Below, in pieces: positions 1 through 64,000 of a stretch of DNA of 64,000 nucleotides. Source of the stretch: Bacteriovoracaceae bacterium. GTDB lineage: Bacteria; Bdellovibrionota; Bacteriovoracia; Bacteriovoracales; Bacteriovoracaceae. The translations under genes and the position numbers were made by a program. The stretch is taken from the NCBI GenBank assembly GCA_029865945.1, contig JARXAH010000084.1:1-64000 (forward strand), read 5' to 3'. The notes under the pieces are model-generated. The model was not told where the DNA came from. It saw only the letters and a program-made list of their open reading frames with translations, and did no database searches. Position 1 is the first letter of the stretch; every line of letters begins with the position of its first letter.

Positions 1-1
1 T

Positions 2-178
2 GAGTTTTCAATACTTTGCAAGATTCTGCGATTTTTTGAAAAACTTCAAATCTGGGGATACGGCCCAAATCTCCGTCCATGGAGCCTGCTGCATCTCTTA
101 AGCAAAGGATTGCTGGGCGTCTGGCCCACAAGAACCATTACGTTTTTGAAAATTCTCGAAATGGACAAGAATTCATAA
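2..178 (+). CDS. C-terminal end of a gene entering from the left (partial)
   Basis: A frame open from the window edge gives 58 residues and ends at TAA 176-178. It has no start codon of its own in context, and it is rich in W, P, R and L (for example NLRPWSLLHLLSKG), unlike the AT-rich intergenic DNA that follows. Base composition also drops sharply after 180. I read it as the tail of a protein whose body lies outside the window; the family is not recognisable. It could be a chance open frame, since 58 codons is short. Confidence 0.4.
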   Translation, partial: EFSILCKILRFFEKLQIWGYGPNLRPWSLLHLLSKGLLGVWPTRTITFLKILEMDKNS

Positions 179-315
179 GAAGAAATCATCTTCAACCGTT
201 CAGTTTTTAAACGAAAAAAATTCTTTAAATATTTTTAATTACTATTTTAATCTTTTCTAAATGGTGCTAGAACATCCTCTCTACAAGTCACTTTAATCTA
301 ACTAGTGAGGTATTT

Positions 316-600
316 ATGAAAAATTTTTTAATTACTGTTATTATCTTAATTTCATTCTCTGCTAGCGCAGATTTTGTTTGTCTAAAAGATAAAGTTGGTC
401 TAGCTTTTCTAGTTGCTGGATCCCAGTATTTTCAAACAAGATCTATCGAAGAGTGTCAAGAAGCTATTAATGCATCAAAAAATGGCTTCACCTGCCTAAA
501 AAGTTATAGCGGTCGTGCTTATTTAATAACTAAGGGATCTGTAAATTTTCAAGCTGAATCTGTAGAGGAATGTCAAAAGTCTGTTAACGAATCGAAATAG
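316..600 (+). CDS. small secreted protein with two internal repeats
   Basis: This 94-residue protein has a clear signal peptide (residues 1-18, cleavage after ASA). The mature part consists of two copies of a 37-38 residue unit, about 20-56 and 58-94. Each copy starts F-x-C-L-K, carries a G-x-A-[FY]-L core and ends [IV]-E-E-C-Q. Each unit therefore has two cysteines about 25 apart, suggesting one disulphide per repeat in the periplasm or outside. GAGG lies 6-9 bases before the ATG. The gene stands alone and is followed by a GC-rich hairpin. I do not recognise the family. Confidence 0.75.
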   Translation: MKNFLITVIILISFSASADFVCLKDKVGLAFLVAGSQYFQTRSIEECQEAINASKNGFTCLKSYSGRAYLITKGSVNFQAESVEECQKSVNESK

Positions 601-616
601 CTAGTGTACTGAGCCT

Positions 617-639
617 CTCCCGGTCGTAATGGCCGGGAG
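617..639. terminator. hairpin between converging genes, possible terminator
   Basis: A perfect 7-bp GC-rich stem (CTCCCGG / CCGGGAG) with a 9-base loop lies 17 bases after the stop of the small secreted gene and before the end of the converging kinase gene. Only three T follow on the plus strand, so intrinsic termination is plausible but not strong. Confidence 0.4.
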
Positions 640-729
640 TTTCCGAGTAAAAACATCGGAATTCTCATAAAGTAGGTATTTATTGAGTTCAGGCCAATCT
701 GAATGCCTTGGTCAACTCAGTCCAAGCTA

Positions 730-2352
730 TTAATTTAGTCTCAACTCCTCAATGGTCTTAAGAAAATTTCCCTTGGTCAAAATACCTTTAACAAATGGAA
801 AGTCTTCTTTTTTGAGATGAGAATTTCCTGTATGAAAAAAAATTTCTCGCATCCCCAAATCAAAAAGTCTCTTTGCGACAAAGGATCCATCTCTTTGTTC
901 ACCGAGATTAAAATCCAAAAGAAAAATTGTTCCTTTTTGAAAAGTCCTTGCTTGCTTTAGTAATGTACTGATATCGCTAAAAACATCAACTTGCCTATGA
1001 AATTTTTCGAGAAGTTGCTTGTAGCGATAGAGAAGTGTTTGATCATCATCTAAAATAACAATGTTAGGAATTTCGTAAATGGGAATCTCAACAGTGAAAA
1101 TAGATCCACTGCTTTCGTTAAACTTTGTTTTGACATAAACATTTCCACCCCAACTTTCCGCCATTTCTTTAATATAAGATAGCCCTTGTCCTGTTCCATG
1201 GATTTTTGTTGTAAAACCTTTCGCAAATATTTTATTAAGAACAGATTCATCTATTCCTGTCCCATTATCTTGAACTGAAATGGAAACACAGTTTTCTTTT
1301 ATTATCGCGTGAACCGTAATATTCTTTTGTGATTCATTACAGGGTACGGCCACAGCGTTCTCCAGTAAATTTGAGAACACACGGTAGAAGGTATTGGAAT
1401 CAACTTTGATTTTAATGCACTTGGAGATTTCTGAATCAAAATTGATATTTACCTTAGGCGTATTTTTCTTATATTTGATAGCACTTTGCTCCATCAGCTC
1501 ATTCATAAGATCAAATACAAAGTGAGGAACTTCTCTAACCGTCGTCACGATTCCATCTTTATGATGGGAAATATTTCCAAAGGCATCGCGAATTTTTCCC
1601 AAAGTTTTTCTTATCTCTGCGGCTTTATCTTGTTCTGATAGATCATATGTTTGCAAATCTAAGGTCGCAATTTCGCTTTGAGTATCATGAATTATTTGCC
1701 TAATAATGTTGGCAGATATTTTTTCTTTTTCAGCTTGAATGGCCTTTTGGTAGTAAGGTATCAAAAAATATTTTTTAGAAAGAAAAAACCAAAATAGCCA
1801 CAGAGAAAGTATAAAAAGAAAAATAGGTAATCCATATTGAAGTACAAAACCAAAGACACTTTCGGCCATAAATTGAAATCTATCTTCCATTACAACGGTG
1901 ATTGATCCAAGACGTGATCCGGCCAAATTTAAATCGGCCTCATAAACAAAATTTTGCCCCTGTTTGTTAAAATTGCAAGGAATATCCTGGAAATCCTGAT
2001 TTTTTGAAAAAACGCATTTCTGTCCTTGCTCACTGTAGAGATACAAATCAAAGTTAGGGGAAGAAAATTTTTTTAGTGAACTCTTTATTCTAAGAAAAAC
2101 CGATTCATAGCTTTTCGTAAAAAACTCTTCAACGATATAACGATAATCACTATTAATTCCCTCATTGAGAAGTGACTTAGTAATCTCAGATCGCCCTTGC
2201 TCTTTTTCTAAAAAAGAAGTAGAGAGGTAATACGCACCTAGTCCAAGTCCCATCATAATAATGAGAATCGATCCATAAAAAAATATGGTTATAGGTCGAT
2301 GCATGGGGTTACTGTTAGATCGTCCCATGGTATCCAATGCCTTTTTGATCAA
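730..2352 (-). CDS. hybrid sensor histidine kinase with C-terminal receiver domain
   Basis: A 540-residue membrane sensor kinase. TM1 is about 21-42 and TM2 about 167-191, enclosing a periplasmic sensing region of about 120 residues with two cysteines. The dimerisation helix carries IIHDTQSE with the probable phospho-accepting His222. The ATPase domain shows the N box (LLENAV, about 330), DNGTGID (362-368) and GTGQGLSYIKE (386-396). A receiver domain fills 429-540, with DDD at 435-437 and the phosphorylatable Asp480 in LLDFNLG. It is the last gene of the operon and overlaps the transporter fusion upstream by 38 bases. That coupling suggests it senses the same ligand, with the NtrC-type regulator at the head of the operon as probable partner. 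The ligand is unknown. Confidence 0.9.
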   Translation of the reverse strand: MIKKALDTMGRSNSNPMHRPITIFFYGSILIIMMGLGLGAYYLSTSFLEKEQGRSEITKSLLNEGINSDYRYIVEEFFTKSYESVFLRIKSSLKKFSSPNFDLYLYSEQGQKCVFSKNQDFQDIPCNFNKQGQNFVYEADLNLAGSRLGSITVVMEDRFQFMAESVFGFVLQYGLPIFLFILSLWLFWFFLSKKYFLIPYYQKAIQAEKEKISANIIRQIIHDTQSEIATLDLQTYDLSEQDKAAEIRKTLGKIRDAFGNISHHKDGIVTTVREVPHFVFDLMNELMEQSAIKYKKNTPKVNINFDSEISKCIKIKVDSNTFYRVFSNLLENAVAVPCNESQKNITVHAIIKENCVSISVQDNGTGIDESVLNKIFAKGFTTKIHGTGQGLSYIKEMAESWGGNVYVKTKFNESSGSIFTVEIPIYEIPNIVILDDDQTLLYRYKQLLEKFHRQVDVFSDISTLLKQARTFQKGTIFLLDFNLGEQRDGSFVAKRLFDLGMREIFFHTGNSHLKKEDFPFVKGILTKGNFLKTIEELRLN

Positions 2353-4669
2353 TGCGATAAATGATCACATCTTTTTTAGGCGTATTATCTTGATCAAATT
2401 GAAATTCACTAGAGGTAAGTAGATTTCTCCCATGATAATTTTTGAGCGATTTCCGAATACTTTCTCCGGTGATTGGCCCCTTAATTTTAAGGATACTATC
2501 AAATAAAATAGATGCAGTATCATAAGCGATGGCACTCCATGAGTTCGGGCGATCATGGTAAGTTGCTAAAAATTTTTCTCTGAAATTTTTATTTTCTTTA
2601 GTACTACTCTCTTCATTCCAGTAAACATTTCGGTACGCAGTAAATGCTTGCGGCCCTTTTTGTTCTTCAACTAGTCTTTTGTAAACAGACTCATTAGTTC
2701 CCCATCCATCAGAACCTATGTAACTTGGATAAAATTTTTCCTTAATGGCCTGGGAATAAAATCTAAAGAGATCACTTTGGTAGCTTAATAAAATGACTTG
2801 CGTAACATTTTTCTCTTTGAAAAATTTTATTTCCTCTGATAAGTCTTTTTGATTTTTTAAAATCTTGCGCTGAATAACATTTATTTTTGGATTCAGAGAA
2901 CTTATTTTTGCTAAAAACTCTGCGCTTAAGTACTCGCTATAGGGATAGGAAATGTTGTTAAGAATGCCTATAGACTCTGGTCTTAATTTTTTGGATACAA
3001 AGTCAGCAAGCTTCTGTGCCACAAGAGTATCAGATATGCAGGCCCTAAAAACATAAGGTCTATTTTTGGTAACATCCGGGTTCGTCGCGGTTGGAGTAAT
3101 CAGTACAATATTTTTATCTTTTATCACTTCTGAAATCGCCATGGCCTCATCGCTGTTTTCTCCGCCTATGATAACTTGATTTCCTTCTTGTACTGCTTGA
3201 GTTGCTGCACTAATCACAGAAGTGAGTGCTTCGCTATGAGAATATTTTTTAAAATTGATTTTTATATTTTTTTCTTTCTCATAAACCGTTTTTGCAAACT
3301 CGAACCCTTTATCCATGAAACCAACCGATCCATTAAATTTATCTTGAAATCGAAAGATGAGAGCAACGGAAAACTCTTTTTTGTTGGAGGCCGCAAAAAT
3401 GCTGTTATTTGGTGATGCCAATAAAAATAAAATGAGTAGACAGAAAATCCCAGGACAATTTAATTTTCTCTTTTGAACCCCATAACATATTGCGATAACT
3501 AGCACAGGATAAATAAGATAAACTCCTGAAGAAATCAAAGAAGATGCAAGTAGTAGCAACGTAATGATGCTTAAGATTTTTTTTCCAATTGAGGAAGATG
3601 TTCGAAGAAAAGAAATGATACATAAAACATAAATGGTAAGGAAGTTCGCACTAACCATGATAAGTCCTTTATTCAAAAATTCAGGAAAAATCATTAACGC
3701 TAATAAACTTAAAGAAAACAAAGAAATGAGTAAATAAATAGGATTTTTTTGATTTCCTACATTTTCAGGAAGTGCTAATGAAGATGCGGAAACTTGGATC
3801 ATATAAATTAGCCCCCTAATCCAACTCATAAAATTAATCTTGAGGGCGAAAACGGAAAGGAGAACAATTATTCCTCCAGATAGCCACCTTGGTGAGACTT
3901 CTTGGGATAATTGATAGATTCCCATGACGGATTGAATTTTATCGTAAGAAATAATGGCCGCGTAATTTGCAGTGACGCCTAAGTAAACTAGGCCACAGAT
4001 AATCAAGGAAAATACCATGGATACTAAAAAATCTCTTCTGGGATTTTTAAATTCGTGGGCAATGAAACTTAAATTCTCAAATCCGGCGAACGCCCAAAAT
4101 GCCATTGTAATTCCAATGAAAGTTTTCCCTAAATCAAAGTCGGGAATTAATTTGTCATAACCTAGTGAGGCTTTTGGGAAAGTTATAAAAAGAAGTAGAA
4201 TAGAAAATACAAAAAAACTTAGTGAAACAATATTGATCATGCGTTCACTTGCACTTTTGCCAATTAAATTGGCGATTACACCGAAACCAAGTAAATAGAC
4301 TGCGACCATGTATTCCAAGTGTTCAATTTGAAAATAATTTTGTACAAATTTTCCCACAATGATGGCCGAAGATGGCATTCCAATCATAATGGTTGAAAGC
4401 ATAAGAGTGGGAAATATCGCTGACCAAGTTTTCCCAAGTCCAAGCTCAATAAATCCTTTGACGCCTACCTCTGGCCTTACATGTTTTGACATGTCATAAA
4501 ACATCATTAGTAGCGGAATACATAGCAGCGTGGCCATGATCCAACTAAGAAGAACATTTGCGCCACTTAGCTGATAAGTTAAAGATGGCAAAAAAAGTAT
4601 TCCAGACCCCATAATTGATCCAACGCCGTATGAGATACCACTTAAACGGCCAAGTTTGGGAATTTTCAT
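2315..4669 (-). CDS. APC-family permease fused to a periplasmic binding-protein domain
   Basis: 784 residues in two parts. Residues 1-400 are an amino acid/polyamine/organocation permease with about 12 hydrophobic segments. The TM1 motif GSIMGSGILFLP is at 17-28 and the TM6-like AFWAFAGFE at 190-198. Residues 430-784 are a type I periplasmic ligand-binding domain of the Leu/Ile/Val-binding class (ITPTATNP, PYVFRACISD, YIGSDGW). Between them, residues 404-428 look like a preserved signal peptide (hydrophobic stretch ending FAAS), which would put the binding domain outside the cytoplasmic membrane. The start ATG overlaps the stop of the diiron-enzyme gene (ATGA). This architecture is unusual: APC permeases normally work without a binding protein. 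It may be a transporter-receptor working with the neighbouring kinase. Confidence 0.85.
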   Translation of the reverse strand: MKIPKLGRLSGISYGVGSIMGSGILFLPSLTYQLSGANVLLSWIMATLLCIPLLMMFYDMSKHVRPEVGVKGFIELGLGKTWSAIFPTLMLSTIMIGMPSSAIIVGKFVQNYFQIEHLEYMVAVYLLGFGVIANLIGKSASERMINIVSLSFFVFSILLLFITFPKASLGYDKLIPDFDLGKTFIGITMAFWAFAGFENLSFIAHEFKNPRRDFLVSMVFSLIICGLVYLGVTANYAAIISYDKIQSVMGIYQLSQEVSPRWLSGGIIVLLSVFALKINFMSWIRGLIYMIQVSASSLALPENVGNQKNPIYLLISLFSLSLLALMIFPEFLNKGLIMVSANFLTIYVLCIISFLRTSSSIGKKILSIITLLLLASSLISSGVYLIYPVLVIAICYGVQKRKLNCPGIFCLLILFLLASPNNSIFAASNKKEFSVALIFRFQDKFNGSVGFMDKGFEFAKTVYEKEKNIKINFKKYSHSEALTSVISAATQAVQEGNQVIIGGENSDEAMAISEVIKDKNIVLITPTATNPDVTKNRPYVFRACISDTLVAQKLADFVSKKLRPESIGILNNISYPYSEYLSAEFLAKISSLNPKINVIQRKILKNQKDLSEEIKFFKEKNVTQVILLSYQSDLFRFYSQAIKEKFYPSYIGSDGWGTNESVYKRLVEEQKGPQAFTAYRNVYWNEESSTKENKNFREKFLATYHDRPNSWSAIAYDTASILFDSILKIKGPITGESIRKSLKNYHGRNLLTSSEFQFDQDNTPKKDVIIYRIDQKGIGYHGTI

Positions 4670-5463
4670 ACTAATTGCCCTTGATCGATCACTTCATTAA
4701 TCGCATTCCAATATAACCTCCAAAAATGCACCGCTTGATTAAAACCACTCAAAAACTCACTCTTACTTTTTTCGCAAGGACAAAAGCGAAGGAAGTTGGC
4801 CACATTAAGTCTGATATGCTCTTTCTCTGCAATTTTATGAATACGAAAGAAGGACGATTTTTCTACAAGTTCACTACTTTCCTCATCATAAGACAGAGCA
4901 TCAAAGAGAGTTTGAATATTTTCTTCGGCATCAATCTCAAGGCCAAGTAATATGCCTAAAGACATTCCATCTGTAGAAGCATTGGTCATAATAGTTTTTA
5001 GATATTCAAAAGGAAATTTACTCAAGTTCTTCGAGATCAGATTTATTCGATCATGATCCGTAATCCCGATCTGCTGCAAGCAATCTAAAAATAAATCTGG
5101 ATGGATTAATCTGTGATTTCTACTTCCAAGTTCTTCAAAGATAATTTGGACAATGTAGTGCCTCATTAAATTGTTACTGACCTGAGCAGAAGCAATACTC
5201 ATCACCTTTGGTGCAAGAGAAGAAAAATGATGCCAAAATGTTCCAATCACTGCCGCTTTTGTTTTATTTCGGAACTTAAGTCGCATCCATGTTTCTTCAA
5301 AGATTTTATCCACATTGGCCATTTTATAAAACATATTGGTCCATTCAATAACTTCAGGTGAATCAGAGTCATAAATATTTTCAAAGACTCGATCACTCCT
5401 AACGATAACTTCTAAATTTTCTAACATTTCCTTGTGGGCGACTTCACTTAACATCTCAGACAT
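4666..5463 (-). CDS. haem-oxygenase-like diiron (HDO/TenA-fold) enzyme
   Basis: This 265-residue, all-helical soluble protein has the spaced ligands typical of haem-oxygenase-like diiron oxidases and oxygenases (the UndA, BesC and PqqC-like superfamily). The pattern is EEL...H in IIFEELGSRNHRLIH (E110/E111, H117/H121), a Glu at GLEID (E176), then H209, E213 and H216 in FRIHKIAEKEH. Known members oxidise fatty acids or amino acids using O2 and iron; the substrate cannot be told from sequence. The gene follows an SDR dehydrogenase by 11 bases and overlaps the permease-receptor by 4 bases. The enzyme pair may therefore make or alter the molecule that the transporter/sensor handles. The fold call is good; any specific reaction is inference. 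Confidence 0.7.
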   Translation of the reverse strand: MSEMLSEVAHKEMLENLEVIVRSDRVFENIYDSDSPEVIEWTNMFYKMANVDKIFEETWMRLKFRNKTKAAVIGTFWHHFSSLAPKVMSIASAQVSNNLMRHYIVQIIFEELGSRNHRLIHPDLFLDCLQQIGITDHDRINLISKNLSKFPFEYLKTIMTNASTDGMSLGILLGLEIDAEENIQTLFDALSYDEESSELVEKSSFFRIHKIAEKEHIRLNVANFLRFCPCEKSKSEFLSGFNQAVHFWRLYWNAINEVIDQGQLV

Positions 5464-5474
5464 AAAATTACCTC

Positions 5475-6188
5475 CTATTTGTTGTAGGGCGAATGTTGGG
5501 GACGAATTGTAATTTCAGTGGGACAGGCCGAAGTGGGTAAACTAATGGCCCATGACACTGAAAGAGCAATATCATCTGGTTGAATCATTTTTTCAGAAAT
5601 TAAATTATCGCCTCTTCCCATGTCAGTATTAACGTAACCAGGAAAAAGACAGGTAACTTTAATATTTTTTTCGCGAACACTATCAAAAAGGCAATTGGAG
5701 TACGCCCTAAGCGCGTGCTTTGTTGCTGTATAAATTTCGCCACCTTGATAGGTCATAAGGCCCGCCACCGATGAAATATTAATAATGGCCCCACCGTTCT
5801 TAGATATCGCTGGAAGAAGCTGGTTCGTTAAGTGATAGATGGAACGAAAGTTAAGATCCAAGCAGTAGTCCCAATCTTTTAAACTGGATGTGTAGGGATT
5901 TCCATTTACATATGTTCCTGCGTTATTAACAAGGTAATCGAACGAAGGAAAAACATTTAAAATGCTTTCAAGCAGTTTTGGAATTTTATCTATTGCTGTT
6001 AGATCAAATGGAAATATTTCTGATCTAATCCCAACTACGTCACAGTTTTTTTTTACTTTTTTTAGTTGAGTCTCATCTCTGGCAACAAGTGCCAGATTTA
6101 CCCCTTCACTGGCCAATCGATAAGCAATGGCCTCGCCAATTCCTCTTCCAGCACCAGTTATAATGGCGACCTTATTAGTAATTCTCAT
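5475..6188 (-). CDS. short-chain dehydrogenase/reductase (classical SDR)
   Basis: 237 residues with the full classical SDR signature: the cofactor loop TGAGRGIGEA at 11-20, NNAG near 89, catalytic Ser in NISSVAG, and YTATK (YxxxK) with PG after the following strand. It is a soluble NAD(P)H-dependent oxidoreductase acting on a hydroxyl/carbonyl group. The length and intact catalytic triad suggest an active enzyme. It overlaps the small upstream gene by 14 bases and precedes the diiron enzyme, consistent with a two-step oxidation pathway inside this operon. The substrate is unknown. Confidence 0.9.
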   Translation of the reverse strand: MRITNKVAIITGAGRGIGEAIAYRLASEGVNLALVARDETQLKKVKKNCDVVGIRSEIFPFDLTAIDKIPKLLESILNVFPSFDYLVNNAGTYVNGNPYTSSLKDWDYCLDLNFRSIYHLTNQLLPAISKNGGAIINISSVAGLMTYQGGEIYTATKHALRAYSNCLFDSVREKNIKVTCLFPGYVNTDMGRGDNLISEKMIQPDDIALSVSWAISLPTSACPTEITIRPQHSPYNK

Positions 6189-6390
6189 CGCATTTCTCCG
6201 TAGTTATGGTTTGAAATAGTTCTTTAAATTTTCCTTCAAAGTTTTTTATGGCACCCAGTACTTCTTGCACGTCATAGGCCTTGGGGTTTTTACTATTTGA
6301 TAAATCAATGACTATGCAATTGAAGCATGTGTTTACAAGATCAAGATCTCGCCTTAGTTTATGAATCTTTTTTTGTGTTTCAATATTCAC
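6175..6390 (-). CDS. small helical protein of unknown function in the sensor operon
   Basis: 71 residues, charged and predicted helical, with two cysteines (FNC) and a third near the C-terminus. It overlaps the regulator gene upstream by 4 bases (ATGA) and the SDR gene downstream by 14 bases, so it is translationally coupled to both and very likely real. I do not recognise a family. It could be a small phosphotransfer or adaptor protein, but no conserved HPt motif is seen. Confidence 0.65.
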   Translation of the reverse strand: MNIETQKKIHKLRRDLDLVNTCFNCIVIDLSNSKNPKAYDVQEVLGAIKNFEGKFKELFQTITTEKCDENY

Positions 6391-7745
6391 GCATCAACCT
6401 CACTTATTTTTTTGTCCCTTAAGTGATAAAAAAGTGTAGTCCTTGAAACTTGATAGGCCTTGGAAATTTTATTTTTATTTCCGCCATGTTCTTTAAGTGC
6501 AAAATCAAAAAACTCCCCTTTAATTTTATCAAGTAACGCAGAGAGACTTTGATGTCCCTTGGCAAAATCGATTTGATTTTCGGTCAGAAGCCAATCTTTA
6601 CTTAATTCGGCAACAGATTCGCGACCAACTTGTAAATATTTCTCTAAATGCGCTGGAGTAACGATTCCTCCCTTAACATCAGAGAGTCTGTTGATGAATT
6701 TTTGTAATTCCCGAACATTTCCTGGCCAAGAATACTGAAGAAGGATCTCTTTTGCCTGCTCATCTACGAAAACACTCCTCGTTGCTTGATTGAGAAAATG
6801 CTTTATCAGCATTTTGAGGTCATCTTTTCTCTCTCGCAAAGGGCGCAAGTAAATAGTTTTTCCTTTTATTCTGTTATAGAAATCCGGTCGAAGCTTTCCT
6901 TCTTTAACAAGGGATTCTAAATTTTTAAGTGTTGCCGTTACCAGCAAAAAGTTGGAGCGGATTCTTTTTAGGCCACCAACTCTTGTAAATTCTTTTTCCT
7001 CAATAACTTTTAAAATAGTTTCCTGAGTCGTTAAGGGCATGTCTCCAACTTCATCGAGAAATAAAATTCCGTTGTTTGCTTGTTCAACTTTGCCCATCTT
7101 TAATCTATCCGCACCAGTAAAAGCGCCTTTCTCATGGCCAAAAAGTTCTGACTTAATAATTTCATCATTTAGTCCTGCACAGTTTAACTCAACTAATTCT
7201 CCCTCTATCCCCAGCAGTGACTTTAGACATTTCGCAAGTTGGGTTTTCCCAACTCCAGATTCACCACTTATGAATATTGGCTCCATCGGACTAAACGTAG
7301 TGCATACATCTTCAAGAGATTCGATAATATCTTTGTCCTGAGTCAGATAAGTTGTTTTGGTGAGTCGCTCCACGTTTTTGCGAAACTCTTTGGAGTTAAC
7401 AACTTTTTTGATAAAAATATCTAATTTTTCTTTCAAGTTACTTTTCTTCACAAAATCATCGACTCCATTTTGATAGGCCTGTTGAATTAATGCATCATCA
7501 TTTTCAAAATAAGTGACAGCAATGACGTGCCTTATTCCTCTTTGCTTGCATAGTAGTGCAATACGAGGGCCAATGATTTCATCATTGATTTCAAGATCAA
7601 CAATAGCGCAATCAAATTTAAAATTTTGAATCAACTCTTCCGCTCTTTCCAAGGTGCTTGCGTGAAGTAATTTTCCGTAGTTAGAAAGATTTTTGGAAAG
7701 GAAATCCAGAAAACTGGGATCATCTTCAATTACTAAAAAGTTCAT
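6387..7745 (-). CDS. NtrC-family sigma-54 response regulator
   Basis: 452 residues in three domains. The receiver domain (1-115) has E7/D8/D9, the phosphorylatable Asp50 and Lys near 100. The AAA+ sigma-54 activator domain has Walker A GESGVGKT at 161-168, the sigma-54 contact loop GAFTGA at 207-212 and Walker B ILFLDE ending at 232. A C-terminal Fis-type helix-turn-helix follows ([18 protein letters not shown]). All active residues are present. It is the first gene of the minus-strand operon and faces the conjugation island across a 229-base divergent region that holds an inverted repeat and a sigma-54-like promoter. It probably receives phosphate from the hybrid kinase at the operon end. 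Confidence 0.93.
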
Positions 7746-7881
7746 TGGCCCTCGTTTTTTTTGCTTCCGAAATAAAAAATTATTACACGAAGAGTCCGAA
7801 CGGAAATCACTTTATGTTCAATCTGAAAACATTCCTGGGTTGATTAAAAAATCGAGAATTTTCTACATAGTGAAATAACTA

Positions 7882-7907
7882 CTCGTAATAAGAGAAATCG
7901 TTACGAG
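7882..7907. promoter_or_regulatory. inverted repeat, possible regulator binding site
   Basis: Perfect 7-bp arms CTCGTAA / TTACGAG are separated by 12 bases, in the divergent region between the NtrC-type regulator gene and the first gene of the island. The size and position fit a dimer-binding operator or an upstream activator site. No direct evidence shows which protein binds. Confidence 0.4.
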
Positions 7908-7916
7908 AAATTTATG

Positions 7917-7944
7917 TTGGCATGGGTTTTGAATTGAGTATGAA
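7917..7944 (+). promoter_or_regulatory. promoter for the island operon, sigma-54-like or sigma-70
   Basis: TTGGCATGGGTTTTGAA (7917-7933) resembles the sigma-54 -24/-12 consensus (TGGCAYG, 4 bases, TTGCW) except for A instead of C in the -12 element. The same stretch can be read as a sigma-70 promoter: -35 TTGGCA, 16-base spacer, -10 TATGAA (7939-7944). It lies about 30 bases before the first ATG of the island and directly after the 7882-7907 inverted repeat. Which sigma factor applies is undecided. Confidence 0.35.
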
Positions 7945-7974
7945 AGTTTTTCACCAAAGCGAGGTAATATTTTC

Positions 7975-8355
7975 ATGAACGCAAAAAAACAAAAGGCCAT
8001 ATCCTCCATAGATTCACTGGACGTGAGAGGCGAACTTATCAAAAAGTCGTTTAACAAGTTTAATGATAAGGCACACAAGACAAAGAGTCATTATTCAAAA
8101 AAAGATTTAGAATTTGCAAAATGTTGCAAGGACTTTCTTCCAGATCATGAGCGAATAGTCGTTCATTTACATTTCTGGGAAGAGTTATCCCTCAGTGAGA
8201 TTTCCCATGTATTACATGTGTCTTTTAAACTTGTTGATTTGATTTTGCAAAATGCGATTAAACGGTTGCGTTCAATTTATGAAGATCATTTTCCCAGTAC
8301 TAATTTTATTCCATTGAACAGGAGGATTGAATCCATTGACATGAAATTTTATTAA
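7975..8355 (+). CDS. small HTH protein resembling sigma-70 region 4
   Basis: 126 residues. The second half (about 58-110) reads like a sigma-70 region 4 / HTH unit: LPDHERIVVHLHFWEELS, then LSEISHVLHVS and a recognition-type helix. The first half is basic and disordered. There is no region 2, so it is not a complete sigma factor; it is more likely a DNA-binding regulator of the island. GAGG lies 9 bases before the ATG. It is the first gene of the plus-strand cluster of conjugation-type genes. Confidence 0.6.
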   Translation: MNAKKQKAISSIDSLDVRGELIKKSFNKFNDKAHKTKSHYSKKDLEFAKCCKDFLPDHERIVVHLHFWEELSLSEISHVLHVSFKLVDLILQNAIKRLRSIYEDHFPSTNFIPLNRRIESIDMKFY

Positions 8356-8368
8356 AAAGGTGTATGGC

Positions 8369-8848
8369 ATGTTTATTTGTAAAATTTTAAGAAAATTATT
8401 TTCTAAGAAACTTAAACCAATGGAGAGCTTTCACATGCAGGCCATGCAACTCATTCAAAACCAAGAACTCGAAGGGAAAAACCCTAATATGTTTTACCTT
8501 TGGTGGTTCAACAAAAAATCCCAAAAGAAATTTTGCGCTGGACGGGCATTCTATTCAGAGAAACAAGGTGATTTTCGCTTATTTATTAACCTACTTGAAA
8601 ATAGCTCAAATGGCGGAAAGCGTGAAGAGTATTACCTTCGCCCCGCCCAAGTGAGTGATGATTATACTTATTTCAAAGTAGAAAAAATCATTCACCATCC
8701 GGATCGATCCCATCGCTTTTGGGTGGGAGAAGCTTTTCGAAGTGTTGAAACCAACGGCGACATTCATATCCAAATAGAGCCACTAACAGGATTTTATAAA
8801 AAATTAGTTCTAAACATGAATCAGGAAAAGGACAAAACCCATGAATAA
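8369..8848 (+). CDS. unknown protein, second gene of the conjugation island
   Basis: About 159 residues, no signal peptide, basic N-terminus (ILRKLFSKKLK) and many aromatic residues (FYLWWF, HRFWVGEAF). I chose ATG 8369, with AAAAAGG ending 8 bases upstream, over the GTG at 8360, which sits on the Shine-Dalgarno itself. It overlaps the pilin-like gene by 8 bases, so it belongs to the same transcript. No family is recognised. Confidence 0.6.
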   Translation: MFICKILRKLFSKKLKPMESFHMQAMQLIQNQELEGKNPNMFYLWWFNKKSQKKFCAGRAFYSEKQGDFRLFINLLENSSNGGKREEYYLRPAQVSDDYTYFKVEKIIHHPDRSHRFWVGEAFRSVETNGDIHIQIEPLTGFYKKLVLNMNQEKDKTHE

Positions 8849-9137
8849 GAAAATTATTATTTATGTATCCCTTGTGCTGCTTGCTATGGCCATTGCTTTG
8901 CTTCCTGAAATGTCCTTTGCTCAAGTGGGAGGATTTGACAGTAAGGTGAATAGTCTAACTAATCTCATCGTTGGAAAGATTCTTCCTGCGGTAGCGGTCT
9001 TCGGTCTTATTTATGCGGCCATCTTGGCAGCGGCCGGAGATGAAAGCAGTAAAAAAAGAATGGTCTTAGTGATTGTTGCATCCATTGTAGGAATTCTTGC
9101 TAAATTTATTGTTCCCATGTTTCAAGGAGCGGTTTAG
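8841..9137 (+). CDS. virB2: VirB2/TrbC-like pilin subunit
   Basis: 98 residues with a long signal peptide (cleavage likely after SFA, about 28), then two hydrophobic helices joined by a short charged loop (GDESSKKR). This is the layout of VirB2/TrbC pilins of type IV secretion systems. Mature length is about 70 residues, normal for the family. The following gene begins on the last base of its stop codon, and that gene is VirB3-like, the canonical order. Confidence 0.75.
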   Translation: MNKKIIIYVSLVLLAMAIALLPEMSFAQVGGFDSKVNSLTNLIVGKILPAVAVFGLIYAAILAAAGDESSKKRMVLVIVASIVGILAKFIVPMFQGAV

Positions 9138-9472
9138 TGGAAGCACTTGAATCATCAATTGTTCATAGAAATCTTGATACCAAATTAAAAATTGGGCCTC
9201 TGGAGGCCCTTGATTTGCTTGCGGCCCTAATCATTTCTTCTTTTATGGGATTTTTCTTTGATGGAGGAGTGCTTGGTTTTATTTTTATATTTCTTGTTCC
9301 ACTACTTTTTCTAGGAGGACTTTTTTTTGTGAAAAGAAATCGGCCAGAGAATTTTTTGCGCGACTTTATTCGTTTTACTTTTAAGCGGGGATTCTACGGG
9401 GCCTCATGTGACCTAATAGAATCACAAAACATGAGTCAAAAAATTTATATCAAGAGTGATGCTCATGAGTAA
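9137..9472 (+). CDS. virB3: VirB3/TrbD-like inner-membrane protein
   Basis: 111 residues with GTG start at 9137, which shares its first base with the previous stop (TAGTG). A pair of adjacent hydrophobic helices (about 25-66) is followed by a basic tail with NRPENFLRDF and a glycine/aromatic motif. It fits VirB3/TrbD by size, topology and position between the pilin and the VirB4 ATPase. Sequence similarity alone is weak. Confidence 0.65.
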   Translation: MEALESSIVHRNLDTKLKIGPLEALDLLAALIISSFMGFFFDGGVLGFIFIFLVPLLFLGGLFFVKRNRPENFLRDFIRFTFKRGFYGASCDLIESQNMSQKIYIKSDAHE

Positions 9473-9653
9473 GGCCGATCTTATGCAGGTGTTAGCATTG
9501 AACCTGGAACAACTCGGGTGTCTTGGGCAATACGCCCAAGAGCATCTCGATAATGAAGAATGGTTTGAACTAAATGAACTTCTCTACAGTGTGGAGGATG
9601 AGTATGAAAAATTGACTGAAATATTAAGCACCATCAAGGAGATGCGTCCATGA
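9465..9653 (+). CDS. small helical protein between virB3 and virB4
   Basis: About 62 acidic, helical residues. The frame has possible starts at GTG 9456, ATG 9459 and ATG 9465; I chose 9465, with AAGAG ending 8 bases before it. It overlaps the VirB3-like gene and its stop overlaps the VirB4 start (ATGA), so translation is coupled. No family is recognised; a chaperone-like or assembly accessory role is only a guess from position. Confidence 0.5.
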   Translation: MSKADLMQVLALNLEQLGCLGQYAQEHLDNEEWFELNELLYSVEDEYEKLTEILSTIKEMRP

Positions 9654-12067
9654 AAGGAAATCAGTTTACAAATATCGGTGATCAGTTACCTTTATGGCAT
9701 TTCGAAGATGATACTTTGGTATTTCAAGATGGATCCTTAGGGGCCGGATTTTCGCTGCAAGGACTCGATATCAGCACGACTACAAATGAGGTGATTAATG
9801 GAATATGTTCTTCGATTAGCAACCTAATTAATTCACTTGAAGAAGGACTTCGCATTCAGGTTTTTTATAAAGTTTCCTCAGATGTATCCAAAATAATCCA
9901 TAAACATAAAGAATCGATTTCGCAAAATGATTCCTTAAATTTCTTGATTGAAAAGAGGTTAGACTTCTTTAAAGAAAATGAGGCCCAAGGAAACTTTTAT
10001 CGCCCAGAAATTTTGTTTTTTATAAGAAGTAAAAACTTTTCCAGGAAGTCATCCGGTTTATTTGCAAGAACAGCTAGGTTTTCTCAAATGATGAAAGAGG
10101 AATTTAATTTGCATTTTGAAAATTTTCAAAGGCAAGTAACATTAGTGAGAGGTCATTTAGAAAACATGCAGTTAGATGCAAAAAAACTTAGCCACGATGA
10201 GTGGTTCAAGGAATTGTTTCAATATTTCAACCTAAAGAGATCACAAACTATCGGCTCGCCAAAAGTAACAGTAGATGTGGAAAAACTTTCACCTTCACTA
10301 CTTAAACAACTCATCTTAAGTGATCTTTTCGTTCACAGAGATTACTTGGAAATTGATCGAAAATTTTTCAAAGTAATCAACATGGGAACACTTCCTGATA
10401 AGACATCTGCCGCGATGGCCGAAAGATTAACCAAACTTCCCTTCCACTATTGGGTGTCTCAAAGTATCGAAGTTGGAAACCAAAAAAAAGAGGTTGATTT
10501 TTTGCAACTCAAGCGAAGAATGGCCTATTCTATGGCCGCTGGCTCCAAAAATGTTTCTGATTTGGAATCTGAATCTAAGCTTGAAAATTTAGAAGGGTTA
10601 CTTCAAGAGCTTATTGGGGGAAATGAAAAAGTTTTAAACATGGGGCTATGTTTTATTATTTGGGGCGACAGCGTTCAAGAGCTGCAAACAAAGTCTGATC
10701 AAATTTTACGTGAGTTGAGATCACTTAACAACGCTGAAGGCATAATTGAGTCTATGAGTAATTTAGATAATTTTATAAAATCCTTTCCTGGAAGCTGCGA
10801 GAGCTACACCCGAAAGAAAGTAAAAACTTCTAATGCGTCACACCTTTTTCCAATATTTGCTAACTGGAGTGGAAACTCTAGGCCAGTTTGCCTTTTTCCT
10901 ACGAGAGACTTAACGCTCTTTGGAATTGATCCTTTTGCTCCTGAGCTTCCTAACTGGAACGGGCTAGTTGTGGGGGGAAGCGGAAGTGGCAAGTCGTTTA
11001 CCTTGTCGAGTATTATGCTTCAATTTGCAACCCAAGCACCCAGTCCAAAGATTGTGATTATTGACAATGGAAGATCGAGCGAAAATTTGGTGAAGGTGCT
11101 TGGAGGAGAATTCATTGATGTGGGATTAAACTCACAAATTTGTTTGAATCCTTTCGAATTACCTAAGGGCGAGAAAACACCATCAAGCATAAAGATAAAA
11201 TCAATTCTTGCAATCCTTGAATTAATTTTTAGAGATGAGCAAATGTCTTATCTTCCCAAGAGAGATAAATCACTTTTAGAAGAATCCATCATGAGGCTCT
11301 ATGAAGTATGCACTGATACACCAACACTAAGTGATTTAAAATTAATGCTTGATCGGCACAGTGATCCCTCTATGAAAAAGTATGGGGATATTTTATTTTC
11401 TTGGACGGGGAATTCTGCATTTGGAAAAATATTGGATGGAAAATCCAACATCACTTTGCAAAAAAATATTACCGCCATTGAAATTAAAGGACTTGATGAT
11501 TTTCCTGATCTGAAAGACGTCTTTATGCTTCTTGTTACCAATTTTGTTCAAAAAGAAGCGGAAAGTGATTTATCAACTCCTTATGTTTTAATCTGTGATG
11601 AGGCGCACCGCCTCTTTAAGACCCCATCGACTAGGGATTACATCCTCTATTGCTACCGTGTATTTAGAAAATATAATTGCTCTATTTTTTGTATCACGCA
11701 AAATCACAAGGATTTTTTAAGTATCCCGGAAGTGGCCGAGGCGATTTTTCCCAACACAACCCATGTTTTTATTTTGCGGCAAAGAAAAATTGATTGGGAG
11801 GATTTCCAAAAAACTTTTGATTTCACCAATTCAGAAATTGAATCCATTAAAAGTTTGCAAATCAAGAAGCGAGAATTTTCAGAAGTCTTTTACATGCAAG
11901 ATGAAAAAAGGGCCATCCTTAAAATTATTCCTGATAGCTTTAGCTACTGGATTTGTACCAGTGATGGTAATGATAAGGCCAAAATCGAAGAACTAAAAAT
12001 GCAAAACCCCGATTGGCCTATTGTCCAGGTTCTGAAAAATTTAAGTGAAAAAATTTATGAGGCGTAA
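9650..12067 (+). CDS. virB4: VirB4/TraC-family conjugation ATPase
   Basis: 805 residues, the usual size for VirB4. The N-terminal half is the CagE/TrbE/VirB-type domain. The C-terminal ATPase has Walker A GGSGSGKS near residue 443-450 and Walker B VLICDEAHRL near 645, followed by a conserved TQNHKDF sensor region. It acts at the cytoplasmic face of the inner membrane, powering pilus assembly and substrate transfer. This is the most secure type IV secretion gene of the island. No VirB11 ATPase is seen in the window, so VirB4 and the FtsK-like protein are the only motors. Confidence 0.92.
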   Translation: MKGNQFTNIGDQLPLWHFEDDTLVFQDGSLGAGFSLQGLDISTTTNEVINGICSSISNLINSLEEGLRIQVFYKVSSDVSKIIHKHKESISQNDSLNFLIEKRLDFFKENEAQGNFYRPEILFFIRSKNFSRKSSGLFARTARFSQMMKEEFNLHFENFQRQVTLVRGHLENMQLDAKKLSHDEWFKELFQYFNLKRSQTIGSPKVTVDVEKLSPSLLKQLILSDLFVHRDYLEIDRKFFKVINMGTLPDKTSAAMAERLTKLPFHYWVSQSIEVGNQKKEVDFLQLKRRMAYSMAAGSKNVSDLESESKLENLEGLLQELIGGNEKVLNMGLCFIIWGDSVQELQTKSDQILRELRSLNNAEGIIESMSNLDNFIKSFPGSCESYTRKKVKTSNASHLFPIFANWSGNSRPVCLFPTRDLTLFGIDPFAPELPNWNGLVVGGSGSGKSFTLSSIMLQFATQAPSPKIVIIDNGRSSENLVKVLGGEFIDVGLNSQICLNPFELPKGEKTPSSIKIKSILAILELIFRDEQMSYLPKRDKSLLEESIMRLYEVCTDTPTLSDLKLMLDRHSDPSMKKYGDILFSWTGNSAFGKILDGKSNITLQKNITAIEIKGLDDFPDLKDVFMLLVTNFVQKEAESDLSTPYVLICDEAHRLFKTPSTRDYILYCYRVFRKYNCSIFCITQNHKDFLSIPEVAEAIFPNTTHVFILRQRKIDWEDFQKTFDFTNSEIESIKSLQIKKREFSEVFYMQDEKRAILKIIPDSFSYWICTSDGNDKAKIEELKMQNPDWPIVQVLKNLSEKIYEA

Positions 12068-12755
12068 ATTATTAAGGGTTGTGATCCTTGGAGGATTTTT
12101 ATTTTACTCACAATTTGGAGTGGCACAAATTAGTGATGGTAGTGGCTGGGCCAACTATGTTTACCTGGTTAAAATCTACGGCGAGAATTTGCGTCGCTAC
12201 TACCAGCTAAAAGAAATGATACAGCAGGCGCACAGACACGATCAGTACATTCGCATTCTCAACGAAGGCCTTAATGGCGCAACTGGACTCATGGAAGTAC
12301 TCCCCGTTAGGGACGAAAGAATTCTCTCACAAATTAGAGAGTTTCAAGGGGCATTAAGTAAAATTGAAGAAATCTACGGACTGATTCCAAAAAGCTCAGA
12401 TGAAGCGCTTCAAAGATTACACGACTTAACAATTGCAGAGAGTTTGAAAATTTCTATTGCCTCAAGAGACTACGCCGAAGTCCAAGAATCAAATGCACAA
12501 AGGGTTTTCGTGCAAAGTGCGGCCGCATCTCCCAAAGGAGCGGCCCGCATGGCAGCTCAGGCAAATGCACAAATTCTGCATTCGCTAAGTCAACTCCTTC
12601 GCCTAAACGGTCAAATGCTAAAAATGCAAAGTGAATCCTTTGCCTTAACCAACAAGGAAGAGAAAGACTCTTCTGAAAATTTTAACAAAACAAAAAAGGA
12701 CTTAGGAAAGGCCATGAACAAACTTAAACCCAATTACGAGTTTCCGAGGTTTTAG
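12045..12755 (+). CDS. VirB5/TrbJ-like secreted protein
   Basis: 236 residues with a signal peptide (hydrophobic 10-25, cleavage near GVAQ) and a long, largely helical mature part. Near the C-terminus is an Ala-rich stretch (AAASPKGAARMAAQANAQ) as in VirB5/TrbJ proteins. It starts at GTG 12045 inside the end of virB4 (23-base overlap); ATG 12057 is an alternative. Its position right after virB4 supports a minor pilus-tip or surface protein. The family call rests on size, secretion, helix content and context. Confidence 0.6.
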   Translation: MKKFMRRKLLRVVILGGFLFYSQFGVAQISDGSGWANYVYLVKIYGENLRRYYQLKEMIQQAHRHDQYIRILNEGLNGATGLMEVLPVRDERILSQIREFQGALSKIEEIYGLIPKSSDEALQRLHDLTIAESLKISIASRDYAEVQESNAQRVFVQSAAASPKGAARMAAQANAQILHSLSQLLRLNGQMLKMQSESFALTNKEEKDSSENFNKTKKDLGKAMNKLKPNYEFPRF

Positions 12756-12756
12756 C

Positions 12757-13524
12757 TTGGATATCGATCCAAGGGTTGTTAAGGGATTAGATAAAAAATA
12801 CGTGGCCCTCTATGCAAGAACTTCTGTGGCCGGTAAACAAGAGAAGGGACTTGATGCTCAGGTGCGGGCACTAAGGCGCTACTGCCAAGAGAAGGAAATC
12901 ACGAACTACGCAATTTTTGAGGACGAAGGTATTTCTGGAACGAAAGATTCCAGGCCAGCTCTCAATAAAATGATGCAAGAAGTGATGGCCGGAAGAGTGG
13001 AAAAAGTAGTAGTTTATTCCTTTAGCCGGTACGCAAGATCCACAACCCACCTGCTCAATGCGCTTACTACCTTCAAAAAAGTTGGCGTATCGTTTTTGTC
13101 CTTAAGTGAAAATTTGGATACTAACACTCCTTTAGGTTTAACTGTTTACACTATCATATCCGCATTAGCGCAACTGGAGAGGGATCTCATCTCTGAAAGG
13201 GTTCGAAATGGACTTCGCGCGGCCAAAGAAAGAGGCGTTAAAGTTGGAAGAAAAAAAATTCGTCCCTCGCAGTTAATTCGCACTCTTCGTAAATCAGGAC
13301 TAACTTACAAAAGCATTTCGGCCATTGCCAAAGTAAGCCAAGGGGCCATCGCTACTGAACTTAAAGAGTGGAAAAAAGAAAAGGCAGAAGGGAACGAACA
13401 AATTTTTCCATCAGACATTCCTGCACCAGAAGTTATTGCCCCACCTAAAGTTGATTCGCAAGAAATTATTCAAACTCCAGTAGCAATGGAAGTCCGCTAC
13501 CATTCTGGAGAAATGGCCACATGA
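12757..13524 (+). CDS. serine recombinase (resolvase/invertase type) inside the transfer operon
   Basis: 255 residues with TTG start one base after the previous stop. The catalytic domain has ALYARTS (nucleophile Ser in YARTS), EDEGISGTKDSRPAL, YSFSRYARS and the E-helix ALAQLERDLISERVRNGL. A Hin-type HTH follows (TYKSISAIAKVSQGAI), then a Pro-rich tail of about 50 residues not found in ordinary resolvases. Its stop overlaps the start of the VirB6-like gene (ATGA). A recombinase built into the middle of a secretion operon is unusual. It may resolve island dimers, or may be a domesticated insertion co-translated with the operon. Confidence 0.85.
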   Translation: MDIDPRVVKGLDKKYVALYARTSVAGKQEKGLDAQVRALRRYCQEKEITNYAIFEDEGISGTKDSRPALNKMMQEVMAGRVEKVVVYSFSRYARSTTHLLNALTTFKKVGVSFLSLSENLDTNTPLGLTVYTIISALAQLERDLISERVRNGLRAAKERGVKVGRKKIRPSQLIRTLRKSGLTYKSISAIAKVSQGAIATELKEWKKEKAEGNEQIFPSDIPAPEVIAPPKVDSQEIIQTPVAMEVRYHSGEMAT

Positions 13525-14384
13525 TCGAGTGGCTTCCGCAAGTTTGCCGTGAGTTACATGGAGAGATGGCCAAACTTTATTGGCTCTTACTTTTACCAGT
13601 CATTGTTTTCTTACTCATTTTAGAGATGTTGAAATCTGGAAATCAAATTCCTGATGGCGGAAAGATTCTGCTTCGCACAGTTATCTCTATACTACTAATT
13701 GCTTCGTTTAAAGAGACGATCAATCTTGTAGCAGTTATGGGAGACGGAATTGCCAACCGCATTGATGGGCTGGCCAAGATGGGAAAATTGATGGATTTGT
13801 TTTCAGAGAATTTTTCAAGAGATGCGCCGGCACTCTATAAAATTAGAGAGCTATTTATTTTCTTGTTGAATTTTTTGTCCTACTTTCTTGCCTACCTCGG
13901 AATATTTATTTCAGATGCACTTCTTCACTTTACTTGGTCAGTACTCTACGTCTGTGCGCCACTAATGATTCTTTGCTACATCCCTGAGCAAACAGCGCAT
14001 GTGTGCAAAAATTTATACAAAGGACTACTAACCGTGATCACTTGGAAATGCCTGTGGTCGATTTTGGGTGTACTTCTTTTGAAACTTGCAGTGGAGAAAA
14101 CAACTGAAAATAGCGACAACCTTATTACCACGGCCGTTATTAATCTTTGTATTGCCTTAAGTATTTTAACCGTTCCCTTCTTTGCAAAATCATTTATTGG
14201 GGACGGAGTTGCAGGCTTTGCATCCAACATTGCAGGAGTTGCAGGACTCAGCGTTTTAAGGGTTTCAAAAAACTTGGTTCAATCAAAAGTAAATCCTAAA
14301 TCCTGGGGTAGATCAAAAATTCAAAACCCCAATGAAAAAAATTTTAAATTTCAAAAACACAAAGGAGGAAAATGGAACAAGTAG
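13521..14384 (+). CDS. virB6: VirB6/TrbL-like polytopic membrane protein
   Basis: 287 residues with about six hydrophobic helices: near 20-36, 50-65, 110-132, 140-152, 170-186 and 200-225. A Gly/Ala-rich segment (GVAGFASNIAGVAGL) and a basic cytosolic tail follow. The topology matches VirB6/TrbL channel components. It is coupled to the recombinase upstream (ATGA overlap) and overlaps the VirB8-like gene by 13 bases, whose AAAGGAGG Shine-Dalgarno lies in its 3' end. Confidence 0.7.
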   Translation: MIEWLPQVCRELHGEMAKLYWLLLLPVIVFLLILEMLKSGNQIPDGGKILLRTVISILLIASFKETINLVAVMGDGIANRIDGLAKMGKLMDLFSENFSRDAPALYKIRELFIFLLNFLSYFLAYLGIFISDALLHFTWSVLYVCAPLMILCYIPEQTAHVCKNLYKGLLTVITWKCLWSILGVLLLKLAVEKTTENSDNLITTAVINLCIALSILTVPFFAKSFIGDGVAGFASNIAGVAGLSVLRVSKNLVQSKVNPKSWGRSKIQNPNEKNFKFQKHKGGKWNK

Positions 14385-15001
14385 AACATCAGTACGTGAC
14401 CAGTATAGTAGGAGAGCAAAAAAAATCAAATTTCTTGAAAACCATTTTGCTCATTCTTACTTTTGCTAATGTTATTTTATGCGCTTCAGTATTGGCCTTT
14501 ATTTTATTTCCCCAAATTGTCATCCTTGAAAAGGAGGGTTTGGCCTTAAGCTACCAAGGAGTGAGAAAAGAAATTGTTATCACTCAAGATGAAATTAAAA
14601 AAATGGCCCAAGATTTTATTAAAGCTCGCTATGAATGGGATCAGTTTGATTTGGATCAAAAACTTGACGAGCTTGCTTCATTCACAACACCAGGGCTTAA
14701 AGAAAAGCTAGAGATGGATTTTAAAAAAAATTTGGAGAGCTTTAAAGTAATTTCTCAATATGTCGGAAAACTAGAATTGAACACCCACCCTAATGGAGTC
14801 ATTGATGTTAAATTTGATAAAATTTTGCGTCTCACTGCTAAACCTCAAGGAGATGATGCAAGCGCGCTGAGTAGTATGCCTGAGAAAATTCCACTTTTGT
14901 CTCAAACACAAGTGCAACTACAAATCGCGAGAGGAAAAAAACTACCATCAAACCCACTGGGAATTTATGTTAATGCGCTTACGGAATATGGAAGTAACTA
15001 A
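14372..15001 (+). CDS. virB8: VirB8/TraE-like inner-membrane protein
   Basis: 209 residues: a short cytosolic N-terminus, one TM helix (about 23-46) and a periplasmic domain of 160 residues with a helical start (QDEIKKMAQDFIKARYEW) followed by beta strands. This is the VirB8/TraE arrangement, a scaffold linking inner-membrane and core complexes. It has a strong AAAGGAGG 5 bases before ATG. Its end overlaps the signal peptide of the next gene, the usual virB8-virB9 coupling. Confidence 0.7.
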   Translation: MEQVEHQYVTSIVGEQKKSNFLKTILLILTFANVILCASVLAFILFPQIVILEKEGLALSYQGVRKEIVITQDEIKKMAQDFIKARYEWDQFDLDQKLDELASFTTPGLKEKLEMDFKKNLESFKVISQYVGKLELNTHPNGVIDVKFDKILRLTAKPQGDDASALSSMPEKIPLLSQTQVQLQIARGKKLPSNPLGIYVNALTEYGSN

Positions 15002-15722
15002 GTTGGCGATTGTTTGTTTTTCCTTTTTGCTTTGCAGCGCTCTGCAGGCCAAAAGAAAGGAAATAAGGGAAGTTTATACTAATGATCGGGAGATGAAGAC
15101 GATTAACCTCACCATGGGAAGGTCAACCATTCTTAGTTTCACTGAAAAACCAGTCAAAGTTGTTCTTGGAAACTCTACATACTTTAATGTGGAATTTCTG
15201 GGTAATGACGTAACCCTCCAACCACTAGCGCAAGTACCGACAAATTTATTTGTGTATACGCAGCAAAAAAATAAATATGGATTTCAGCTAAAGGTGGGAG
15301 GAGCAAATTTATATGACGACCTGGTTTACGTCTTTTGGAAATCGAATGGTGAAATATCAATGCTCCAAAAAGAAAGAAAACCAATTGCCAGCTTAAGTCC
15401 ATTTTCTTTCACACTGGGAAATTTAGAGTTTCATGGAAATAAACTTTTTTTACTTTCAGGAACAAAAACCTACATTATGGATTTCACTATTAAAAATAAA
15501 GGGAGGCGCACCATCAAAACAGATGAGTTTCAAATTTTTGTCTCCAGAAATAGTGAAAGACTTAAAGGGCAGAAAGTTGTTTTTGATAAAGAGCAAATTT
15601 CTATGCACGATGCGGCCAAGGGAAGATTATTTTTTCCAAGTGATCAGGTTGATGGCCTAAAACTTTATGTGCTTCATAAGAAAAAAACTAAGGTGAAAAA
15701 TTTATTAAAAAAATATCTATAG
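14988..15722 (+). CDS. virB9: VirB9/TraK-like secreted core-complex protein
   Basis: About 244 residues. I start it at ATG 14988, which begins directly with a signal peptide (MEVTKLAIVCFSFLLCSALQ, cleavage near QA-K); ATG 14967 and 14973 are alternatives. The mature part is beta-rich with a first domain typical of VirB9/TraK (TINLTMGRSTILSF, VTLQPL, TNLFVYT). It would join VirB10 in the outer-membrane core complex. Its last codons pass over an AAGGTG sequence and a run of seven A, where the next gene must begin or be reached by frameshift. Confidence 0.7.
   Translation: MEVTKLAIVCFSFLLCSALQAKRKEIREVYTNDREMKTINLTMGRSTILSFTEKPVKVVLGNSTYFNVEFLGNDVTLQPLAQVPTNLFVYTQQKNKYGFQLKVGGANLYDDLVYVFWKSNGEISMLQKERKPIASLSPFSFTLGNLEFHGNKLFLLSGTKTYIMDFTIKNKGRRTIKTDEFQIFVSRNSERLKGQKVVFDKEQISMHDAAKGRLFFPSDQVDGLKLYVLHKKKTKVKNLLKKYL
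15690..15713 (+). promoter_or_regulatory. Shine-Dalgarno plus A7 run at the virB9/virB10 junction
   Basis: AAGGTG (15690-15695) is followed 8 bases later by ATT 15704, which is in frame with virB10. A run of seven A (15707-15713) reads A-AAA-AAA in the virB9 frame, 11 bases after the AAGGTG. A -1 slip there enters the virB10 frame. No ATG, GTG, TTG or CTG occurs in the virB10 frame between the stop at 15689-15691 and TTG 15833. Either a rare ATT start or a dnaX-like programmed -1 frameshift is needed. Confidence 0.5.
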
Positions 15723-16687
15723 GAAGTTGGACTGGAGGTATTACAGGATGGGTAAAAAATTATTTCACTGAGCTAGAGGGAGACAAAAGAGTCCTTAAAA
15801 AGAAAAGTATTAAAATAGCAGCAAGTATATTTTTGCTACTATTTTTTTGTTCTCAATTCATAGAGTCCAGTGACAATTCTTTTTTAAGTAAAAGTTTTCA
15901 ATCGCCCGATGCTTCTGTAACTAATCCTGGTAAAAAAGTGAATGAGAGCTTCTTTCCTTTTGTTAACGTCACAGAGAAAAAGAAGAAAAAAAGACAGGCC
16001 TTGCAAAAAATAAGGCCAATCAATTTAGTTTACAATGCGAAACAAGTTATTGAGAGAGGAAGTGATCCCTTGGGTAGTTCAAGCTTTATTCCAGGTGGAA
16101 CTAATTTCATTGGAAAACTTTTAACAGGCATTGACACAAGAGACAATTCATCATCGTGCCGAGTTATTTTGCCCTACTCTGTAAATCACCCGAAGGGAGG
16201 AAGAATTGAGAAGAACTCTATTTTAGTTGGCACTGCAACTTCAAGCGGAGAAAACGAAAAGGTTTTTATTCGTTTTTCTAAAATCATCACTCCAAGTGGT
16301 GAGGAATTTAAAATTGATGCAGAGGCCTTAAGTTCCAGCGATTATTCTCCCGGACTCCTTGCAGATTATCACAGTAATGCCGACTCAAGGCTTATGGGTT
16401 CTATTGCTCTCACTATGGTATCAGCGGCCGCAGAGGTGCTTACTCAAAAAACAATGATGGGAGGAGGAGCACTCCCGATGGGGATTGGGGTGAATCAGCC
16501 AGACCCCACTCTAAAAAATGCTGCCCTTCAAGGCGTATCCAGCGTGGCCAAAGAGGAAGCAAGTAAATCAATGCAAGGAGCACAAAGTGCTCAAGGATAC
16601 CAAACAGTTTCAGCAGACACAGATTTAATTATTCACCTATTGGCACCATTTTCCATGGAGACAATCAACAATGACACAAACCTCTAA
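15704..16687 (+). CDS. virB10: VirB10/TrbI-like core-complex protein (start uncertain)
   Basis: From ATT 15704 the product has about 327 residues: a cytosolic N-terminus of about 38 residues, one TM helix (SIKIAASIFLLLFFCSQF), a linker with a basic patch (KKKKKR), and a C-terminal TrbI/VirB10 beta domain. That domain shows the family pattern GTNFIGKLLTGID, SCRVILPYSV and RIEKNSILVGTA, ending with LIIHLLAPF. The first ordinary start codon, TTG 15833, lies in the middle of the TM helix and would destroy the membrane anchor, so it is unlikely to be the real start. Its last 17 bases overlap the FtsK-like gene. Confidence 0.75.
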   Translation: MKKISIGSWTGGITGWVKNYFTELEGDKRVLKKKSIKIAASIFLLLFFCSQFIESSDNSFLSKSFQSPDASVTNPGKKVNESFFPFVNVTEKKKKKRQALQKIRPINLVYNAKQVIERGSDPLGSSSFIPGGTNFIGKLLTGIDTRDNSSSCRVILPYSVNHPKGGRIEKNSILVGTATSSGENEKVFIRFSKIITPSGEEFKIDAEALSSSDYSPGLLADYHSNADSRLMGSIALTMVSAAAEVLTQKTMMGGGALPMGIGVNQPDPTLKNAALQGVSSVAKEEASKSMQGAQSAQGYQTVSADTDLIIHLLAPFSMETINNDTNL

Positions 16688-18140
16688 AGAGAGTGCAGTT
16701 TTTGATGGCATAGTTAAAATCTTTGGTAACTTTGCAGAAATTTTTAAAGAAGGTTGGAAAACAAAATTTTATAAACGCGCTGAAGATTTGCTGCTCATCG
16801 TAAGTTTGACATTATCTTTAGGGATGGTGCTCCAACTTGGGATTTATGAAAAATTATTTTCTATCCTGGGAATTACTTTTGTCACACCCATTTTTGATTT
16901 CATTTTTGGAGAGATGGATTTTACACAACTAATCATTGTTGCATTTTTTTGCACTACTCCTTTGTACATTATTTTTTGTGGCATAAAATCTTATCGCCAA
17001 ATAAAACGCTACCAATTTGGACTTGATTGTTTGAATCTAAAAAATGGTCTTGGACATCAACCCAAAGTGGTTGAAGTAAAAAAGCTTGATCAAAATCGCA
17101 CAAGGCTGCTAGTGAAAAGCACAGGACTTGGCAAAGAGACGTACAGATCAAAGATTGATGATTTGCGGGCCTCCGTGGGTGAATTGGTTGAGTCAGTTCG
17201 TTTTTTTGATAAAAATAGCACCTTTGTTGAAATTTTTCTTGCAAAAAAAGTTTTAGAATCTAAGGTACTTTTCTCTGATTTAGTAACACATCTAAAAACT
17301 CCCTATAGTTTTTTAATCGGTAAATCCCAAAGTGGTGTTGTTACAGAATCACTTGAAGCGGTTCCACATTTTTTAATGGCCGGAACAACGGGAAGCGGAA
17401 AATCAGGAAGTTTTAAAAGTCTACTTTTAGGCCTTCTTGAATCATCAGAAAATTTGGAAGTCATCTTGTTTGATTTTAAACGAGTGGAGCTAAAAGAATT
17501 TTCTATTCTTCCCAATGTTACTTTTGTTTGTGAACTTGAAGAGGCCTTAGGCATTTTAGAGCGAATCGAAGAAGAGATGGAGAGAAGATATCTCTATTTG
17601 GAAAAACATGGATATAAAAGTATTGATCCCAAAAGGGATAAACTCAACCGAATTTTATTATCCATCGATGAATGTACAGAATTTACCGGAAGGGTTCCTA
17701 AATATGATCACCGCTATAAAATTGTTGAGAGGGCGAGACTAATCCTCGATCACCTAGCAAGAAAAGCAAGGGCCTCAGGAATTCATCTACTCCTTGCCAC
17801 TCAGAAAATTGACAGTGATACCATGGATACCAGACTCCAGGAAAACATTGAGGGAAGAATTTCACTACGCATGAATACCATGGAAAATTCCGTCCGTGTT
17901 TTACAAAACTCCATGAGCTACCATCTTCCGGCCATCCCTGGGCGAGCAATTTGGAAGAAGGGGGCACACTATGAAGAAGTGCAGTGTCCTTTTATTTCCC
18001 AAGAAGATTTGGATAAAAGGATTCAAGATTTATGTGACAGTAAAAAGTTCGATCCTATTAAAGAAAAATCCATTCTAAAAACAAAAACTTTATCCCTAAA
18101 AAGTACGAACAAAATGATTAAAAAAGGAGACCCAGCATGA
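16671..18140 (+). CDS. FtsK/SpoIIIE-type DNA translocase, probable coupling protein
   Basis: 489 residues with two N-terminal TM segments (about 40-62 and 85-108), then an FtsK/SpoIIIE ATPase domain: Walker A GTTGSGKS near 238-245, Walker B ILLSIDECTEF near 326-336, and ASGIHLLLATQK as in FtsK motors. Among conjugative elements this type (TcpA-like) replaces VirD4 as the coupling protein that feeds DNA to the channel. It overlaps virB10 upstream and the relaxation-type gene downstream (ATGA). Confidence 0.82.
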   Translation: MTQTSKESAVFDGIVKIFGNFAEIFKEGWKTKFYKRAEDLLLIVSLTLSLGMVLQLGIYEKLFSILGITFVTPIFDFIFGEMDFTQLIIVAFFCTTPLYIIFCGIKSYRQIKRYQFGLDCLNLKNGLGHQPKVVEVKKLDQNRTRLLVKSTGLGKETYRSKIDDLRASVGELVESVRFFDKNSTFVEIFLAKKVLESKVLFSDLVTHLKTPYSFLIGKSQSGVVTESLEAVPHFLMAGTTGSGKSGSFKSLLLGLLESSENLEVILFDFKRVELKEFSILPNVTFVCELEEALGILERIEEEMERRYLYLEKHGYKSIDPKRDKLNRILLSIDECTEFTGRVPKYDHRYKIVERARLILDHLARKARASGIHLLLATQKIDSDTMDTRLQENIEGRISLRMNTMENSVRVLQNSMSYHLPAIPGRAIWKKGAHYEEVQCPFISQEDLDKRIQDLCDSKKFDPIKEKSILKTKTLSLKSTNKMIKKGDPA

Positions 18141-18877
18141 GCGCAATTGCTATTACTGATCGTGATTTATCATTGTTTCACTATTTACACGAAAACAAAG
18201 TGGCCTCGACAAAACAAATTACCAGAGACGTCTTTGCATCATCCATGGATAAAACAAGGAAACGGTTAAAGAAGTTGAGGGACGCAGATGTCTTGGATGT
18301 TGTCTGCCGAGATGAAGACGGTGATAAATCAATTGTCTACAATCTCAGTCGTGGGACAGCGCAATTTTTAAAACGCCTAGATCCTGATTTATTTTTTATT
18401 AATAGAAGCAAAAGTAATTCCGTTATCCATGACCTAAGGCTTGTCGATATTCGCCACCAACTAACTTCTAAAAATTTGGTTACCAATTATTTTAGTGAGA
18501 ATTCTTTGCAAACCTCTCGGGATATTACTAAAAATCCTCAGTATGTTTCTTTTAGAGATTTGCAGGTAGATGCATTAGTGGAACTCAGTAACCGAGAAGG
18601 AGATCATTTGTTTTGTGCTTTGGAATATGAAGCATCTATTAAAAACATGTCTGAATACACAAGCAAGATGAAATTATTTTATTTAAACTCCAAAGTTGAA
18701 GCAGTCTTGTATGTTTGTAAAAATAAAAATATTGAACGCGCTGTAAAAAAAGCGGAGCTCAATGCAATTAAGGATGTCCCTAAGAAAATTTACTACGCCT
18801 TGATTGATGATGTTCTAAAATCAAGTGGGCCTATTATTTTTCAAAACCAAAGTGGTTTTTTTATCGAGATCATTTAA
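18137..18877 (+). CDS. replication-relaxation-type protein (winged helix plus nuclease-like domain)
   Basis: 246 residues. Residues 1-75 form a winged-helix DNA-binding domain (DRDLSLFHYLHENKVASTKQI ... RLKKLRDADVL). The rest has conserved VIHDLRLVDIR, FRDLQVDALVEL and ALEYEAS, resembling the Replic_Relax family found on mobile plasmids. The D...E-x-E pattern hints at a PD-(D/E)XK nuclease fold. No other relaxase is recognisable in the island, so this may process the transfer origin. The family call is from memory of the pattern. Confidence 0.6.
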   Translation: MSAIAITDRDLSLFHYLHENKVASTKQITRDVFASSMDKTRKRLKKLRDADVLDVVCRDEDGDKSIVYNLSRGTAQFLKRLDPDLFFINRSKSNSVIHDLRLVDIRHQLTSKNLVTNYFSENSLQTSRDITKNPQYVSFRDLQVDALVELSNREGDHLFCALEYEASIKNMSEYTSKMKLFYLNSKVEAVLYVCKNKNIERAVKKAELNAIKDVPKKIYYALIDDVLKSSGPIIFQNQSGFFIEII

Positions 18878-19035
18878 AAGTTTTTATATGGCCTTGGGCC
18901 AAATTGTAAAAGGCCAGGCGCAACGACAAGTCCAAAAACTGTAAGTTCTTTAAATCCATAAATTATTTCAACCAACTTTCCAGAAATCAAATCTTTGATC
19001 TTATGGGGGGTACCACTTTTTTAAGGAGAATTGGA

Positions 19036-19506
19036 ATGCCAAAAAGAAATCATATCTCACTACTTCTATTGTTATTATTTTATAGCTGCGCAAGTACCAA
19101 AAAGAGTATCACTCTTGGGATCGCAACTGGTGCAGGAGTGGGTGGAATATTAGGTTCCACCTTATCAAAAGATCATGACAAGGGTGCGATGACAGGGCTT
19201 GCGATAGGAGCAATCATTGGAGGAATTGCTTCATACTTTATTGATGATGAACTGAAGAACCGGGACCAAGAAACAAGAAAGGACACACTCTTTAATTTAG
19301 AAAAGCATGGCGTATTTGGAAAAGTCCCAACGACAAGTTCTCAAATGGATGGCCCATTTCCCTACGGACTAAGCTCCCCAGTTGTGGATGAAGATTTTAT
19401 CGACACCCATGTTGAAGACGGCACAAAACTGATTGAAGGCCACCGAATATGGCAGATTCAAGAAGGAAGTAAATGGAGTCCTAAGAAATCAAGAGGAGAT
19501 AAATAA
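19036..19506 (+). CDS. small lipoprotein with glycine zipper
   Basis: 156 residues. I start at ATG 19036 with TAAGGAG upstream rather than ATG 19003, because a lipoprotein signal begins there: basic PKRNH, eight hydrophobic residues and lipobox FYSC with the acylated Cys at 18. A glycine-zipper segment follows (GIATGAGVGGILGSTL, GLAIGAIIGGIAS), which inserts into membranes. It comes after a 158-base gap from the relaxation-type gene. It could be the VirB7 equivalent or an entry-exclusion-like outer-membrane lipoprotein. Confidence 0.65.
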   Translation: MPKRNHISLLLLLLFYSCASTKKSITLGIATGAGVGGILGSTLSKDHDKGAMTGLAIGAIIGGIASYFIDDELKNRDQETRKDTLFNLEKHGVFGKVPTTSSQMDGPFPYGLSSPVVDEDFIDTHVEDGTKLIEGHRIWQIQEGSKWSPKKSRGDK

Positions 19507-19826
19507 TGTCTGAACAAAAAATTTACGCTGTTCGGGTCGACCATGATTCCCATGAAAAATTAAATATGATGCTTAAGGATTTGATGCAAAGTGATCGCTT
19601 TTTAAAAGTGAGCCTCTTTAAATTTTTAAGTTTCATTATTGATGACTATCATGAAGTTCAATACAAAAAGGTTAAAGAAAAAATGATTTTGCATTTTCAA
19701 GATAAAAGAAAAGTGGCCAGTGATAAGTTGGGATCTCTTCCTGAAGAAGAATTGGAATCTTTTTTGAAGTTGATGGAAAAGATGGGTGGGAAATCAACAA
19801 AGGCAGTTGATAAGGTTGAGTCCTAA
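19506..19826 (+). CDS. unknown small protein, possible relaxosome/DNA-binding accessory
   Basis: 106 residues, charged and helical; its ATG overlaps the lipoprotein stop (TAATG). The N-terminus KIYAVRVDHDSHEKLNMML could form the strand and first helix of a ribbon-helix-helix domain, as in MobC/accessory proteins, but the rest is not diagnostic. Its 3' end overlaps the next gene by about 40 bases. Confidence 0.5.
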   Translation: MSEQKIYAVRVDHDSHEKLNMMLKDLMQSDRFLKVSLFKFLSFIIDDYHEVQYKKVKEKMILHFQDKRKVASDKLGSLPEEELESFLKLMEKMGGKSTKAVDKVES

Positions 19827-20018
19827 GCGTAAACGGATGTACCAAAAAGTGGCCAAAGACTGGGAGTGTCCCTTTGTGGACACCGTCCTAGTTTCCCTTG
19901 AAGAAAAGGAGATAGAGATTAAAATTGACCAGATAGGAATTGTTCTTTATGATTTTTTTAAGTCGCTTGATTCCAGTAAGTGTGAGGGTGTTACCACTTA
20001 CGACAAAGGAGTCAACGA

Positions 20019-20022
<4 letters not shown>
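19786..20022 (+). CDS. small basic protein before the large recombinase
   Basis: Up to 78 residues with a basic N-terminus (SPKRKRMYQK) and an acidic C-terminus. The start is uncertain: GTG 19786 (GGAAAAG nearby), TTG 19816 or ATG 19837. The stop overlaps the recombinase ATG (ATGA), which argues that it is translated. It could be a recombination directionality factor by size, charge and location, but nothing in the sequence proves this. Confidence 0.45.
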
Positions 20023-21771
<1,749 letters not shown>

Positions 21772-21784
21772 TTAATTTTCCTTT

Positions 21785-21813
21785 ATACTATATGAGTAAT
21801 TCTAGCTTTTCAA
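21785..21813 (-). promoter_or_regulatory. promoter of tRNA-Val
   Basis: On the minus strand a -35 TTGAAA (21808-21813) and -10 TAGTAT (21785-21790) are separated by 17 bases. They end 14 bases before the first base of the tRNA. Confidence 0.55.
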
Positions 21814-21905
21814 TTAGTTAGTATTTTTTCATCCATTTTTATAATTAAATATTAAATTTTGTATTAGGATTATAGCTTATCAATCTCACACATTATGAGG
21901 GCGCA

Positions 21906-22604
21906 ATGAATAATCATTCATCATCATCAACAAATTATAAAATTTATCTTATAAGGCATGGCCAAAGTGAGTGGAATGCAAAAGATCTATTTACAGGTTG
22001 GGTTGATGTTCCTCTCTCTTCTAAAGGAATTGAAGAAGCAATGGCAGCAGGACAACTTTTCCTAAAAGAGAATATTCAATTTGATCTCGTCGTTACATCA
22101 ATCCTTCAGCGGGCCATCAAAACAGCATGGTTGATTTTAGAGCAAATGCAATCCATGGCCGCGCCCCAAAAATGCATTTGGGAATTTAACGAACGCCACT
22201 ATGGGGGACTTCAAGGAAAAAATAAAACCCAGATGCGGTCCGAGTTTGGAGAGGAGCAAGTAAAAATTTGGAGGCGAAGCTACCAAACTCGTCCACCCGA
22301 AATCACACAATCTCAGCCTTCGCTTAAATTTGCCCAAGGCCTAAAAGAAGTTCCTAAATCAGAGTCACTCGAAGATACCGTCAATAGGGTGATTAAAGGG
22401 TGGAATGAAAAAATTGTTCCAGAAATTAAACAAAATAAAACCCTACTTATTTCCGCTCATGGAAATAGCCTTCGTGCGCTCATCAAGCACTTAGAAAATA
22501 TTTCTGACGAAAAAATAGTAGAATTAGAAATTCCTACCGGGCGCCCCATCGAGATCATCTTGGATCGCAATTTTAAAGGAATTGAGAGACGTTTTTTGGC
22601 CTAG
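21906..22604 (+). CDS. gpmA: 2,3-bisphosphoglycerate-dependent phosphoglycerate mutase
   Basis: 232 residues. The phosphohistidine motif LIRHGQSEWN is near 15-24, followed by LFTGWVDVPLSSKG, the conserved FNERHYGGLQG and the second His in ISAHGNSLRALIKHL. This is the dPGM family that interconverts 3- and 2-phosphoglycerate in glycolysis. Length is slightly under E. coli GpmA (250). GAGGG lies before the ATG. It is the first chromosomal gene after the island and tRNA. Confidence 0.93.
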   Translation: MNNHSSSSTNYKIYLIRHGQSEWNAKDLFTGWVDVPLSSKGIEEAMAAGQLFLKENIQFDLVVTSILQRAIKTAWLILEQMQSMAAPQKCIWEFNERHYGGLQGKNKTQMRSEFGEEQVKIWRRSYQTRPPEITQSQPSLKFAQGLKEVPKSESLEDTVNRVIKGWNEKIVPEIKQNKTLLISAHGNSLRALIKHLENISDEKIVELEIPTGRPIEIILDRNFKGIERRFLA

Positions 22605-22697
22605 TAGCCTCATTACGTGGCCTCTTCGCGCAACAAAAGTTATATTAATAATGAGAATTTGAATTTTAACTTTTTTTACATTGATAAAGGAGTACCT

Positions 22698-23309
22698 ATG
22701 AGTTTTCCCTTCCCTGAGCTTGCTTATTCTTATGATGCCCTCGAACCTCATTTTGATGCTATGACCATGGAGATTCACCACAGTCGGCATCATAAAACTT
22801 ATTTCACGAATTTTACGACTGCGATTCAAGGAACGCCTTTAGCAGAACAAACTTGGGCCCAAATTTTCGCACAAGTATCTAAGCACCCCTTAGTCATTCG
22901 CAATCATGGTGGTGGCCATTATAATCACACAATGTTTTGGAACTGTTTGGCGCCAAAGGCCGGTGGACTTCCGAGTGGAAAAATCGCTGATGCCATTAAT
23001 AAAACTTGGGGAACATTTGATAGTTTTCGAGAGAAATTTAATGCGGCGGCCACAACTCGTTTTGGTTCTGGTTTTGCCTGGCTCATCGTCAATGCAAAAA
23101 ATGAACTAGAAATTACATCCACTGCCAATCAAGATAATCCCTTGATGGACACCGAGACAGTGCGAGGAACTCCGGTTCTTTGTTTAGATGTTTGGGAGCA
23201 TGCCTATTATTTGAAGTATCAAAATAAGCGTCCAGATTACATCACAGCGTTTTGGAATTTAGTGAATTGGAAATTCGTAAATTCTGAATTAGAAAAATGT
23301 CTTAAGTAG
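22698..23309 (+). CDS. sodA: superoxide dismutase (Mn/Fe type)
   Basis: 203 residues; AAAGGAG lies 7 bases before ATG 22698. Metal ligands are His in MEIHHSRHHKTY, His in GGHYNHTMFW, and Asp and His in DVWEHAYY. The second-sphere Gln is in TANQDNP, the Mn-type arrangement, although metal use cannot be fixed by eye. No signal peptide is seen, so it is cytosolic. It lies about 94 bases after gpmA and 9 bases before the proC-like gene. Confidence 0.93.
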   Translation: MSFPFPELAYSYDALEPHFDAMTMEIHHSRHHKTYFTNFTTAIQGTPLAEQTWAQIFAQVSKHPLVIRNHGGGHYNHTMFWNCLAPKAGGLPSGKIADAINKTWGTFDSFREKFNAAATTRFGSGFAWLIVNAKNELEITSTANQDNPLMDTETVRGTPVLCLDVWEHAYYLKYQNKRPDYITAFWNLVNWKFVNSELEKCLK

Positions 23310-23318
23310 TCACCAAGT

Positions 23319-24242
23319 TTGAAAAAAAAAGTCATTAGAAAAAAAAACATTCTTATCATCGGCTGTGGAAACATGGCCGATGCTATTTTGACTGGGCGCA
23401 AAAAATCCCAAAAAGAAAATCCGCTCTGCCAATACTTATTTTTTAATCGCTCCTACGAGAAAGCTCAAAAATTTGCCAAAAAGTTTGGGGGCAAATCCAT
23501 TAAGCAATTACCGCTCATCAAAGAAGATCAAAAGCTTGAGGCCATTTTTTTACTGGTAAAGCCACAAAATTTTTTAGATCTAGCAGAGGAGTTAGTTCCA
23601 TTTTTGAAGCGCTACCACACGAACCATCCAAACGTGGCGATTATTTCTTTCATGGCAGCTGTCCAGTCCCCTTTATTGAGCGAGGTTTTAAAAGTTCCCT
23701 TAAGTTCCATCTTTAGAATCATGCCCCACATGGGAGTGGCCCACGGTCTTGGGTCTAGTTATCTCTTTCATGCTTTATTGCCCTCTTCCGTTGAGAGTAA
23801 AGTTTCAAAAACAACACTTTCCCTCATGTCCCGTTTTTGGTCTCCTTTAGGTGGCCTTCACTTCACCACAAATGAAAAAATTATCGATGACGGTGTTGCT
23901 ATCTTGGGTTCTGCACCAGCACTTCTCGCCACCTTAATTATGTCGCTTGCCGATGCACACCCTCCCACGCTCATTCCTGATTCCCAGAAATTTCAAATTT
24001 TAAGTGAATGTTTAAAATTACTTTGTGAATGGCAGACTTCAGGCCAATCTTGGGAAGAGCTTGTGAAAAAAGTAAGTTCTGCAAAAGGCGTTACCCAGGC
24101 CGCCATAGAAAAATGGAATTCCCTCAATCTTCCTAAGATCGTTAAGGAGGGGATCGATAGAATGCATCAACGGACAAAAGAAATGGCAGAAGAAATTCAA
24201 GCATTAAGAGATAGAAAAAAAACAATGCAAATACTCAAGTAA
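23319..24242 (+). CDS. proC: pyrroline-5-carboxylate reductase-like protein
   Basis: 307 residues with probable TTG start 9 bases after the dismutase stop. The Rossmann motif IIGCGNMADAIL begins near residue 13. The following pattern (LLVKPQ, SFMAAV, RIMPHMG, GSAPALLATLI, KGVTQAAIEKW) is the ProC family in order. It catalyses the last step of proline synthesis with NAD(P)H. Two signature sites differ from typical ProC: MPN reads MPH, and GSGPAY reads GSAPAL. Length exceeds the usual 270 by a C-terminal helical tail. It is probably proC, possibly a divergent paralogue. Confidence 0.75.
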   Translation: MKKKVIRKKNILIIGCGNMADAILTGRKKSQKENPLCQYLFFNRSYEKAQKFAKKFGGKSIKQLPLIKEDQKLEAIFLLVKPQNFLDLAEELVPFLKRYHTNHPNVAIISFMAAVQSPLLSEVLKVPLSSIFRIMPHMGVAHGLGSSYLFHALLPSSVESKVSKTTLSLMSRFWSPLGGLHFTTNEKIIDDGVAILGSAPALLATLIMSLADAHPPTLIPDSQKFQILSECLKLLCEWQTSGQSWEELVKKVSSAKGVTQAAIEKWNSLNLPKIVKEGIDRMHQRTKEMAEEIQALRDRKKTMQILK

Positions 24243-24301
24243 ATTAGTCTTCTACCGATAAGGTCGTACTAGAAATAGTTTTGATTCTTATTGGTAGGTA
24301 A

Positions 24302-25231
24302 ATGAATAATACAATTAGGGCCTATCTCTCCTGCCTCTTCTGTTTTTGCCACTTTTTAGTGGCATGTGGAAAATCATCTTCAACTTCTTCAAATAATTCT
24401 AGTTCCATTTTTTACGCTGATAGCAGTGGGCCACTATTAAATTCAGATCCTAATACTTTATCAACCACTCTTCCCTTGGAGATAGTGCCTTATGGAGAAC
24501 CTAATCTCTCTACCAGTGGAAGTTCTGGGCCACCTATTCCCGTTTCCATCATATTTGCGAGAACCCAAAATGAGATTCTTACAGATCAACCAGAGGAAAA
24601 GGCCGATATCATTATTGAAGAATTGAATAAAGCGTTTGTCTTGCAAGACGTTTCATTAATGAAATTTGTAAAACATAGCGTACAAGTAAAAATGGATGAG
24701 CAATATTTTTATACATCCTGTGAGGAAATTATCAATATTGCTCCCATTTATAGTGTACCTAATACGATAACAATCTTCATCACAAATCATTTATCTGGAA
24801 GTTGTGCAGGATCAGCATTTTTATTTCCATCCATCGATCAAAATCGGGCGTTTATCTTATTAAAATATAAACTACCCTTTGTGGATAAAAGTTTCGTTTC
24901 TCTCGCCCATGAATTTGGCCACATTATCGGTCTCTTTCATTCAGGAGTTTCCAGTAATCCCTTTGGCCTAAAAACATTTAATAGTCTCCTTGATCTTGCG
25001 GCCAATTCTCCTGATCGATGTCCTTTTGATTTTATGTATTATATGAGTAATCAACCTGGCCAAACGAATGTGAACATTGGCGGAGTTTCCTTTAATCCCT
25101 ACGACAACATGATGTATCAAAGTTTTAATCCTGCGGTCGGTAAAACGTTTTTTACTAGTGGCTACGACTATAGTGTTTCCTGGGCAGCTCATTGTTGGTT
25201 CCTGTTAAATCAGGCCCAATTTGCGCAATAA
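24302..25231 (+). CDS. secreted lipoprotein zinc metalloprotease
   Basis: 309 residues with lipoprotein signal (FLVACGK, acylated Cys about 22) and a Ser/Asn-rich linker. The catalytic domain has the metzincin zinc motif HEFGHIIGLFH near residue 203-213 (HExxHxxGxxH). A following Met in DNMMYQSF could be the Met-turn. Cysteine pairs suit an exported protein. It would sit at the outer membrane and cut extracellular or prey proteins; the target is unknown. Confidence 0.75.
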   Translation: MNNTIRAYLSCLFCFCHFLVACGKSSSTSSNNSSSIFYADSSGPLLNSDPNTLSTTLPLEIVPYGEPNLSTSGSSGPPIPVSIIFARTQNEILTDQPEEKADIIIEELNKAFVLQDVSLMKFVKHSVQVKMDEQYFYTSCEEIINIAPIYSVPNTITIFITNHLSGSCAGSAFLFPSIDQNRAFILLKYKLPFVDKSFVSLAHEFGHIIGLFHSGVSSNPFGLKTFNSLLDLAANSPDRCPFDFMYYMSNQPGQTNVNIGGVSFNPYDNMMYQSFNPAVGKTFFTSGYDYSVSWAAHCWFLLNQAQFAQ

Positions 25232-25272
25232 AAAATGAAGTTGAAGTTAATTGCATCTCAAAAAGGTCAACG

Positions 25273-26226
25273 ATGAACTTCAGAAAATGGATCATTGCTA
25301 AAATTTTTTTCATGATGGCCATGCCCGTTTTTTCTCAAGTTAAATATGAGTATGTGGTTGAGCAGTTGAATAACATCCACGGTTCTCATTGGTCAGACCT
25401 AGTGAAGCGAGACGAAGATAAAATGATAATCAGAAATATCTTAAGAAAAATAATTGAGAACAGTGAATTTCATTCATCAGAATTACTTTCTACTCAAGTC
25501 AATGCCATTGCCGAATTTGGGCATTTCGTTTCCTCTGATCAAAATGGTTATTTGCTTGAGGAAGAAAAATCACTCATCCTAAGTAAAGAAGAGCTAATGA
25601 AAACATCTCAATCTCACTCACCATTGATGGAATTTTGGAAGAATTCAGGAACTCTCGATGGATTTGATTATTTAAGAATAAATTTTCAGTCGCTTCCTCC
25701 AGAAAATCGAGCACTGAAATACTACACACTTCGTATCATGAGTGAAACGTTAGGTAATGATTTTGGATATTCAGAAAAATCCGTACTTTCTAAAAAAATG
25801 ACTGATGCTGATCTTTACGGAGGAATGCATTTTCGTCCAAACTTATCAGTAAAACTTTATGAACGAAATAATAAGGAAGAGTGGAGCAAAAGAAAATATA
25901 TACTTGAAAAACTAATCATGCAGTTTCGCCAAGATGTTTCAACAACTAATCCCAAATTATTGGGGCCAGTAGATCAACTTGCCATGCAAGTATCAAATAT
26001 CCCAACCACAAAGGAAAAGGATTTCGTCGTTCTTAACAATCTCAAAGATGAAAATCCTTTGCCATTAATAAAAGAAAAAAATACAAAAAAAGCCGAACGC
26101 AGTATCGCTAGCAGGCAAGATGAAGAGGAATTAGAAGACGAAAGTCCACTTAGAATATTTTTCTTATTTATCATTATGTTGTTTGGTTTTTTTACCGGCC
26201 TATTTTTCTTTATGAGAAAAAAATAA
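25273..26226 (+). CDS. secreted protein with C-terminal membrane anchor, unknown function
   Basis: 317 residues. I start at ATG 25273 (AAAAGG 6 bases upstream), which gives a signal peptide ending VFSQ. The body is mixed and charged without known motifs (a YYTLRIMSETLGNDFGY region around 160). An acidic linker (DEEELEDESP) leads into a C-terminal TM helix with a final RKK, so the protein is probably held in the inner membrane facing the periplasm. It follows the metalloprotease by 41 bases and may be co-transcribed with it. Confidence 0.7.
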   Translation: MNFRKWIIAKIFFMMAMPVFSQVKYEYVVEQLNNIHGSHWSDLVKRDEDKMIIRNILRKIIENSEFHSSELLSTQVNAIAEFGHFVSSDQNGYLLEEEKSLILSKEELMKTSQSHSPLMEFWKNSGTLDGFDYLRINFQSLPPENRALKYYTLRIMSETLGNDFGYSEKSVLSKKMTDADLYGGMHFRPNLSVKLYERNNKEEWSKRKYILEKLIMQFRQDVSTTNPKLLGPVDQLAMQVSNIPTTKEKDFVVLNNLKDENPLPLIKEKNTKKAERSIASRQDEEELEDESPLRIFFLFIIMLFGFFTGLFFFMRKK

Positions 26227-26229
26227 TGA

Positions 26230-26354
26230 TACCAATTATGTAAAATAATCGGATGTTAGGAGAGCAAGAGCGAAGCACCGATACGTGCTACTGCACGTCG
26301 CAGGTGCTGAGATCGTAGCTCGACAACACAGACGGTTTTTTTACGTAATTGGTA
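26230..26354 (+). repeat. hairpin element, copy A
   Basis: A 125-base element with 16-bp terminal inverted repeats (TACCAATTATGTAAAA at 26230-26245; its complement with one mismatch at 26339-26354). Inside is TAGGAG (26256-26261) and a 23-base block 26283-26305 containing ACGTGC-TACT-GCACGT then CGCAGGT. That block is identical to copy B on the other strand. It fills the whole gap between two converging genes, ending exactly at the dus stop codon. Confidence 0.8.
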
Positions 26355-27458
26355 CTAGCCGTGTCCGGAAGTCATAAAACTATCGGAAAATTCGATACGC
26401 TTCTTAGACTCATGTAATTCTAATTGTAGAAAATAATCTTCTGTCATCTTTAGTGTGTCTTGATAATCTTGAGAGTTTAAGACTTTAGTGCGAAAAGAAA
26501 CCGCGTGAGGAAAACCTGTGGAAAACCAGGCCAAAAATTTTTTTAACTGAATTTGTAGTACTCTCTGATTATCAATATATTTTTCCATGATCTGTTTTAA
26601 TTCTTGAATGATAATCCAGTAATCCCTACCGCCAAATTGGGAATAAATATTTTCATCCCTCAAAGATGCATCATCGGAAAAATCTCTCCACGCCTCAGCA
26701 AAAATAAAAGGATTGCGAAGCGCCCCTCGCCCCACCATGTAGGCCGAAAAATTTCTTTCCTTATAGGTCGTATGGAGCGCTCGTGGACTATGGAGATCGC
26801 CATTACCAATCACAGGAATGTTCACGGCCGCCTGGCACTTATCCATGTAATCCCAATCCGCTAAACCGGTGTACTGTTGATTACGCGTTCGACCATGAAT
26901 GGCCACGAATTCCACGCCACACCCTTGAGCAATGCGAAGGATTTCGTCGGCATTACGACTATCTAAATCCCATCCCGTTCTTATTTTTATGGTAAAAGGA
27001 ATTTTTATGGCCCTCTTAATCGTCGTAAAAATTTTTTCAAGTCCCGCAACATTTTGAAGTAGCGCTGCGCCTCCGCCCTTGGTTACCACTTTTTTTACAG
27101 GGCATCCCATATTGAGATCAATCCATTTTGGGCCATAACTTTCAGCAACCTGCGCAGCGGCCGCAATTTCATCACCATCATCTCCAAAAAGTTGAATCCC
27201 TACCGATTTCTCTTCCGGATCTACTCGCAACATATCTAAGGTCATTTTATTTTTATAAAGAATTCCATGACAAGAAATGAGCTCACTAACCGTCGCACCT
27301 GCGCCCAATCGCTCCATGAGTAATCGAAAAGGAGCACTACCAATCGCTGCCATAGGTGCCAACACAAAAGGAGATTGAAAATGAATTTCTCCTAAAGACA
27401 CCTTGGGTGCCCGGTTTAAAAGGGAAGAAAGTTTATTTTGAAGGGGTAGGGACGTCAT
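26355..27458 (-). CDS. dus: tRNA-dihydrouridine synthase
   Basis: 367 residues of the Dus family: FMN-barrel start FVLAPMAAIGSAPFRLL, VSELISCHG, IQLFGDD, and the signature IDLNMGCPVKKVVTKGGGAALL with its catalytic Cys. Then come IKIRTGWD, EFVAIHGRTRNQQYTG and PVIGNGD. It reduces uridine to dihydrouridine in tRNA using FMN and NADPH. DusB-like by overall pattern, but the subgroup is not certain. Its stop codon abuts hairpin element A. Confidence 0.92.
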   Translation of the reverse strand: MTSLPLQNKLSSLLNRAPKVSLGEIHFQSPFVLAPMAAIGSAPFRLLMERLGAGATVSELISCHGILYKNKMTLDMLRVDPEEKSVGIQLFGDDGDEIAAAAQVAESYGPKWIDLNMGCPVKKVVTKGGGAALLQNVAGLEKIFTTIKRAIKIPFTIKIRTGWDLDSRNADEILRIAQGCGVEFVAIHGRTRNQQYTGLADWDYMDKCQAAVNIPVIGNGDLHSPRALHTTYKERNFSAYMVGRGALRNPFIFAEAWRDFSDDASLRDENIYSQFGGRDYWIIIQELKQIMEKYIDNQRVLQIQLKKFLAWFSTGFPHAVSFRTKVLNSQDYQDTLKMTEDYFLQLELHESKKRIEFSDSFMTSGHG

Positions 27459-27529
27459 GCTAATATGTTCTCTATTCTTAACGATCTATCATTATTCATC
27501 ATAGAAGTAAAAAGGCATGGATTTTTTTT

Positions 27530-29041
27530 ATGTTTGAAAGTCTTAGCGAAAAATTAACGGCCGCTGCCAAACGCCTCAAAGGCCAACACAAAATTTCAGA
27601 TAACAATATTGAAGATACCTTAAAAGAGGTGAGAACGGCGCTCTTAGAAGCTGACGTCAATTTCCGAGTGGTGAAAAAATTCTTAGAAAAAGTAAAAGAG
27701 AAAGCACTAGGCCAAGAAGTGATTAAAGGCGTCAATCCAGGCGAGCAATTCATAAAAATTTTACACGAAGAGCTCACCTCCATGATGGGCGGCGAGCATC
27801 CTGAGTGGCCTCCTGTTGCCGCCTCCGGCCCACTTCCTATTTTAATCGTGGGCCTCAATGGAGCAGGAAAGACGACTTTTAGTGGGAAGCTTGCCCTCTT
27901 TTTAAAAAGTAAATTGAAGAAGGAAGTCCTTCTCGTCCCAGCAGATAATTTTAGACCTGCGGCCAAAGAACAACTTATTACACATGCCAAAAATTTGGGG
28001 ATTGATTATTTTGATTCCAACTTAAGCCAAAGTCCAAAACAGATTGTGGAAGCGGCCATGTTGGAGGCCAAGAAGCTCCACAAGAATTACGTCATTATCG
28101 ATACCGCTGGTCGGCTCCAAGTTGATGAAGAATTAATGAAGCAGCTCCAAGAAGTCAAACGTTTCATTGATGAAACGCAAGCTAAAAGTGAAGTTCTCAT
28201 GGTGGTCGATGCCATGACTGGACAAGAGGCCGTCGTTGTGGCCAAGGCCTTTCATGAAAAAGTAACTCTCACAGGGGTAGTGCTCTCCAAAATGGATAGT
28301 GATACCAGAGGGGGAGCGGCCTTAAGTATTCGCCACGACGTAGATGTTCCCATTCTTTTTATGTCTCAAGGGGAAAAATTAAAAGAACTCGACCTCTTTC
28401 ACCCTGAGCGGATGGCCGGGCGAATTTTGGATATGGGTGACGTTTTAACTTTAGTTGAGAAGGCCCAAGAATCCATCGATGAGAAAGATGCTGAAGCGAT
28501 GATGAAAAAAATGCAAAAAGGGCATTTCACTATTAATGATTTTGTAAAACAAATGGAGAGCATGCAAAAACTAGGAAGCATGTCTTCGATTATGAAAATG
28601 ATTCCCGGCATGGGTGGAATCATGAAACAAGTGGGCGATTTATCTGGCGCAGAGAGTGAGCTAGATAATATGAAAGTGCTCATTAATTCCATGACGAAGG
28701 CCGAGCGAGAAAACCATAAGCTCTTCAATCCCTCGAGAAAAGAGCGGGTGGCAAAAGGTTCCGGTAGAAAAGTTGAAGAGCTGAATCAATTTCTCACTCG
28801 CTTTGAGCAAATGCAAAAGATGATGTCAGGGCTCATGGGAATGATGCAAGGTGGGGGATTGGGAAGTATGCTCGGGATGGGTGGTGGAGGAGGAATGGGC
28901 GGAGCAGGAGCTCCCGGAATGCCGCCAGGTTTTGCTCAACGTCCTGGTTTTCGTCAGCCAAAATCGAACGCCATAGAAAATGATCAGCGAGTAAAAAGTA
29001 AAGGAAAGAAGAAAGGGCCATTTAGTTCTAGATTTTTCTGA
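27530..29041 (+). CDS. ffh: signal recognition particle GTPase Ffh
   Basis: 503 residues. Helical N domain 1-90 (ALLEADVNF), then the GTPase with G1 GLNGAGKTTFSGKLA (about 106-120; most Ffh have GxQGxGKTT), DTAGRLQVDEELM, TGQEAVVVAKAF and LSKMDSDTRGGAAL. A Met-rich M domain follows, with a Gly/Met tail near the end (GGGGGMGGAGAPGMPPG) that is longer than usual. It binds 4.5S RNA and signal peptides and delivers ribosomes to FtsY. It heads the ribosome/tRNA maturation cluster. Confidence 0.96.
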   Translation: MFESLSEKLTAAAKRLKGQHKISDNNIEDTLKEVRTALLEADVNFRVVKKFLEKVKEKALGQEVIKGVNPGEQFIKILHEELTSMMGGEHPEWPPVAASGPLPILIVGLNGAGKTTFSGKLALFLKSKLKKEVLLVPADNFRPAAKEQLITHAKNLGIDYFDSNLSQSPKQIVEAAMLEAKKLHKNYVIIDTAGRLQVDEELMKQLQEVKRFIDETQAKSEVLMVVDAMTGQEAVVVAKAFHEKVTLTGVVLSKMDSDTRGGAALSIRHDVDVPILFMSQGEKLKELDLFHPERMAGRILDMGDVLTLVEKAQESIDEKDAEAMMKKMQKGHFTINDFVKQMESMQKLGSMSSIMKMIPGMGGIMKQVGDLSGAESELDNMKVLINSMTKAERENHKLFNPSRKERVAKGSGRKVEELNQFLTRFEQMQKMMSGLMGMMQGGGLGSMLGMGGGGGMGGAGAPGMPPGFAQRPGFRQPKSNAIENDQRVKSKGKKKGPFSSRFF

Positions 29042-29043
29042 GG

Positions 29044-29073
29044 TTGTTCGCTATATTTTCTCTTTAGTACAAT
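29044..29073 (+). promoter_or_regulatory. possible promoter for rpsP
   Basis: -35 TTGTTC (29044-29049) and -10 TACAAT (29068-29073) with an 18-base spacer, about 50 bases before rpsP. It begins just after the ffh stop codon. Confidence 0.35.
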
Positions 29074-29122
29074 TTGTAAATAAAAACAGACCATAAACCA
29101 AATTAAGATGAGGCCTTTTGTT

Positions 29123-29371
29123 ATGATTAAAATTAGACTTTCTCGTGTTGGAAGAAAATTAGTACCTCTTTACACAATCGTTGCTACCGATGCTCGCAGC
29201 CAACGTGATGGAAATTATCTTGAAAAACTTGGACACTATAATCCGAAGGCCAAGTCTGAAGCTAGTCTTTCGAATGTAAATACAGCTCGAATCAAAGAGT
29301 GGATCGGAAATGGTGCACAATTAAGTGATACTGTTCGAACATTGCTCAAAAATAATAAAATCTCTCTATAA
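29123..29371 (+). CDS. rpsP: 30S ribosomal protein S16
   Basis: 82 residues from ATG 29123; GATGAGG lies 8 bases upstream, and MIKIRLSRVGRK is the standard S16 start. The pattern VPLYTIVATDARSQRDGNYLEKLGHYNPK is diagnostic. It is a component of the small-subunit body. Neighbours ffh, khpA, rimM, trmD and rplS give the classic order. Confidence 0.97.
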   Translation: MIKIRLSRVGRKLVPLYTIVATDARSQRDGNYLEKLGHYNPKAKSEASLSNVNTARIKEWIGNGAQLSDTVRTLLKNNKISL

Positions 29372-29492
29372 TTATTTTATAGGCCCCCACTTCAGTCAGG
29401 TAATATTCACTTTGTTTGTCAAATTTCTGTAAACCTATAGTAGAATTTAACAAAGAAGATAGAAGCTAGATTTTAACTTGAGGTGGTGGGAT

Positions 29493-29732
29493 ATGAATGA
29501 TCTTAAGGCCCTCGTTGAGCTAATGAGCAAAGCACTTGTTGATATGCCTGAGAAAGTTGAGGTTTCCGAAGTAGTCGGTGAGCAAACAACTGTCATCGAG
29601 CTTAAAGTAGATAAGAGCGACTTAGGAAAAGTCATCGGCAAGCAGGGGAGAACGGCCCGTGCACTTCGAACCATCCTTAATGCCGCTTCCACAAAATTAA
29701 GAAAACGATCTGTCCTTGAAATTATTGAGTAA
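29493..29732 (+). CDS. khpA: KH-domain RNA-binding protein KhpA
   Basis: 79 residues from ATG 29493 (AGGTGGTGGG upstream). A single KH domain with the GxxG loop in [16 protein letters not shown]; this is the YlqC/KhpA family, nearly always between rpsP and rimM. It binds RNA, often as a pair with KhpB. Confidence 0.93.
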
Positions 29733-29790
29733 GTTGAGCGTTTGCTAGATATTCAATAATCAATTTCACAATCTGAAAAAATAATTTTCT

Positions 29791-30300
29791 ATGGAAAAAA
29801 ATCAGTGGATATATATGGGCAGATCGGTGGCGCCCCATGGATTAGAGGGATGTTTCCTTGTGGAACTGGTTAATGAACACACCACGATATGGAAAAAAAA
29901 TCTGCCCGTTAAATTAATGACAGATTCTGGCCAAGAATTCCTCACGGACCTAATTGATGTGAAGGGAAAAGTTCAAAAAAAAATCATCTTAAAGACCAGT
30001 TCACACCCAACCCTCGAATCGATTAAATCCATTTTGCCCATTCAAATTTGGGCAAACCGTTCCTCTTTCCCTCCATTAGCATCTAATGAAATTTATCTTC
30101 AAGATCTTGTGGGAATGGAAGTGACGGATTTAGATGGAAAAGTGAGAGCGCGAGTGAAAGGGATTACCGAAAATCATGTTCAAAGCTTGCTCATCCTTGA
30201 TGATAATGAAGAAACCATGATTCCTTACGTTCCCGCTTGGATTCATTCGGTAGACACCGAGCTTGGTAAAATTGTCATTAATCCATTTATGGATTTTTAG
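29791..30300 (+). CDS. rimM: 16S rRNA processing protein RimM
   Basis: 169 residues. The N-terminal RimM domain (YMGRSVAPHGLEG) is followed by a C-terminal PRC barrel (EIYLQDLVGMEV ... MIPYVPAWIHSVD). The family is clear from both ends and its place between khpA and trmD. It helps S19 assembly and maturation of the 30S head. The stop is directly followed by trmD. Confidence 0.92.
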   Translation: MEKNQWIYMGRSVAPHGLEGCFLVELVNEHTTIWKKNLPVKLMTDSGQEFLTDLIDVKGKVQKKIILKTSSHPTLESIKSILPIQIWANRSSFPPLASNEIYLQDLVGMEVTDLDGKVRARVKGITENHVQSLLILDDNEETMIPYVPAWIHSVDTELGKIVINPFMDF

Positions 30301-31122
30301 ATGTTAGACAATCAAAAAATCATGAAAATTTTTGTCCTTACCTTATTTCCAGAATATTTTCTTCCCTTGGTGTCGGCCGGTGTTGTTGGACAACTTCTCC
30401 AAGGAAAAAGAAAAAACTTTGCTGGCAAAATTCAATTGGAAGTAATCAACATAAGAGAATTTAGTCATACAAATTATCAGTCTGTGGATGATGCTCCCTA
30501 TGGCGGTGGCGCTGGCATGGTCATGCGCCCCGATGTATTATCCCGAGCACTTCGCGAAGGCGTGTGGGAGCGATACGGTTTAGGAGCGAAAGATGATAAT
30601 CTTACTCTCATCAAAGAAAAGCTTCATGTCATCATGACCACTCCAAGAGGACAAGTTTGGACTCATCAAAGCGCAACTGAAATGGCCCAATTGTTAACGA
30701 TCGATGCTGCGCCTTTAAAATCCTTGGTTTTTATTTGCGGAAGATATGAAGGCGCTGACGAAAGATTTGTGGAAAAATATGTGGATGACTCATTTTCGAT
30801 CGGTGATTTTATTTTATCGGGAGGTGAGATTGCCGCTCTTGCCATGTTAGACTCCCTCATTCGTTTCATTCCTGGAACACTAGGAAACGAAGAGTCATTA
30901 AAAGAGGAATCCTTTACTGGCGATTTGCTTGAGTACCCTCAGTATACTAGACCTCAAAATTTTGAAGGACTGCCAGTTCCAGAAATTTTATGTAACGGTG
31001 ATCACGCCAAAATAAAAAAATTTCAAATGGAAAAAAGCTTAGAGGTGACTAAGAAATTTCGACCCGATCTTTTTCAAAAATATAATTCTCAGTTTTCGCT
31101 AGACGAATCTCCCAAAAATTGA
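30301..31122 (+). CDS. trmD: tRNA (guanine37-N1)-methyltransferase
   Basis: Up to 273 residues. TrmD landmarks are FVLTLFPEYF, DDAPYGGGAGMVM, the SAM knot region FICGRYEGADERF, FSIGDFILSGGE and LEYPQYTRPQ. It methylates G37 next to the anticodon to prevent frameshifting. ATG 30301 touches the rimM stop; the family usually starts at the position of ATG 30322, so the true start may be 7 codons later. Confidence 0.96.
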   Translation: MLDNQKIMKIFVLTLFPEYFLPLVSAGVVGQLLQGKRKNFAGKIQLEVINIREFSHTNYQSVDDAPYGGGAGMVMRPDVLSRALREGVWERYGLGAKDDNLTLIKEKLHVIMTTPRGQVWTHQSATEMAQLLTIDAAPLKSLVFICGRYEGADERFVEKYVDDSFSIGDFILSGGEIAALAMLDSLIRFIPGTLGNEESLKEESFTGDLLEYPQYTRPQNFEGLPVPEILCNGDHAKIKKFQMEKSLEVTKKFRPDLFQKYNSQFSLDESPKN

Positions 31123-31135
31123 ATACTTTGCCTCT

Positions 31136-31729
31136 ATGAATTTATCACAAAATAAGAAGTTCGATCTTTATCTGGCCTTAGTGCATCACCCGACGCTCAA
31201 TAAGCGAGGAGAAAAAGTTTGTACTTCCGTGACAAATTTAGATATCCACGATATCTCAAGAACCTGCCGTACGTTTGGAATTAAAAAATATTTTCTCGTA
31301 ACACCTCTTACCCTTCAAGTTGAATTGATCGGACGAATTTTAAATTATTGGGAAAGCGACAGCGCTTCTGCTTATAATCCTGACCGCTTTGACGCTTTGT
31401 CTTTGGCGACGATTTCCCCCTCCCTAGAAGATGTGAGGGAAAAAATTACACAGTTGGATCCAGAATCTAGGTCTCCCCTCGTTGCTGCCACCGGTGCTAA
31501 TTTTCGAGAAAATATTGAAATTTCCCCGCTGGACTTTAAGCGGCAGTGTGCAGAGCTCAATCGGCCAGGTTTAATTGTATTTGGGACTGGTTGGGGCCTT
31601 CATCCTGAAGCCTTGGCGCTATGTGACCGAAAACTAACTTCCATTAACGGGGGCGCTGAAGATGGGTACAATCATCTTTCGGTACGATCCGCCGTCGCTA
31701 TTTACGCTCACTCTCTCTTAGAAAACTAG
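31136..31729 (+). CDS. SPOUT-type RNA methyltransferase (PF09936-like) of the trmD operon
   Basis: 197 residues with the pattern YLALVHHPTLNKRG, TSVTNLDIHDISRTCRTFG, FLVTPL...Q and VFGTGWGLHPEAL, then SVRSAVAIYAH. This matches the family often placed after trmD in thermophiles and delta-type proteobacteria. The fold is a trefoil-knot SAM-dependent methyltransferase; its RNA target is not established. It begins 13 bases after trmD. Confidence 0.8.
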   Translation: MNLSQNKKFDLYLALVHHPTLNKRGEKVCTSVTNLDIHDISRTCRTFGIKKYFLVTPLTLQVELIGRILNYWESDSASAYNPDRFDALSLATISPSLEDVREKITQLDPESRSPLVAATGANFRENIEISPLDFKRQCAELNRPGLIVFGTGWGLHPEALALCDRKLTSINGGAEDGYNHLSVRSAVAIYAHSLLEN

Positions 31730-31760
31730 TATTTCTTGCGGATAAAATTACTGGGTCCCA

Positions 31761-31789
31761 TTGACAAGAGCTAGGTAATTTGCTGTAAT
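31761..31789 (+). promoter_or_regulatory. promoter of rplS
   Basis: A consensus -35 TTGACA (31761-31766), 17-base spacer and -10 TGTAAT (31784-31789), with about 65 bases of leader before rplS. This suggests L19 has its own promoter inside the cluster. Confidence 0.6.
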
Positions 31790-31859
31790 TACTAATCGTT
31801 TTGCCAAAAATATTTTAGATAATAAAATCGATAGTTAATCGCTAAATAAAGGATCAGTT

Positions 31860-32258
31860 ATGACTAGTTTAAAAGATGGAATGAGAAGCAGTAATCTTGT
31901 GGCATTAGTTAATGAGAAGTATGCATCTCCCAATATCAGTACTTTTCCAAAATTTCGTCCAGGTGATACGATCAATGTATTTTACACCATTAAAGAAGGC
32001 GAGAAGTCTCGAGTACAAGAGTACACAGGAATTTGTATCGCGATGAAAGCAGCGGGAACAATGAATGGTCACTTTCGAGTGAGAAAAATTTCTGCCAACA
32101 TTGGTGTGGAAAGAGTTTTTCCTTTTCATTCTCCGAATATTGCTAAAATTGAAGTAATTAATAGAGGAAACGCTGGTAGAGCGAAACTTTATTATCTTAG
32201 AGACCGAGTAGGAAAATCGGCAAGAATTGGAACTGATTACGATCGTGGCCAAGATTAG
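31860..32258 (+). CDS. rplS: 50S ribosomal protein L19
   Basis: 132 residues: FRPGDTINVFYTIKEGEKSRVQEYTGICIA, then GVERVFPFHSPNIAKIEVINRG and AKLYYLRDRVGKSARI. These are unmistakable L19 sequences. AAGGATC precedes the ATG. It forms part of the subunit interface in the 50S. Confidence 0.97.
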   Translation: MTSLKDGMRSSNLVALVNEKYASPNISTFPKFRPGDTINVFYTIKEGEKSRVQEYTGICIAMKAAGTMNGHFRVRKISANIGVERVFPFHSPNIAKIEVINRGNAGRAKLYYLRDRVGKSARIGTDYDRGQD

Positions 32259-32284
32259 TCAAATTGCTATATTAATTAATTAGT

Positions 32285-33094
32285 TTGAAAGACAAAGAAA
32301 TAATAACCTCTTGTTTTTTGAGTGTTCCACCATCTTTAGATGAAGGCACACTTGGAGACAAGAGGTTTTTTTATTTTGTAGATGAAGTAGGGCGTGGATG
32401 CCTAGCTGGCCCCGTCGTGACTTGCACAATTTCTTATTCGTTAACTTTTAATCAAATGAGAGAATTAGATATTCTCTTAAAATTTCTTAAAAAAATTCAT
32501 ATTCAAGATTCAAAAAAATTATCACCAATAGATCGTAGGCTCAGTCTAGCCCAACTCGGCATTAGAGATGTTACAAAAAAGAAATTCTCCATTCATTTGA
32601 GATCTCCCAAGGCCATAAATCCGGTACTATCCATTCATTTTTCTATTGGTATCGTTAGTCCTAGCGTAATTGATCGAATCAATATCTTGCAAGCAACCAT
32701 GCTTTCCATGAAGCAATCCACAGAAGTTCTCATGAATAAAAATTATGATGAAAATAAAAAGTGTTTCACTCTTGATAAGAGTGTAAGGCATTTTGTTTTC
32801 ATTGATGGAAATCGAGCGCCTTTGATTGATAATGAAAAATGGGGAGCGGTCAAAGTAACGCCAATTATTCGTGGGGATAGTATTCTTACGGGAATTTCTT
32901 TGGCCTCCATCTATGCTAAAGAGTTTAGAGATGAACTGATGAATCAAATGGATACCGAGTTCCCTGAGTATCAATTAAATAAGCATAAAGGCTATGGAAC
33001 AAGTGTTCACCGCGAATTAATTAAAATCCACGGGCCTAGTGTCATTCATAGGAAAAGTTTTGCTGGAGTGAAAGAGTATGATTCCCTTCGCTGA
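32285..33094 (+). CDS. rnhB: ribonuclease HII
   Basis: 269 residues with TTG start 26 bases after rplS. Catalytic acidic residues are in FVDEVGRGCLAGPVV (D, E) and FIDGN; QDSKKLSP and ASIYAKEFRDELM are family motifs, followed by HKGYGTSVHRELI. It removes ribonucleotides and RNA primers from DNA-RNA hybrids. Longer than usual (about 200) because of extra segments around residues 60-140. Its end overlaps the next gene by 17 bases. Confidence 0.92.
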   Translation: MKDKEIITSCFLSVPPSLDEGTLGDKRFFYFVDEVGRGCLAGPVVTCTISYSLTFNQMRELDILLKFLKKIHIQDSKKLSPIDRRLSLAQLGIRDVTKKKFSIHLRSPKAINPVLSIHFSIGIVSPSVIDRINILQATMLSMKQSTEVLMNKNYDENKKCFTLDKSVRHFVFIDGNRAPLIDNEKWGAVKVTPIIRGDSILTGISLASIYAKEFRDELMNQMDTEFPEYQLNKHKGYGTSVHRELIKIHGPSVIHRKSFAGVKEYDSLR

Positions 33095-33371
33095 TCAAAG
33101 AAAAATTCATGGCTCAGAGTTAGAAAGAACGAAATCTTTAGAGCTGCACCAAATTCCCAATGGAGTGCCGCTACTTATTTCAGAAAAATTATTGAGAAAT
33201 TTTGGAATGGGCCAAGTTGATCTGGCGATGGTGCTACCTAATAAAGTCATCATTTGGGAAGTGAAACAAGATCATGATTTTCTAACGGCAAGACAATGGA
33301 AGCGCCTTCAATCAACGCAAAGTTTTTTAGGACAACTTTTTAATCGGCCGTGCACTCTTAAAATTGTTTAG
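33078..33371 (+). CDS. YraN-like nuclease-fold protein
   Basis: 97 residues overlapping the end of rnhB. It contains GMGQVDLAMVLPNKVIIWEVKQ (split here as GQVDLAMV and IIWEVKQ), the D...ExK core of the PD-(D/E)XK nuclease fold. YraN (UPF0102) proteins lie just after rnhB in many bacteria, which supports a divergent YraN. Substrate and activity are unknown. Confidence 0.6.
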   Translation: MIPFADQRKIHGSELERTKSLELHQIPNGVPLLISEKLLRNFGMGQVDLAMVLPNKVIIWEVKQDHDFLTARQWKRLQSTQSFLGQLFNRPCTLKIV

Positions 33372-33419
33372 GCAGGCGATTTAAAATCGAATGGTACATA
33401 TCATTCTTTAACGAATCAT

Positions 33420-33728
33420 CTATGCCACAGTTAACTTGATATTATTGATACCTTCCTTACTCAGGTAATCTTGTAAGGCAACCTTGATCCAAAGTTTTGT
33501 GCTGACCTTTAATTTTTTTGCAATCAATGAGGCCCTGCGCGGAGAAGGAATTTTTCTTCCTTTTTCAAGGTCGCATAAACTTGAAGCTGAAATTCCCAAA
33601 AATTTTGCGAAATCTTTTTGCGAAACTTCTTCTGAAAGTCGGTGGGATTCAAGAAGTTTTCCGAAGGTGAGTTCCCCATAGTCGCGTTCAAACTCTTTCG
33701 TGCCATAGTGCTTTAATTTAGTAGTCAT
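33420..33728 (-). CDS. HigA-type antitoxin with XRE helix-turn-helix
   Basis: 102 residues. The HTH covers about 38-80: SQKDFAKFLGISASSLCDLEKGRKIPSP, shown here as SQKDFAKFLGIS and LCDLEKGRKIPSP. It is the second gene of a toxin-antitoxin pair, overlapping the toxin frame by 11 bases. The antitoxin is intact while the toxin is split by a hairpin element, a safe end state for such a module. It would repress the module promoter at 34163-34191. Confidence 0.8.
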   Translation of the reverse strand: MTTKLKHYGTKEFERDYGELTFGKLLESHRLSEEVSQKDFAKFLGISASSLCDLEKGRKIPSPRRASLIAKKLKVSTKLWIKVALQDYLSKEGINNIKLTVA

Positions 33729-34146
33729 GTTTATTTACCTCAACCACGTCAATGATGTTGAATGTCCCTTTGCTTCGTTCTTCGTAAATGGCCCGATAAG
33801 ATTTTGAGAGTCTAATGGAACGTTGTCCAATCCGGTTACCTTTTAAGGGTTCATCGTGAAAACCTGGAATCTTTCGCACTTCAATAATTCCTTCTAATAC
33901 CAAATCCGTTTAATCTTCATCTACGTTGTCGGCCATCGACTTCTTCGGAATCCAAATCGTTGGATTCCTCAACCTGCGACGTGCAGTAGCACGTCTCGTC
34001 GTTTCAGCCTCGCCCTCCTAGTACCTGAAAATTAAACGGATTTGGTATAATTCAACAGAACTGGCCCACGAGAGAAGTTTGGTTCTGATATGATCAGGAA
34101 TAAACCTTAATGATTTTTTTACATTTTCAAATGAGACTACATCCAT
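33718..34146 (-). pseudogene. RelE/HigB-type toxin gene split by hairpin element B
   Basis: The N-terminal part starts at ATG 34146 (MDVVSFENVKKSLRF ... WASSVEL) and meets the element after GAA TTA. The C-terminal part resumes at LEGIIEVRKIPGFHDEPLKG and ends NKHDY at 33718-33720. Removing the 150-base element plus one TAA (plus-strand sense) restores one frame of about 92 residues, with the full toxin signature HDEPLKGNR ... RSIRLSKSYRAIY. The element introduces an in-frame TAG. So this is an inactivated ribosome-dependent mRNase-type toxin of a HigBA-like module. Confidence 0.85.
33898..34047 (-). repeat. hairpin element, copy B (inside the toxin gene)
   Basis: 150 bases running from TACC to GGTA. 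The 23-base arms 33897-33919 and 34026-34048 pair with one mismatch. On the minus strand the interior repeats copy A: TAGGAG, then 27 aligned bases without gaps (17 identical), then the identical 23-base block at 33972-33994 with the ACGTGC-TACT-GCACGT palindrome. TAA flanks both ends (33895-33897 and 34048-34050), a likely target duplication. Confidence 0.85.
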
Positions 34147-34162
34147 AGATTCTCTCAATAGT

Positions 34163-34191
34163 ATAATACGCCAATTAGACGTATTTGTCAA
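34163..34191 (-). promoter_or_regulatory. promoter and operator of the toxin-antitoxin module
   Basis: Minus-strand -35 TTGACA (34186-34191), 17-base spacer, -10 TATTAT (34163-34168). The spacer and -10 carry an inverted repeat AATACG-9 bases-CGTATT, a fitting binding site for the HTH antitoxin. It lies 16 bases before the toxin ATG. Confidence 0.6.
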
Positions 34192-34393
34192 TCAAGACGC
34201 CCCACAAATGTAGAGGGAAAGATTATAAGTTGCGCGTAAATTAAGGGGAAATACAATTTTATAATGAGTCGCTGTCGCAAAATTCAAGATGTTTAGTTCT
34301 TCTCGGAGACAGGCTAGTCGGACAATCACTTGAGTTGATTAGTCTAATGTAAAAAACTTTAATATTGGCCAACTTCCTTTTAAGCTAATAAGT

Positions 34394-34822
34394 ATGAAGC
34401 AAATCTTTCTTGGACTAATGATCTTTTTGTTTTCTACTCAGCAGGGAATTTCTCAGAATTATTCCGCATCGAACACATCCACTGCTCCACTCCTTTCACC
34501 AGAGACCAAAGCGTTTTTAATTATTTGTGGATATGGAACGGTAGGGGGGGCGTTGTTGGGGGTTGCTTCCATGGCCTTTGGTGGCAAGGCCATCAACATT
34601 GCCAAGGGAGCTTCGGTTGGTTTGTATTCAGGGATTTTATTTGGTGCCTACGTCATCTATAGTCACGATTCCTATGCGCCTTCTGGCCCGCAAGAAATGG
34701 ACAATAGTTCCAATTATGGAACGATCGATCTACAAATTAAATCATCAGAGTATGTGGAAGCACTGATCGCTCAGGATTCGAATAATTCTTGGTATATGCC
34801 GCTAGTCGATTTACGTTTTTAA
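34394..34822 (+). CDS. small exported membrane protein with glycine-rich helices
   Basis: 142 residues: signal peptide (cleavage near GISQ), then two Gly/Ala-rich hydrophobic helices (IICGYGTVGGALLGVASMAF and IAKGASVGLYSGILFGAYVIY, written with small gaps) and a hydrophilic C-terminal tail. No family is recognised. The long unbroken frame, signal peptide and codon pattern support a real gene. The preceding 230 bases (34164-34393) hold the module promoter and otherwise nothing I can identify. Confidence 0.6.
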   Translation: MKQIFLGLMIFLFSTQQGISQNYSASNTSTAPLLSPETKAFLIICGYGTVGGALLGVASMAFGGKAINIAKGASVGLYSGILFGAYVIYSHDSYAPSGPQEMDNSSNYGTIDLQIKSSEYVEALIAQDSNNSWYMPLVDLRF

Positions 34823-34828
34823 TTGTAT

Positions 34829-35224
34829 TTATTGCTCAAAAGTAAATTTGCGATTTCCAAACTTTTTATTCAGATCTTGGCCTGGTGTTTGATCTTGGTC
34901 GAATTGATCAATGAGAATTCCTTCTGCCTCAAATCCATAAAGTTTAAAGATCCGCCCGAAATCTTCACTCACGTTGGCCAAGGAGAGTTGGTGAACGTTT
35001 CGTTCTTGAAGCAGTTTTAACGTCTCCACAAAATGTCCGAGCCCACTGGACCCCACAAAATTCATCCCTGATAAATCAATTTTTAATTTAGAGGTGGGAT
35101 GATTTTTAGAAAGACTAATGAGTTCCTGCCTTAGAGAGATGGTATTATCGTAATTGATGTGTCCCTCAATATTAACGACAATGTTGCCCCACGAATCACG
35201 CATCACATTTGCTTTCATAGACAT
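34829..35224 (-). CDS. STAS-domain protein (anti-sigma factor antagonist type)
   Basis: 131 residues; AAGGAG lies 6 bases before the ATG. STAS fold: IVVNIEGHINYDNT, LKIDLSGMNFVGSSGLGHF with the phosphorylatable Ser in VGSSGLG, then VHQLSLANVS and IFKLYGF. It is probably a switch in a partner-switching pathway with a serine kinase, but no kinase or anti-sigma gene is next to it. An acidic, Gln-rich tail follows the domain. Confidence 0.82.
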   Translation of the reverse strand: MSMKANVMRDSWGNIVVNIEGHINYDNTISLRQELISLSKNHPTSKLKIDLSGMNFVGSSGLGHFVETLKLLQERNVHQLSLANVSEDFGRIFKLYGFEAEGILIDQFDQDQTPGQDLNKKFGNRKFTFEQ

Positions 35225-35275
35225 GAGAAGCTCCTTTACGGTATTTTAGTACCAATTAAACATAAAGGATAAGGG

Positions 35276-36154
35276 ATGGAAAAAAGCGCCGCTAAGACCA
35301 GTGGTAAATTAATTTTTTTAGGTTTGCCCATCGGAAATCTAGGTGATTGCACCCAAAGACTGATGGATTCACTTAAGCATGGAAAAAATTTTGCCGTCGA
35401 AGATACGAGATCCTTTTTAGATTTTTTACAGAAACTTGAAATATCTAAAGAAGGAAAACAAATTACCAGTTGGCACGATCAATCTGAAAGGGATCGGTCG
35501 CAGTGGATCTTAACGAGGCTTGAGAGTGGAGAGACAGTTTATTTTGCCAGTGAGGCCGGAAGTCCAAGTGTCTCTGATCCAGGTTATGATCTTGTGAATA
35601 TTTTGAGGTCCTCCCAGGTCGACTTCGAACTTGATAGCTATCCTGGCCCAACTTCCGTGATCCATGCGCTAGAGCTCAGTGAGCTTCCGCCCATTCCTTT
35701 TCACTTTCATGGTTTTTTTCCGAGACAAAATTCGGGAAAGGAGTCTTTGACTAGAGAGATGGGGAGGGCACCTGGAACTCATATTTTTTTTGAATCTCCT
35801 CACCGAATTGTGGCCTCTTTAAATTGGATTAGGGAACATTGGAACCGAGAGCAAGTCGTAGTGGTAAGAGAGCTAACCAAAAAATTTCAGAGCGTGTATA
35901 AATTGAAACATTTTGAAAAAGTGGAAGAGCTAGAAAATATTGAGCGTGGCGAACTAGTCATTCTTTACCATGTGGGTGGTGAAAGTAAGGATGAAAAATA
36001 TTATTCTTCAAAAGAATTAAAGGGGTGGGCCGAGGATTTTTTTCAATCAAAGAAAGATAAAAAATCAATGGCCCAATTGCTTGCCCTGTTAACGAGCGAT
36101 ACCCCCAAAGAATGTTACCGAAAATTAGTTACGTCAGGGGAGGATCAATCATAG
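35276..36154 (+). CDS. rsmI: 16S rRNA (cytidine1402-2'-O)-methyltransferase
   Basis: 292 residues of the tetrapyrrole-methylase fold. LGLPIGNLGDCTQR (usual LGTPIGNLGDIT), FAVEDTRSFLDFL, FASEAGSPSVSDPGYDLV, YPGPTSVIHALELSELP and FHGFFPR are RsmI motifs in order. It uses SAM to modify C1402 in the ribosomal P site. The 3' end overlaps a converging gene by 26 bases. Confidence 0.93.
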   Translation: MEKSAAKTSGKLIFLGLPIGNLGDCTQRLMDSLKHGKNFAVEDTRSFLDFLQKLEISKEGKQITSWHDQSERDRSQWILTRLESGETVYFASEAGSPSVSDPGYDLVNILRSSQVDFELDSYPGPTSVIHALELSELPPIPFHFHGFFPRQNSGKESLTREMGRAPGTHIFFESPHRIVASLNWIREHWNREQVVVVRELTKKFQSVYKLKHFEKVEELENIERGELVILYHVGGESKDEKYYSSKELKGWAEDFFQSKKDKKSMAQLLALLTSDTPKECYRKLVTSGEDQS

Positions 36155-37388
36155 GTTGCGTTTCAGGAGTGAAACATTGATCCATCAGCACTTCGTTGCC
36201 GTTTTGATAACACTTGGTATGGGAAGTCTCAGGATCATGAATTAAGAGGTGAGTTGTTTCTCCTTGTGTAAAAGTTAACGTCTGAGCGTAGCATGAAACA
36301 TTTTCTTTAATCCCATGATAAGTGCATTCCCATTTTTCATTCAGATGGTCTGTGGACTTTAACTTCATTTTTGTTCCCTCACCCATCAATGTTTGACCGT
36401 AGATGACTTTGTTGTTTTGCATGGCCAAGGAAAGTTGATCTTGCCAAGCGGGTGGTTGGGAAAGAATGAACTTAAATAGCTGAGTAATTTTATTTTTGAG
36501 TGGTGAGGGATTTAAAAGGAGGACAAAATAATGAGGAGGGATATTGCTTAAATTTAGTTGGATCCCTTTTTGGGAGAGTATTTCACTTAAATTAAAGTAA
36601 CCATAATCATAGTTGGAGGCCGATTTTCTAGAATTCTGCTCCACTAATTTTGCTTCCAACCTATCGGTCAAAGATAGGCGCTCATAAAGAGAATCCAGTG
36701 ATACAGGTTGATTATCAGGGGAGGGGTGATATTGAGCTCTCAAGATTTGGTTTATCTCTTCACTAAACAAGTAGGCCAATTCTATTCCTTGAATGAAAAA
36801 TCCTTTACTCGCATTGAGATAGGCCAAAGAGCTTCGATCCCAAAGAGTATTCACCGGAGTAGATTGATAAAAACTATTGGGAAAAAGTAGTTGTAAAGGC
36901 ATTTGGTGATGAAATCCTGTGTATAAAATATAGGAATGAATGTTGTTTTCTTCGGAGCGATCAACCGGGCATTGATCTAAGTTGGTTTGAAAAGGAGACA
37001 TTTCTCCAACGAAAATTTTGGGATATAAATTCGATTTTATGGAAGAAAATAGATCTGAGTTTAAAAAGCCAGAAATTTTTTCTGAACAGAGCCTGACCTC
37101 AGAAGGGAAGTGTGAGGTAAATCGTTTCATAAAAGGAGCAATGCGTTCGTGATAGTAAGTAGGGTAATGATGGGATTCACCAATCGCCAAGAGAGGCATT
37201 TTTCCGCCGGAAGATTTGACAAACTTTTTAAAAATTTTTTCCATTTCCTTTTGATTGATAGAGGGGAGGTCTCGGGAAGATTCCAGAATTCCTTGGGAGA
37301 AGTCCGGGTAATCATCGCCGTGGGCCGCAGTCAAGGCCAAAGCCAATGCCAAAGTAAAAGTTCCTACTTTTAAACATGACAACATCAT
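36129..37388 (-). CDS. secreted protein with a GESHH motif, unknown function
   Basis: 419 residues with signal peptide (cleavage near AHG-D). Near residue 65 is LLAIGESHHYPTYYHE, resembling the GE-x-H loops of erythromycin-esterase/ChaN/TraB-type proteins, which use Glu and His at a metal or catalytic site. Six or more Cys are scattered, likely disulphides. No enzyme can be assigned. It converges on rsmI with a 26-base overlap. Confidence 0.65.
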   Translation of the reverse strand: MMLSCLKVGTFTLALALALTAAHGDDYPDFSQGILESSRDLPSINQKEMEKIFKKFVKSSGGKMPLLAIGESHHYPTYYHERIAPFMKRFTSHFPSEVRLCSEKISGFLNSDLFSSIKSNLYPKIFVGEMSPFQTNLDQCPVDRSEENNIHSYILYTGFHHQMPLQLLFPNSFYQSTPVNTLWDRSSLAYLNASKGFFIQGIELAYLFSEEINQILRAQYHPSPDNQPVSLDSLYERLSLTDRLEAKLVEQNSRKSASNYDYGYFNLSEILSQKGIQLNLSNIPPHYFVLLLNPSPLKNKITQLFKFILSQPPAWQDQLSLAMQNNKVIYGQTLMGEGTKMKLKSTDHLNEKWECTYHGIKENVSCYAQTLTFTQGETTHLLIHDPETSHTKCYQNGNEVLMDQCFTPETQPMIDPPLT

Positions 37389-37546
37389 CTACATCCTTGA
37401 AAAAAATGATCAAATTTTTGCAGGCCTACTTTCCTACAAAATTACTCAGAAAATCGTGACATAGATAAAGTAAAGGGAATATAGCAAGAGAATGAATGTG
37501 GAGAGAGAGTTAGAAGATATGAGAATGAGGCCGCGATAGTGGACGC

Positions 37547-38371
37547 CTATTGGCCTTTGTTAGTGCTTTCAAAAATTTTATCGGCCGACTTGGCGACAAA
37601 TCCTTGAAAAAGTTTGCCACTTTTCAGTGGATGACGATAAGCAAATTCATAATAGCAAGCAGGTATGGTGAAGGTTCCATCACTAAAAGGAACTTGGGCA
37701 TTGTAAGCAAGGGTGCTGGATTGTTCTAAAAAGTCGGCCGCTGTTCCTTTGATTTCACCACCGGAAGTATTGAGTTGATGGCCATTTTTTTTAAGTAGAT
37801 TATTAACTTCAGTAATCGTTGAAAATTTTTTAAGCTCATTAATGAGGACGGTAAAATGGTTGACTCTAAGGCCATAAGCGCTCATCCAGGCCGCGTACTC
37901 GCTATGTTCTTTAAGAGTTAAGTAATCTTGGTGGGATGTATTCCAAGGCCTACCTGCGGTACATAAATCAGAGCGTTTCAAAAATGATGGTGAAATTTGA
38001 GTCCGTAATTTTTGTAAAATATCTTGAACTAATTTAGGAAATTTTTCTGTCAGTAATTCGCTAATAAATATTTTGGGTAAGAGAGGATTTTGGTGTTCAA
38101 AATGCTTAGCATATAATTTTTTTTCTTCGAAGTGATAATCATCTTTATATTCGTACCCAAATTTGAGAAATGTTTGAGAGAGCACATCAATATTCATTTC
38201 AGGATAATTAAAAGTTCTAAAGGCCACGTGGTCATTAACCACCTTCTCATTGGCAGCAGAAAATAATTGAAAGACATTTTTTACAGAGGGATTAAGCTCT
38301 GTGTAGTCAGTCCAAAGCAATTCCAAAAGTTGTTCAAGGGAAGTGACTTTAACTTCGGACTTAAGAATCAT
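37547..38371 (-). CDS. DUF1338 (HglS/YdcJ-like) non-haem iron enzyme
   Basis: 274 residues with the family motif VVNDHVAFRTFNYPEM (about 48-63), where His is the first metal ligand, and FISELL and ACYYEFAYRHP near the C-terminus (Glu ligand, Arg for substrate). Characterised members convert 2-oxoadipate to D-2-hydroxyglutarate in lysine breakdown. The residues visible suggest an active vicinal-oxygen-chelate-fold enzyme. It is monocistronic, with 158 bases of gene-free DNA on its 3' side. Confidence 0.82.
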   Translation of the reverse strand: MILKSEVKVTSLEQLLELLWTDYTELNPSVKNVFQLFSAANEKVVNDHVAFRTFNYPEMNIDVLSQTFLKFGYEYKDDYHFEEKKLYAKHFEHQNPLLPKIFISELLTEKFPKLVQDILQKLRTQISPSFLKRSDLCTAGRPWNTSHQDYLTLKEHSEYAAWMSAYGLRVNHFTVLINELKKFSTITEVNNLLKKNGHQLNTSGGEIKGTAADFLEQSSTLAYNAQVPFSDGTFTIPACYYEFAYRHPLKSGKLFQGFVAKSADKIFESTNKGQ

Positions 38372-38471
38372 AAAGACCCCTTATCAATTTTAAAAAAGTG
38401 GAAATATTTTCACTCTTAATCATTTTTTTATACGTCTAAAGTTAACACACAAAAATGGCGAAAAAAAGAAA

Positions 38472-38834
38472 ATGAAAATTATTTTTACCCACCAGCTCAT
38501 TTTGTATATCTTAATTTTTTCTCTCGGCGTAAGCAGTGATGAAGTTAATGGTGGAGTAAATTTTTACCACATGAAAGAATTTAAGCGAGATGCCATTCTA
38601 GCATTGGAAGAGACCTTACTTGATATGCCAACTTCACCGGAGCATTATCGTCTACAAATATTACTTCATAAGATCAAACGCACTTACGGAGAGTATACCA
38701 ATGCGGAGTATGCCGAGGAGTTACTCACCCTAAAAATGCTCATTGAAGAAAATTTATCGCACATTCCTGGGGGCGATCTACGTGACCGGGTGGAGCGTCT
38801 AAAGCTCTTTATTGAAAAAAAATTATCGCTTTAA
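38472..38834 (+). CDS. small exported protein, unknown
   Basis: 120 residues; N-terminal hydrophobic signal (about 8-21), then a charged, helical domain (EEYAEELLTLKMLIEENL-like region) ending with a Lys-rich helix. No family is recognised. The 3' end overlaps the converging gene by 12 bases. AAAAAGAAA precedes the ATG, a weak ribosome site. Confidence 0.55.
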   Translation: MKIIFTHQLILYILIFSLGVSSDEVNGGVNFYHMKEFKRDAILALEETLLDMPTSPEHYRLQILLHKIKRTYGEYTNAEYAEELLTLKMLIEENLSHIPGGDLRDRVERLKLFIEKKLSL

Positions 38835-40025
38835 ATCATGATTCAAGAATGAAACGAGTATTTCTGCGACCGATTTTACCGCTTCCGCGTCTGTGTTTGT
38901 TTCGTCAGACCAAATTTCCGTGTTGATTTTTTTAGGATCGTTGAAGGTGAGCTCCATTAAAAATTTTGACCAGTCAAAAAATTTTAGTCCAAACACTTTA
39001 GTCTGAGATTCAATGATTTGGTTGAAGAGCCCATTTCCTCTCCAATCCTTGCAATCGAGGATGCTCGCTATCTCAATATACTTAATCGCCTCTTCCCAAT
39101 TCGCACCATTCTTCCAAAGAATTTTGCCACGCTGAAAATAGGTAAGGGGATTGAAAGGGTCAGTTTTTAAAATGATATCGTTGGTTTTTAGGGATTCTTC
39201 CCATGATTTTTTTTGATTCAATTCTTTTTGCTCTTTCCATAAAAGTGAGACGTCAGTTTGAATCCCATAGCGGCATTTTTTTTTGGGAGCGATGAGAGGA
39301 TTGAGGGGAGAGTTCAGAACCACGGCCGGAATTTTTTGGGAGCGAAACATTTGAAAAAGAGTTTGCAGCTCCAATTTTAATAAAAAAGAATTCATAATTT
39401 TTCTTTGATGAAAAAAAAGATCATCATGATTTTGGGTAGACAGGGATAAAATTTCTTTTTGTAAATGCCACCGATAGGGTGGTGTAGGGAGATATTTTTC
39501 TGCCCAAGGGGCATCCATCTTCCAAAGTAAAAAATTTTTTACATCAAAAGCTTTCATCCATGTTTCTTTTTGGATTTCCCACTCATCCGATGAAAATTTT
39601 TGTTCAAACCACTCCTCTCCTCCCAGTAACAAAATGACATAGGCAGGTGCTGTCTCTCGCTTGAGTAAATCCACCATCCACTGAATGGCGCGAGAGTAAC
39701 TAAATCCCTTCATGGCCACCACTTCCATCTGGTAATTTGAAAGCTGGGAGTTTTGTTCAAATTGAATTTTTAATTCTTGGGCAAGTTGGCTTGAGATTCC
39801 GTCAGCGAACACGATTACTTTTGAAGACTTTGGAACTTGAGGAGTGGCCCGATGGGGGAGGGGCAAGTCTAGAGAGTAAGGGAGAAAGTTGGCCCAATAA
39901 TTCCAAGGCCAATCTGATTTTCTCTCGATGATTTGCCACAAAAAGAGGCCTGATCCACTTAAAATGAGCAGAATTGAAAAAAATATCCCGTAAAATTTTA
40001 TGGACTTTATCGTTGAGGGTTTCAA
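38823..40025 (-). CDS. membrane-anchored SGNH-like protein with degenerate catalytic block
   Basis: 400 residues. TM anchor at 9-30, then a periplasmic domain. VIVFADGISSQLA sits where SGNH hydrolases have GDS, YVILLLGGEEWF resembles block III, and near the end EIWSDETNTDAEAVKSVAEIL-type sequence (shown in parts: EIWSDETNTD, AVKSVAEIL) resembles the D..H block with His replaced. A TPR-like stretch lies at about 285-330. The fold is likely SGNH; catalysis is doubtful. Divergent from the U32 gene by 64 bases. Confidence 0.55.
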   Translation of the reverse strand: MKPSTIKSIKFYGIFFSILLILSGSGLFLWQIIERKSDWPWNYWANFLPYSLDLPLPHRATPQVPKSSKVIVFADGISSQLAQELKIQFEQNSQLSNYQMEVVAMKGFSYSRAIQWMVDLLKRETAPAYVILLLGGEEWFEQKFSSDEWEIQKETWMKAFDVKNFLLWKMDAPWAEKYLPTPPYRWHLQKEILSLSTQNHDDLFFHQRKIMNSFLLKLELQTLFQMFRSQKIPAVVLNSPLNPLIAPKKKCRYGIQTDVSLLWKEQKELNQKKSWEESLKTNDIILKTDPFNPLTYFQRGKILWKNGANWEEAIKYIEIASILDCKDWRGNGLFNQIIESQTKVFGLKFFDWSKFLMELTFNDPKKINTEIWSDETNTDAEAVKSVAEILVSFLNHDLKR

Positions 40026-40089
40026 AAAAGCTCCTTCTAAGGTAAGACCAATAAGGAAACTCCATTCTTATTCTATCGCGATATGGTAA

Positions 40090-41322
40090 ATGATGAATCA
40101 TTCTATTAAAAAAATTTCCTCTTCCACTCAACTAATCCCCGAGCTCCTTGCTCCAGCTGGAAGTCTCGAAAAACTGCGAGTAGCGGTGCTTTACGGGGCC
40201 AATGCAGTCTATCTGGGCGCTCAACAATTTGGTCTGCGGGCGGCGGCCGAAAATTTCAATGACTTTGAATTAAAGCAGGGAGTGGAATTTGCCCACGCCC
40301 ATCATGTAAAAGTTTATCTCGTTTTAAATTCCTTTCCTTTTGATGAGGACCTAGATGCCCTACCCGATTTTTTAAGTCGTATTAAAGATTTAAATATTGA
40401 TGCTGTGATTGTCTCAGACTTAGGAATGGCAAGAGTAGTAAGCCGTTACTCTCAATTACAAATTCATACCTCCACACAGGCCAGTTGCTTAAATTCAGGG
40501 GCCGCGGAAGTTTGGAAGGATGTGGGGGCCACAAGAATTGTACTGGGGCGAGAAGCTTCCTTAAAAGAGGCCGAGAAGATTAAGGCTCGAACTGGTCTGG
40601 AAATGGAAATGTTTGTCCATGGATCTCTGTGTATGGCCTACTCTGGTCATTGTGTTATTTCTAACTACACACAAGGAAGAGATTCTAATCGTGGCGGTTG
40701 TGCTCATAGTTGCCGCTTCCATTATGAAATGAATTTTGGAGGCAAAGTCGTTAAAGAATCAACTTTTATGTCGTCTAAAGATTTGAATGGTATCAATTTG
40801 CTGCCTCAGTTTAGAGATGCAGGAATCGATTCTCTTAAAGTTGAGGGGCGGATGAAGGGCCCACTTTATGCGGCCATCACAACCAAAATGTATGCCAAGG
40901 CGCTGCGAGTGTTGTCCTCAAGTCGGGATGCTCAAGATTATTTAGCGTCTGTGAGAGATTGTTATCAAGAGTTATCGAGAATTCCTCACCGCGACTATAC
41001 AGAGGCCGCCTTAATATCAAGGCCAACAGAAGATTCTATTTATCAAAAACGAGAGCAAGATACGCCAGAGTTTCCTTTAATGGCCTGGGTAAGGGAAGTG
41101 GTTGAGGGAAAATTTATTGTCTTAGAAGTGAGGAAAACTTTTTTAAAGGAAGATGATCTCGAGGCCGTTCCCTTTGATGGCAGCAATATCCCTTTAAAGC
41201 TAGATTTTCTCACAGATATGGCCGGTAAATCATTAGCGAAAACTAATCCTTCGACATTAGTAAAAATTCCTTTTCATGCGGATGTTTTTAAGTGGAATGT
41301 CATTCGTAGGAAACCATGGTGA
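40090..41322 (+). CDS. U32-family protein, TrhP-like tRNA hydroxylation factor
   Basis: 410 residues. PELLAPAGSLEKLRVAVLYGANAVYLG is the U32 start (given here as PELLAPAGSLEKL and YGANAVYLG). The signature EMFVHGSLCMAYSGHC and GGCAHSCR supplies the four Cys of the iron-sulfur cluster, followed by SLKVEGRMK. Despite the name, characterised members such as TrhP (YegQ) hydroxylate U34 of tRNA. A second, Cys-poor homologue follows immediately. Confidence 0.88.
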   Translation: MMNHSIKKISSSTQLIPELLAPAGSLEKLRVAVLYGANAVYLGAQQFGLRAAAENFNDFELKQGVEFAHAHHVKVYLVLNSFPFDEDLDALPDFLSRIKDLNIDAVIVSDLGMARVVSRYSQLQIHTSTQASCLNSGAAEVWKDVGATRIVLGREASLKEAEKIKARTGLEMEMFVHGSLCMAYSGHCVISNYTQGRDSNRGGCAHSCRFHYEMNFGGKVVKESTFMSSKDLNGINLLPQFRDAGIDSLKVEGRMKGPLYAAITTKMYAKALRVLSSSRDAQDYLASVRDCYQELSRIPHRDYTEAALISRPTEDSIYQKREQDTPEFPLMAWVREVVEGKFIVLEVRKTFLKEDDLEAVPFDGSNIPLKLDFLTDMAGKSLAKTNPSTLVKIPFHADVFKWNVIRRKPW

Positions 41323-41329
41323 GGACAAT

Positions 41330-42586
41330 ATGAATTGGGTGATCACCTACCTTGATTTTTTAGCAAGGCCGAAAAAAATTTCTATTCAAAAATATGATCT
41401 TCTTCTGCGAATTTCCTCATTTTCTTCGCGTCCAGAATTGGCCCTTAAAGAGGCCAATGAATTATTCAAGCATTTTCCTAAAATGGAAGGCAAGGATCAG
41501 GTTTCAAAAGTGATCATTGATGTGGACCTTCTCTATAGCGAAAATGAGTGGTCCGTAAAAATGGGGGAACTGAGTGAACTTGTGAATGCATGGGTGAGTG
41601 GGGACGACGTTTCACTATCGATACGAACTAAAGATTTTGGAGCGACAGAATTTATAAATAAAAAATTATCGCACATTCCTTGCCAGGTTAACCTAGAAAT
41701 TGGTCACCATAACTGGGAATCCATTGAGTCTTGGATCGACCGGCTAGGAAACCGAATTGAACGAATCATTTTTTCCTATGAACTACCCGCTAGTTTAATT
41801 CATACATACTGCGAAAAAATAGATGACTTAAGTCGAAAGCGAAATAGCAAATTCATTGAACGAGAGCTCTTAGTTGCAGGCCCAATATTACTTTTTACAT
41901 CCCCGCGCAAATTACTTTCCGTTCAACTTGAAGATGAGGAACTTAAGGAGAAGCAAATCGAACTCATGGGCAATGATCAATATTCTCTGTATGCGATTGT
42001 AGATAGTCAGGAGTCACCTCATCACGGATTTACGTCCATGGAGAATGCCTCGGGTACGCTGCTATTTCATCCCAAGTTTTTAAATCTCTTTGATCAAAAT
42101 TTGAGTGAACTCGGACTTACCCATGGAAGAGTGGAATTCTGCTTAACGGGTGAGTCCAATTTGAGCATTGAACAAAAAAACTCGCGAGAATTATTTTTTA
42201 AAAAGGGAACTTTAAAGGAGTCAGAGTATTCCTTTCCTTCTCTGCGAGGTTTTTTTCATACTAATAAATCAAAGGTAATTTTTAAAAAATTAAAGAATCA
42301 AAATTTGGTGGCAAGAAGCAAAGAGTATGCCGGCCATATTTTAGATACGGTCAAAGGAGAGTTCCTCATTATGCAAGTGGAGCATGAGTTAGGGCTTCAG
42401 AGAGGAGAGGAGTTACTGTTGAGAAATCCTGAAGGTGAAGAGACCATCATCAAATTGATGGAATTAAAAAATACATCCTTTGAGGATCAAAAATCTATTG
42501 GCCAGGGCGAATTGGCCTTAATACCTTATGTTAAGAAAATGGTCTCACAGACACTAGTAGAAAAATGGGAAAAGGAAAAAGAATAA
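41330..42586 (+). CDS. second U32-like protein lacking the cluster cysteines
   Basis: 418 residues from ATG 41330; GGTGAGGAC lies just upstream, so I did not use the earlier in-frame start at 41276. The C-terminal barrel (GHILDTVKGEFLIMQVE, GEELLLRNPEGEE) is the one found in long U32 proteins. A degenerate barrel precedes it (VNLEIGHHNWESI, RELLVAGPILLFTSP), without the C-x-C...C set of its neighbour. It may be a non-catalytic partner formed by duplication or by splitting a long U32 protein. Stop overlaps the cdd start (TAATG). Confidence 0.65.
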   Translation: MNWVITYLDFLARPKKISIQKYDLLLRISSFSSRPELALKEANELFKHFPKMEGKDQVSKVIIDVDLLYSENEWSVKMGELSELVNAWVSGDDVSLSIRTKDFGATEFINKKLSHIPCQVNLEIGHHNWESIESWIDRLGNRIERIIFSYELPASLIHTYCEKIDDLSRKRNSKFIERELLVAGPILLFTSPRKLLSVQLEDEELKEKQIELMGNDQYSLYAIVDSQESPHHGFTSMENASGTLLFHPKFLNLFDQNLSELGLTHGRVEFCLTGESNLSIEQKNSRELFFKKGTLKESEYSFPSLRGFFHTNKSKVIFKKLKNQNLVARSKEYAGHILDTVKGEFLIMQVEHELGLQRGEELLLRNPEGEETIIKLMELKNTSFEDQKSIGQGELALIPYVKKMVSQTLVEKWEKEKE

Positions 42587-43059
42587 TGATTTTATCTTCA
42601 CAAACTTTTTATAACAATGACGTCATGAAGGCCTATGATTTAGCAGTCGTGGGTTTTCATCGGGCCTACGCCCCTTATTCTAAGTTTCGAGTGGGTGCTG
42701 CTGTTAAAATTAAAAATTCAACAGAAATCATCTTTGGATGTAACGTGGAAAATATAAGTTTAGGGGCAACCATTTGCGCCGAACGAAATGCAATAAACCA
42801 AGCGTTAGTTCGCATCAATGTTGATACTAAGGCCGTGCCATCTGGTAGTTTATATGATTCAAAAATGAAACCGATAGAAATTGAATTTGTTGTAGTTGTG
42901 GCCGACACCGAAACGCCGACGATGCCTTGTGGCATGTGCTTACAATGTCTAAATGAATTCTCCACTGGGAAGACAAATATTATTGTCGCCAATCTCGAAA
43001 AAATTTTTGGAACGGTTACATTGGAGCAGTTGTTACCTGCTCCTTATATTAATATTTAA
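42586..43059 (+). CDS. cdd: cytidine deaminase
   Basis: 157 residues from ATG 42586 (AAAGGAAAA upstream). Zinc and catalytic motifs are CAERNAI (C-A-E) and PCGMC, the three-cysteine type of the small homotetrameric enzyme. AYAPYSKFRVGAAV and GCNVENISLG bind the nucleoside. It deaminates cytidine and deoxycytidine for salvage. An insertion of about 20 residues occurs between the motifs (TKAVPSGSLYDSKMKP). It converges on a dksA-like gene with a 4-base overlap. Confidence 0.93.
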   Translation: MILSSQTFYNNDVMKAYDLAVVGFHRAYAPYSKFRVGAAVKIKNSTEIIFGCNVENISLGATICAERNAINQALVRINVDTKAVPSGSLYDSKMKPIEIEFVVVVADTETPTMPCGMCLQCLNEFSTGKTNIIVANLEKIFGTVTLEQLLPAPYINI

Positions 43060-43532
43060 GGTAAACTTGTCACAAGATCGATTTTTTTGCCTATGGATTT
43101 TGATCCGCGCATGTGAATATTTTGATGCTCGGCCCTTTCTGATTCTTCTTTACAATTAATGCACATCTCACTTGTAGGACGAGCGGTTAATCTAGCAAAA
43201 GATATATTTTCTCCACACTCTTCACAAATTCCATATTCATTGTGATCTATTTTCATTAGCGCTTTTTTTATTTTCTTTAAATAAAAATTTTCTCTATTTG
43301 AGAAACGCAAAGTTGTCGATAAGAGTATGTCTTCATTGGCAGAATCAACTTCATCTTTTGTTTCAGTGTAGTTTGCTTGACCTCCCATGATTTTTTTTTC
43401 TTCAAAGTTTCCAAGAATTCTTTCTTGATCGCTTATTAACTTTTGCTTGAGCATTTGGATTTCTCTAGCAGTAATAGGCTGAGCTTTGATTTTAGAATTA
43501 GATTTTGCTGCGTTGTTTGATGCTGAGGCCAT
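43056..43532 (-). CDS. DksA/TraR-type RNA polymerase-binding protein, zinc finger intact
   Basis: 158 residues. A helical hairpin has the acidic tip region ETKDEVDSANED. The C-terminal zinc finger is C-x2-C...C-x2-C in YGICEECGEN and EMCINCKEE. It resembles DksA, which acts in the polymerase secondary channel with ppGpp, but has a longer N-terminus (about 35 residues). A second, zinc-less homologue follows upstream at 43738. Confidence 0.85.
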   Translation of the reverse strand: MASASNNAAKSNSKIKAQPITAREIQMLKQKLISDQERILGNFEEKKIMGGQANYTETKDEVDSANEDILLSTTLRFSNRENFYLKKIKKALMKIDHNEYGICEECGENISFARLTARPTSEMCINCKEESERAEHQNIHMRGSKSIGKKIDLVTSLP

Positions 43533-43737
43533 TCCATGATCTCCTTATTAAATCTTTCCTTCTAAAAAATTTAAATGAGTTTCAGAATGATTGCCAAGTT
43601 ATTCCTTCTAACTTGTTCCATCATCGACACATAAAAACCTGACACTTTTAGTTTTATAAATAGATTAAATTAGTATGACTTTTGGTTTTCTTGAAAAAAA
43701 AATTGAGAAAGATTCAAAAATGAAAGGCCAATATCGA

Positions 43738-44130
43738 CTAGAAACTCTGTCTCAAATAACGACTTTTTTCTCTCTCTGCAAGCTCTGCGTAATACAACGA
43801 TAAGCGTGCCCAAGGTTGGCGTTCTAAGCGTACTTTTTCTATAGGCTCTCCACTTTCTTCACAAATGCCGTAGGATCCTTCTTCAATTTTTTGGAGGGCC
43901 ACTTCGATTTCTCTTAACGTTCTCAGTTCTTTTTCTTTTAAACTGAAGAGAATTTTTTGGTCAAGATCCATTTGTGCCACATCTCCTTCCTCCGCAAGGC
44001 TTTCTGGAACTGCAGACAAATTAGATTCCTTGAAGTCTTTAAAGGAGTTCATGATTTTTTGCTTAGCTTCAAGCAATTTTAATTTTTGATTTCTCACAAA
44101 GTCTTCAGTTAGATAATTAGTAGGTGACAT
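43738..44130 (-). CDS. DksA-like protein with lost zinc finger
   Basis: 130 residues with the same helical hairpin and acidic tip (LAEEGDVAQMDLDQKI). In the zinc-finger position it reads YGICEESGEP ... RLSLYYAE, so three of four Cys are replaced (Ser, Leu, Tyr). Similar Cys-poor DksA paralogues (DksA2 type) exist and work without zinc. The 205 bases between the two genes (43533-43737) contain nothing I recognise. Confidence 0.8.
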   Translation of the reverse strand: MSPTNYLTEDFVRNQKLKLLEAKQKIMNSFKDFKESNLSAVPESLAEEGDVAQMDLDQKILFSLKEKELRTLREIEVALQKIEEGSYGICEESGEPIEKVRLERQPWARLSLYYAELAEREKSRYLRQSF

Positions 44131-44227
44131 AAATCCTCTTTGGTTTCCTCGTTTTCCCTATAAGATTTAGTTTAATCGAATTTTGCATTTCAACGAAATC
44201 ATTGTTAATTGCGGAAAATAATGCCGC

Positions 44228-44333
44228 TATACCCATCGCACTTTGGTTTTCAGGGTAGTGGATGAGGAGGAAGGCGTATGGATATACGTCGACGACGAAT
44301 ACGCACCCTGAAAACCAAAGTGCGATGGGTATA
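44228..44333 (+). repeat. hairpin element, copy C
   Basis: Perfect 29-bp arms (44228-44256 and 44305-44333, starting TATACCCATCGCAC and reading through GGTTTTCAGGGT) enclose 48 bases. The interior has GAGGAGG, a CGTAT-GGAT-ATACG palindrome and ACGTCG, the same layout as copies A and B but different sequence. The outer ends TACC/GGTA match the other copies. A short open frame across it (44117-44365) is explained by the repeat. Confidence 0.8.
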
Positions 44334-44345
44334 AACAATGAAAGT

Positions 44346-44975
44346 CTATGATTCTTGTTGGCCACTTTTTGGGGCAGTAGATAAAACAGAAAGTAAAAGC
44401 AATTGTTTTAGCGCCTCAAGGTCGCTTTTGCGAGATGATCGATCGATCAATAGGATTTGTTTTTCAGAAGACAAATTTAATACGAGTTCAAAATATCCTT
44501 TATTTTGAAAACTTTGGTTTTCTAGGGACTGATGCATCCGAGCATAGTTGGGAGAGGAGAGAAAGTGTCTGACGTTCAGTTGATTAGCAAGGCTAATCTC
44601 AGAATATGTTTTTTTTACGAAAGGAATTCCAAAAAAATAATGACCAATTATGAGAAAACGAGAGTTCGCAATCAAACGTTTTTCATAAAAGAAAAATGAA
44701 AAAATCACAATAGGGGAAATGACAAGAATCAAAAGACAGGATATTGCCAAAGATTTGGTGATGGGGTCATTTAATTCTAACATTTGTAAAATAGGATTTT
44801 TCACGGCCAGGCCCATGAGAAATAGAGTGACCAGAATTCCGAGGGCATAAAACCAGAAAATATAAGGAAGGCCATAACTTTTGATCTGAATACTATCAGT
44901 TGAAGAGTCTGATTTTTTCCACTGAACATAGTCAGTTTCATCAATGGATGTTGGAAATTGAAAAAGTAAACCCAT
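44346..44975 (-). CDS. two-TM membrane protein, unknown
   Basis: 209 residues: TM helices at about 38-60 and 75-97, then a soluble part that may be a bacterial PH-like beta domain (RFLIIGHYFFGIPFVKKTYSEI, shown as RFLIIGHYFFG and KKTYSEISL). It is the last gene of a four-gene minus-strand group (47648 to 44346) with gaps of 6-23 bases. No specific role is visible. Confidence 0.6.
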   Translation of the reverse strand: MGLLFQFPTSIDETDYVQWKKSDSSTDSIQIKSYGLPYIFWFYALGILVTLFLMGLAVKNPILQMLELNDPITKSLAISCLLILVISPIVIFSFFFYEKRLIANSRFLIIGHYFFGIPFVKKTYSEISLANQLNVRHFLSSPNYARMHQSLENQSFQNKGYFELVLNLSSEKQILLIDRSSRKSDLEALKQLLLLSVLSTAPKSGQQES

Positions 44976-44991
44976 AAAAAAAAGTATCTAC

Positions 44992-46128
44992 CTACTTAGA
45001 AGGGGAGTCAGAATAGAACTCTAGCACATTCTCTGGAACAAAATCATTAATTTCTTCAGTTAGTTGTTTCATTATCTTGTCTTGCTCTTCACTTATATTT
45101 TTTATTTTGTTTTGAGAGTGACGGGGAAAGGGAACGGTACGGATGAGAATCTTAATGTGTTTTGGTTTTTGATGGCGAGACAAAATAGACTGAAACTTGG
45201 AAAGAAAAAAAGTTTTTTGAGTCACATTCATTTTAAAGGCCGGAATTTTTTCAAAAAAACGCAGAGCGTGGTGCGACTCAAGGTTACGCATGAGTAAGGC
45301 ATAAACCAATTTATAAATAAGAGGATCAGATTCAAAATTATCCCCCATCAAGACTAATTCATCGGGTACTCCTGTCAGCTCCAGAATCGTAATGATTTGC
45401 GATAATTTATAAAATCCATGAGTGGAAATATCTTTCGTTCCCAATAAAAAATTTAGTGGCGAAAGAATGATGCGATAATCTTTTAAAAAAATACTAGCTG
45501 TATAGATATGGTGCTGATAAAGCCACTGCCTAATTGGTCGCTCGTAAAAATAAGGCGAGGCAGAGACCACAAATGCTTGATGGCCCTTAATCACAAAAAG
45601 CTGAAGCAGGTCTAATCCTTTTTGAAGTGAGGGATACTTATTCATCGGCGATGTAACAGACTTCCACATTTCTTTAGTCGTTGAGTACTTGGTTTCTAAC
45701 AACGTTTTATCAAAATCACTGATAATGATTTTATAGGGGTGAGTGAGAATTTGCGGAAGAAATGTTCCCAAATAGTAGTAGGATCCAATCTTAACACCAC
45801 ACTCATAAACACGAAGGGAATGGATCTGTTCTCCTAGATTACTGGTCCTCGGAATTTGTCCTTGAAACAGACCATTGGAGTGTGAGAAGAAAAATCTTTT
45901 GTAAATAATTCTTCCAATACTATTCAAACCAATCATCATGAGGGCATATTTTTTCTCGGAAAAAAAATGTAAGTGATCCCAAGGTGTCGTGAAAGGACGA
46001 ATTTTTTTAGATTTTCTAAAAATATTTAATTGAGTTAATTCCCGGTCTACTTCAGCTAAAAAGTGAATGGAGCTTTCTCTCGCAATGCAAACCCATTTAA
46101 TGAGAACTGGTCTTTTGATGTATGACAT
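44992..46128 (-). CDS. HAD-family phosphatase of the App1 (phosphatidate phosphatase) type
   Basis: 378 residues. The C-terminal half has HAD motif I IISDFDKTLLETKYS, motif II FVVSASPYFYERP, a Lys region, and motif III LVLMGDNFESDP. The order and spacing resemble the App1/DUF2183 catalytic domain, whose known member dephosphorylates phosphatidate. The N-terminal 150 residues are not recognised. Metal-binding aspartates are all present, so an active enzyme is likely; the lipid substrate is inference. Confidence 0.7.
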   Translation of the reverse strand: MSYIKRPVLIKWVCIARESSIHFLAEVDRELTQLNIFRKSKKIRPFTTPWDHLHFFSEKKYALMMIGLNSIGRIIYKRFFFSHSNGLFQGQIPRTSNLGEQIHSLRVYECGVKIGSYYYLGTFLPQILTHPYKIIISDFDKTLLETKYSTTKEMWKSVTSPMNKYPSLQKGLDLLQLFVIKGHQAFVVSASPYFYERPIRQWLYQHHIYTASIFLKDYRIILSPLNFLLGTKDISTHGFYKLSQIITILELTGVPDELVLMGDNFESDPLIYKLVYALLMRNLESHHALRFFEKIPAFKMNVTQKTFFLSKFQSILSRHQKPKHIKILIRTVPFPRHSQNKIKNISEEQDKIMKQLTEEINDFVPENVLEFYSDSPSK

Positions 46129-46151
46129 ACCATTAGATTATAGCTTTTTAA

Positions 46152-47309
46152 TTACGCTTTTTTGATGCTAAAAATTACCTGACCTGCACGATAATCTTTT
46201 TTTATGGTTAAAGGGTCTAGGATGTCACTAACGGTAAAAGACTTAGACATACTTTCGACTCGACTAGTTTGAATTTTTTCGTTTTCCGGGGTTTTAACCT
46301 CATCCTTAAATTGCCTTGAATGGGACAGCCTTATTTTTCTTCCTTCAACATTAAGAGATATGTTTCCCTTCTCATACTCAGGGGCCTGCATTTTAATTTC
46401 CACGTGGTGATCAAAATTACTAATTTCTGGTTTTAGCTCGGTATTCTTGTAAAAGGGGTTGGCCGTTTTTACTTCGAGGGATTGATAAGATTTAGTTTGA
46501 TCTACTTTTAAATTTTCTACGTCGCTCACATGTCTGGATTCAAGCGCTTTATGTTGTTCGTTGTACCCTTTTTGGTTTTGTTGATACTGATTTAAAAAAG
46601 TTTCATGTTTCTCTTTCAAATCCGCTTTTTGGGAAAATTGGATTCTTTCATTTTCTTTTTGATGACTCTCCCCAACTTTTTTCACTTCTAATTCATGTTT
46701 ATTTCTTATTCCCGCGTATAATTGCTGATTTTTGGCCTTTAAATTTTCCAGTTCTTGCTCTTGGGTAAATTTCGTTTGAGCAATCACTTGGCTTCCTTTC
46801 TTGGAAACTTCATTCAAGTCTTGTTGGTTTTTAAAGGAAGTGCGCTGCATGGCCATGGAGTGTTCGTGTAGTCTTTGACTTTGGTCTAGATCATTAATTG
46901 TTTCTAATTTCTGAAGGGAGGATCTTTGATCTTCTTGAATTTCTTTTCCCTTTTTTTGATAGGTCTGAACTGTTTTGTTGAGCTGGTCTTCGTGATTATT
47001 TCTCGCTAATTGGATTTGTTGAGTTGCATCTTTTTTTAATTTATTTTTTTGTTGCTCCATCCTTTGGTTTTCTAGCGAGAGTTCATGTTTCAATTGTTCA
47101 AGTACCTTTATTTTACGATCGTGTTCAGTAGAAATATCTTGCTGATTGCGTTGTCTTACATCATAAATTTCTTCTTCTTGCTGGCTTCGTAAGGCCTTTA
47201 TGGACTGGGTCTGTTTTTCTCTGAGTTGAGCGATTTCGGTGCGATTATTGCGCTGATCATTGGCCATGGTTTCTTGCGCTACGATTCTTTGAATATCAAT
47301 ACCTGACAT
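46152..47309 (-). CDS. long coiled-coil protein with C-terminal HSP20-like domain
   Basis: 385 residues. About 1-285 is almost unbroken charged coiled coil (Gln/Glu/Lys/Arg heptads, no Pro or Gly breaks). From about 300 a small alpha-crystallin-like domain follows: HHVEIKMQAPEYEKGNISLN (split as HHVEIKMQAPEY and GNISLNVEGR), KSFTVSDILDP and YRAGQVIFSIKKA, matching the beta strands and closing motif of HSP20 proteins. No signal peptide. The combination suggests a filament or scaffold with a chaperone-like end. It lies 6 bases after a small exported protein gene. Confidence 0.7.
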   Translation of the reverse strand: MSGIDIQRIVAQETMANDQRNNRTEIAQLREKQTQSIKALRSQQEEEIYDVRQRNQQDISTEHDRKIKVLEQLKHELSLENQRMEQQKNKLKKDATQQIQLARNNHEDQLNKTVQTYQKKGKEIQEDQRSSLQKLETINDLDQSQRLHEHSMAMQRTSFKNQQDLNEVSKKGSQVIAQTKFTQEQELENLKAKNQQLYAGIRNKHELEVKKVGESHQKENERIQFSQKADLKEKHETFLNQYQQNQKGYNEQHKALESRHVSDVENLKVDQTKSYQSLEVKTANPFYKNTELKPEISNFDHHVEIKMQAPEYEKGNISLNVEGRKIRLSHSRQFKDEVKTPENEKIQTSRVESMSKSFTVSDILDPLTIKKDYRAGQVIFSIKKA

Positions 47310-47315
47310 ATAAAC

Positions 47316-47648
47316 TCACTTTGTTTTCATTTCACCATTATCTGTATTTGCTGCTAAGTAGGGTGACTGACAGTAGGCCAGGTGGTGCCCGGTGTGGCCA
47401 CCACACGTCCATGTTCGCTTAAGAAATATTTGCTCCAGCGCTATATTTTTAAAATTGGCAAAGCTATTAAGAGGCAAGGAAGAGATGACAATTTTGGGTT
47501 CAGTTTTATTATTGGCGCCAGCAGAGGGGGATTCCACCGGATAGATAAGGTACTGATAGACACGATATTCAGCATGTATTTCCTCGCAAATACACACGAA
47601 GATGATAAAAAAAGAAAATCTGAATGTTTTTATCAAATGTAACCTCAC
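47316..47648 (-). CDS. small exported protein, unknown
   Basis: 110 residues with signal peptide (basic start, hydrophobic 10-22, cleavage near IHA-E). The mature part has TWTCGGHTGHHLAYC, a Cys/His cluster that could bind metal or form a disulphide. First gene of the four-gene group; divergent from the zinc-finger gene at 47735 with 86 bases between. Confidence 0.6.
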   Translation of the reverse strand: MRLHLIKTFRFSFFIIFVCICEEIHAEYRVYQYLIYPVESPSAGANNKTEPKIVISSLPLNSFANFKNIALEQIFLKRTWTCGGHTGHHLAYCQSPYLAANTDNGEMKTK

Positions 47649-47734
47649 GCTTCATCTTTGATTCTAATCTTTTTTGAAGAAAAAATATTGCCCTGGGAAT
47701 ATTTTCCCAAAAGAAGTTATGCCATAATGCTATT

Positions 47735-48622
47735 ATGAAAAAACAAATTTCTTGCTCTGAGTGTCAGAATAAAATCGCAGATCATCAAAATTCTTATTCT
47801 CTTCAAAAAAACCAAGACCGACATTTCTGCTCAAGGTTTTGTCTCGAGCAGTTTTATCATGAACAACGCGAATATTTTGCCGATTGGGGAAGGGGCCTTG
47901 GTTTTGCGCCTGAAAACTTGCCCCCTGGCACGTCCGCCAATAACACCAATAACGCCAATAAGGATTTGTCTGGAATAAAGTTAGATTCCTTTCAATTCCC
48001 AAATTCCTGGAATTTACCTCTGGGATGTTTCTTATATCAAAATGAAAAAAATTTTATTATTAGAATTTATCTCTTAACCGAATTGGATTATCCTCTTTTA
48101 CTTCTTTATGAAACCCAGACAAATGCAGGAAATGAAGCAAGATATTTTTTAGATGAGCTTCGTGAAAAAAATGAAAATCTTAAACAAGAGAGAGAAGAGT
48201 TGATGATATCCCCAGAACTTTCTTTTGAACTCGATCAAATGCGCTCTTCACTTTTAGCGGATTTAATTAAACACAAATCAGATACCGATATTGGCCTAGA
48301 GTCATGTGAGCTATATTCAGGATATATTGAAACGACTCTTCAATCTCCAGATGAAGTTTATGCTTTTTCCTACAAGAATGGAAAAAATTTGCAAATTTTT
48401 CAAAAGTCATTGTTTGATCAATTTCCACTCAATCATCTGCCTTGTTATTACCTGGTCATATGCTATGAACTAACTCAAACTTCTCGTTTTGCCGATCAAA
48501 AGGATCTAATCGATCAAGACGATCCAGTCTTTCTTCCGCTTCTTTGTTTTCCCACCCAAGATGAAAATTTAGTTTCCTATTATCGACGCGGCGAAGTTTT
48601 AATGAGAAGATCTCTCAATTAA
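47735..48622 (+). CDS. protein with N-terminal treble-clef-like zinc finger
   Basis: 295 residues. The N-terminus has CSEC ... HFCSRFCLEQFY (C-x2-C-x~20-C-x3-C), as in MYM/TRASH-type metal-binding fingers. The rest is acidic, with LLLYETQTNAGNEARYFLDEL and later QFPLNHLPCYYLVICYELTQ (given in parts), and is not recognised. It precedes maf by 16 bases and is probably co-transcribed. Confidence 0.65.
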   Translation: MKKQISCSECQNKIADHQNSYSLQKNQDRHFCSRFCLEQFYHEQREYFADWGRGLGFAPENLPPGTSANNTNNANKDLSGIKLDSFQFPNSWNLPLGCFLYQNEKNFIIRIYLLTELDYPLLLLYETQTNAGNEARYFLDELREKNENLKQEREELMISPELSFELDQMRSSLLADLIKHKSDTDIGLESCELYSGYIETTLQSPDEVYAFSYKNGKNLQIFQKSLFDQFPLNHLPCYYLVICYELTQTSRFADQKDLIDQDDPVFLPLLCFPTQDENLVSYYRRGEVLMRRSLN

Positions 48623-48638
48623 CTAAGGCCGGTCAGTT

Positions 48639-49262
48639 ATGTCTTGTAAATTTATTTTGGGCAGTCAAAGTCCCAGACGAAAAGAATTATTAAGTCATTT
48701 AAATATTTCCTTCCAGGTAGAAAGTCCACAATTTGATGAAGAGCGTGTGCTGGAATCTAACCCGAAAAAGAGATGCGAACGTTTAGCAAATAATAAGTTT
48801 GAAAATTTAATTGAACTTAAAAAAAAGCTTGGTGAGGACAAAAATATCTGCGTACTAACAGCAGATACGATTGTTGATTTGGATGGAGTGGTTATTGAGA
48901 AACCTACCAACCTCGAGAATGCCAAAAACATGTTGCTCTCGCTGTCAGGTAAAGATCATTTAGTACATACCGGAGTCCATATTTTTTTCTCATCGGAAGA
49001 TGTTAAATTTCAAGTTCAGTGGGTGAGTACGACCCATGTTACCTTTGACCACATTGATCCACGAACGATGGAGATATATCTCAATACGGGTGAGTCATTA
49101 GATAAATCCGGTGCCTATGGAATCCAGGGCATGGCCTTGTCTTTTATTCATTCCATTAAGGGAAGTTTTTCTAATGTGATGGGGCTTCCCATTGAAAAAA
49201 TTCGTACCGTGTTTGCAGACAAATTGGGTTATGAATGGAGAAATTATTTTCATGCAAAATAA
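48639..49262 (+). CDS. maf: Maf-family nucleotide pyrophosphatase
   Basis: 207 residues: FILGSQSPRRKELLSHL (S-x-SPRR loop), TADTIVDLDGVVIEKP with catalytic Asp, AKNMLLSLSGKDHLVHTGV and DKSGAYGIQGMAL. These are all Maf motifs. The family hydrolyses dTTP, UTP or modified nucleotides. The C-terminus overlaps the next gene start by 11 bases. Confidence 0.93.
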   Translation: MSCKFILGSQSPRRKELLSHLNISFQVESPQFDEERVLESNPKKRCERLANNKFENLIELKKKLGEDKNICVLTADTIVDLDGVVIEKPTNLENAKNMLLSLSGKDHLVHTGVHIFFSSEDVKFQVQWVSTTHVTFDHIDPRTMEIYLNTGESLDKSGAYGIQGMALSFIHSIKGSFSNVMGLPIEKIRTVFADKLGYEWRNYFHAK

Positions 49263-49677
49263 CATAATATTTTTTTTCTTTTTAGGATGGATCTTAACTC
49301 AAAATTTGTGTTTCAGTTTAGAAACTAAGACTGAAGCAAAAAACGAACTTAAGTCCGTTCAAGAAAAACTTTCCCAAAAGATGGATCAAATCTCCCTCTC
49401 AAATATTCAGGCCAACTTACTAGAGATATCACAACTGAGAGATTCTTTAGATGCTCTGAAAGATAAATCGCTTAAGAATTGCCAGAAAAAAGATTTTAGT
49501 AAGGATCAGAAACATCAATGCTTAATTTCCCTTAAAGATGACTATCAGAGTATTATCGAAAATTACTATCAGGCGAGACTGAGATATTTGGACATCATTC
49601 ACAAGCACTATCAGCAACTTTTGGGCCAGGAGAGAAAGGCGCTGATAGAGCAGCTTAACAAAGAGGCCACTAAGTAA
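49252..49677 (+). CDS. small exported helical protein, unknown
   Basis: 141 residues from ATG 49252, with GGAGAAAT about 8 bases upstream. The signal peptide (MQNNIIFFFFLGWILTQNLC) starts right there, so the earlier in-frame start at 49192 is unlikely. The mature protein is a charged helical bundle or coiled coil with two Cys (NCQKKDFSKDQKHQC). It overlaps maf and ends 117 bases before pstS. Confidence 0.6.
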   Translation: MQNNIIFFFFLGWILTQNLCFSLETKTEAKNELKSVQEKLSQKMDQISLSNIQANLLEISQLRDSLDALKDKSLKNCQKKDFSKDQKHQCLISLKDDYQSIIENYYQARLRYLDIIHKHYQQLLGQERKALIEQLNKEATK

Positions 49678-49679
49678 AG

Positions 49680-49708
49680 TTGTCACACTTTTTCGACCTG
49701 CGGATACT
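49680..49708 (+). promoter_or_regulatory. possible sigma-70 promoter upstream of pstS
   Basis: -35 TTGTCA (49680-49685), 17-base spacer, -10 GATACT (49703-49708), directly after the preceding gene. It could give a basal transcript of the phosphate operon. Confidence 0.35.
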
Positions 49709-49733
49709 TTTGGCCTCACGTAAAAACTTCAAT

Positions 49734-49773
49734 TGTTAAGAATAGGTTAAGATCAACCATCCCCCTTTTTATA
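49734..49773 (+). promoter_or_regulatory. possible Pho-box-like promoter of the pst operon
   Basis: Two adjacent 11-base units, TGTTAAGAATA and GGTTAAGATCA (49734-49755), share eight positions. They are followed after 12 bases by a TTTATA -10-like element (49768-49773). The 11-base direct-repeat layout replacing a -35 box is that of PhoB sites, though the bases differ from the E. coli consensus. Confidence 0.3.
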
Positions 49774-49793
49774 TCCGACTAAAGCAAGCAAGA

Positions 49794-50753
49794 ATGAGAA
49801 ATATGAATATGAAAAAATTTTTATTTTTGAATCCTATTGTTTTTTTAATGTTTTTCCTTTTATTTGGGTGTTTCGGCTTAAAAAAATCTCCTGAAGATTT
49901 TCTCATTATCCAAAATAAAGGCTCAGATACCCTAGTTAATTTGGCGCAAGTTTGGGCAGAAAATTACGGCCGAATTAATTCTAAGGTGGCCATTTCTGTT
50001 TCAGGTGGTGGTTCGGGAACTGGGATTGCGGCCCTCATTAATAATCAAGTGGATATTGCAAATTCCTCGCGCTCAATTAAAGAAGAAGAATCTAAAAAAG
50101 CTGAACAAAACTCTGGGAAAAAAGTGACCGAGTATGTAGTGGCCCTCGATGCTCTTTCCGTTTTTGTCCATCCCAGTAATCCTTTACAAGGACTCTCCCG
50201 CACTGAGCTTGCTTGTATTTTTGGCAGCGAAGGAAATTGCGATAACTGGTCACAAATTAGAAATACAGTTGTCCCGGGTTGTAAGAACAATAAAATCATT
50301 CGCGTGAGTCGGATGTCTAATTCTGGTACTTATCAATATTTTTTAGAGCGAGTCATTGGTAAGAAAAAAGATATGCGACTTGGATCAATGGATCTTAATG
50401 GTTCCAAGGAATCGATTGATCTTGTACAAAATACTCCCTGTGCCATCGGTTATACTGGTATGGGATACATCAATGATCACATCAAAGCGCTTTGTGTGAC
50501 GTGGGATGAAGGTGGCCCATGCATTCCACCAACACTGGAAAATGCCATGAATAAGACTTATCCCATTACCCGCGAATTATTTATGTATACGCTCGGTGAA
50601 GCAGAGGGAGAAGTTAAGAAATATTTAGAGTGGATTAAAGGCATTGATGCGACCAAGCTGGTGATTAAGATGGGATATATTCCTTCTCCGGCTTATTGGT
50701 CAATTGAAGACGTTAATCGCCTTAAGGCCCAAACCCAAGGACAAAAACTATGA
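49794..50753 (+). CDS. pstS: phosphate-binding lipoprotein PstS
   Basis: About 315-319 residues. Lipoprotein signal MFFLLFGCFG (acylated Cys about 28). The binding domain has NKGSDTLVNLAQVWAE, ISVSGGGSGTGIAALI, IANSSRSIKEEE, RMSNSGTYQYF and CAIGYTGMGYI, the PstS pattern. It captures phosphate outside the inner membrane. The exact start is uncertain (ATG 49794, 49803 or 49809). Coupled to pstC by an ATGA overlap. Confidence 0.93.
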   Translation: MRNMNMKKFLFLNPIVFLMFFLLFGCFGLKKSPEDFLIIQNKGSDTLVNLAQVWAENYGRINSKVAISVSGGGSGTGIAALINNQVDIANSSRSIKEEESKKAEQNSGKKVTEYVVALDALSVFVHPSNPLQGLSRTELACIFGSEGNCDNWSQIRNTVVPGCKNNKIIRVSRMSNSGTYQYFLERVIGKKKDMRLGSMDLNGSKESIDLVQNTPCAIGYTGMGYINDHIKALCVTWDEGGPCIPPTLENAMNKTYPITRELFMYTLGEAEGEVKKYLEWIKGIDATKLVIKMGYIPSPAYWSIEDVNRLKAQTQGQKL

Positions 50754-51694
50754 TGGGAAAAGTTATTGAAGAAGAAAAGCGACAGCTTTCTGATTACATC
50801 AAGCATTATCGTCCGAAGCAAATTTTGCGCGACCGAATCATGGAATCCATTATTTTTCTAGGTGGACTAAGCGCCGTTATTTTTACCATTGGAATTTTTT
50901 TATTCGTGATTAAAGAAGCGTGGCCATTTCTTTCGTCCAGATTTTCGTTGATGGAATTTTTAACCAATATTGAATGGTACCCGGTGTCCAATGTTTCTGT
51001 TCGCTACGGTGCCAAGGCCCTTTTTGTGGGGACTGCTGCAGTGACTATTGGATCGATGGTACTTGCGATTCCTGTAGGAATTGGGACCGCCATTTTTATC
51101 TCGGAATTTTGTGGCCCAAAATTCAAAGAGGTCGCCAAAATATTAATTGAACTATTGGCCTCGATCCCCTCAGTTGTTTGGGGATTTATTGCTGTGATGG
51201 TGATGAATCCATTTATCATTAATGTTCTTCACGAACCGGTGGGGTTAAATGTTTTCAATGCTTCTATCATCCTCGCCTTGATGTCTATTCCTATGATTGT
51301 TTCGATCGGCGAGGATGCCCTTCGTTCCGTTCCTGATACGTACCGAGAGGCGGCAGAATCCCTGGGGGCCACAAGGTTGGAAGTTGTTATTCGAGTCATT
51401 ATTCCGGCCGCAAAAAATGGCCTAATTGCTGCTATCTTATTGGGTGTTGGCCGTGCGGTAGGGGAGACGATGGCCGTTCTCATGGCCACAGGTCACTCGG
51501 TTGCTATCCCTGATTCTATTTTTTCTCCCGTGAGAACTCTAACGGCGACAGTGGCAGCGGAGATGGGTGAAGCACCTAAAGGAAGTGAGCATTACCAGAC
51601 ACTCTTTACTATAGGTCTCTCTCTTCTTCTCATTACTTTTAGTATAAATTTCATTTCTGATATCTTGCTCAGAAAAAGTTGGAAGCGAAAATGA
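50750..51694 (+). CDS. pstC: phosphate ABC transporter permease PstC
   Basis: 314 residues with six TM helices. The coupling motif is EAAESLGATRLEVVIRVIIPAA (given as EAAESLGAT and RVIIPAA), and SIPSVVWGFIAV and GRAVGETMAVLMATG are PstC signatures. It pairs with PstA to form the channel. Its stop overlaps the pstA ATG. Confidence 0.95.
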   Translation: MMGKVIEEEKRQLSDYIKHYRPKQILRDRIMESIIFLGGLSAVIFTIGIFLFVIKEAWPFLSSRFSLMEFLTNIEWYPVSNVSVRYGAKALFVGTAAVTIGSMVLAIPVGIGTAIFISEFCGPKFKEVAKILIELLASIPSVVWGFIAVMVMNPFIINVLHEPVGLNVFNASIILALMSIPMIVSIGEDALRSVPDTYREAAESLGATRLEVVIRVIIPAAKNGLIAAILLGVGRAVGETMAVLMATGHSVAIPDSIFSPVRTLTATVAAEMGEAPKGSEHYQTLFTIGLSLLLITFSINFISDILLRKSWKRK

Positions 51695-52566
51695 GTTCAT
51701 TTAAATCAACGGAATTATTAAAATCGAAAGTTTCAAAACAAAAGTGGGTGGAATCCATTTTACTTGTAACCACGTTCGCCCTCTTTATTCCTGTGGCAGC
51801 GATCTTTTTAATTTTGCTCATTAAAGGTTATCCGGCGATTAATCTCAATTTTATTTTTGCTGGCCCTTCCAATGGAATGACAGAAGGCGGAATTTTCCCA
51901 GCGATTGTGGGAACGTTTTGGTTAATCTTTTTATCCCTCTTTTTTACGTGCCCGCTTGGAATTTTGGCAGCGCTTTACCTCAATGAGTACGCTCGTGATA
52001 ATACCTTCACCCGAATCATTAATCTTGCCATTATTAATTTGGCGGGAGTGCCGAGTATCGTTTATTCCCTCTTTGGATTGGGAGCGTTCGTTTTATTTTT
52101 GAAGATGGGAACTTCCATTCTGTCAGCATCCCTTACATTATCCGTGATGAACCTGCCGGTGATTATTACCTCTACTCGCGAATCCCTACTCGCAGTTCCT
52201 AAATCCTTTCGTGAGGCCTGCTGGAATGTGGGTGCGAGTAAATGGCAAACTTTGTGGTACGTCGTTTTGCCAAATTCACTACCAGGAATTTTGACGGGAG
52301 TGATTTTTTCGGTGAGCCGTGCTGCAGGAGAAACAGCGGCCATTTTATTTACGGGTGTGGCCTTCTATCTTCCCTTCTTGCCTGAGAGCATCTTCGATCA
52401 ATGTATGGCCCTCTCCATGCACTTATATACCATTTCTACACAAGTCGTAGGAGTTCCTGAATCTTATACTTTTGGAACAGCACTTGTTCTAATTGGTCTC
52501 GTTTTAATAGTGAATACTCTCAGTATCGTCGTTAGGTCTTATTATCGTTCTCACCGCAAATGGTAG
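51691..52566 (+). CDS. pstA: phosphate ABC transporter permease PstA
   Basis: 291 residues from ATG 51691 (ATGA overlap with pstC). Six TM helices; GGIFPAIVGTFWLI, LNEYARDN, LAGVPSIVYSLFGLGAFV and the coupling motif REACWNVGASKWQTLWYVVLP (in parts REACWNVGASK, WYVVLP) identify PstA. SRAAGETAAILFTG is the conserved PstA/C helix. Confidence 0.95.
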   Translation: MSSFKSTELLKSKVSKQKWVESILLVTTFALFIPVAAIFLILLIKGYPAINLNFIFAGPSNGMTEGGIFPAIVGTFWLIFLSLFFTCPLGILAALYLNEYARDNTFTRIINLAIINLAGVPSIVYSLFGLGAFVLFLKMGTSILSASLTLSVMNLPVIITSTRESLLAVPKSFREACWNVGASKWQTLWYVVLPNSLPGILTGVIFSVSRAAGETAAILFTGVAFYLPFLPESIFDQCMALSMHLYTISTQVVGVPESYTFGTALVLIGLVLIVNTLSIVVRSYYRSHRKW

Positions 52567-52578
52567 GATAAAAAAATA

Positions 52579-53334
52579 ATGAAAGAAAAAATAAAAATTC
52601 AAAACTTAACGGCTTCTTATAATGGTAAGTCTATTCTTAGAAACATAAATCTATCAGTAATTCAAAATGAAATACTGGCCGTCATCGGCCCAGCTAATTC
52701 TGGTAAGACATCATTACTCAGATGCATTAATCGCATGTGTGACTTTATTCCTGAAATGGATGTGGAAGGGGACATTCTTCTTGATGGAGTTTCAACCTTT
52801 GCTAAGCGTGATAGTACCGTCATTCGAAGACGTATTGGAATGGTTTCACCTCTTCCCGTGGGGCTTCCTATGTCCATTCGGGACAATGTAACTTTTGCTC
52901 CTAAAGTGGCGGGTTGCAAAGATCCCGTCATCTTAGAAGAGATCATGGAAGATTGCTTAAAAAAATCTGCTCTCTGGGATGAAGTAAAAGATCGACTTGA
53001 TATGATTGCGACCAAATTGTCGGGTGGCCAACAGCAGAGGCTTACGATTGCGAGGGCCTTGTCTCATTTTCCGGAAGTTTTATGTTTAGATGAATTTTCC
53101 ATCGCAATTGATCCAGTGACCACCATGAGAATTGAAGAAATTCTCAAAGAATTAAAAAAAGAGATGACCATTATTTTAGTGACGAATCTCAATTTTCAAG
53201 CGCGACGGTTGAGTGACCGAACGGCGATGATTTTTGAGGGCGACTTACTTGAAGTGGGCGCAACGAAAGACGTATTTTCAGGAAACACACAGCAACAAAA
53301 AACTAAAGACTATATCGAAGGGTTATTCGGATGA
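52579..53334 (+). CDS. pstB: PstB-like ATPase 1: signature intact, Q-loop and H-loop lost
   Basis: 251 residues. Walker A GPANSGKT, ABC signature LSGGQQQRL and Walker B VLCLDEF are present. The Q-loop reads GMVSPLPVGLPMSI (Gln replaced by Pro; normal MVFQKP), and the H-loop reads LVTNLNFQA (His replaced by Asn; normal VTHN). Its own Walker site is therefore probably weak or inactive, but it can offer a good signature to a partner. The gene overlaps the second PstB by 4 bases, so the two are made together. Confidence 0.92.
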   Translation: MKEKIKIQNLTASYNGKSILRNINLSVIQNEILAVIGPANSGKTSLLRCINRMCDFIPEMDVEGDILLDGVSTFAKRDSTVIRRRIGMVSPLPVGLPMSIRDNVTFAPKVAGCKDPVILEEIMEDCLKKSALWDEVKDRLDMIATKLSGGQQQRLTIARALSHFPEVLCLDEFSIAIDPVTTMRIEEILKELKKEMTIILVTNLNFQARRLSDRTAMIFEGDLLEVGATKDVFSGNTQQQKTKDYIEGLFG

Positions 53335-54095
53335 ATTTTGCCATACAAGCTTTTGAGTTAAATTTATGGTATGGAACTTTTCACGCCATCACGGATTTAA
53401 CGATTGATATAAAAAAACATCAGATTACATCTCTCATCGGCCCATCAGGATGTGGGAAAAGTTCCTTCTTGAAGTGTCTCAACCGAATTAATGAGCGCGG
53501 TGGCAATGTTACTGTTAAGGGAAAATTAGAAGTTTTTGGCCAAGATATTTATTCCTCCGACATCAGCTTAGAATCTCTTAGGAAAGAAGTGGGAATGGTG
53601 TTTCAAAAACCCAATCCTTTGCCGATCTCTATTTATGAAAATGTTATTTTTGGCTACAAGACTCACATGCCTAAGTCCACTTATCGCAAAGGCGACCTCG
53701 ATGAAAAAGTTGAGTCCGCGCTTCGCACAGTTCGTTTGTGGGACCAGCTTAAAGATCGCTTAAATGATAATGCCCTCACCCTGCAACTTGAGATGCAACA
53801 AAAACTCTGCCTTGCTAGGTTGTTGCCGCTTAAGCCCAAGCTTATATTGTTAGATGAGCCTTGCTCCACTCTCGACACCAAGGGGACCTTGGCGGTGGAA
53901 GAGTTACTCTTGGAGCTCAAATCGTCTTATTCAATAGTGATTGTGACCCACAGTATGGCCCAAGCAAGGCGTGTGAGTGAGGATTGCATTTTTATGTACC
54001 TTGGCACACTGGTTGAGTCTGGGAGCACCAAGCAAATGTTTACCCTGCCAAAGAATAAACAAACCATGAATTACATTGAAGGAATTATGGGTTAG
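53331..54095 (+). CDS. PstB-like ATPase 2: Walker, Q- and H-loops intact, signature lost
   Basis: 254 residues. Walker A GPSGCGKS, Q-loop GMVFQKPNPLPISIYEN, Walker B LILLDEPCSTLD and H-loop IVTHSMAQA are standard PstB. The ABC signature is changed to LTLQLEMQQKL where PstB has LSGGQQQRL. This is exactly the complement of its neighbour: a heterodimer would have one complete ATP site (this Walker/Q/H with the other signature) and one degenerate site. No phoU follows. Confidence 0.9.
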   Translation: MNFAIQAFELNLWYGTFHAITDLTIDIKKHQITSLIGPSGCGKSSFLKCLNRINERGGNVTVKGKLEVFGQDIYSSDISLESLRKEVGMVFQKPNPLPISIYENVIFGYKTHMPKSTYRKGDLDEKVESALRTVRLWDQLKDRLNDNALTLQLEMQQKLCLARLLPLKPKLILLDEPCSTLDTKGTLAVEELLLELKSSYSIVIVTHSMAQARRVSEDCIFMYLGTLVESGSTKQMFTLPKNKQTMNYIEGIMG

Positions 54096-54118
54096 GTTGA
54101 AAACCTATGTATTTTTTC
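54093..54118 (+). terminator. possible terminator after the pst operon
   Basis: A short stem TAGGTT-GAA-AACCTA immediately after the last gene is followed by TGTATTTTTTC. The stem is AT-rich and weak, but the T run and position fit an intrinsic terminator. Confidence 0.35.
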
Positions 54119-54206
54119 TAGTGCATTTCTTTTCTCTTTTCTTTAATCTCTGTCGGGTGTATCGCTTCCATGTCTTTAATTATCTTTAATGGGGGAGAAT
54201 TGGTTT

Positions 54207-54674
54207 ATGTTAATGATCTCAAAAATTTTTATTTTTGCTGCCTTCTTGCTAAGTTCAACGGTTGTTTTTTCTCAAGGCCGTGTAGACGAACAAAAATTTC
54301 GGGCCGCCCACGAACTGTGTAACTCCCAAAAAGTAAGATCTGAATTGACGATTCAGCTAATTGCTACTTTAGCAAATATTAAAGCGAAAGAAGGGTTGAC
54401 TTCCTTTAACCCTATCGATGTTTCATCAAACCCCAATATTCGTGGCATTAGATTTAGTATTGTATCTAATGGCATTGCAGTAGCAGTAAGAGATTCAGTA
54501 GGAATTATCGATCTAGGTAATGATAACCTTTCTATAAGCTCAAAAATAGAATTTAATAAAAAATCAAATCTTTGGATTTATCGCTGTTTTGTTTATTATG
54601 TCGCCAGATCACCTTATGTTACTAGTAAACCCAGATATGATGGATGGATAACAAAAATCTACGAAATCAACTAA
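54207..54674 (+). CDS. small exported protein, unknown
   Basis: 155 residues from ATG 54207, preceded by GGGGGAGAA. Signal peptide to about VVFSQ, then a mixed alpha/beta domain with two Cys (HELCNSQ and YRCFVYY). No recognised family. The next 256 bases (54675-54930) contain a recombinase gene remnant and a hairpin-element remnant, no gene. Confidence 0.6.
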   Translation: MLMISKIFIFAAFLLSSTVVFSQGRVDEQKFRAAHELCNSQKVRSELTIQLIATLANIKAKEGLTSFNPIDVSSNPNIRGIRFSIVSNGIAVAVRDSVGIIDLGNDNLSISSKIEFNKKSNLWIYRCFVYYVARSPYVTSKPRYDGWITKIYEIN

Positions 54675-54681
54675 GTTTTCC

Positions 54682-54720
54682 TCGTAACTTTGGTTCACTT
54701 TCGCTTCTTTATGAATGAGT
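54682..54720 (-). pseudogene. remnant of a tyrosine recombinase 3' end
   Basis: On the minus strand this reads LIHKEAKVNQSYEE, matching LNHKDAKVTQSYID at the C-terminus of the intact recombinase at 57297, including the catalytic His and nucleophile Tyr. At DNA level 54685-54720 and 57325-57360 differ at only 4 of 36 bases and run in the same direction, 2,640 bases apart. Sequence identity stops at both ends of the fragment. Confidence 0.65.
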
Positions 54721-54724
54721 CGAT

Positions 54725-54755
54725 CGCACCCTGAAAATCAAAACCGCATCAGTAT
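54725..54755 (+). repeat. hairpin element remnant, copy D
   Basis: CGCACCCTGAAAA begins a 28-base stretch (54728-54755) that matches the right arm of copy C at about 20 of 28 positions and ends in GTAT. No left arm is present. It starts a few bases after the recombinase remnant. Confidence 0.5.
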
Positions 54756-54930
54756 ATAAGACAAAATCTCTCCACCATAAATGATGAGAAACTCATTTAA
54801 AAAATAAGAAATTAGGTTAGAATTAATTAATAATTTGAGCGAGTACCAAAACTTAATTTATTAATTTTATAAGTCACATGTTCGAAGCTCGTTAGCACAA
54901 ATAACAATTTTATTGCAAAGGAGAGACTAC

Positions 54931-55428
54931 ATGAAGTTACTAGCACCTTTTTTTACTGGTTTGCTTTTTCTTTCGACTTTGAGTGTTAAAGCTTATGGAG
55001 CTGATGGAAGTTCTGGTTGCGGCCCTGGTTGGTATATAGCAAAAGACAATTCTCTTCTTTCGTCGTCTGTACGTGCAACAACGAATGGAATTTTATCTCC
55101 AGTGGTGACAATCGGGATGACGGTTGGAACTTCTAATTGTACCAAGCACTCAATTGTAAAATTGGAAAAAGAACATTTAAAATTTGCCAATGAAAATTTT
55201 TATGAAATTGCAGCTGAATCTGCGAAAGGAACAGGTGCGTTTCTTACAACTTTTGCAGAGCTTATGGGCTGCAAAAGCGATACCATCAATCTTTTTAATC
55301 AACAAATGAAAACTCATTTCCCTGTTTTATTTCGCTGGGAAGGGGATAGTGCCAAAACTCTCATTTTTGAAACGTACAAAATGATTCTGCAAAATCCTAC
55401 ATTAAAACAAGCTTGCTTCTCAGTTTAG
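54931..55428 (+). CDS. DUF3015-type exported protein
   Basis: 165 residues from ATG 54931 (AAAGGAGA upstream). Signal peptide to about AYGADG, then GCGPGWYIAKDNSLLSSSVRATTNG (in parts GCGPGWYI, SSSVRATTNG), SNCTKHS, FAAENFYEIAAESAKGTG-like helix and ELMGC. The Cys-rich pattern is that of DUF3015 proteins. It overlaps the DUF4105 gene by 16 bases; this pairing points to a joint role at the outer membrane or in lipoprotein handling. Confidence 0.78.
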   Translation: MKLLAPFFTGLLFLSTLSVKAYGADGSSGCGPGWYIAKDNSLLSSSVRATTNGILSPVVTIGMTVGTSNCTKHSIVKLEKEHLKFANENFYEIAAESAKGTGAFLTTFAELMGCKSDTINLFNQQMKTHFPVLFRWEGDSAKTLIFETYKMILQNPTLKQACFSV

Positions 55429-57218
55429 TCTCATTTTATTTTCTACTATATTCCAGTGAAGTTTTTAGTCTTGATACTAAAGATTCATTGGAATTTTCGC
55501 AATCCAAAGCATGGCGAAACTTGTTGTACTATGATGATTCGGGAAAATCACACGTTGTTACTCCTCAATTTTTCATCCATCCGCAGGGAAACAAAAACCC
55601 TCATCATGAATTATTGGCCACAGTAAAAGCATTTATAGAATATAGCAAAAACCATGAGGGTGAATTTTATGAATGCTTATTTCCGGCCAGATTTACTTTA
55701 CTATTTTCTTTTTTACCGCCAGACCACAAGCGAATTACTTGTACGGCCTTTGAAGAATGGCTCAGAGGTTTAGATATAGGAAATATCTATCTCGTTTATA
55801 CGAGTGCGTACCCCAATAATCCTGCGTCCACATTTGGACATACCTTCTTTCTCTTTGATAGACGCCAGCGAAGTAATAATGAGGAAACGAAACGACTTCT
55901 AGGTTATTCCTTATCTTTTCAGGCCCATACTAATCAAAGTGATTCTGCTGTTCTTTATACGATCAAAGGTATCACGGGAGGCTACTTAGCAAGAGCAGAG
56001 TTAAATCCTTACTACATAAATATAGGTGTCTATAATAATTCTGAAAGTCGAGATCTATGGGAATACCCCCTTAATATGAGTGAGGAAAAAAAAATATTTT
56101 TTGTTAGACATATGTGGGAAATTCAACTTTTGGCAGCATTTCCCTACTATTTTTTCGATGAAAATTGTTCGACCTTGTTACTAAGAATGCTTGAGGCAGT
56201 CTTCCCAGAGATAAAATTTAAATCAAAAGATGACATATTTGTTGTTCCACAAACGACACTTCGAGAAGTTGTTCAATTGTTTCCAGCAAATGTTAATGAA
56301 CCGTATCGTTTCCATCCTTCAATCAAAAGAAAAATGTATACGCAACTTGTAAGACTTAATAGCGAACAGCGAGGTCTTTTCAATAAAGGAACTTCGCAAC
56401 TAAATGAAATTAAGGCCATTAATGATGCACCAACTTTAGATCTACTAGTAGATTTTTGGAAATGGAAAAATTATCAAGCAAATACTAATCTTAGTGAAAA
56501 TGAAAAGCTTTTCATGCGATCAACATTATTAAGGCGGTCAGAAGTTACAAATGAAGTTATCAAGGAGCAACCTAAAGAAGAACAGGCAGTAGAGTTGGAA
56601 AGACCAGATAAGGGCCACCCCATGAGTAACGTTAAGCTACTTGCAGGAAGTAGATTTACGGCCATAGGAGGTCGTTACGGTTTTCATGATTTTTTTGATA
56701 ATGAGGAAGGTTATGATGGCCATTCTTTCGTAAAACTTGCGGATTTTAGCTACGGGACAAATAGCGAGGGGGATAAAAATCACCAAAAAAAAGAATTTAA
56801 GATTAATGCTTTGGATATTTTATCTTTACAACATTTTCATTTTTCACTACCCGCTTACTCCTGGAGAATCTCCATGAACTATGCATACATAGATAGAAGA
56901 AATGAATCTCATGTCAGTGCAGCAGGGGGCATCGGAATAACAGAGCAACCGTTTGCAGCGTATTTACTAGGATCTCTCCATCTCATTTCGAATGAAAACT
57001 TTCTTATTCGCCCAGGAGTCGACTTGGGAGCTAAATGGCATTTACGCGATCCATGGAAATTAATTTTGAATTTAAGAGAAGTGTGGAATGGTAAATCCGT
57101 TGTTGAGGAAAAAAAAGCAGGAATAGTTTATCAAAGAGAACGTTACCAAATAGAGCAAAGTTTTGTTAAACATACTCATTTTCGTAATTTCCAATTTAGC
57201 TTTTCCTATTTTTTCTAA
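55413..57218 (+). CDS. DUF4105 / Lnb-type protein, probable lipoprotein N-acyltransferase
   Basis: 601 residues with TTG start inside the previous gene, and a signal peptide. The DUF4105 core has YPNNPASTFGHTFFLF (catalytic-type His) and FDENCSTLLLRML (conserved Cys). Families with this domain include Lnb, which adds the third acyl chain to lipoproteins. From about 400 on, the protein is rich in alternating beta strands and ends in FSFSYFF, like an outer-membrane barrel. The enzyme call is family knowledge; the barrel is inference. Confidence 0.72.
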   Translation: MLLSLVSFYFLLYSSEVFSLDTKDSLEFSQSKAWRNLLYYDDSGKSHVVTPQFFIHPQGNKNPHHELLATVKAFIEYSKNHEGEFYECLFPARFTLLFSFLPPDHKRITCTAFEEWLRGLDIGNIYLVYTSAYPNNPASTFGHTFFLFDRRQRSNNEETKRLLGYSLSFQAHTNQSDSAVLYTIKGITGGYLARAELNPYYINIGVYNNSESRDLWEYPLNMSEEKKIFFVRHMWEIQLLAAFPYYFFDENCSTLLLRMLEAVFPEIKFKSKDDIFVVPQTTLREVVQLFPANVNEPYRFHPSIKRKMYTQLVRLNSEQRGLFNKGTSQLNEIKAINDAPTLDLLVDFWKWKNYQANTNLSENEKLFMRSTLLRRSEVTNEVIKEQPKEEQAVELERPDKGHPMSNVKLLAGSRFTAIGGRYGFHDFFDNEEGYDGHSFVKLADFSYGTNSEGDKNHQKKEFKINALDILSLQHFHFSLPAYSWRISMNYAYIDRRNESHVSAAGGIGITEQPFAAYLLGSLHLISNENFLIRPGVDLGAKWHLRDPWKLILNLREVWNGKSVVEEKKAGIVYQRERYQIEQSFVKHTHFRNFQFSFSYFF

Positions 57219-57252
57219 ACTGAATGGGAGATAATCTGAAAAGCTAAATTGG
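57191..57252. repeat. 15-bp perfect inverted repeat across a stop codon
   Basis: CCAATTTAGCTTTTC (57191-57205) and GAAAAGCTAAATTGG (57238-57252) enclose 32 bases containing the stop of the Lnb-like gene. A T6 run lies in the loop, not after the stem, so it is not a standard terminator. It is 45 bases from the end of the tyrosine recombinase gene. Confidence 0.7.
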
Positions 57253-57296
57253 CAATCGAATATAACGAAACATTGTATTGGGCCAATGAGTTTTTC

Positions 57297-58331
57297 TTAG
57301 CTCTGATGCTCAACATAATCAATATAACTTTGGGTCACTTTCGCATCTTTATGATTGAGGTAGTTGCGTACTAATAAAAGATCCTTGGTTTTTTTATAAA
57401 GTTCGCTAGCACAGGCCTTCCTAAAACTATGGGGCCCAATTCCCACTGATTCAGGAAGGCCTTTCTTGATCATTCGCTTAATCACTCCATACATGCTTCG
57501 CTCAGTAATATGTTTTTTGGAGGCCACGTTAGAAAAGCGATCAAAAAAAAGCCAGCCCTGATTAATGTGAAAACTGTAACAGTATTTATGAAAAAGTTCG
57601 AAGATGAGATCCGCATTCTGAACTTTGAGAAACTGAATGCTGCCTCCTTTGCGCAATAATTTGATCGTTTGTTTAGACTTATCAAAACTATCTACTTGCA
57701 AACTACATAACTCCGCTAATCGAAGGCCACCGAAGTAAAGAAGGTTTAAAATAAATTGCGATTTAACGGACTTATTTTTTAATAACAACTTTGAAAATTC
57801 TTCGGGGGAGATATTTTTCGTATGATCGATGTCGATATCTTTTAATTTTATGGAATGAAGTGCCGCCATGACGGGATTTTTTTTTATTCGCAGAGTTTCT
57901 TTTTGTTCGGATTCAATTAAAAACTGAAAAAACATTTTCAGGGCCGTGAAATGTCTTCTTCTTGATGAGGCCTTAAGAGGTGAGCGCAGCTGAAATAATT
58001 GCGGCCCACTCAAGAGTCTTGGCGCTGGATGATTGGGCCTGGGTTTAATCCACTTAAATATTTGTTTACGCCAGAAATTAATAAATCCATAACTTTTTGC
58101 CTTGCTTGGAAGGGTATGGCCGCTGATATACCGTCCATATTCGCTGATATCACCAGGTGTAATCATAGATAATTCACGATCGGTGGCGATTAACCAGTCG
58201 AAGAATTGAGCTAAATCTGCTCGGTAATTGATCAGAGTTTTGGGCGATTTATTGCGCGATTCCTCGTTATTTAAGAAAGAATTTATTAAAGAAAATTGAG
58301 CATTTTGCGTTTTTTTGTAAATATTTATCAT
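57297..58331 (-). CDS. tyrosine recombinase (XerC/D-like integrase)
   Basis: 344 residues. N-terminal SAM-like DNA-binding domain (SPKTLINYRADLAQFFDWL, given within limit) to about 150, then the catalytic domain: Arg in FGGLRLAELCSL, Lys in LLRKGGSIQ, HSFRKACASEL (H-x-x-R), LNHKDAKVTQSYIDY (His and nucleophile Tyr). All six catalytic positions are present. Longer than XerC/D (300) by an insertion around 95-120. It stands alone with no phage or plasmid genes beside it, and a fragment of a close relative lies 2.6 kb away. Confidence 0.88.
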   Translation of the reverse strand: MINIYKKTQNAQFSLINSFLNNEESRNKSPKTLINYRADLAQFFDWLIATDRELSMITPGDISEYGRYISGHTLPSKAKSYGFINFWRKQIFKWIKPRPNHPAPRLLSGPQLFQLRSPLKASSRRRHFTALKMFFQFLIESEQKETLRIKKNPVMAALHSIKLKDIDIDHTKNISPEEFSKLLLKNKSVKSQFILNLLYFGGLRLAELCSLQVDSFDKSKQTIKLLRKGGSIQFLKVQNADLIFELFHKYCYSFHINQGWLFFDRFSNVASKKHITERSMYGVIKRMIKKGLPESVGIGPHSFRKACASELYKKTKDLLLVRNYLNHKDAKVTQSYIDYVEHQS

Positions 58332-58470
58332 TTAAATTGTTCCGATAATGTATATTATACGTATGTAATAAATAAATTTTATCTATAAAAAGTGACCCTT
58401 GTCTATTGAAACATTAATTATTTAAGGTATCTTGCTTTTCTATTATTTAAATTCTATTGGGAGAAAACTT

Positions 58471-58950
58471 ATGAAAAAGCACAAAAAAAAAGTGGCCTTA
58501 ATCGCATGGTTGATGGGAAATGTTTTATTTTCGATGATCGCTAACGGGCAAATGAATGCAGACCTAATCTGTAAAATCAAAACGAAAAAAATTCTATTGG
58601 ACGGCAAGGCCATCGAAATAAAAAAAGTAAAAGTGCTTTTGGATGACCGTATGTATCCTGAATTTTCTCAAATAAAATATTCTGTGGCCGGTGGGAAAAT
58701 TGAGAGCAGAGTTTTTAGTTTTATTAAAAATGACAGCGGCCAATACACAAGAATTTCAGATCTAATCAATACCAAAAAGAAGTATGCCATTGGCACGGCC
58801 GCAAGTTATTCGATCTTAGATAATAAGGGCACACTAAGTTTTGCTCTATTAAAAATTGAAGATGACGGGACGATTGAATTTGTTCCAGGTTCGGCCAAAG
58901 ATATTAAATATGAAGATTGTGAATATACTCATGAATCTAGAGAAGAATAA
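58471..58950 (+). CDS. small exported protein, unknown
   Basis: 159 residues from ATG 58471, with GGGAGAAAA upstream. Basic start KKHKKK, hydrophobic stretch and cleavage near ANGQ. The mature part is beta-rich with two Cys (LICKIK and YEDCEY) at its ends, suggesting a disulphide-closed beta domain. No family is recognised. A strong hairpin follows the gene. Confidence 0.6.
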   Translation: MKKHKKKVALIAWLMGNVLFSMIANGQMNADLICKIKTKKILLDGKAIEIKKVKVLLDDRMYPEFSQIKYSVAGGKIESRVFSFIKNDSGQYTRISDLINTKKKYAIGTAASYSILDNKGTLSFALLKIEDDGTIEFVPGSAKDIKYEDCEYTHESREE

Positions 58951-58975
58951 TAAAGATTTAAACTAATTATGGGCC

Positions 58976-59007
58976 CTCTACCTGATAATCTGCCTTATCA
59001 GGTAGAG
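58976..59007 (+). terminator. strong hairpin after the exported-protein gene
   Basis: A perfect 13-bp stem (CTCTACCTGATAA / TTATCAGGTAGAG) with a 6-base loop lies 25 bases after the stop codon. A short TTT follows. It separates the gene from a converging gene and could act for both directions. Confidence 0.6.
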
Positions 59008-59068
59008 AGTTTGGGGGTTGAATTTAGTACATTTGAATAAGTAGCCGGAATTTAATGAACTTAATCTT

Positions 59069-60304
59069 TTATTGCCCGAGTGTCCGTTTTACTTGGGTTG
59101 CCGGTTTTACTTGGGTTGCCGGTTTTTCTATTAATAATACGCCACATTCGCATTGTCTTGTTGTAACAGTCTCACCCTCTTTTTCGCGCTGTAGTCTTCC
59201 TGCTTTCGCTTCAGAAGACTCAGGGATTGGCGTACTCAATACGATCCCATCATTTATACACAGGTGTTTAAAAATATTACTATCCCATATATTGGAATAG
59301 TAAAACGGATTAAATTCTTTCCCTAAAGATAAATCATTGCTATTTTTTTTGCAAAATATGGAATTATCGTTAGTTAATTCATACAACGCTTTGAAGTCTC
59401 CAAGTAGATCAATCAGGCTTTTATTAGCGTATCCTAAATTAGATAGAAAATATCTATACTGATCATCAATGTACTTTTCGTATTTATTTTTATTTATTCT
59501 ATCCTTCATTTTCTTGGGATTCAAAGCAAGATTTCCTTCCTTTCCAAGTTCTCCTAAATATCTAAAGAATTCACCGGTCCGTGTTTGAAGTGAGTTAAAA
59601 ATGTTATTAACAGCAACCGTTTTGTTTTCTATTCCCTTTAGAGATCTCACTAATTCTCTTGATCGCTGTATAAACTGATTTTTTTCTAAAGGGCAATCTT
59701 TATTATAAATTAAGCCGCCATCGTTTCCGCTGATGCAAGCTAAGCTTGAATTTAGATCTTCTATTTTTTTACTGGTTTCACCTTGAATTTTTGTAAATGG
59801 ATTTTTTATTTTCGCATCAATACTAGCTAATTCAAAGTTTTCAATAAATGCCTTACTCGTATCAAGGTCCAATGAGGTAACAATTGGATCGCGATCCAGT
59901 TTAAGAGCTATAAGAAGTTTTTTTGTTTCTTCTCTGATGGAATACTTAGCAATAGTGTCGATCATTTTAATTTGCGCATCGGAACCTGCAATTAATTCGA
60001 TATCTTTCATTTCCTGTACACGACTACTCATTCCTGACAAATCAGAGAAATCCTTTAGCGCTTTATAAGAAACTTTTATAAATTTACGAATATTACTTTT
60101 GGGGTCACAAAAAAATTCATAGCCACGTGAAGAGCCTTGATCGACAGAAATACTTAATGATTTATTTCTATTATATAAGGTTTTCCAGCAATTTTCGTTG
60201 CTGCTTGGTTGTCCATAACTGGCGCCTACACTCATCAAGATTGAAACTATTACAAACCATGTCAATCTTCGTAGCCAATCTATGTACCCATTCTTTGTAC
60301 CCAT
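59069..60304 (-). CDS. exported helical protein, unknown
   Basis: 411 residues from ATG 60304, where AAAAGGTG lies 8 bases upstream and a signal peptide begins (cleavage near ASYGQ). The mature part is mostly helical with scattered Cys (NCWK, FFCDP, LACISG, CPLEK, FCKK, HLCIN, CECG). The C-terminus is made by a tandem 18-base duplication that repeats PATQVK. A 14-base duplication also occurs at the start codon (TACAAAGAATGGG repeated). No family is recognised. Confidence 0.6.
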   Translation of the reverse strand: MGTKNGYIDWLRRLTWFVIVSILMSVGASYGQPSSNENCWKTLYNRNKSLSISVDQGSSRGYEFFCDPKSNIRKFIKVSYKALKDFSDLSGMSSRVQEMKDIELIAGSDAQIKMIDTIAKYSIREETKKLLIALKLDRDPIVTSLDLDTSKAFIENFELASIDAKIKNPFTKIQGETSKKIEDLNSSLACISGNDGGLIYNKDCPLEKNQFIQRSRELVRSLKGIENKTVAVNNIFNSLQTRTGEFFRYLGELGKEGNLALNPKKMKDRINKNKYEKYIDDQYRYFLSNLGYANKSLIDLLGDFKALYELTNDNSIFCKKNSNDLSLGKEFNPFYYSNIWDSNIFKHLCINDGIVLSTPIPESSEAKAGRLQREKEGETVTTRQCECGVLLIEKPATQVKPATQVKRTLGQ

Positions 60305-60718
60305 TCTTTGCACCTTTTGTATGATGTATCGGACTAGAAATCTAAAATTCAAAGCCTATGCTTACTATTATAAGATCGGAAAGTGCGCTAGTTACTTTAC
60401 AGGATTCAACTTTACCTAATATGGGAAAATTTTTCTTCCTGCGCCACCGACTTATCTGATTTATTACACGACATGCCAATCGCACTTAGGTTTCAGGTGC
60501 CAATAATTTGAAAATTATGAGTTAAAGGTGTTTTTCATATTTCCGTTAGAATTAATAATCTTTAATTACATTTCCCACTGTCTATTTGATCGGAATAGGA
60601 TTTAGTTAATTGACGTTTTTGAATGGATTGCGTTAGAAGGGAATATATTTCTATGTTTCAAAGTGATACAATTTAGTATTATTTAATGGTTGACTAGTTA
60701 AGTAAGGGTATTTCAAGA
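60305..60718. other. gene-free stretch
   Basis: About 400 bases with no convincing gene. It contains hairpin-element remnant E at 60473-60501 and AT-rich DNA with possible promoter-like sequence before the lipoprotein gene. Nothing else is identifiable. Confidence 0.6.
60473..60501 (+). repeat. hairpin element remnant, copy E
   Basis: ATGCCAATCGCACTTAGG then TTTCAGGTG matches the left arm of copy C (ATACCCATCGCACTTTGG, TTTTCAGGG) apart from a few changes and a one-base deletion. The partner arm is missing. Confidence 0.5.
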
Positions 60719-61180
60719 ATGAAACTATATTCAATTAATCTCCTCCTATCTTGCATAGCTGTGATTTCTTGTTCGACGATGAATAGCAAGAACCAAATTG
60801 TTGAAATCAGGGCGGATGATAAATTTAAAATTGCCACCAACTCCCAGCAATTTTTACTCCAACATCCTACTACCATTGCCGTTACCGACCCGGATCCCAC
60901 GGGAACGTTTCTAGTAAAATACCTGACTAAATTTGAACGAGTTGCCGTAAAGCGAAAGATTGCCCATGAAATTCATACCCACTGCGACTTTCATGAGGCC
61001 TTAAAAAATTATCAGTGCTATCTAGAGCAAAAAGTTGGCCCAAAGTATTTTGAGAGTTTTCATTTTGTCATTAATGACGAAAAAGATATTTCTAATATAA
61101 CATCGGTCGCGATTTGCACGGAAAAAACCCCGCAACTAGATTACAAATCCCCTGAGTGCCCTATTCATTTGAAAAATTAA
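60719..61180 (+). CDS. small lipoprotein, unknown
   Basis: 153 residues with lipoprotein signal LLSCIAVISCST (lipobox VISC, acylated Cys 18). The mature part has four more Cys in HTHCDFHEALKNYQC and ICTEK...ECPIH. No family is recognised. It converges on the M28-like gene with a 20-base overlap. Confidence 0.65.
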   Translation: MKLYSINLLLSCIAVISCSTMNSKNQIVEIRADDKFKIATNSQQFLLQHPTTIAVTDPDPTGTFLVKYLTKFERVAVKRKIAHEIHTHCDFHEALKNYQCYLEQKVGPKYFESFHFVINDEKDISNITSVAICTEKTPQLDYKSPECPIHLKN

Positions 61181-62333
61181 GATAGTTCCAAATTCCTTGG
61201 GCCAAATACAACATAGAATTTTCTAGCGTTTTTGAGTTTAATGTTTCTGGAAGATCTTGAGACGTTAAATATCTTTTTTGGTTAAAATCTTTCTCCCAAT
61301 TTTGGGTAAAGACCACCGAGCTAACCCCATTATCCCAAAAGCGAAACGCATCACTATTCTCAAACTGGTTGGGCATCCACTCAAAAGTGATTTCATGTTT
61401 GATACTACTATTCGATTTCTCAAACAGAGTAATCAATTGTTCTTCTCTCCCGAATGTTTTTGAACTAGGCACGCTTGAATAGACTTTCATATTTCCTAAT
61501 TTTTTATCCTTATCAAAAATTTTAGAGTCATGCCCCAACATCTCTAATGCCAAGACCACAGAGACTTTTTCTTTCAGTGGAAGTCCAGTTTTTCCCAAAT
61601 TCTCAATTACTGCCAGCGAGCCTTGATAGGCCAATTGTTGCGAATCAACAAAAATAATCATGAGATTTTTTTGCTCAAAGGTAAGCTCTGAAAAACCTCG
61701 GATAAGTTCTAGCGCAATCGCCACAGCACTACCATTACTGTCGGCACCAGGAAATGTTCCCTCTATTAGAGGAGTCAAGGAATCCCAATTGATACCTAAG
61801 GTATCGTAACCAGCGACTAATACTAACCAAGGAAAATCAGCATTCACTTCTTTTTTCCAAATGAGGTTCGTTCCTTTACTAATCTTCGATTGGTCGATGA
61901 GTTGTTCCATTTTTTTTAAAAAACCACTCCACTTGATAAACTCTGGGGCCTCTGGTTTATAGCGATCTGCAAAATTGATCTGAAAATCATCTTGAAAAAA
62001 TTTTTTAATTTTGGATTTATTTAAATCAAAAGATTGCTCAATAAAACTTGTCCCAGGCATAGAGGTATATAATTTTATCTCTTGTTTTAGGTACTCTTTG
62101 GCCTTCTGGTGGCCAGGAAGCCCCACCATTCGGTAGGGCATGCCGCTTTGAACAAAACCCCTTAACGTTTTCATCAGTCGTTCATCGTTCCAGTTTTGAT
62201 ACACTTTTTTAAATTTTTTTTGTTGCTCTAACGAAATTTTAGGAAGGATAATTTTCTTAGGAATCGCTTTTGTTTCACAAAGGATACTCTTTGAGCTTAG
62301 TATAACGACTAAAAAAAGGATCACCCTGGTCAC
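61161..62333 (-). CDS. M28-type aminopeptidase-like protein with altered active site
   Basis: About 390 residues. GTG 62333 gives a signal peptide (VTRVILFLVVILSSKSILC) and reduces overlap with the upstream gene to 59 bases; earlier in-frame starts exist at 62399 and 62462. The M28 pattern is present: VAGYDTLG (normally H-x-D), PGADSNGSAVAIALEL (bridging Asp), FVDSQQLAYQGS (normally the E-E pair), ALEMLGHDS and NSDAFRFWDNGVSSVVF. The first zinc His is Tyr and the catalytic Glu is Gln, so activity is doubtful. It is exported and may bind peptides. Confidence 0.72.
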   Translation of the reverse strand: MTRVILFLVVILSSKSILCETKAIPKKIILPKISLEQQKKFKKVYQNWNDERLMKTLRGFVQSGMPYRMVGLPGHQKAKEYLKQEIKLYTSMPGTSFIEQSFDLNKSKIKKFFQDDFQINFADRYKPEAPEFIKWSGFLKKMEQLIDQSKISKGTNLIWKKEVNADFPWLVLVAGYDTLGINWDSLTPLIEGTFPGADSNGSAVAIALELIRGFSELTFEQKNLMIIFVDSQQLAYQGSLAVIENLGKTGLPLKEKVSVVLALEMLGHDSKIFDKDKKLGNMKVYSSVPSSKTFGREEQLITLFEKSNSSIKHEITFEWMPNQFENSDAFRFWDNGVSSVVFTQNWEKDFNQKRYLTSQDLPETLNSKTLENSMLYLAQGIWNYLNFSNE

Positions 62334-63492
62334 TTTCTTTCCAATAAAAAAGAATTCGGGAAGTAAAAATGGCCTTGAGTGATTTTTCATTTTTTTCATA
62401 AATTGTAATCCAAGTTCGAGAGGGATAAAAAGGTAACAGTTCTCCAAATTGCAGAGTGGCAAAACCTAGTGCGCGAAAGGAAAGTATCCCTTGAAATAAT
62501 TTCGCATCTAAATTGAAACGACAAAAAACATGGATAGGCTTAAAGGATTCCACGTCCCCCATTTTCTGCATTATTTTTATCTGACATTGATTGAAAGAAA
62601 ATGTATCCAGTGATCCAACTTCGGCTTCTCGCTTCGAATAATCTAGCTTTCCTAAGTACATGGCACGTTCTTTCATGCTCGCTGGAAGTCCTGGTATCTT
62701 TACTTCTTCTCCTACCGAAAAATCGACTAGATCAATCGATTCCGAAAGTTGTGTTTTTGTATCGGCCCAGTAGAGTCTAACTTTTGGCAAAAACGATGAG
62801 GGGAAAATTTTATTTAAAACACTTTTTTTATCTAAAAAAAATTGGCACGATGACTGATTTGTTGGATTCTTTACGGCCGCTGGATCCACATTTAAAAGCG
62901 CCATGAGCGCCGGTGGAAGGGAATTGGTGACAATATTGACGATATCACTTTTAAGCATTTCACCCAAAGGAAGAATTAATCTTGGCAAAATTTCCATGGG
63001 GGCCTGTGCCACCAAAGGCGCTTGATCATAGTCGATATCTTTAGCGGCCATAATTTGAGTTCGATCTTCACCTGGGGCGGACCTAACTTTTGCATAATAT
63101 CCCATGGCAAAATAATCTTGATCTAGTTTGATCATTTTTTGATAAAGTACAATCAACTTTATTTTTGCGCAGTGAAAGCAGGGATGAAAGGCCATCTTGA
63201 GTAATTCCGCGTTTAAGGCCGTTTCAATTACCTCTTCTTCAAAGACTTGTTTCATATCCACGAGAAATAAAGGAACGGACAAAGCATCACAAATTTTTCG
63301 CATTTTTTCGACGTTATCTTCTTGGCATTTTAAATGGCCAATTTTAAATTCCTCTTTTATTTCGCGAGACATGGTTTGCACGTGCACAGCGCTGACTTGC
63401 AGCCCTTGTCTTTGGAGTAAAATGATCGTCCCATAAGAGTCCAAGGAATGCCTGATTCCTACGACAATTTTTTTTGAATTTTTTTCGCTCAT
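62275..63492 (-). CDS. MnmA-like protein with altered ATP loop
   Basis: 405 residues with the three-part layout of tRNA 2-thiouridylase MnmA. The N-terminal domain has VVGIRHSLDSYG where MnmA has the ATP loop SGGVDSS (here RHSLDS). HPCFHCAKIK (catalytic Cys position) and MGYYAK (usual TGHYA) follow, then NQSSCQFF with the second Cys (216). A PRC/barrel-like C-terminus follows (SVGEEVKIPGLP, YLGKLDYSK). The cysteines remain while the ATP loop is changed, so chemistry may differ. The gene sits between a partial upstream gene and the M28-like gene. Confidence 0.65.
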   Translation of the reverse strand: MSEKNSKKIVVGIRHSLDSYGTIILLQRQGLQVSAVHVQTMSREIKEEFKIGHLKCQEDNVEKMRKICDALSVPLFLVDMKQVFEEEVIETALNAELLKMAFHPCFHCAKIKLIVLYQKMIKLDQDYFAMGYYAKVRSAPGEDRTQIMAAKDIDYDQAPLVAQAPMEILPRLILPLGEMLKSDIVNIVTNSLPPALMALLNVDPAAVKNPTNQSSCQFFLDKKSVLNKIFPSSFLPKVRLYWADTKTQLSESIDLVDFSVGEEVKIPGLPASMKERAMYLGKLDYSKREAEVGSLDTFSFNQCQIKIMQKMGDVESFKPIHVFCRFNLDAKLFQGILSFRALGFATLQFGELLPFYPSRTWITIYEKNEKSLKAIFTSRILFYWKESDQGDPFFSRYTKLKEYPL

Positions 63493-63511
63493 GAAACTAT
63501 TTTACCTGAAA

Positions 63512-64000
63512 TCAGGAGACTTTCCACTTTACGGAACAATTAACTTTGGGGGATGGTGCAGTAAATTTATTCATGGGCTTAAGTCGGATTTGCAACTCGA
63601 ATTGATCGAAATCCAAAGAGAAAGAAAAAATATCATGATTGTCTTGCTTCCAAGAAAAGGACGACAAAAGGTGACGTTTGTAGTCAGGTATAAAGCAAGT
63701 TAAATCGTCTTCCTGGTGATAAATGTAAAATGGAATGATTTCTGAATGAGTGATGCCTACTAGCGGGCGAAGATGGGTGAGAAATAATGTAGGGTCATTT
63801 TCAAAAATGATTTTTAATTTTTCTTTTAGATTTGAAATTTGTTTAACCATAAACTGAGAAAATAAATTATGTTCTTCCTTAGGCAGCTCGCCTGGAAGTT
63901 CTGTTAAGTGGGCCTGCCTCCAGTTTTGAAAATTTCCCGAGAAAGGAATTTTTCTCAATTCATGGAGTTGCTTGGCAAATTGATAAAAATCAATTTCTGA
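63512..64000 (-). CDS. C-terminal part of an unknown gene running off the right edge (partial)
   Basis: Reads leftwards from the window end with no stop: SEIDFYQFAKQLHEL continues into RKIPFSGNFQNWRQAH and so on to the stop at 63512. At least 162 residues are visible; the start is outside. The protein is rich in aromatic and charged residues (LFLTHLRPLVGITHSEIIPF, FIPDYKRHLLSSF) without a known motif. It ends 19 bases before the MnmA-like gene start, so the two may share a transcript. Confidence 0.6.
   Translation of the reverse strand, partial: SEIDFYQFAKQLHELRKIPFSGNFQNWRQAHLTELPGELPKEEHNLFSQFMVKQISNLKEKLKIIFENDPTLFLTHLRPLVGITHSEIIPFYIYHQEDDLTCFIPDYKRHLLSSFSWKQDNHDIFSFSLDFDQFELQIRLKPMNKFTAPSPKVNCSVKWKVS

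Follow-up and report, generated by a model that had tools for sequence, protein, structure and literature searches.

A candidate signal-production-and-sensing cassette facing the conjugation operon of an integrative element in a Bacteriovoracaceae bacterium

Introduction

Much is known about conjugation under the control of signals in Gram-positive bacteria and for plasmids that use acyl-homoserine lactones. In Agrobacterium, the sugars bound by ChvE come from the host, and VirG does not belong to the sigma-54 activators. The Vibrio LuxPQ-LuxU-LuxO relay passes through LuxU, a four-helix HPt protein, and uses LuxS as its signal enzyme. Systems in which conjugation is set by an extracellular signal from or around the element itself include the Ti plasmid (TraI/TraR), ICEBs1 (RapI-PhrI) and Enterococcus pCF10, and have been reviewed (PMC4010749).

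Here we describe a locus within a 64,000-nucleotide stretch of DNA (the window) that constitutes contig C83 from base 1 of a Bacteriovoracaceae genome (GCA_029865945.1; 3.1 Mb in 103 contigs). Six minus-strand genes at positions 730-7745 lie divergent from a conjugation operon. Our main reading, to which we assign a probability of roughly 0.62, is that these genes form the signal-production-and-sensing cassette of an integrative conjugative element (ICE), with the divergent conjugation operon as its output.

The cassette shares the logic of LuxPQ-LuxU-LuxO, namely a periplasmic binding protein, a hybrid kinase, a small histidine intermediate and an NtrC-type sigma-54 regulator. It differs in that its binding protein belongs to PF13458, its intermediate is DHp-like as opposed to a four-helix HPt, its enzymes are a haem-oxygenase-like diiron oxidase (HDO) and a short-chain dehydrogenase/reductase (SDR) rather than LuxS, its output would be conjugation, and the entire circuit is contained in one ICE operon. 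No LuxS/AI-2 synthase or LuxP-type receptor was found among the Pfam domains of the cassette. In contrast to the Ti, ICEBs1 and pCF10 systems, it has no LuxI/LuxR, Rap/Phr or PrgX gene and would sense in the periplasm through a two-component relay and sigma-54. In Agrobacterium VirA/ChvE, too, a type IV secretion system (T4SS) is activated by a hybrid kinase that receives its input from a periplasmic binding protein, but ChvE is not encoded together with signal-making enzymes. A non-exhaustive literature search returned no description of this composition, no signal-controlled conjugation in the Bdellovibrio lineage and no report on ICEs of Bacteriovoracaceae; among papers on Bacteriovorax conjugation, none was relevant by title and abstract. 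Signal-controlled conjugation is already known as a kind, and what appear to be new are the architecture, the involvement of an HDO, the use of a DHp protein as a relay and the interchangeability of the modules described below.

Results

Six minus-strand open reading frames that an earlier note on this DNA had located are all present. The first encodes an NtrC-type response regulator (6387-7745; PF00158, 164 bits; PF00072, 39 bits) consisting of a receiver, a sigma-54 AAA+ domain with a GAFTGA motif and a Fis-like helix-turn-helix that matches PF02954 weakly (14 bits, cut-off 22 bits). It is followed by a 71-residue protein with a conserved His10 (6175-6390), an SDR (5475-6188; PF00106, 167 bits; motifs TGxxxGIG and YxxxK), an HDO (4666-5463; PF14518, 48.7 bits), an APC permease fused to a Peripla_BP_6 binding protein (2315-4669; PF13520, 76.9 bits; PF13458, 96.9 bits) and a hybrid histidine kinase (730-2328, with the listed ORF running from TTG 2352; PF02518, 71 bits; PF00072, 20.9 bits). 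These Pfam matches bear out the domain content that the earlier note had given for the enzymes, the transporter-receptor, the kinase and the regulator. The spacings reported there (overlaps of 4 and 14 bases, a gap of 11, overlaps of 4 and 38) hold as ORF arithmetic, although the 38-base overlap hangs on the TTG start. Since the kinase of a related locus (L034) begins at an ATG that aligns with ATG 2328 of the window, we place the start at the latter; the real overlap with the APC gene is probably 14 bases, and the protein 532 residues. Two transmembrane segments of the kinase enclose a periplasmic region of ~120 residues and are followed by a DHp domain (candidate phospho-acceptor H222, numbered from the TTG start), a HATPase domain and a C-terminal receiver, which scores below the PF00072 cut-off of 30.2 bits and has the acidic pocket, Asp, Thr and Lys all in its sequence.

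On the opposite strand, the divergent operon begins with a gene for a small sigma-70 region-4-like protein (7975-8355, plus strand; PF04545, 31.5 bits). This gene is kept at the operon start in L034, L068, L071, L072 and others, and its stand-alone product is possibly a second regulator. The conjugation (type IV secretion) operon proper (8360-18877, plus strand), recognized by domain matches and by synteny in L034/L047, encodes VirB2/TrbC-like, VirB3-position, VirB4/TraG-like ATPase (9650-12067), VirB8-like, VirB9-position and TrbI/VirB10 proteins, an FtsK/DUF87 coupling-type ATPase and a Replic_Relax protein. Beyond it lies a large serine recombinase, the candidate integrase (20019-21752, plus strand; PF00239, PF07508, PF13408), whose end is overlapped by a tRNA-Val gene (21695-21771, minus strand), the probable right-hand insertion site. 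The combination that marks an ICE, transfer genes plus a recombinase at a tRNA gene, is present. A search of the window for a left attachment repeat gave only chance-length repeats, and the contig begins at window base 1. The earlier note had predicted an output through sigma-54, which we retain, but had missed the divergent conjugation operon as its likely target.

Between the two divergent transcription units, a sigma-54-like -24/-12 element, TGGCATGGGTTTTGAA (7918-7933, plus strand), faces the conjugation operon; 41 bases, including an SD-like GAGG, separate its end from ATG 7975, and it lies 172 bases from the regulator start. rpoN was found in the genome. Corresponding sites point toward the transfer genes in relatives (TGGCACTGGCCTTGTA in L034 and L036, TGGCATCTTGATTGCT in L038, TGGCACACCCATTGCC in L019 and TGGCATCAATCATGCT in L018), ending 34-47 bases before the start codon and usually followed by an SD-like sequence, with L019 as the exception. 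Against dinucleotide shuffles, the window site had p=0.002, five loci combined gave a Fisher p of 8e-9 toward the transfer genes versus 0.18 the opposite way, and a second group of sequences, taken from in front of 15 transfer operons that a VirB4 search had located, gave 1e-7 versus 0.94; all of these values are indicative only, because the sigma-54 matrix was approximate, several loci are related, and start codons preceded by an SD sequence were adopted as region ends only once an initial scan of shorter regions had given no score for L038 and L019. No site was detected in the 250 bases tested for L075, L079, L081-L084, L086 and L087. Tandem palindromes that might serve as enhancer sites were clear in L019 and L038 and absent from the window, for which reason they are left out as evidence.

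A genome search for conserved co-occurrence, which the earlier note had proposed, showed that the same gene set and order recur in relatives and that the genes stay together. HDO homologues occur in 15 of 369 genomes of the phylum, and a profile search of genome contigs yielded 10 cassette loci, all in Bdellovibrionota MAGs (Bacteriovoracaceae and others); a search of viral contigs with the HDO protein gave no match. The arrangement is not a chance one, as the order is the same in G099, G139, G159, G031, G026, G020, G154 and others. It commonly runs regulator, small His protein, (SDR), HDO, APC permease, binding protein, kinase. The SDR of L034 holds the same position and is 65% identical to that of the window, while in L018, L019 and L037 the SDR is absent and a gamma-glutamylcyclotransferase-like gene (PF13772/PF06094) is present. 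The latter gene is also found in the regulator-less copies L020 and L021, and the L019 cassette has an additional Cupin_5 gene. In L018 and L038 the His protein forms an N-terminal fusion with the HDO.

Conjugation genes adjoin six of the seven regulator-bearing copies with readable flanks, and the regulator is divergent from the conjugation operon in the window, L034, L036, L038, L018 and L019. The neighbouring operons are VirB-like in the window, L034, L036 and L038; those of L034/L047 and L036 are homologous to the window's (VirB4 62% identical) and that of L038 is more distant (38%). L034/L047 has a tyrosine integrase in place of the serine recombinase. In L018/L046 and L019/L048 the operons are F-like, with TraC, TrbI/TraB, TraK, TraL, TraU, a relaxase and TraE. 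From these two operon types it follows that the cassette has become the neighbour of two or more unrelated transfer systems, with the regulator divergent each time. Three regulator-less copies (L020, L021, L039), which likely represent a chromosomal form, have no adjoining conjugation genes, showing that the core of HDO, APC permease, binding protein and kinase has another output as well. In L037 (1-367, G154), the gene lying divergent to the HDO cassette is radical SAM-like instead of a transfer gene, and the interval separating them holds a weak sigma-54-like site.

The HDO scores well above the PF14518 gathering threshold of 28.9 bits. Its metal ligands, E111, H121, E176, H209, E213 and H216, are invariant in 11 homologues, align to those of BesC and conform to the pattern E/H/E/H-x3-(D,E)-x2-H. 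The AF2 model (pLDDT 87) has a haem-oxygenase-like helical fold that matches CADD, BesC, FlcD, PolF and HrmI. Fold and E/H/E/H/(D,E)/H ligand set are common to BesC, FlcD, PolF, HrmI, RohS, CADD and UndA; of the solved proteins, the amino-acid-modifying BesC is the best match in profile searches (E=3.6e-4) and the closest in sequence, at ~17% identity. The earlier note had allowed that the protein might prove to be a non-enzyme of another family; ligand conservation and the model indicate a genuine HDO, predicted to bind metal and to catalyse an O2-dependent oxidation, and a candidate for the enzyme that makes the signal. Known HDOs are found in natural-product clusters, whereas this one sits inside a sensory operon on an ICE. 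A diazeniumdiolate product of the leudiazen or valdiazen type was considered and set aside, as no NRPS gene lies beside the cassette.

Fused APC permease and binding protein are confirmed for the window, L016, L034 and L036, with an interrupted frame in the last; L017-L021, L037 and L039 encode them separately. In L036 (3760-4051, G139) the APC gene is split into two frames, either because the gene itself is broken or through misassembly. A plasmid collection searched for the fusion contained none, only generic permeases or binding proteins. The best NCBIfam model for the permease in every cassette tested is YjeH/PRK11021, and E. coli YjeH exports Met, Leu, Ile and Val (PMC8140960). Scores against the YjeH equivalog, at 112-165 bits, are far below the cut-off of 284, so an export role is proposed by analogy only, with the amino-acid exporters of the YjeH group as the closest relatives. 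The binding protein exceeds the PF13458 cut-off of 31.7 bits, and the best PDB matches of its profile are amino-acid binding proteins. Residues S83, T106 and D231 are invariant and align with 3td9, where they may correspond to the Ser, Thr and acidic ligand positions of an amino-acid pocket. A signal-peptide-like segment is retained between permease and binding domain in the fused protein; the binding protein may therefore be anchored, or released by signal peptidase.

The 71-residue product, to the earlier note simply a small protein, is a real ORF, and is probably a stand-alone histidine phosphotransfer (DHp) domain, an identity that had been missed. It has no hit in Pfam or NCBIfam. Across nine homologues, the sole invariant residue is His10, near the start of helix 1, and the AF2 model is a two-helix hairpin (pLDDT 83). 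When its profile was aligned by hhalign with the DHp domains of the cassette kinases, the score was 29, compared with 11 for the best of 100 column shuffles, and His was aligned to His. The protein directly follows the regulator in 10 of 10 loci with a hybrid kinase and a local regulator (window, L034, L036, L017, L018, L019, L037, L068, L083 and L086) and is absent in all three groups in which a local regulator accompanies a non-hybrid kinase (L069, L072-like and L081). This tracking of receiver-bearing kinases matches what a hybrid-kinase phosphorelay requires. The alternative, that it is a structural or regulatory helical hairpin and that the hybrid kinase phosphorylates the regulator directly, draws on the weakness of HisKA similarity in single-sequence searches, where the best homologue, and only that one, reached 15.3 bits against a gathering score of 26.9. 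A lone invariant His at the H-box position, a profile match far above shuffles, a modelled helical hairpin and strict co-occurrence with receiver-bearing kinases together make it unlikely.

A control search was started from VirB4 instead of the HDO, and 20 elements were fetched. An NtrC-type regulator lies upstream in 13 of these, most of the others being cut by contig ends. A second element of the window's own genome (L068, G000:C75, 1475-13424) has a regulator 69% identical to the window's, and a VirB4, with a different signal module comprising a His protein, an unknown 343-residue protein, an SDR, AzlC, AzlD, a PF13458 receptor and a hybrid kinase. AzlC/AzlD, of the branched-chain amino-acid exporter family, stand in place of the APC permease. 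YjeH and AzlCD-type exporters are the best family matches of the two alternative transporters, although both transporters fall under the equivalog cut-offs and the window permease differs in carrying the fused binding-protein domain. At a third conjugation operon of the same genome (L069, G000:C3, 4771-17501) are an NtrC regulator, an OppA-type receptor, a 312-residue protein and a kinase.

OppA-type receptors (PF00496) recur in L072-L076 and partly in L078, with small secreted proteins, an alpha/beta hydrolase and an ICMT/PEMT-type methyltransferase. One secreted family of ~115 residues ends in a conserved (N/E)PGI and lies beside the receptor-kinase-regulator set (L072 5369-5716, L073 8132-8479, L074 6524-6931, L075 4416-4763, L076 6125-6478, L078 879-1229); its members are candidate peptide-pheromone precursors. 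A radical SAM protein, a small secreted protein, an OppA-type receptor and a kinase are encoded in L081 (5022-9701) and L086 (1327-6949), the closest NCBIfam model for the L086 radical SAM protein being the YydG peptide epimerase, and in L083 an OppA-type receptor accompanies a B12-radical SAM protein. A further radical SAM module is found near the regulator-less HDO cassette of G123 (L050, 2075-7498). We regard the modules of L081, L086 and L050 as candidate RiPP-signal modules.

Discussion

Taking the locus as a sensory circuit with the transfer operon as its output seems to us very probable from the sequence, and that what it senses is a self-made, exported amino-acid-like compound, somewhat less so but still probable. 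The HDO and SDR would convert a cellular amino acid or derivative into the signal, which the YjeH-like permease would export. Outside the inner membrane, the LivJ-type domain translated with the permease would bind the signal and present it to the hybrid kinase, from whose DHp domain phosphate would pass to its own receiver, then to the small DHp protein and finally to the NtrC-type regulator, which would activate the sigma-54 polymerase at the -24/-12 element directed toward the transfer genes. The signal could turn transfer on in a dense population, as with TraR, or off when carriers are sufficient; both fit, and inhibition by carrier density has a precedent in ICEBs1 PhrI (PMC4010749). The earlier note had proposed a single system producing or altering a small, perhaps amino-acid-derived, molecule and signalling its presence to sigma-54 transcription. 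Its core survives in that the genes keep together and the HDO is a true one, while the chemistry and self-production of the signal are still what we infer, and the place of the cassette as one of several interchangeable modules had been overlooked.

The same proteins could instead sense the environment or prey, with the receptor reading an external amino acid (for example from prey), the permease importing it, the HDO and SDR metabolizing it, and nutrient state governing conjugation with no self-made signal. PF13458 receptors are classic nutrient sensors, the closest solved ones binding branched-chain and other amino acids; APC permeases often import; and these organisms come from a predator-rich lineage. 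Yet the locus does not look like an inducible catabolic operon, since its sigma-54-like site points to the transfer genes and no such site is directed at the enzyme genes, and the best match of the permease is an exporter, as is the family of the swapped-in AzlCD. Across modules, receptor class tracks presumed signal class: PF13458 receptors go with amino-acid exporters, and PF00496 receptors with secreted peptides, radical SAM or ICMT-like enzymes. This joint change favours a self-made signal over nutrient sensing, because the common element is a maker or exporter of a compound together with a binder of that kind of compound, and the small secreted peptides and peptide-modifying enzymes of the sister modules fit self-made signals better. 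We therefore rate the nutrient explanation as rather unlikely. A third possibility, that the cassette is cargo for another purpose (such as an antimetabolite against competitors) with its own regulator and adjoins transfer genes merely through ICE layout, would accommodate both the occurrence of HDO enzymes in antimetabolite pathways and the regulator-less copies away from conjugation genes. The slot beside the first transfer gene is nevertheless held across two T4SS types, it is occupied by other modules with the same regulator-kinase-receptor logic, and the promoter-like sites point at the transfer genes, which leaves the cargo explanation quite improbable.

If self-production and sensing are correct, the locus would represent a new signalling architecture in which an on-board enzyme, exporter, receptor, phosphorelay and sigma-54 output are combined. 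Its signal would probably belong to a new HDO-derived class, its relay would use a DHp protein that stands alone, and its sensing slot would be exchanged between elements. It would also suggest a role for orphan HDO-sensor operons, in which an HDO-dependent exometabolite would change transfer-gene expression. A broader proposal, for which we see about even odds, is that a single regulatory slot in the conjugative elements of Bacteriovoracaceae is filled by one or another member of a diverse family of pheromone modules that can replace each other. One type would use HDO/SDR-made amino-acid-like signals, YjeH- or AzlCD-type export and LivJ-type receptors, and the other modified secreted peptides (radical SAM, ICMT-like methyltransferase) and OppA-type receptors, both feeding histidine kinases and sigma-54 regulators of transfer. 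Such modules would provide private channels for different elements, three of them in one genome.

Between the cassette and the contig end, the window also encodes a small protein of 94 residues (316-600) that is probably secreted; it consists of two similar halves, each with the pattern F.CL...G.A.L...S..FQ..S.EECQ.

Follow-up and report, generated by a model that had tools for sequence, protein, structure and literature searches.

In the FbcH cytochrome b/c1 precursor, an internal signal peptide, which is cleaved, leads from a polytopic membrane protein into a secreted domain read in the same frame. The Bacteriovoracaceae, from which our sequence comes, are relatives of predatory bacteria. 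The permease YjeH has been described as an exporter (PMC10265765), and an SBP gene directly upstream of a kinase gene is a documented arrangement for SBP-activated kinases (PMC11113362). In pvf/ham diazeniumdiolate-type clusters, a diiron N-oxygenase helps to build an amino-acid-derived signal, and as of 2023 the receptor for Pvf had yet to be identified (PMC10194917). Haem-oxygenase-like diiron oxidases/oxygenases (HDOs) are defined by a 3H/3C ligand set (PMC13108848). In this study, we analysed a stretch of 64,000 nucleotides (the window), in which one operon encodes, in order, a sigma-54 regulator, a mini-DHp protein, a short-chain dehydrogenase/reductase (SDR), a diiron enzyme, a permease fused to a binding protein, and a hybrid kinase (Table 1).

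Table 1. Coordinates of the fusion operon and of the divergent conjugative genes in the window
Feature	Position	Strand	Description
Hybrid histidine kinase	730..2328	minus	2 TM helices, small periplasmic sensor, DHp, HATPase, C-terminal REC
Fusion gene	4669-2315	minus	784 aa; APC permease 1-401 + LivJ-type binding protein 427-784
Binding half	2318..3391	minus	Residues 427-784, LivJ-like type I periplasmic binding protein
Joint	3392..3466	minus	Residues 402-426, Arg/Lys-rich loop end + retained signal peptide; predicted cut SIFA/AS after A426
Permease half	3467..4669	minus	Residues 1-401, APC superfamily, 12 predicted helices; best NCBIfam match PRK11021 (YjeH), below cut-off
HDO	4666..5463	minus	Haem-oxygenase-like diiron oxidase/oxygenase; overlaps permease by 4 nt
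SDR	5475..6188	minus
DHp-like mini-protein	6175..6390	minus	71 aa, invariant His
Sigma-54-dependent response regulator	6387..7745	minus	REC, AAA+ with GAFTGA, weak Fis-type HTH match
Sigma-70 region-4-like protein	7975..8355	plus	First gene of divergent T4SS operon
Conjugative T4SS operon	8841..18877	plus
VirB2/TrbC pilin	starts 8841	plus
VirB4/TraG ATPase	starts 9650	plus
Resolvase	starts 12757	plus
VirB8	starts 14372	plus
TrbI/VirB10	starts 15833	plus
FtsK-like coupling ATPase	starts 16671	plus
Replic_Relax protein	starts 18137	plus
Large serine recombinase	20019..21752	plus	Probable integrase at element's right end

The fusion gene is genuine, and the coordinates first given for it are correct. 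The domain search showed PF13520-type and PF13458-type domains above the Pfam cut-offs in one gene: AA_permease_2 matched residues 7-401 (E 2e-21, 76.9 bits against a cut-off of 27) and Peripla_BP_6 matched residues 469-777 (E 2.5e-27, 96.9 bits against 31.7). The AlphaFold2 model contained 12 membrane helices, from 8-24 to 382-401, and a confident binding-protein fold at 432-783, so that the initial annotation of a permease joined to a binding domain was borne out. The joint (403-429) was modelled at low confidence (pLDDT <50) with a single 11-residue helix (406-416), and the pTM was low (0.57). The same in-frame join was found in three further Bacteriovoracaceae MAGs (G007, G082, and G119), the G007 copy having 53% identity to that of the window. 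The G119 copy spans two contigs with an exact 25 nt contig overlap inside the gene, and a copy in G103 is interrupted by a contig end. Permeases of the fusion type formed one clade (100/99), and dN/dS between L035 and L036 was 0.06 for the permease and 0.04 for the binding protein; both halves are under strong purifying selection in this one close pair. A sequencing error joining two frames, the counter-case raised in the initial annotation, is excluded because the join recurs in these independent copies, because the permeases are one clade, and because dN/dS is 0.04-0.06; a chimera is ruled out by the same copies. An assembly or annotation artefact is thus very improbable, although all genomes examined were multi-contig assemblies, several of them MAGs, and the G082 copy carries two in-frame stops (both in the permease half, away from the join), since the join is in frame in the window's genome (G000) and in G007, G082, and G119 alike. 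None of the plasmid records showed a match that covers 80% of the fusion.

The merging of two genes, also claimed at first, agrees with the relatives. Against the fusions in these four genomes, eight related operons contain the permease and the binding protein as two genes, and separate overlapping genes in unchanged order are likely the ancestral state. In G069, the two genes overlap by 8 nt, which is likely the pre-fusion state. The permease and binding-protein genes were directly adjacent in only 3 of the 8 unfused HDO-type operons. The results showed a single origin of the fusion within the data.

Foldseek grouped the binding half with LivK, LivJ, and LIVBP at a TM-score of about 0.8 (target-normalised), and this fold, together with the PF13458 domain match, identified a LivJ-like type I binding protein. 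Residues S506, T529, and D654, mapped through an alignment with Atu2422, are nearly invariant and likely contact the amino acid; we take Ser79, Thr102, and an acidic residue, which make the backbone contacts in LIVBP, to be their counterparts. The fused type and G069 carry E504 at the presumed side-chain-facing position (F77 in Atu2422). No LivHMGF partner genes of a HAAT ABC importer were found near the fusion; only the paralogue on contig C82 is followed by four genes in the LivHMGF pattern, by size and order.

The overlap with the kinase gene reported in the initial annotation was confirmed; counted from the conserved kinase start codon, ATG 2328, it is 14 nt long (the first-listed kinase start, TTG 2352, would make it 38 nt). 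In 21 loci, the gene for an exported binding protein sits immediately upstream of a kinase gene, overlapping it or at most 3 nt away; 4 of these binding proteins are fused, 9 are free and LivJ-like, and 8 are OppA-like. The kinase is the binding protein's constant neighbour whether or not a permease is adjacent. Residues C118 in the kinase sensor and H214 in the DHp domain are invariant. Two long helices flank residues 61-157 of the periplasmic sensor, which holds the invariant Cys, and a fold search with the kinase model returned only the ordinary kinase core. An SBP gene beside a membrane histidine kinase gene and a periplasmic sensor in that kinase are the features of LuxP/Q-like SBP-activated kinases, and because the binding protein is directly upstream of the kinase in 21 loci, the binding domain probably serves the kinase as its receptor.

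In the permease half, the TM1 motif (G17-S18..G21-S22-G23) and the TM6 motif (FWAFAGFEN) are invariant (alignment A1), and these motifs, the 12 helices, and the Pfam score place it in the APC superfamily. PRK11021/YjeH, its best NCBIfam match, is annotated as an L-Met/BCAA exporter; the score reached 111.7 of the 284 bits of the equivalog cut-off (NF008245), far below it, and the permease is YjeH-like only. On this likeness, the permease half is probably an exporter. The HDO and permease genes were adjacent in 14 of 14 loci where both were seen, so the constant neighbour of the permease is the diiron enzyme, and its tie is to the HDO rather than to the binding protein. The 'transceptor' suggested in the initial annotation is therefore not the best reading, since the binding protein tracks the kinase while the permease tracks the diiron enzyme and resembles an exporter.

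The HDO ligand set is complete and invariant (E111, H121, E176, H209, E213, and H216), and the nearest solved relative is BesC, an amino-acid-fragmenting enzyme. A gamma-glutamylcyclotransferase-like protein replaces the SDR in several related operons; the gene between the permease and the PBP in L041-L045 and L065 is of this kind and not an SDR. The profile of the mini-protein matched the DHp domain of the operon's own kinase (P 7.7e-5; controls 0.21-0.47), pointing to a probable phosphotransfer link from the kinase REC to the response regulator. A search of the operon and of the region upstream of the regulator gave no convincing sigma-54 promoter, so autoinduction is unsupported.

The fusion operon lies head-to-head with a conjugative T4SS operon, and this neighbour, absent from the initial annotation, changes the likely purpose of the fusion. 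Within the T4SS operon, genes other than those with family names in Table 1 are named by position only. The position of the sigma-70 region-4-like gene is conserved in L035, L036, L091, and L093, and a T4SS diverges from the operon in the window, G007, G082, G119 C8, G067 C78, and G000 C75. ICE-type parts comprise T4SS genes, the coupling ATPase, a Replic_Relax match, recombinases, and an insertion at mutM in G007, where two tyrosine integrases flank the operon next to mutM; in G004, the mutM site is uninterrupted. The window begins at a contig end. In the flanks read of the unfused operons of G021, G044, G219, and G119 C6, no close T4SS relative was found, so control of conjugation cannot be what this gene set does in general. 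A literature search on Bacteriovorax conjugative elements returned nothing useful.

Related T4SS elements follow the same plan with other cassettes, namely an AzlCD exporter, a secreted peptide with radical SAM or methyltransferase enzymes, or an OppA-like receptor. A second element in the genome of the window carries AzlC/AzlD genes (TIGR00346 azlC) in the corresponding operon position. One cassette combines an OppA-like SBP, kinase, and sigma-54 regulator with a secreted peptide (C-terminus NPGI in five), a hydrolase, and an ICMT/PEMT-like enzyme, and another combines the same three regulatory parts with radical SAM enzymes; across these elements, a change of enzymes goes with a change of receptor type. 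We tentatively propose, at a little short of even confidence, that Bacteriovoracaceae conjugative elements carry interchangeable signal cassettes (an HDO/SDR small molecule with its exporter, or a secreted modified peptide with radical SAM/ICMT-like enzymes), each with a matching SBP receptor, kinase, and sigma-54 regulator. Each element would thereby count its own kind and control its own transfer, and a single gene product would combine exporter and receptor in one lineage.

For the window, we give about an even chance to the fusion being the putative exporter and receptor of a self-made-signal circuit that belongs to the mobile element and regulates conjugation. A one-time fusion joined an APC permease gene to the gene behind it in the operon, which encoded a secreted amino-acid-binding protein. 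The HDO and the dehydrogenase would make or modify an amino-acid-like compound, which the permease, probably as an exporter, would move; the binding half, freed by signal peptidase or left tethered, would reach the periplasm and, when loaded, act on the sensor domain of the kinase whose gene comes next in the operon. From this kinase, phosphate would pass by way of the kinase's own REC and then the DHp-like mini-protein to the sigma-54 regulator, placing the conjugation genes under its control. Candidate synthase, exporter, and receptor genes of a quorum or pheromone circuit are present with a linked T4SS and no sigma-54 promoter signal, and the YjeH score so far under the curated cut-off counts against the exporter-receptor circuit. 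An importer-and-sensor nutrient system would show much the same parts: the binding protein and the kinase would sense an environmental amino acid, the permease would import it, the HDO and dehydrogenase would degrade it, and the T4SS would merely give a ride on the mobile element. The conserved amino-acid-type residues of the binding protein and the several unfused operons with no close T4SS relative in the flanks read fit such a system, but we consider it doubtful, since the closest relative of the permease is an exporter, AzlC/AzlD takes the same place in the sister element, and the co-variation of enzymes and receptor type on related T4SS elements suits self-made signals better.

The form of the product is a separate matter, and cleavage into two proteins is compatible with the exporter-receptor circuit. 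Segment N404-S428, which the initial annotation had likened to a signal peptide, aligns with the signal peptides of free-standing orthologues, and a signal-peptide form with an SPase I site follows a cytoplasmic loop, so the view of the joint as a former signal peptide is supported by sequence. A periplasmic location is expected for the binding domain because 12 helices in the AlphaFold2 topology precede the Arg/Lys-rich loop and the signal. The suggestion that the signal had become a TM helix was not confirmed: the hydrophobic run of the fusions (10-15 residues) falls within the range of free signal peptides (8-17), and every fusion keeps a signal-peptidase-like site (SIFA/AS in the window, SLFA/SS in L035/L036, and SYGA/SK in L005; compare NIFA/GS in L039 and SLFA/ER in L044, which are free-standing). 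Because this geometry and the cut site are kept, the product may be cut into a permease and a free binding protein; cleavage appears at least as likely as anchoring by a 13th helix. We lean slightly towards signal peptidase I cutting the internal signal to yield both proteins in equal amounts, with the fusion mattering for expression only. In its favour are the short hydrophobic run, an Ala at -1 of the predicted cut followed by small residues in all fusions, the lack of a membrane-spanning helix at the joint in the AlphaFold2 model, and the retained overlap with the flanking kinase gene; against it, the predicted -3 residues (I, L, and Y) are not ideal, Y in L005 being poor, and a literature search on the parallel case, the FbcH polyprotein, found nothing useful. 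Hydrophobicity does not decide between a membrane anchor and a cleavable signal, since TM12 of the permease itself is just as weak. It is unlikely that the joint is instead a 13th membrane helix tethering a receptor or true transceptor, in which the binding domain feeds the permease or couples transport to kinase signalling. The window joint is the most hydrophobic among the fusions (13-residue run, approximate dG -0.1), the fusion has been retained across roughly 50% protein divergence, and its gene overlaps the kinase gene, but a tether fits poorly with the preserved signal peptide, the low pTM and unconfident joint, and the pairing of the kinase in relatives with a separate binding protein that has no physical tie to the permease. 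Internal translation restart yielding a free binding protein is not general, because codons 389 to 415 of the window copy include no ATG, GTG, or TTG and the GTG of L035 is absent from L036.

If the exporter-receptor circuit is right, it would be a Gram-negative conjugation-control circuit in which a periplasmic SBP receptor and a diiron-enzyme product replace acyl-homoserine lactones or Gram-positive peptides, with parts apparently swapped between elements. It would also put forward a class of candidate receptors for signals derived from amino acids, among which Pvf still lacked a known receptor in 2023 (PMC10194917). Whether an internal signal peptide behind a polytopic carrier is still cut can be tested on the fusion, and would bear on how fused transporter-receptor proteins arise.

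Compared with known systems, the permease half resembles YjeH/AAE-type APC exporters and AzlCD/BrnFE in its best-scoring curated family (YjeH) and in the AzlC/AzlD genes at the same operon position of the sister element, but it scores well under the YjeH cut-off, bears a C-terminal binding domain, and is a predicted exporter. The binding half shares its fold, domain family, and probable amino-acid-contact residues with LivJ/LivK of HAAT ABC importers; unlike them, it forms part of a fusion with a permease, lacks neighbouring ABC transporter genes, and has E504 at the F77 position in the fused type and G069. A periplasmic binding-protein gene directly beside a membrane histidine kinase gene is also found in LuxP/LuxQ, TorT/TorS, and AgtS/AruS, whereas here the binding protein, paired with the kinase by gene arrangement, is fused to a permease and shares its operon, on a conjugative element, with a DHp-like mini-protein and a putatively biosynthetic HDO/SDR pair. 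Like ChpT/Spo0B, the mini-protein is a DHp-like His phosphotransfer domain outside a kinase, but it is about 62-71 aa, without a CA-like domain, and its function is putative. The pvf/ham clusters likewise use a diiron enzyme for an amino-acid-derived signal, whereas our operon has no NRPS, an HDO nearer BesC, and a candidate receptor and kinase of its own. FbcH also joins a polytopic protein in frame to a secreted domain through an internal signal peptide, but its protein families differ, and cleavage of our fusion is a prediction. Finally, TraR/TraI, ICEBs1 RapI-PhrI, and pCF10 cCF10/PrgX share the proposed logic, a self-made signal governing mobile-element transfer, but differ from the signalling proposed here, which would use a chemically different signal, received by a periplasmic SBP-kinase pair, together with a sigma-54 regulator.

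The initial annotation held that a permease gene and a binding-protein gene had merged, and this was borne out against a frame error as the alternative. In a set of 129 genomes from the order, the fused gene was present in the window's own genome (G000) and in G007, G082 and G119; the named carriers are Bacteriovoracaceae MAGs. The G119 gene is divided between two contigs with an exact 25 nt overlap, and a G103 copy is interrupted at a contig end. Two in-frame TAA codons lie within a short substitution run in the permease half of the G082 copy, reflecting either assembly error or recent inactivation. Separate permease and periplasmic binding protein (PBP) genes were found in seven other Bacteriovoracaceae operons and one of another family. 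The unfused G069 operon (regulator, small ORF, SDR, haem-oxygenase-like diiron enzyme (HDO), permease, PBP, kinase) has a gene order identical to that of the fused operon, with permease and PBP genes overlapping by 8 nt; such relatives appear to preserve the ancestral state. The fused permeases formed a single clade (support 100/99), and the G007 and G082 copies gave dN/dS values of 0.059 (permease half) and 0.043 (binding half). These results indicate that the fusion is, to near certainty, real.

Pfam placed AA_permease_2 at residues 7-401 and Peripla_BP_6 at 469-777, both far over cut-off. The AlphaFold2 model, built with 24 related sequences as input (mean pLDDT 90), contained twelve membrane helices and a confident two-lobed binding protein, the nearest folds to which were LivK, LivJ and LIVBP (Foldseek); the binding domain is very probably periplasmic. 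S506, T529 and D654, almost invariant across relatives, align with the positions in LIVBP and Atu2422 that contact the amino acid. Residue 504 is Glu in the fused-type and G069 PBPs, Phe77 in Atu2422, and Ile or another residue in most other cluster PBPs, so the side chain of the ligand may differ.

The segment joining the halves had been called a fossil signal peptide turned membrane helix. Descent from a signal peptide stood, given the aligned N-terminal signals of free-standing orthologues (ending NIFA|GS, GIFA|KQ, SLFA|ER and alike), but loss of the signal role is doubtful, as the fusions retain SIFA|AS, SLFA|SS and SYGA|SK at the joint. The hydrophobic run spans 10-15 residues in fusions versus 8-17 in free signals. 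Run length and cut-site form of this kind are expected with continued signal peptidase cutting and unneeded in an anchor. Hydrophobicity alone does not decide between the two, because the final membrane helix of the permease is just as weak by this measure. In the AlphaFold2 model, residues 403-429 scored below 50 pLDDT with one 11-residue helix. On balance, we lean slightly towards a signal that is still cleaved. Internal translation restart was excluded as a general explanation for a free binding protein.

Features of the window and of related loci
Feature	Sequence	Position	Strand	Details
Fusion gene	window	4669 to 2315	minus	784 residues
Binding half (with E504)	window	2318-3391
DHp-like mini-protein	window	6175-6390	minus	between regulator and SDR; 62-71 aa across members
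T4SS operon	window	from 7975	plus	TrbC/VirB2, VirB4/TraG, VirB8, TrbI/VirB10, FtsK-like coupling ATPase, Replic_Relax
Large serine recombinase	window	20019		near end of T4SS operon
Second T4SS element of G000	contig C75 (L093)	1475-8840		regulator 69%-identical to window's, DHp mini-ORF, DUF6421 protein, SDR, AzlC, AzlD, Peripla_BP_6-like protein, kinase
In-frame TAA codons, G082 fusion	L036	3818-3835
DUF985 cupin	L044	5448-5924		between regulator and HDO in second, unfused G119 operon
Tandem integrase-T4SS elements, G007	C1 (L082, L035, L119)	126-168 kb		beside mutM
Secreted peptide, ~115 aa (example)	L100	8132-8479
Radical SAM operon	L107	4700-10701
Radical SAM operon	L111	1040-8949
Radical SAM operon	L109	2997-11606

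The HDO retains its full set of metal ligands, three His and three Glu, the 3H/3C pattern of its superfamily (PMC13108848); among relatives with solved structures, the closest is the 4-chloro-allylglycine synthase BesC (E 5e-4). The permease's top curated match, scoring under cut-off, was YjeH, which exports methionine and also transports branched-chain amino acids (PMC10265765). These parts fit a putative amino-acid-like product that would be exported and then sensed.

Most operons encode a hybrid kinase that carries a receiver domain at its C-terminus. The mini-protein (window, L035, L036, L038, L039, L042, L044 and L093) is invariant only at Met1 and one His. Its profile matched the DHp of its own operon's kinase (P 7.7e-5; control segments P 0.21-0.47), and one member matched HisKA (E 0.021). 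It is probably a stand-alone phosphotransferase, and could plausibly supply the missing phosphotransfer step from the kinase receiver domain to the sigma-54 regulator. The HDO N-terminus apparently bears this segment in G021 and G067 (L041, L064).

Among loci of the fused type, G007, G082 and G119 contig C8 repeat the head-to-head arrangement with the T4SS operon, as does the unfused operon of G067. In the flanks covered, the unfused operons in G021, G044, G219 and G119 C6 had either no T4SS genes or distant relatives of them. The whole G007 block is flanked by two tyrosine integrases beside mutM, at a site uninterrupted in G004; mutM also adjoins an integrase in G005, G008 and G016. A search for a sigma-54 promoter found no convincing one. 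That the operon forms a signal circuit governing conjugation is a tentative reading, somewhat less probable than not.

The operon could serve nutrient sensing or self-signalling, and the sister elements bear on this choice. The C75 operon is divergent from a VirB4 69%-identical to the window's; AzlC/AzlD exporter genes replace the APC permease, and the DUF6421 protein replaces the HDO. Further T4SS elements of the family, several ending at contig ends, combine an OppA-like solute-binding protein (SBP), kinase and regulator with one of three cassettes. The first has a ~115-aa secreted peptide, an ICMT/PEMT-like enzyme and an alpha/beta hydrolase; the second couples a radical SAM enzyme to a secreted peptide; and the third consists of a methyltransferase and a B12-type radical SAM enzyme. 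Small-molecule versions include a transporter or exporter gene, in place of which the secreted-peptide versions have a Sec-type signal. The type of receptor and the presumed chemistry of the signal covary; self-signalling predicts this, and it is hard to square with nutrient sensing.

The ~115-aa peptides (L099-L103, L105) end in NPGI in five loci and EPGI in L105, with OppA-like SBP, kinase and sigma-54 regulator by the T4SS where visible; with the methyltransferase, the set looks like a peptide pheromone system. The tabulated radical SAM operons also have an OppA-like SBP and kinase by the T4SS, with a 121-aa secreted peptide in L107 and L111. The SBP-kinase pair was not seen in L106, L110 and L112, which have shorter or different flanks.

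The HDO gene adjoins the permease gene in 14 of the 14 loci where both were seen, and an exported binding protein gene lies directly upstream of the kinase gene in 21 loci. Permease and PBP genes are adjacent in three of eight unfused HDO-type operons and separated by a gamma-glutamylcyclotransferase-like gene or SDR in the other five. The fusion would therefore link the end of a make-and-move pair to the start of a bind-and-signal pair. For a LivJ-like paralogue on contig C82, four downstream genes match livHMGF by size and order alone. An SBP gene next to the kinase gene is the documented arrangement of SBP-activated kinases (PMC11113362); together with the constant PBP-kinase pairing, this makes the binding half most likely the kinase's receptor, and it probably acts through that kinase.
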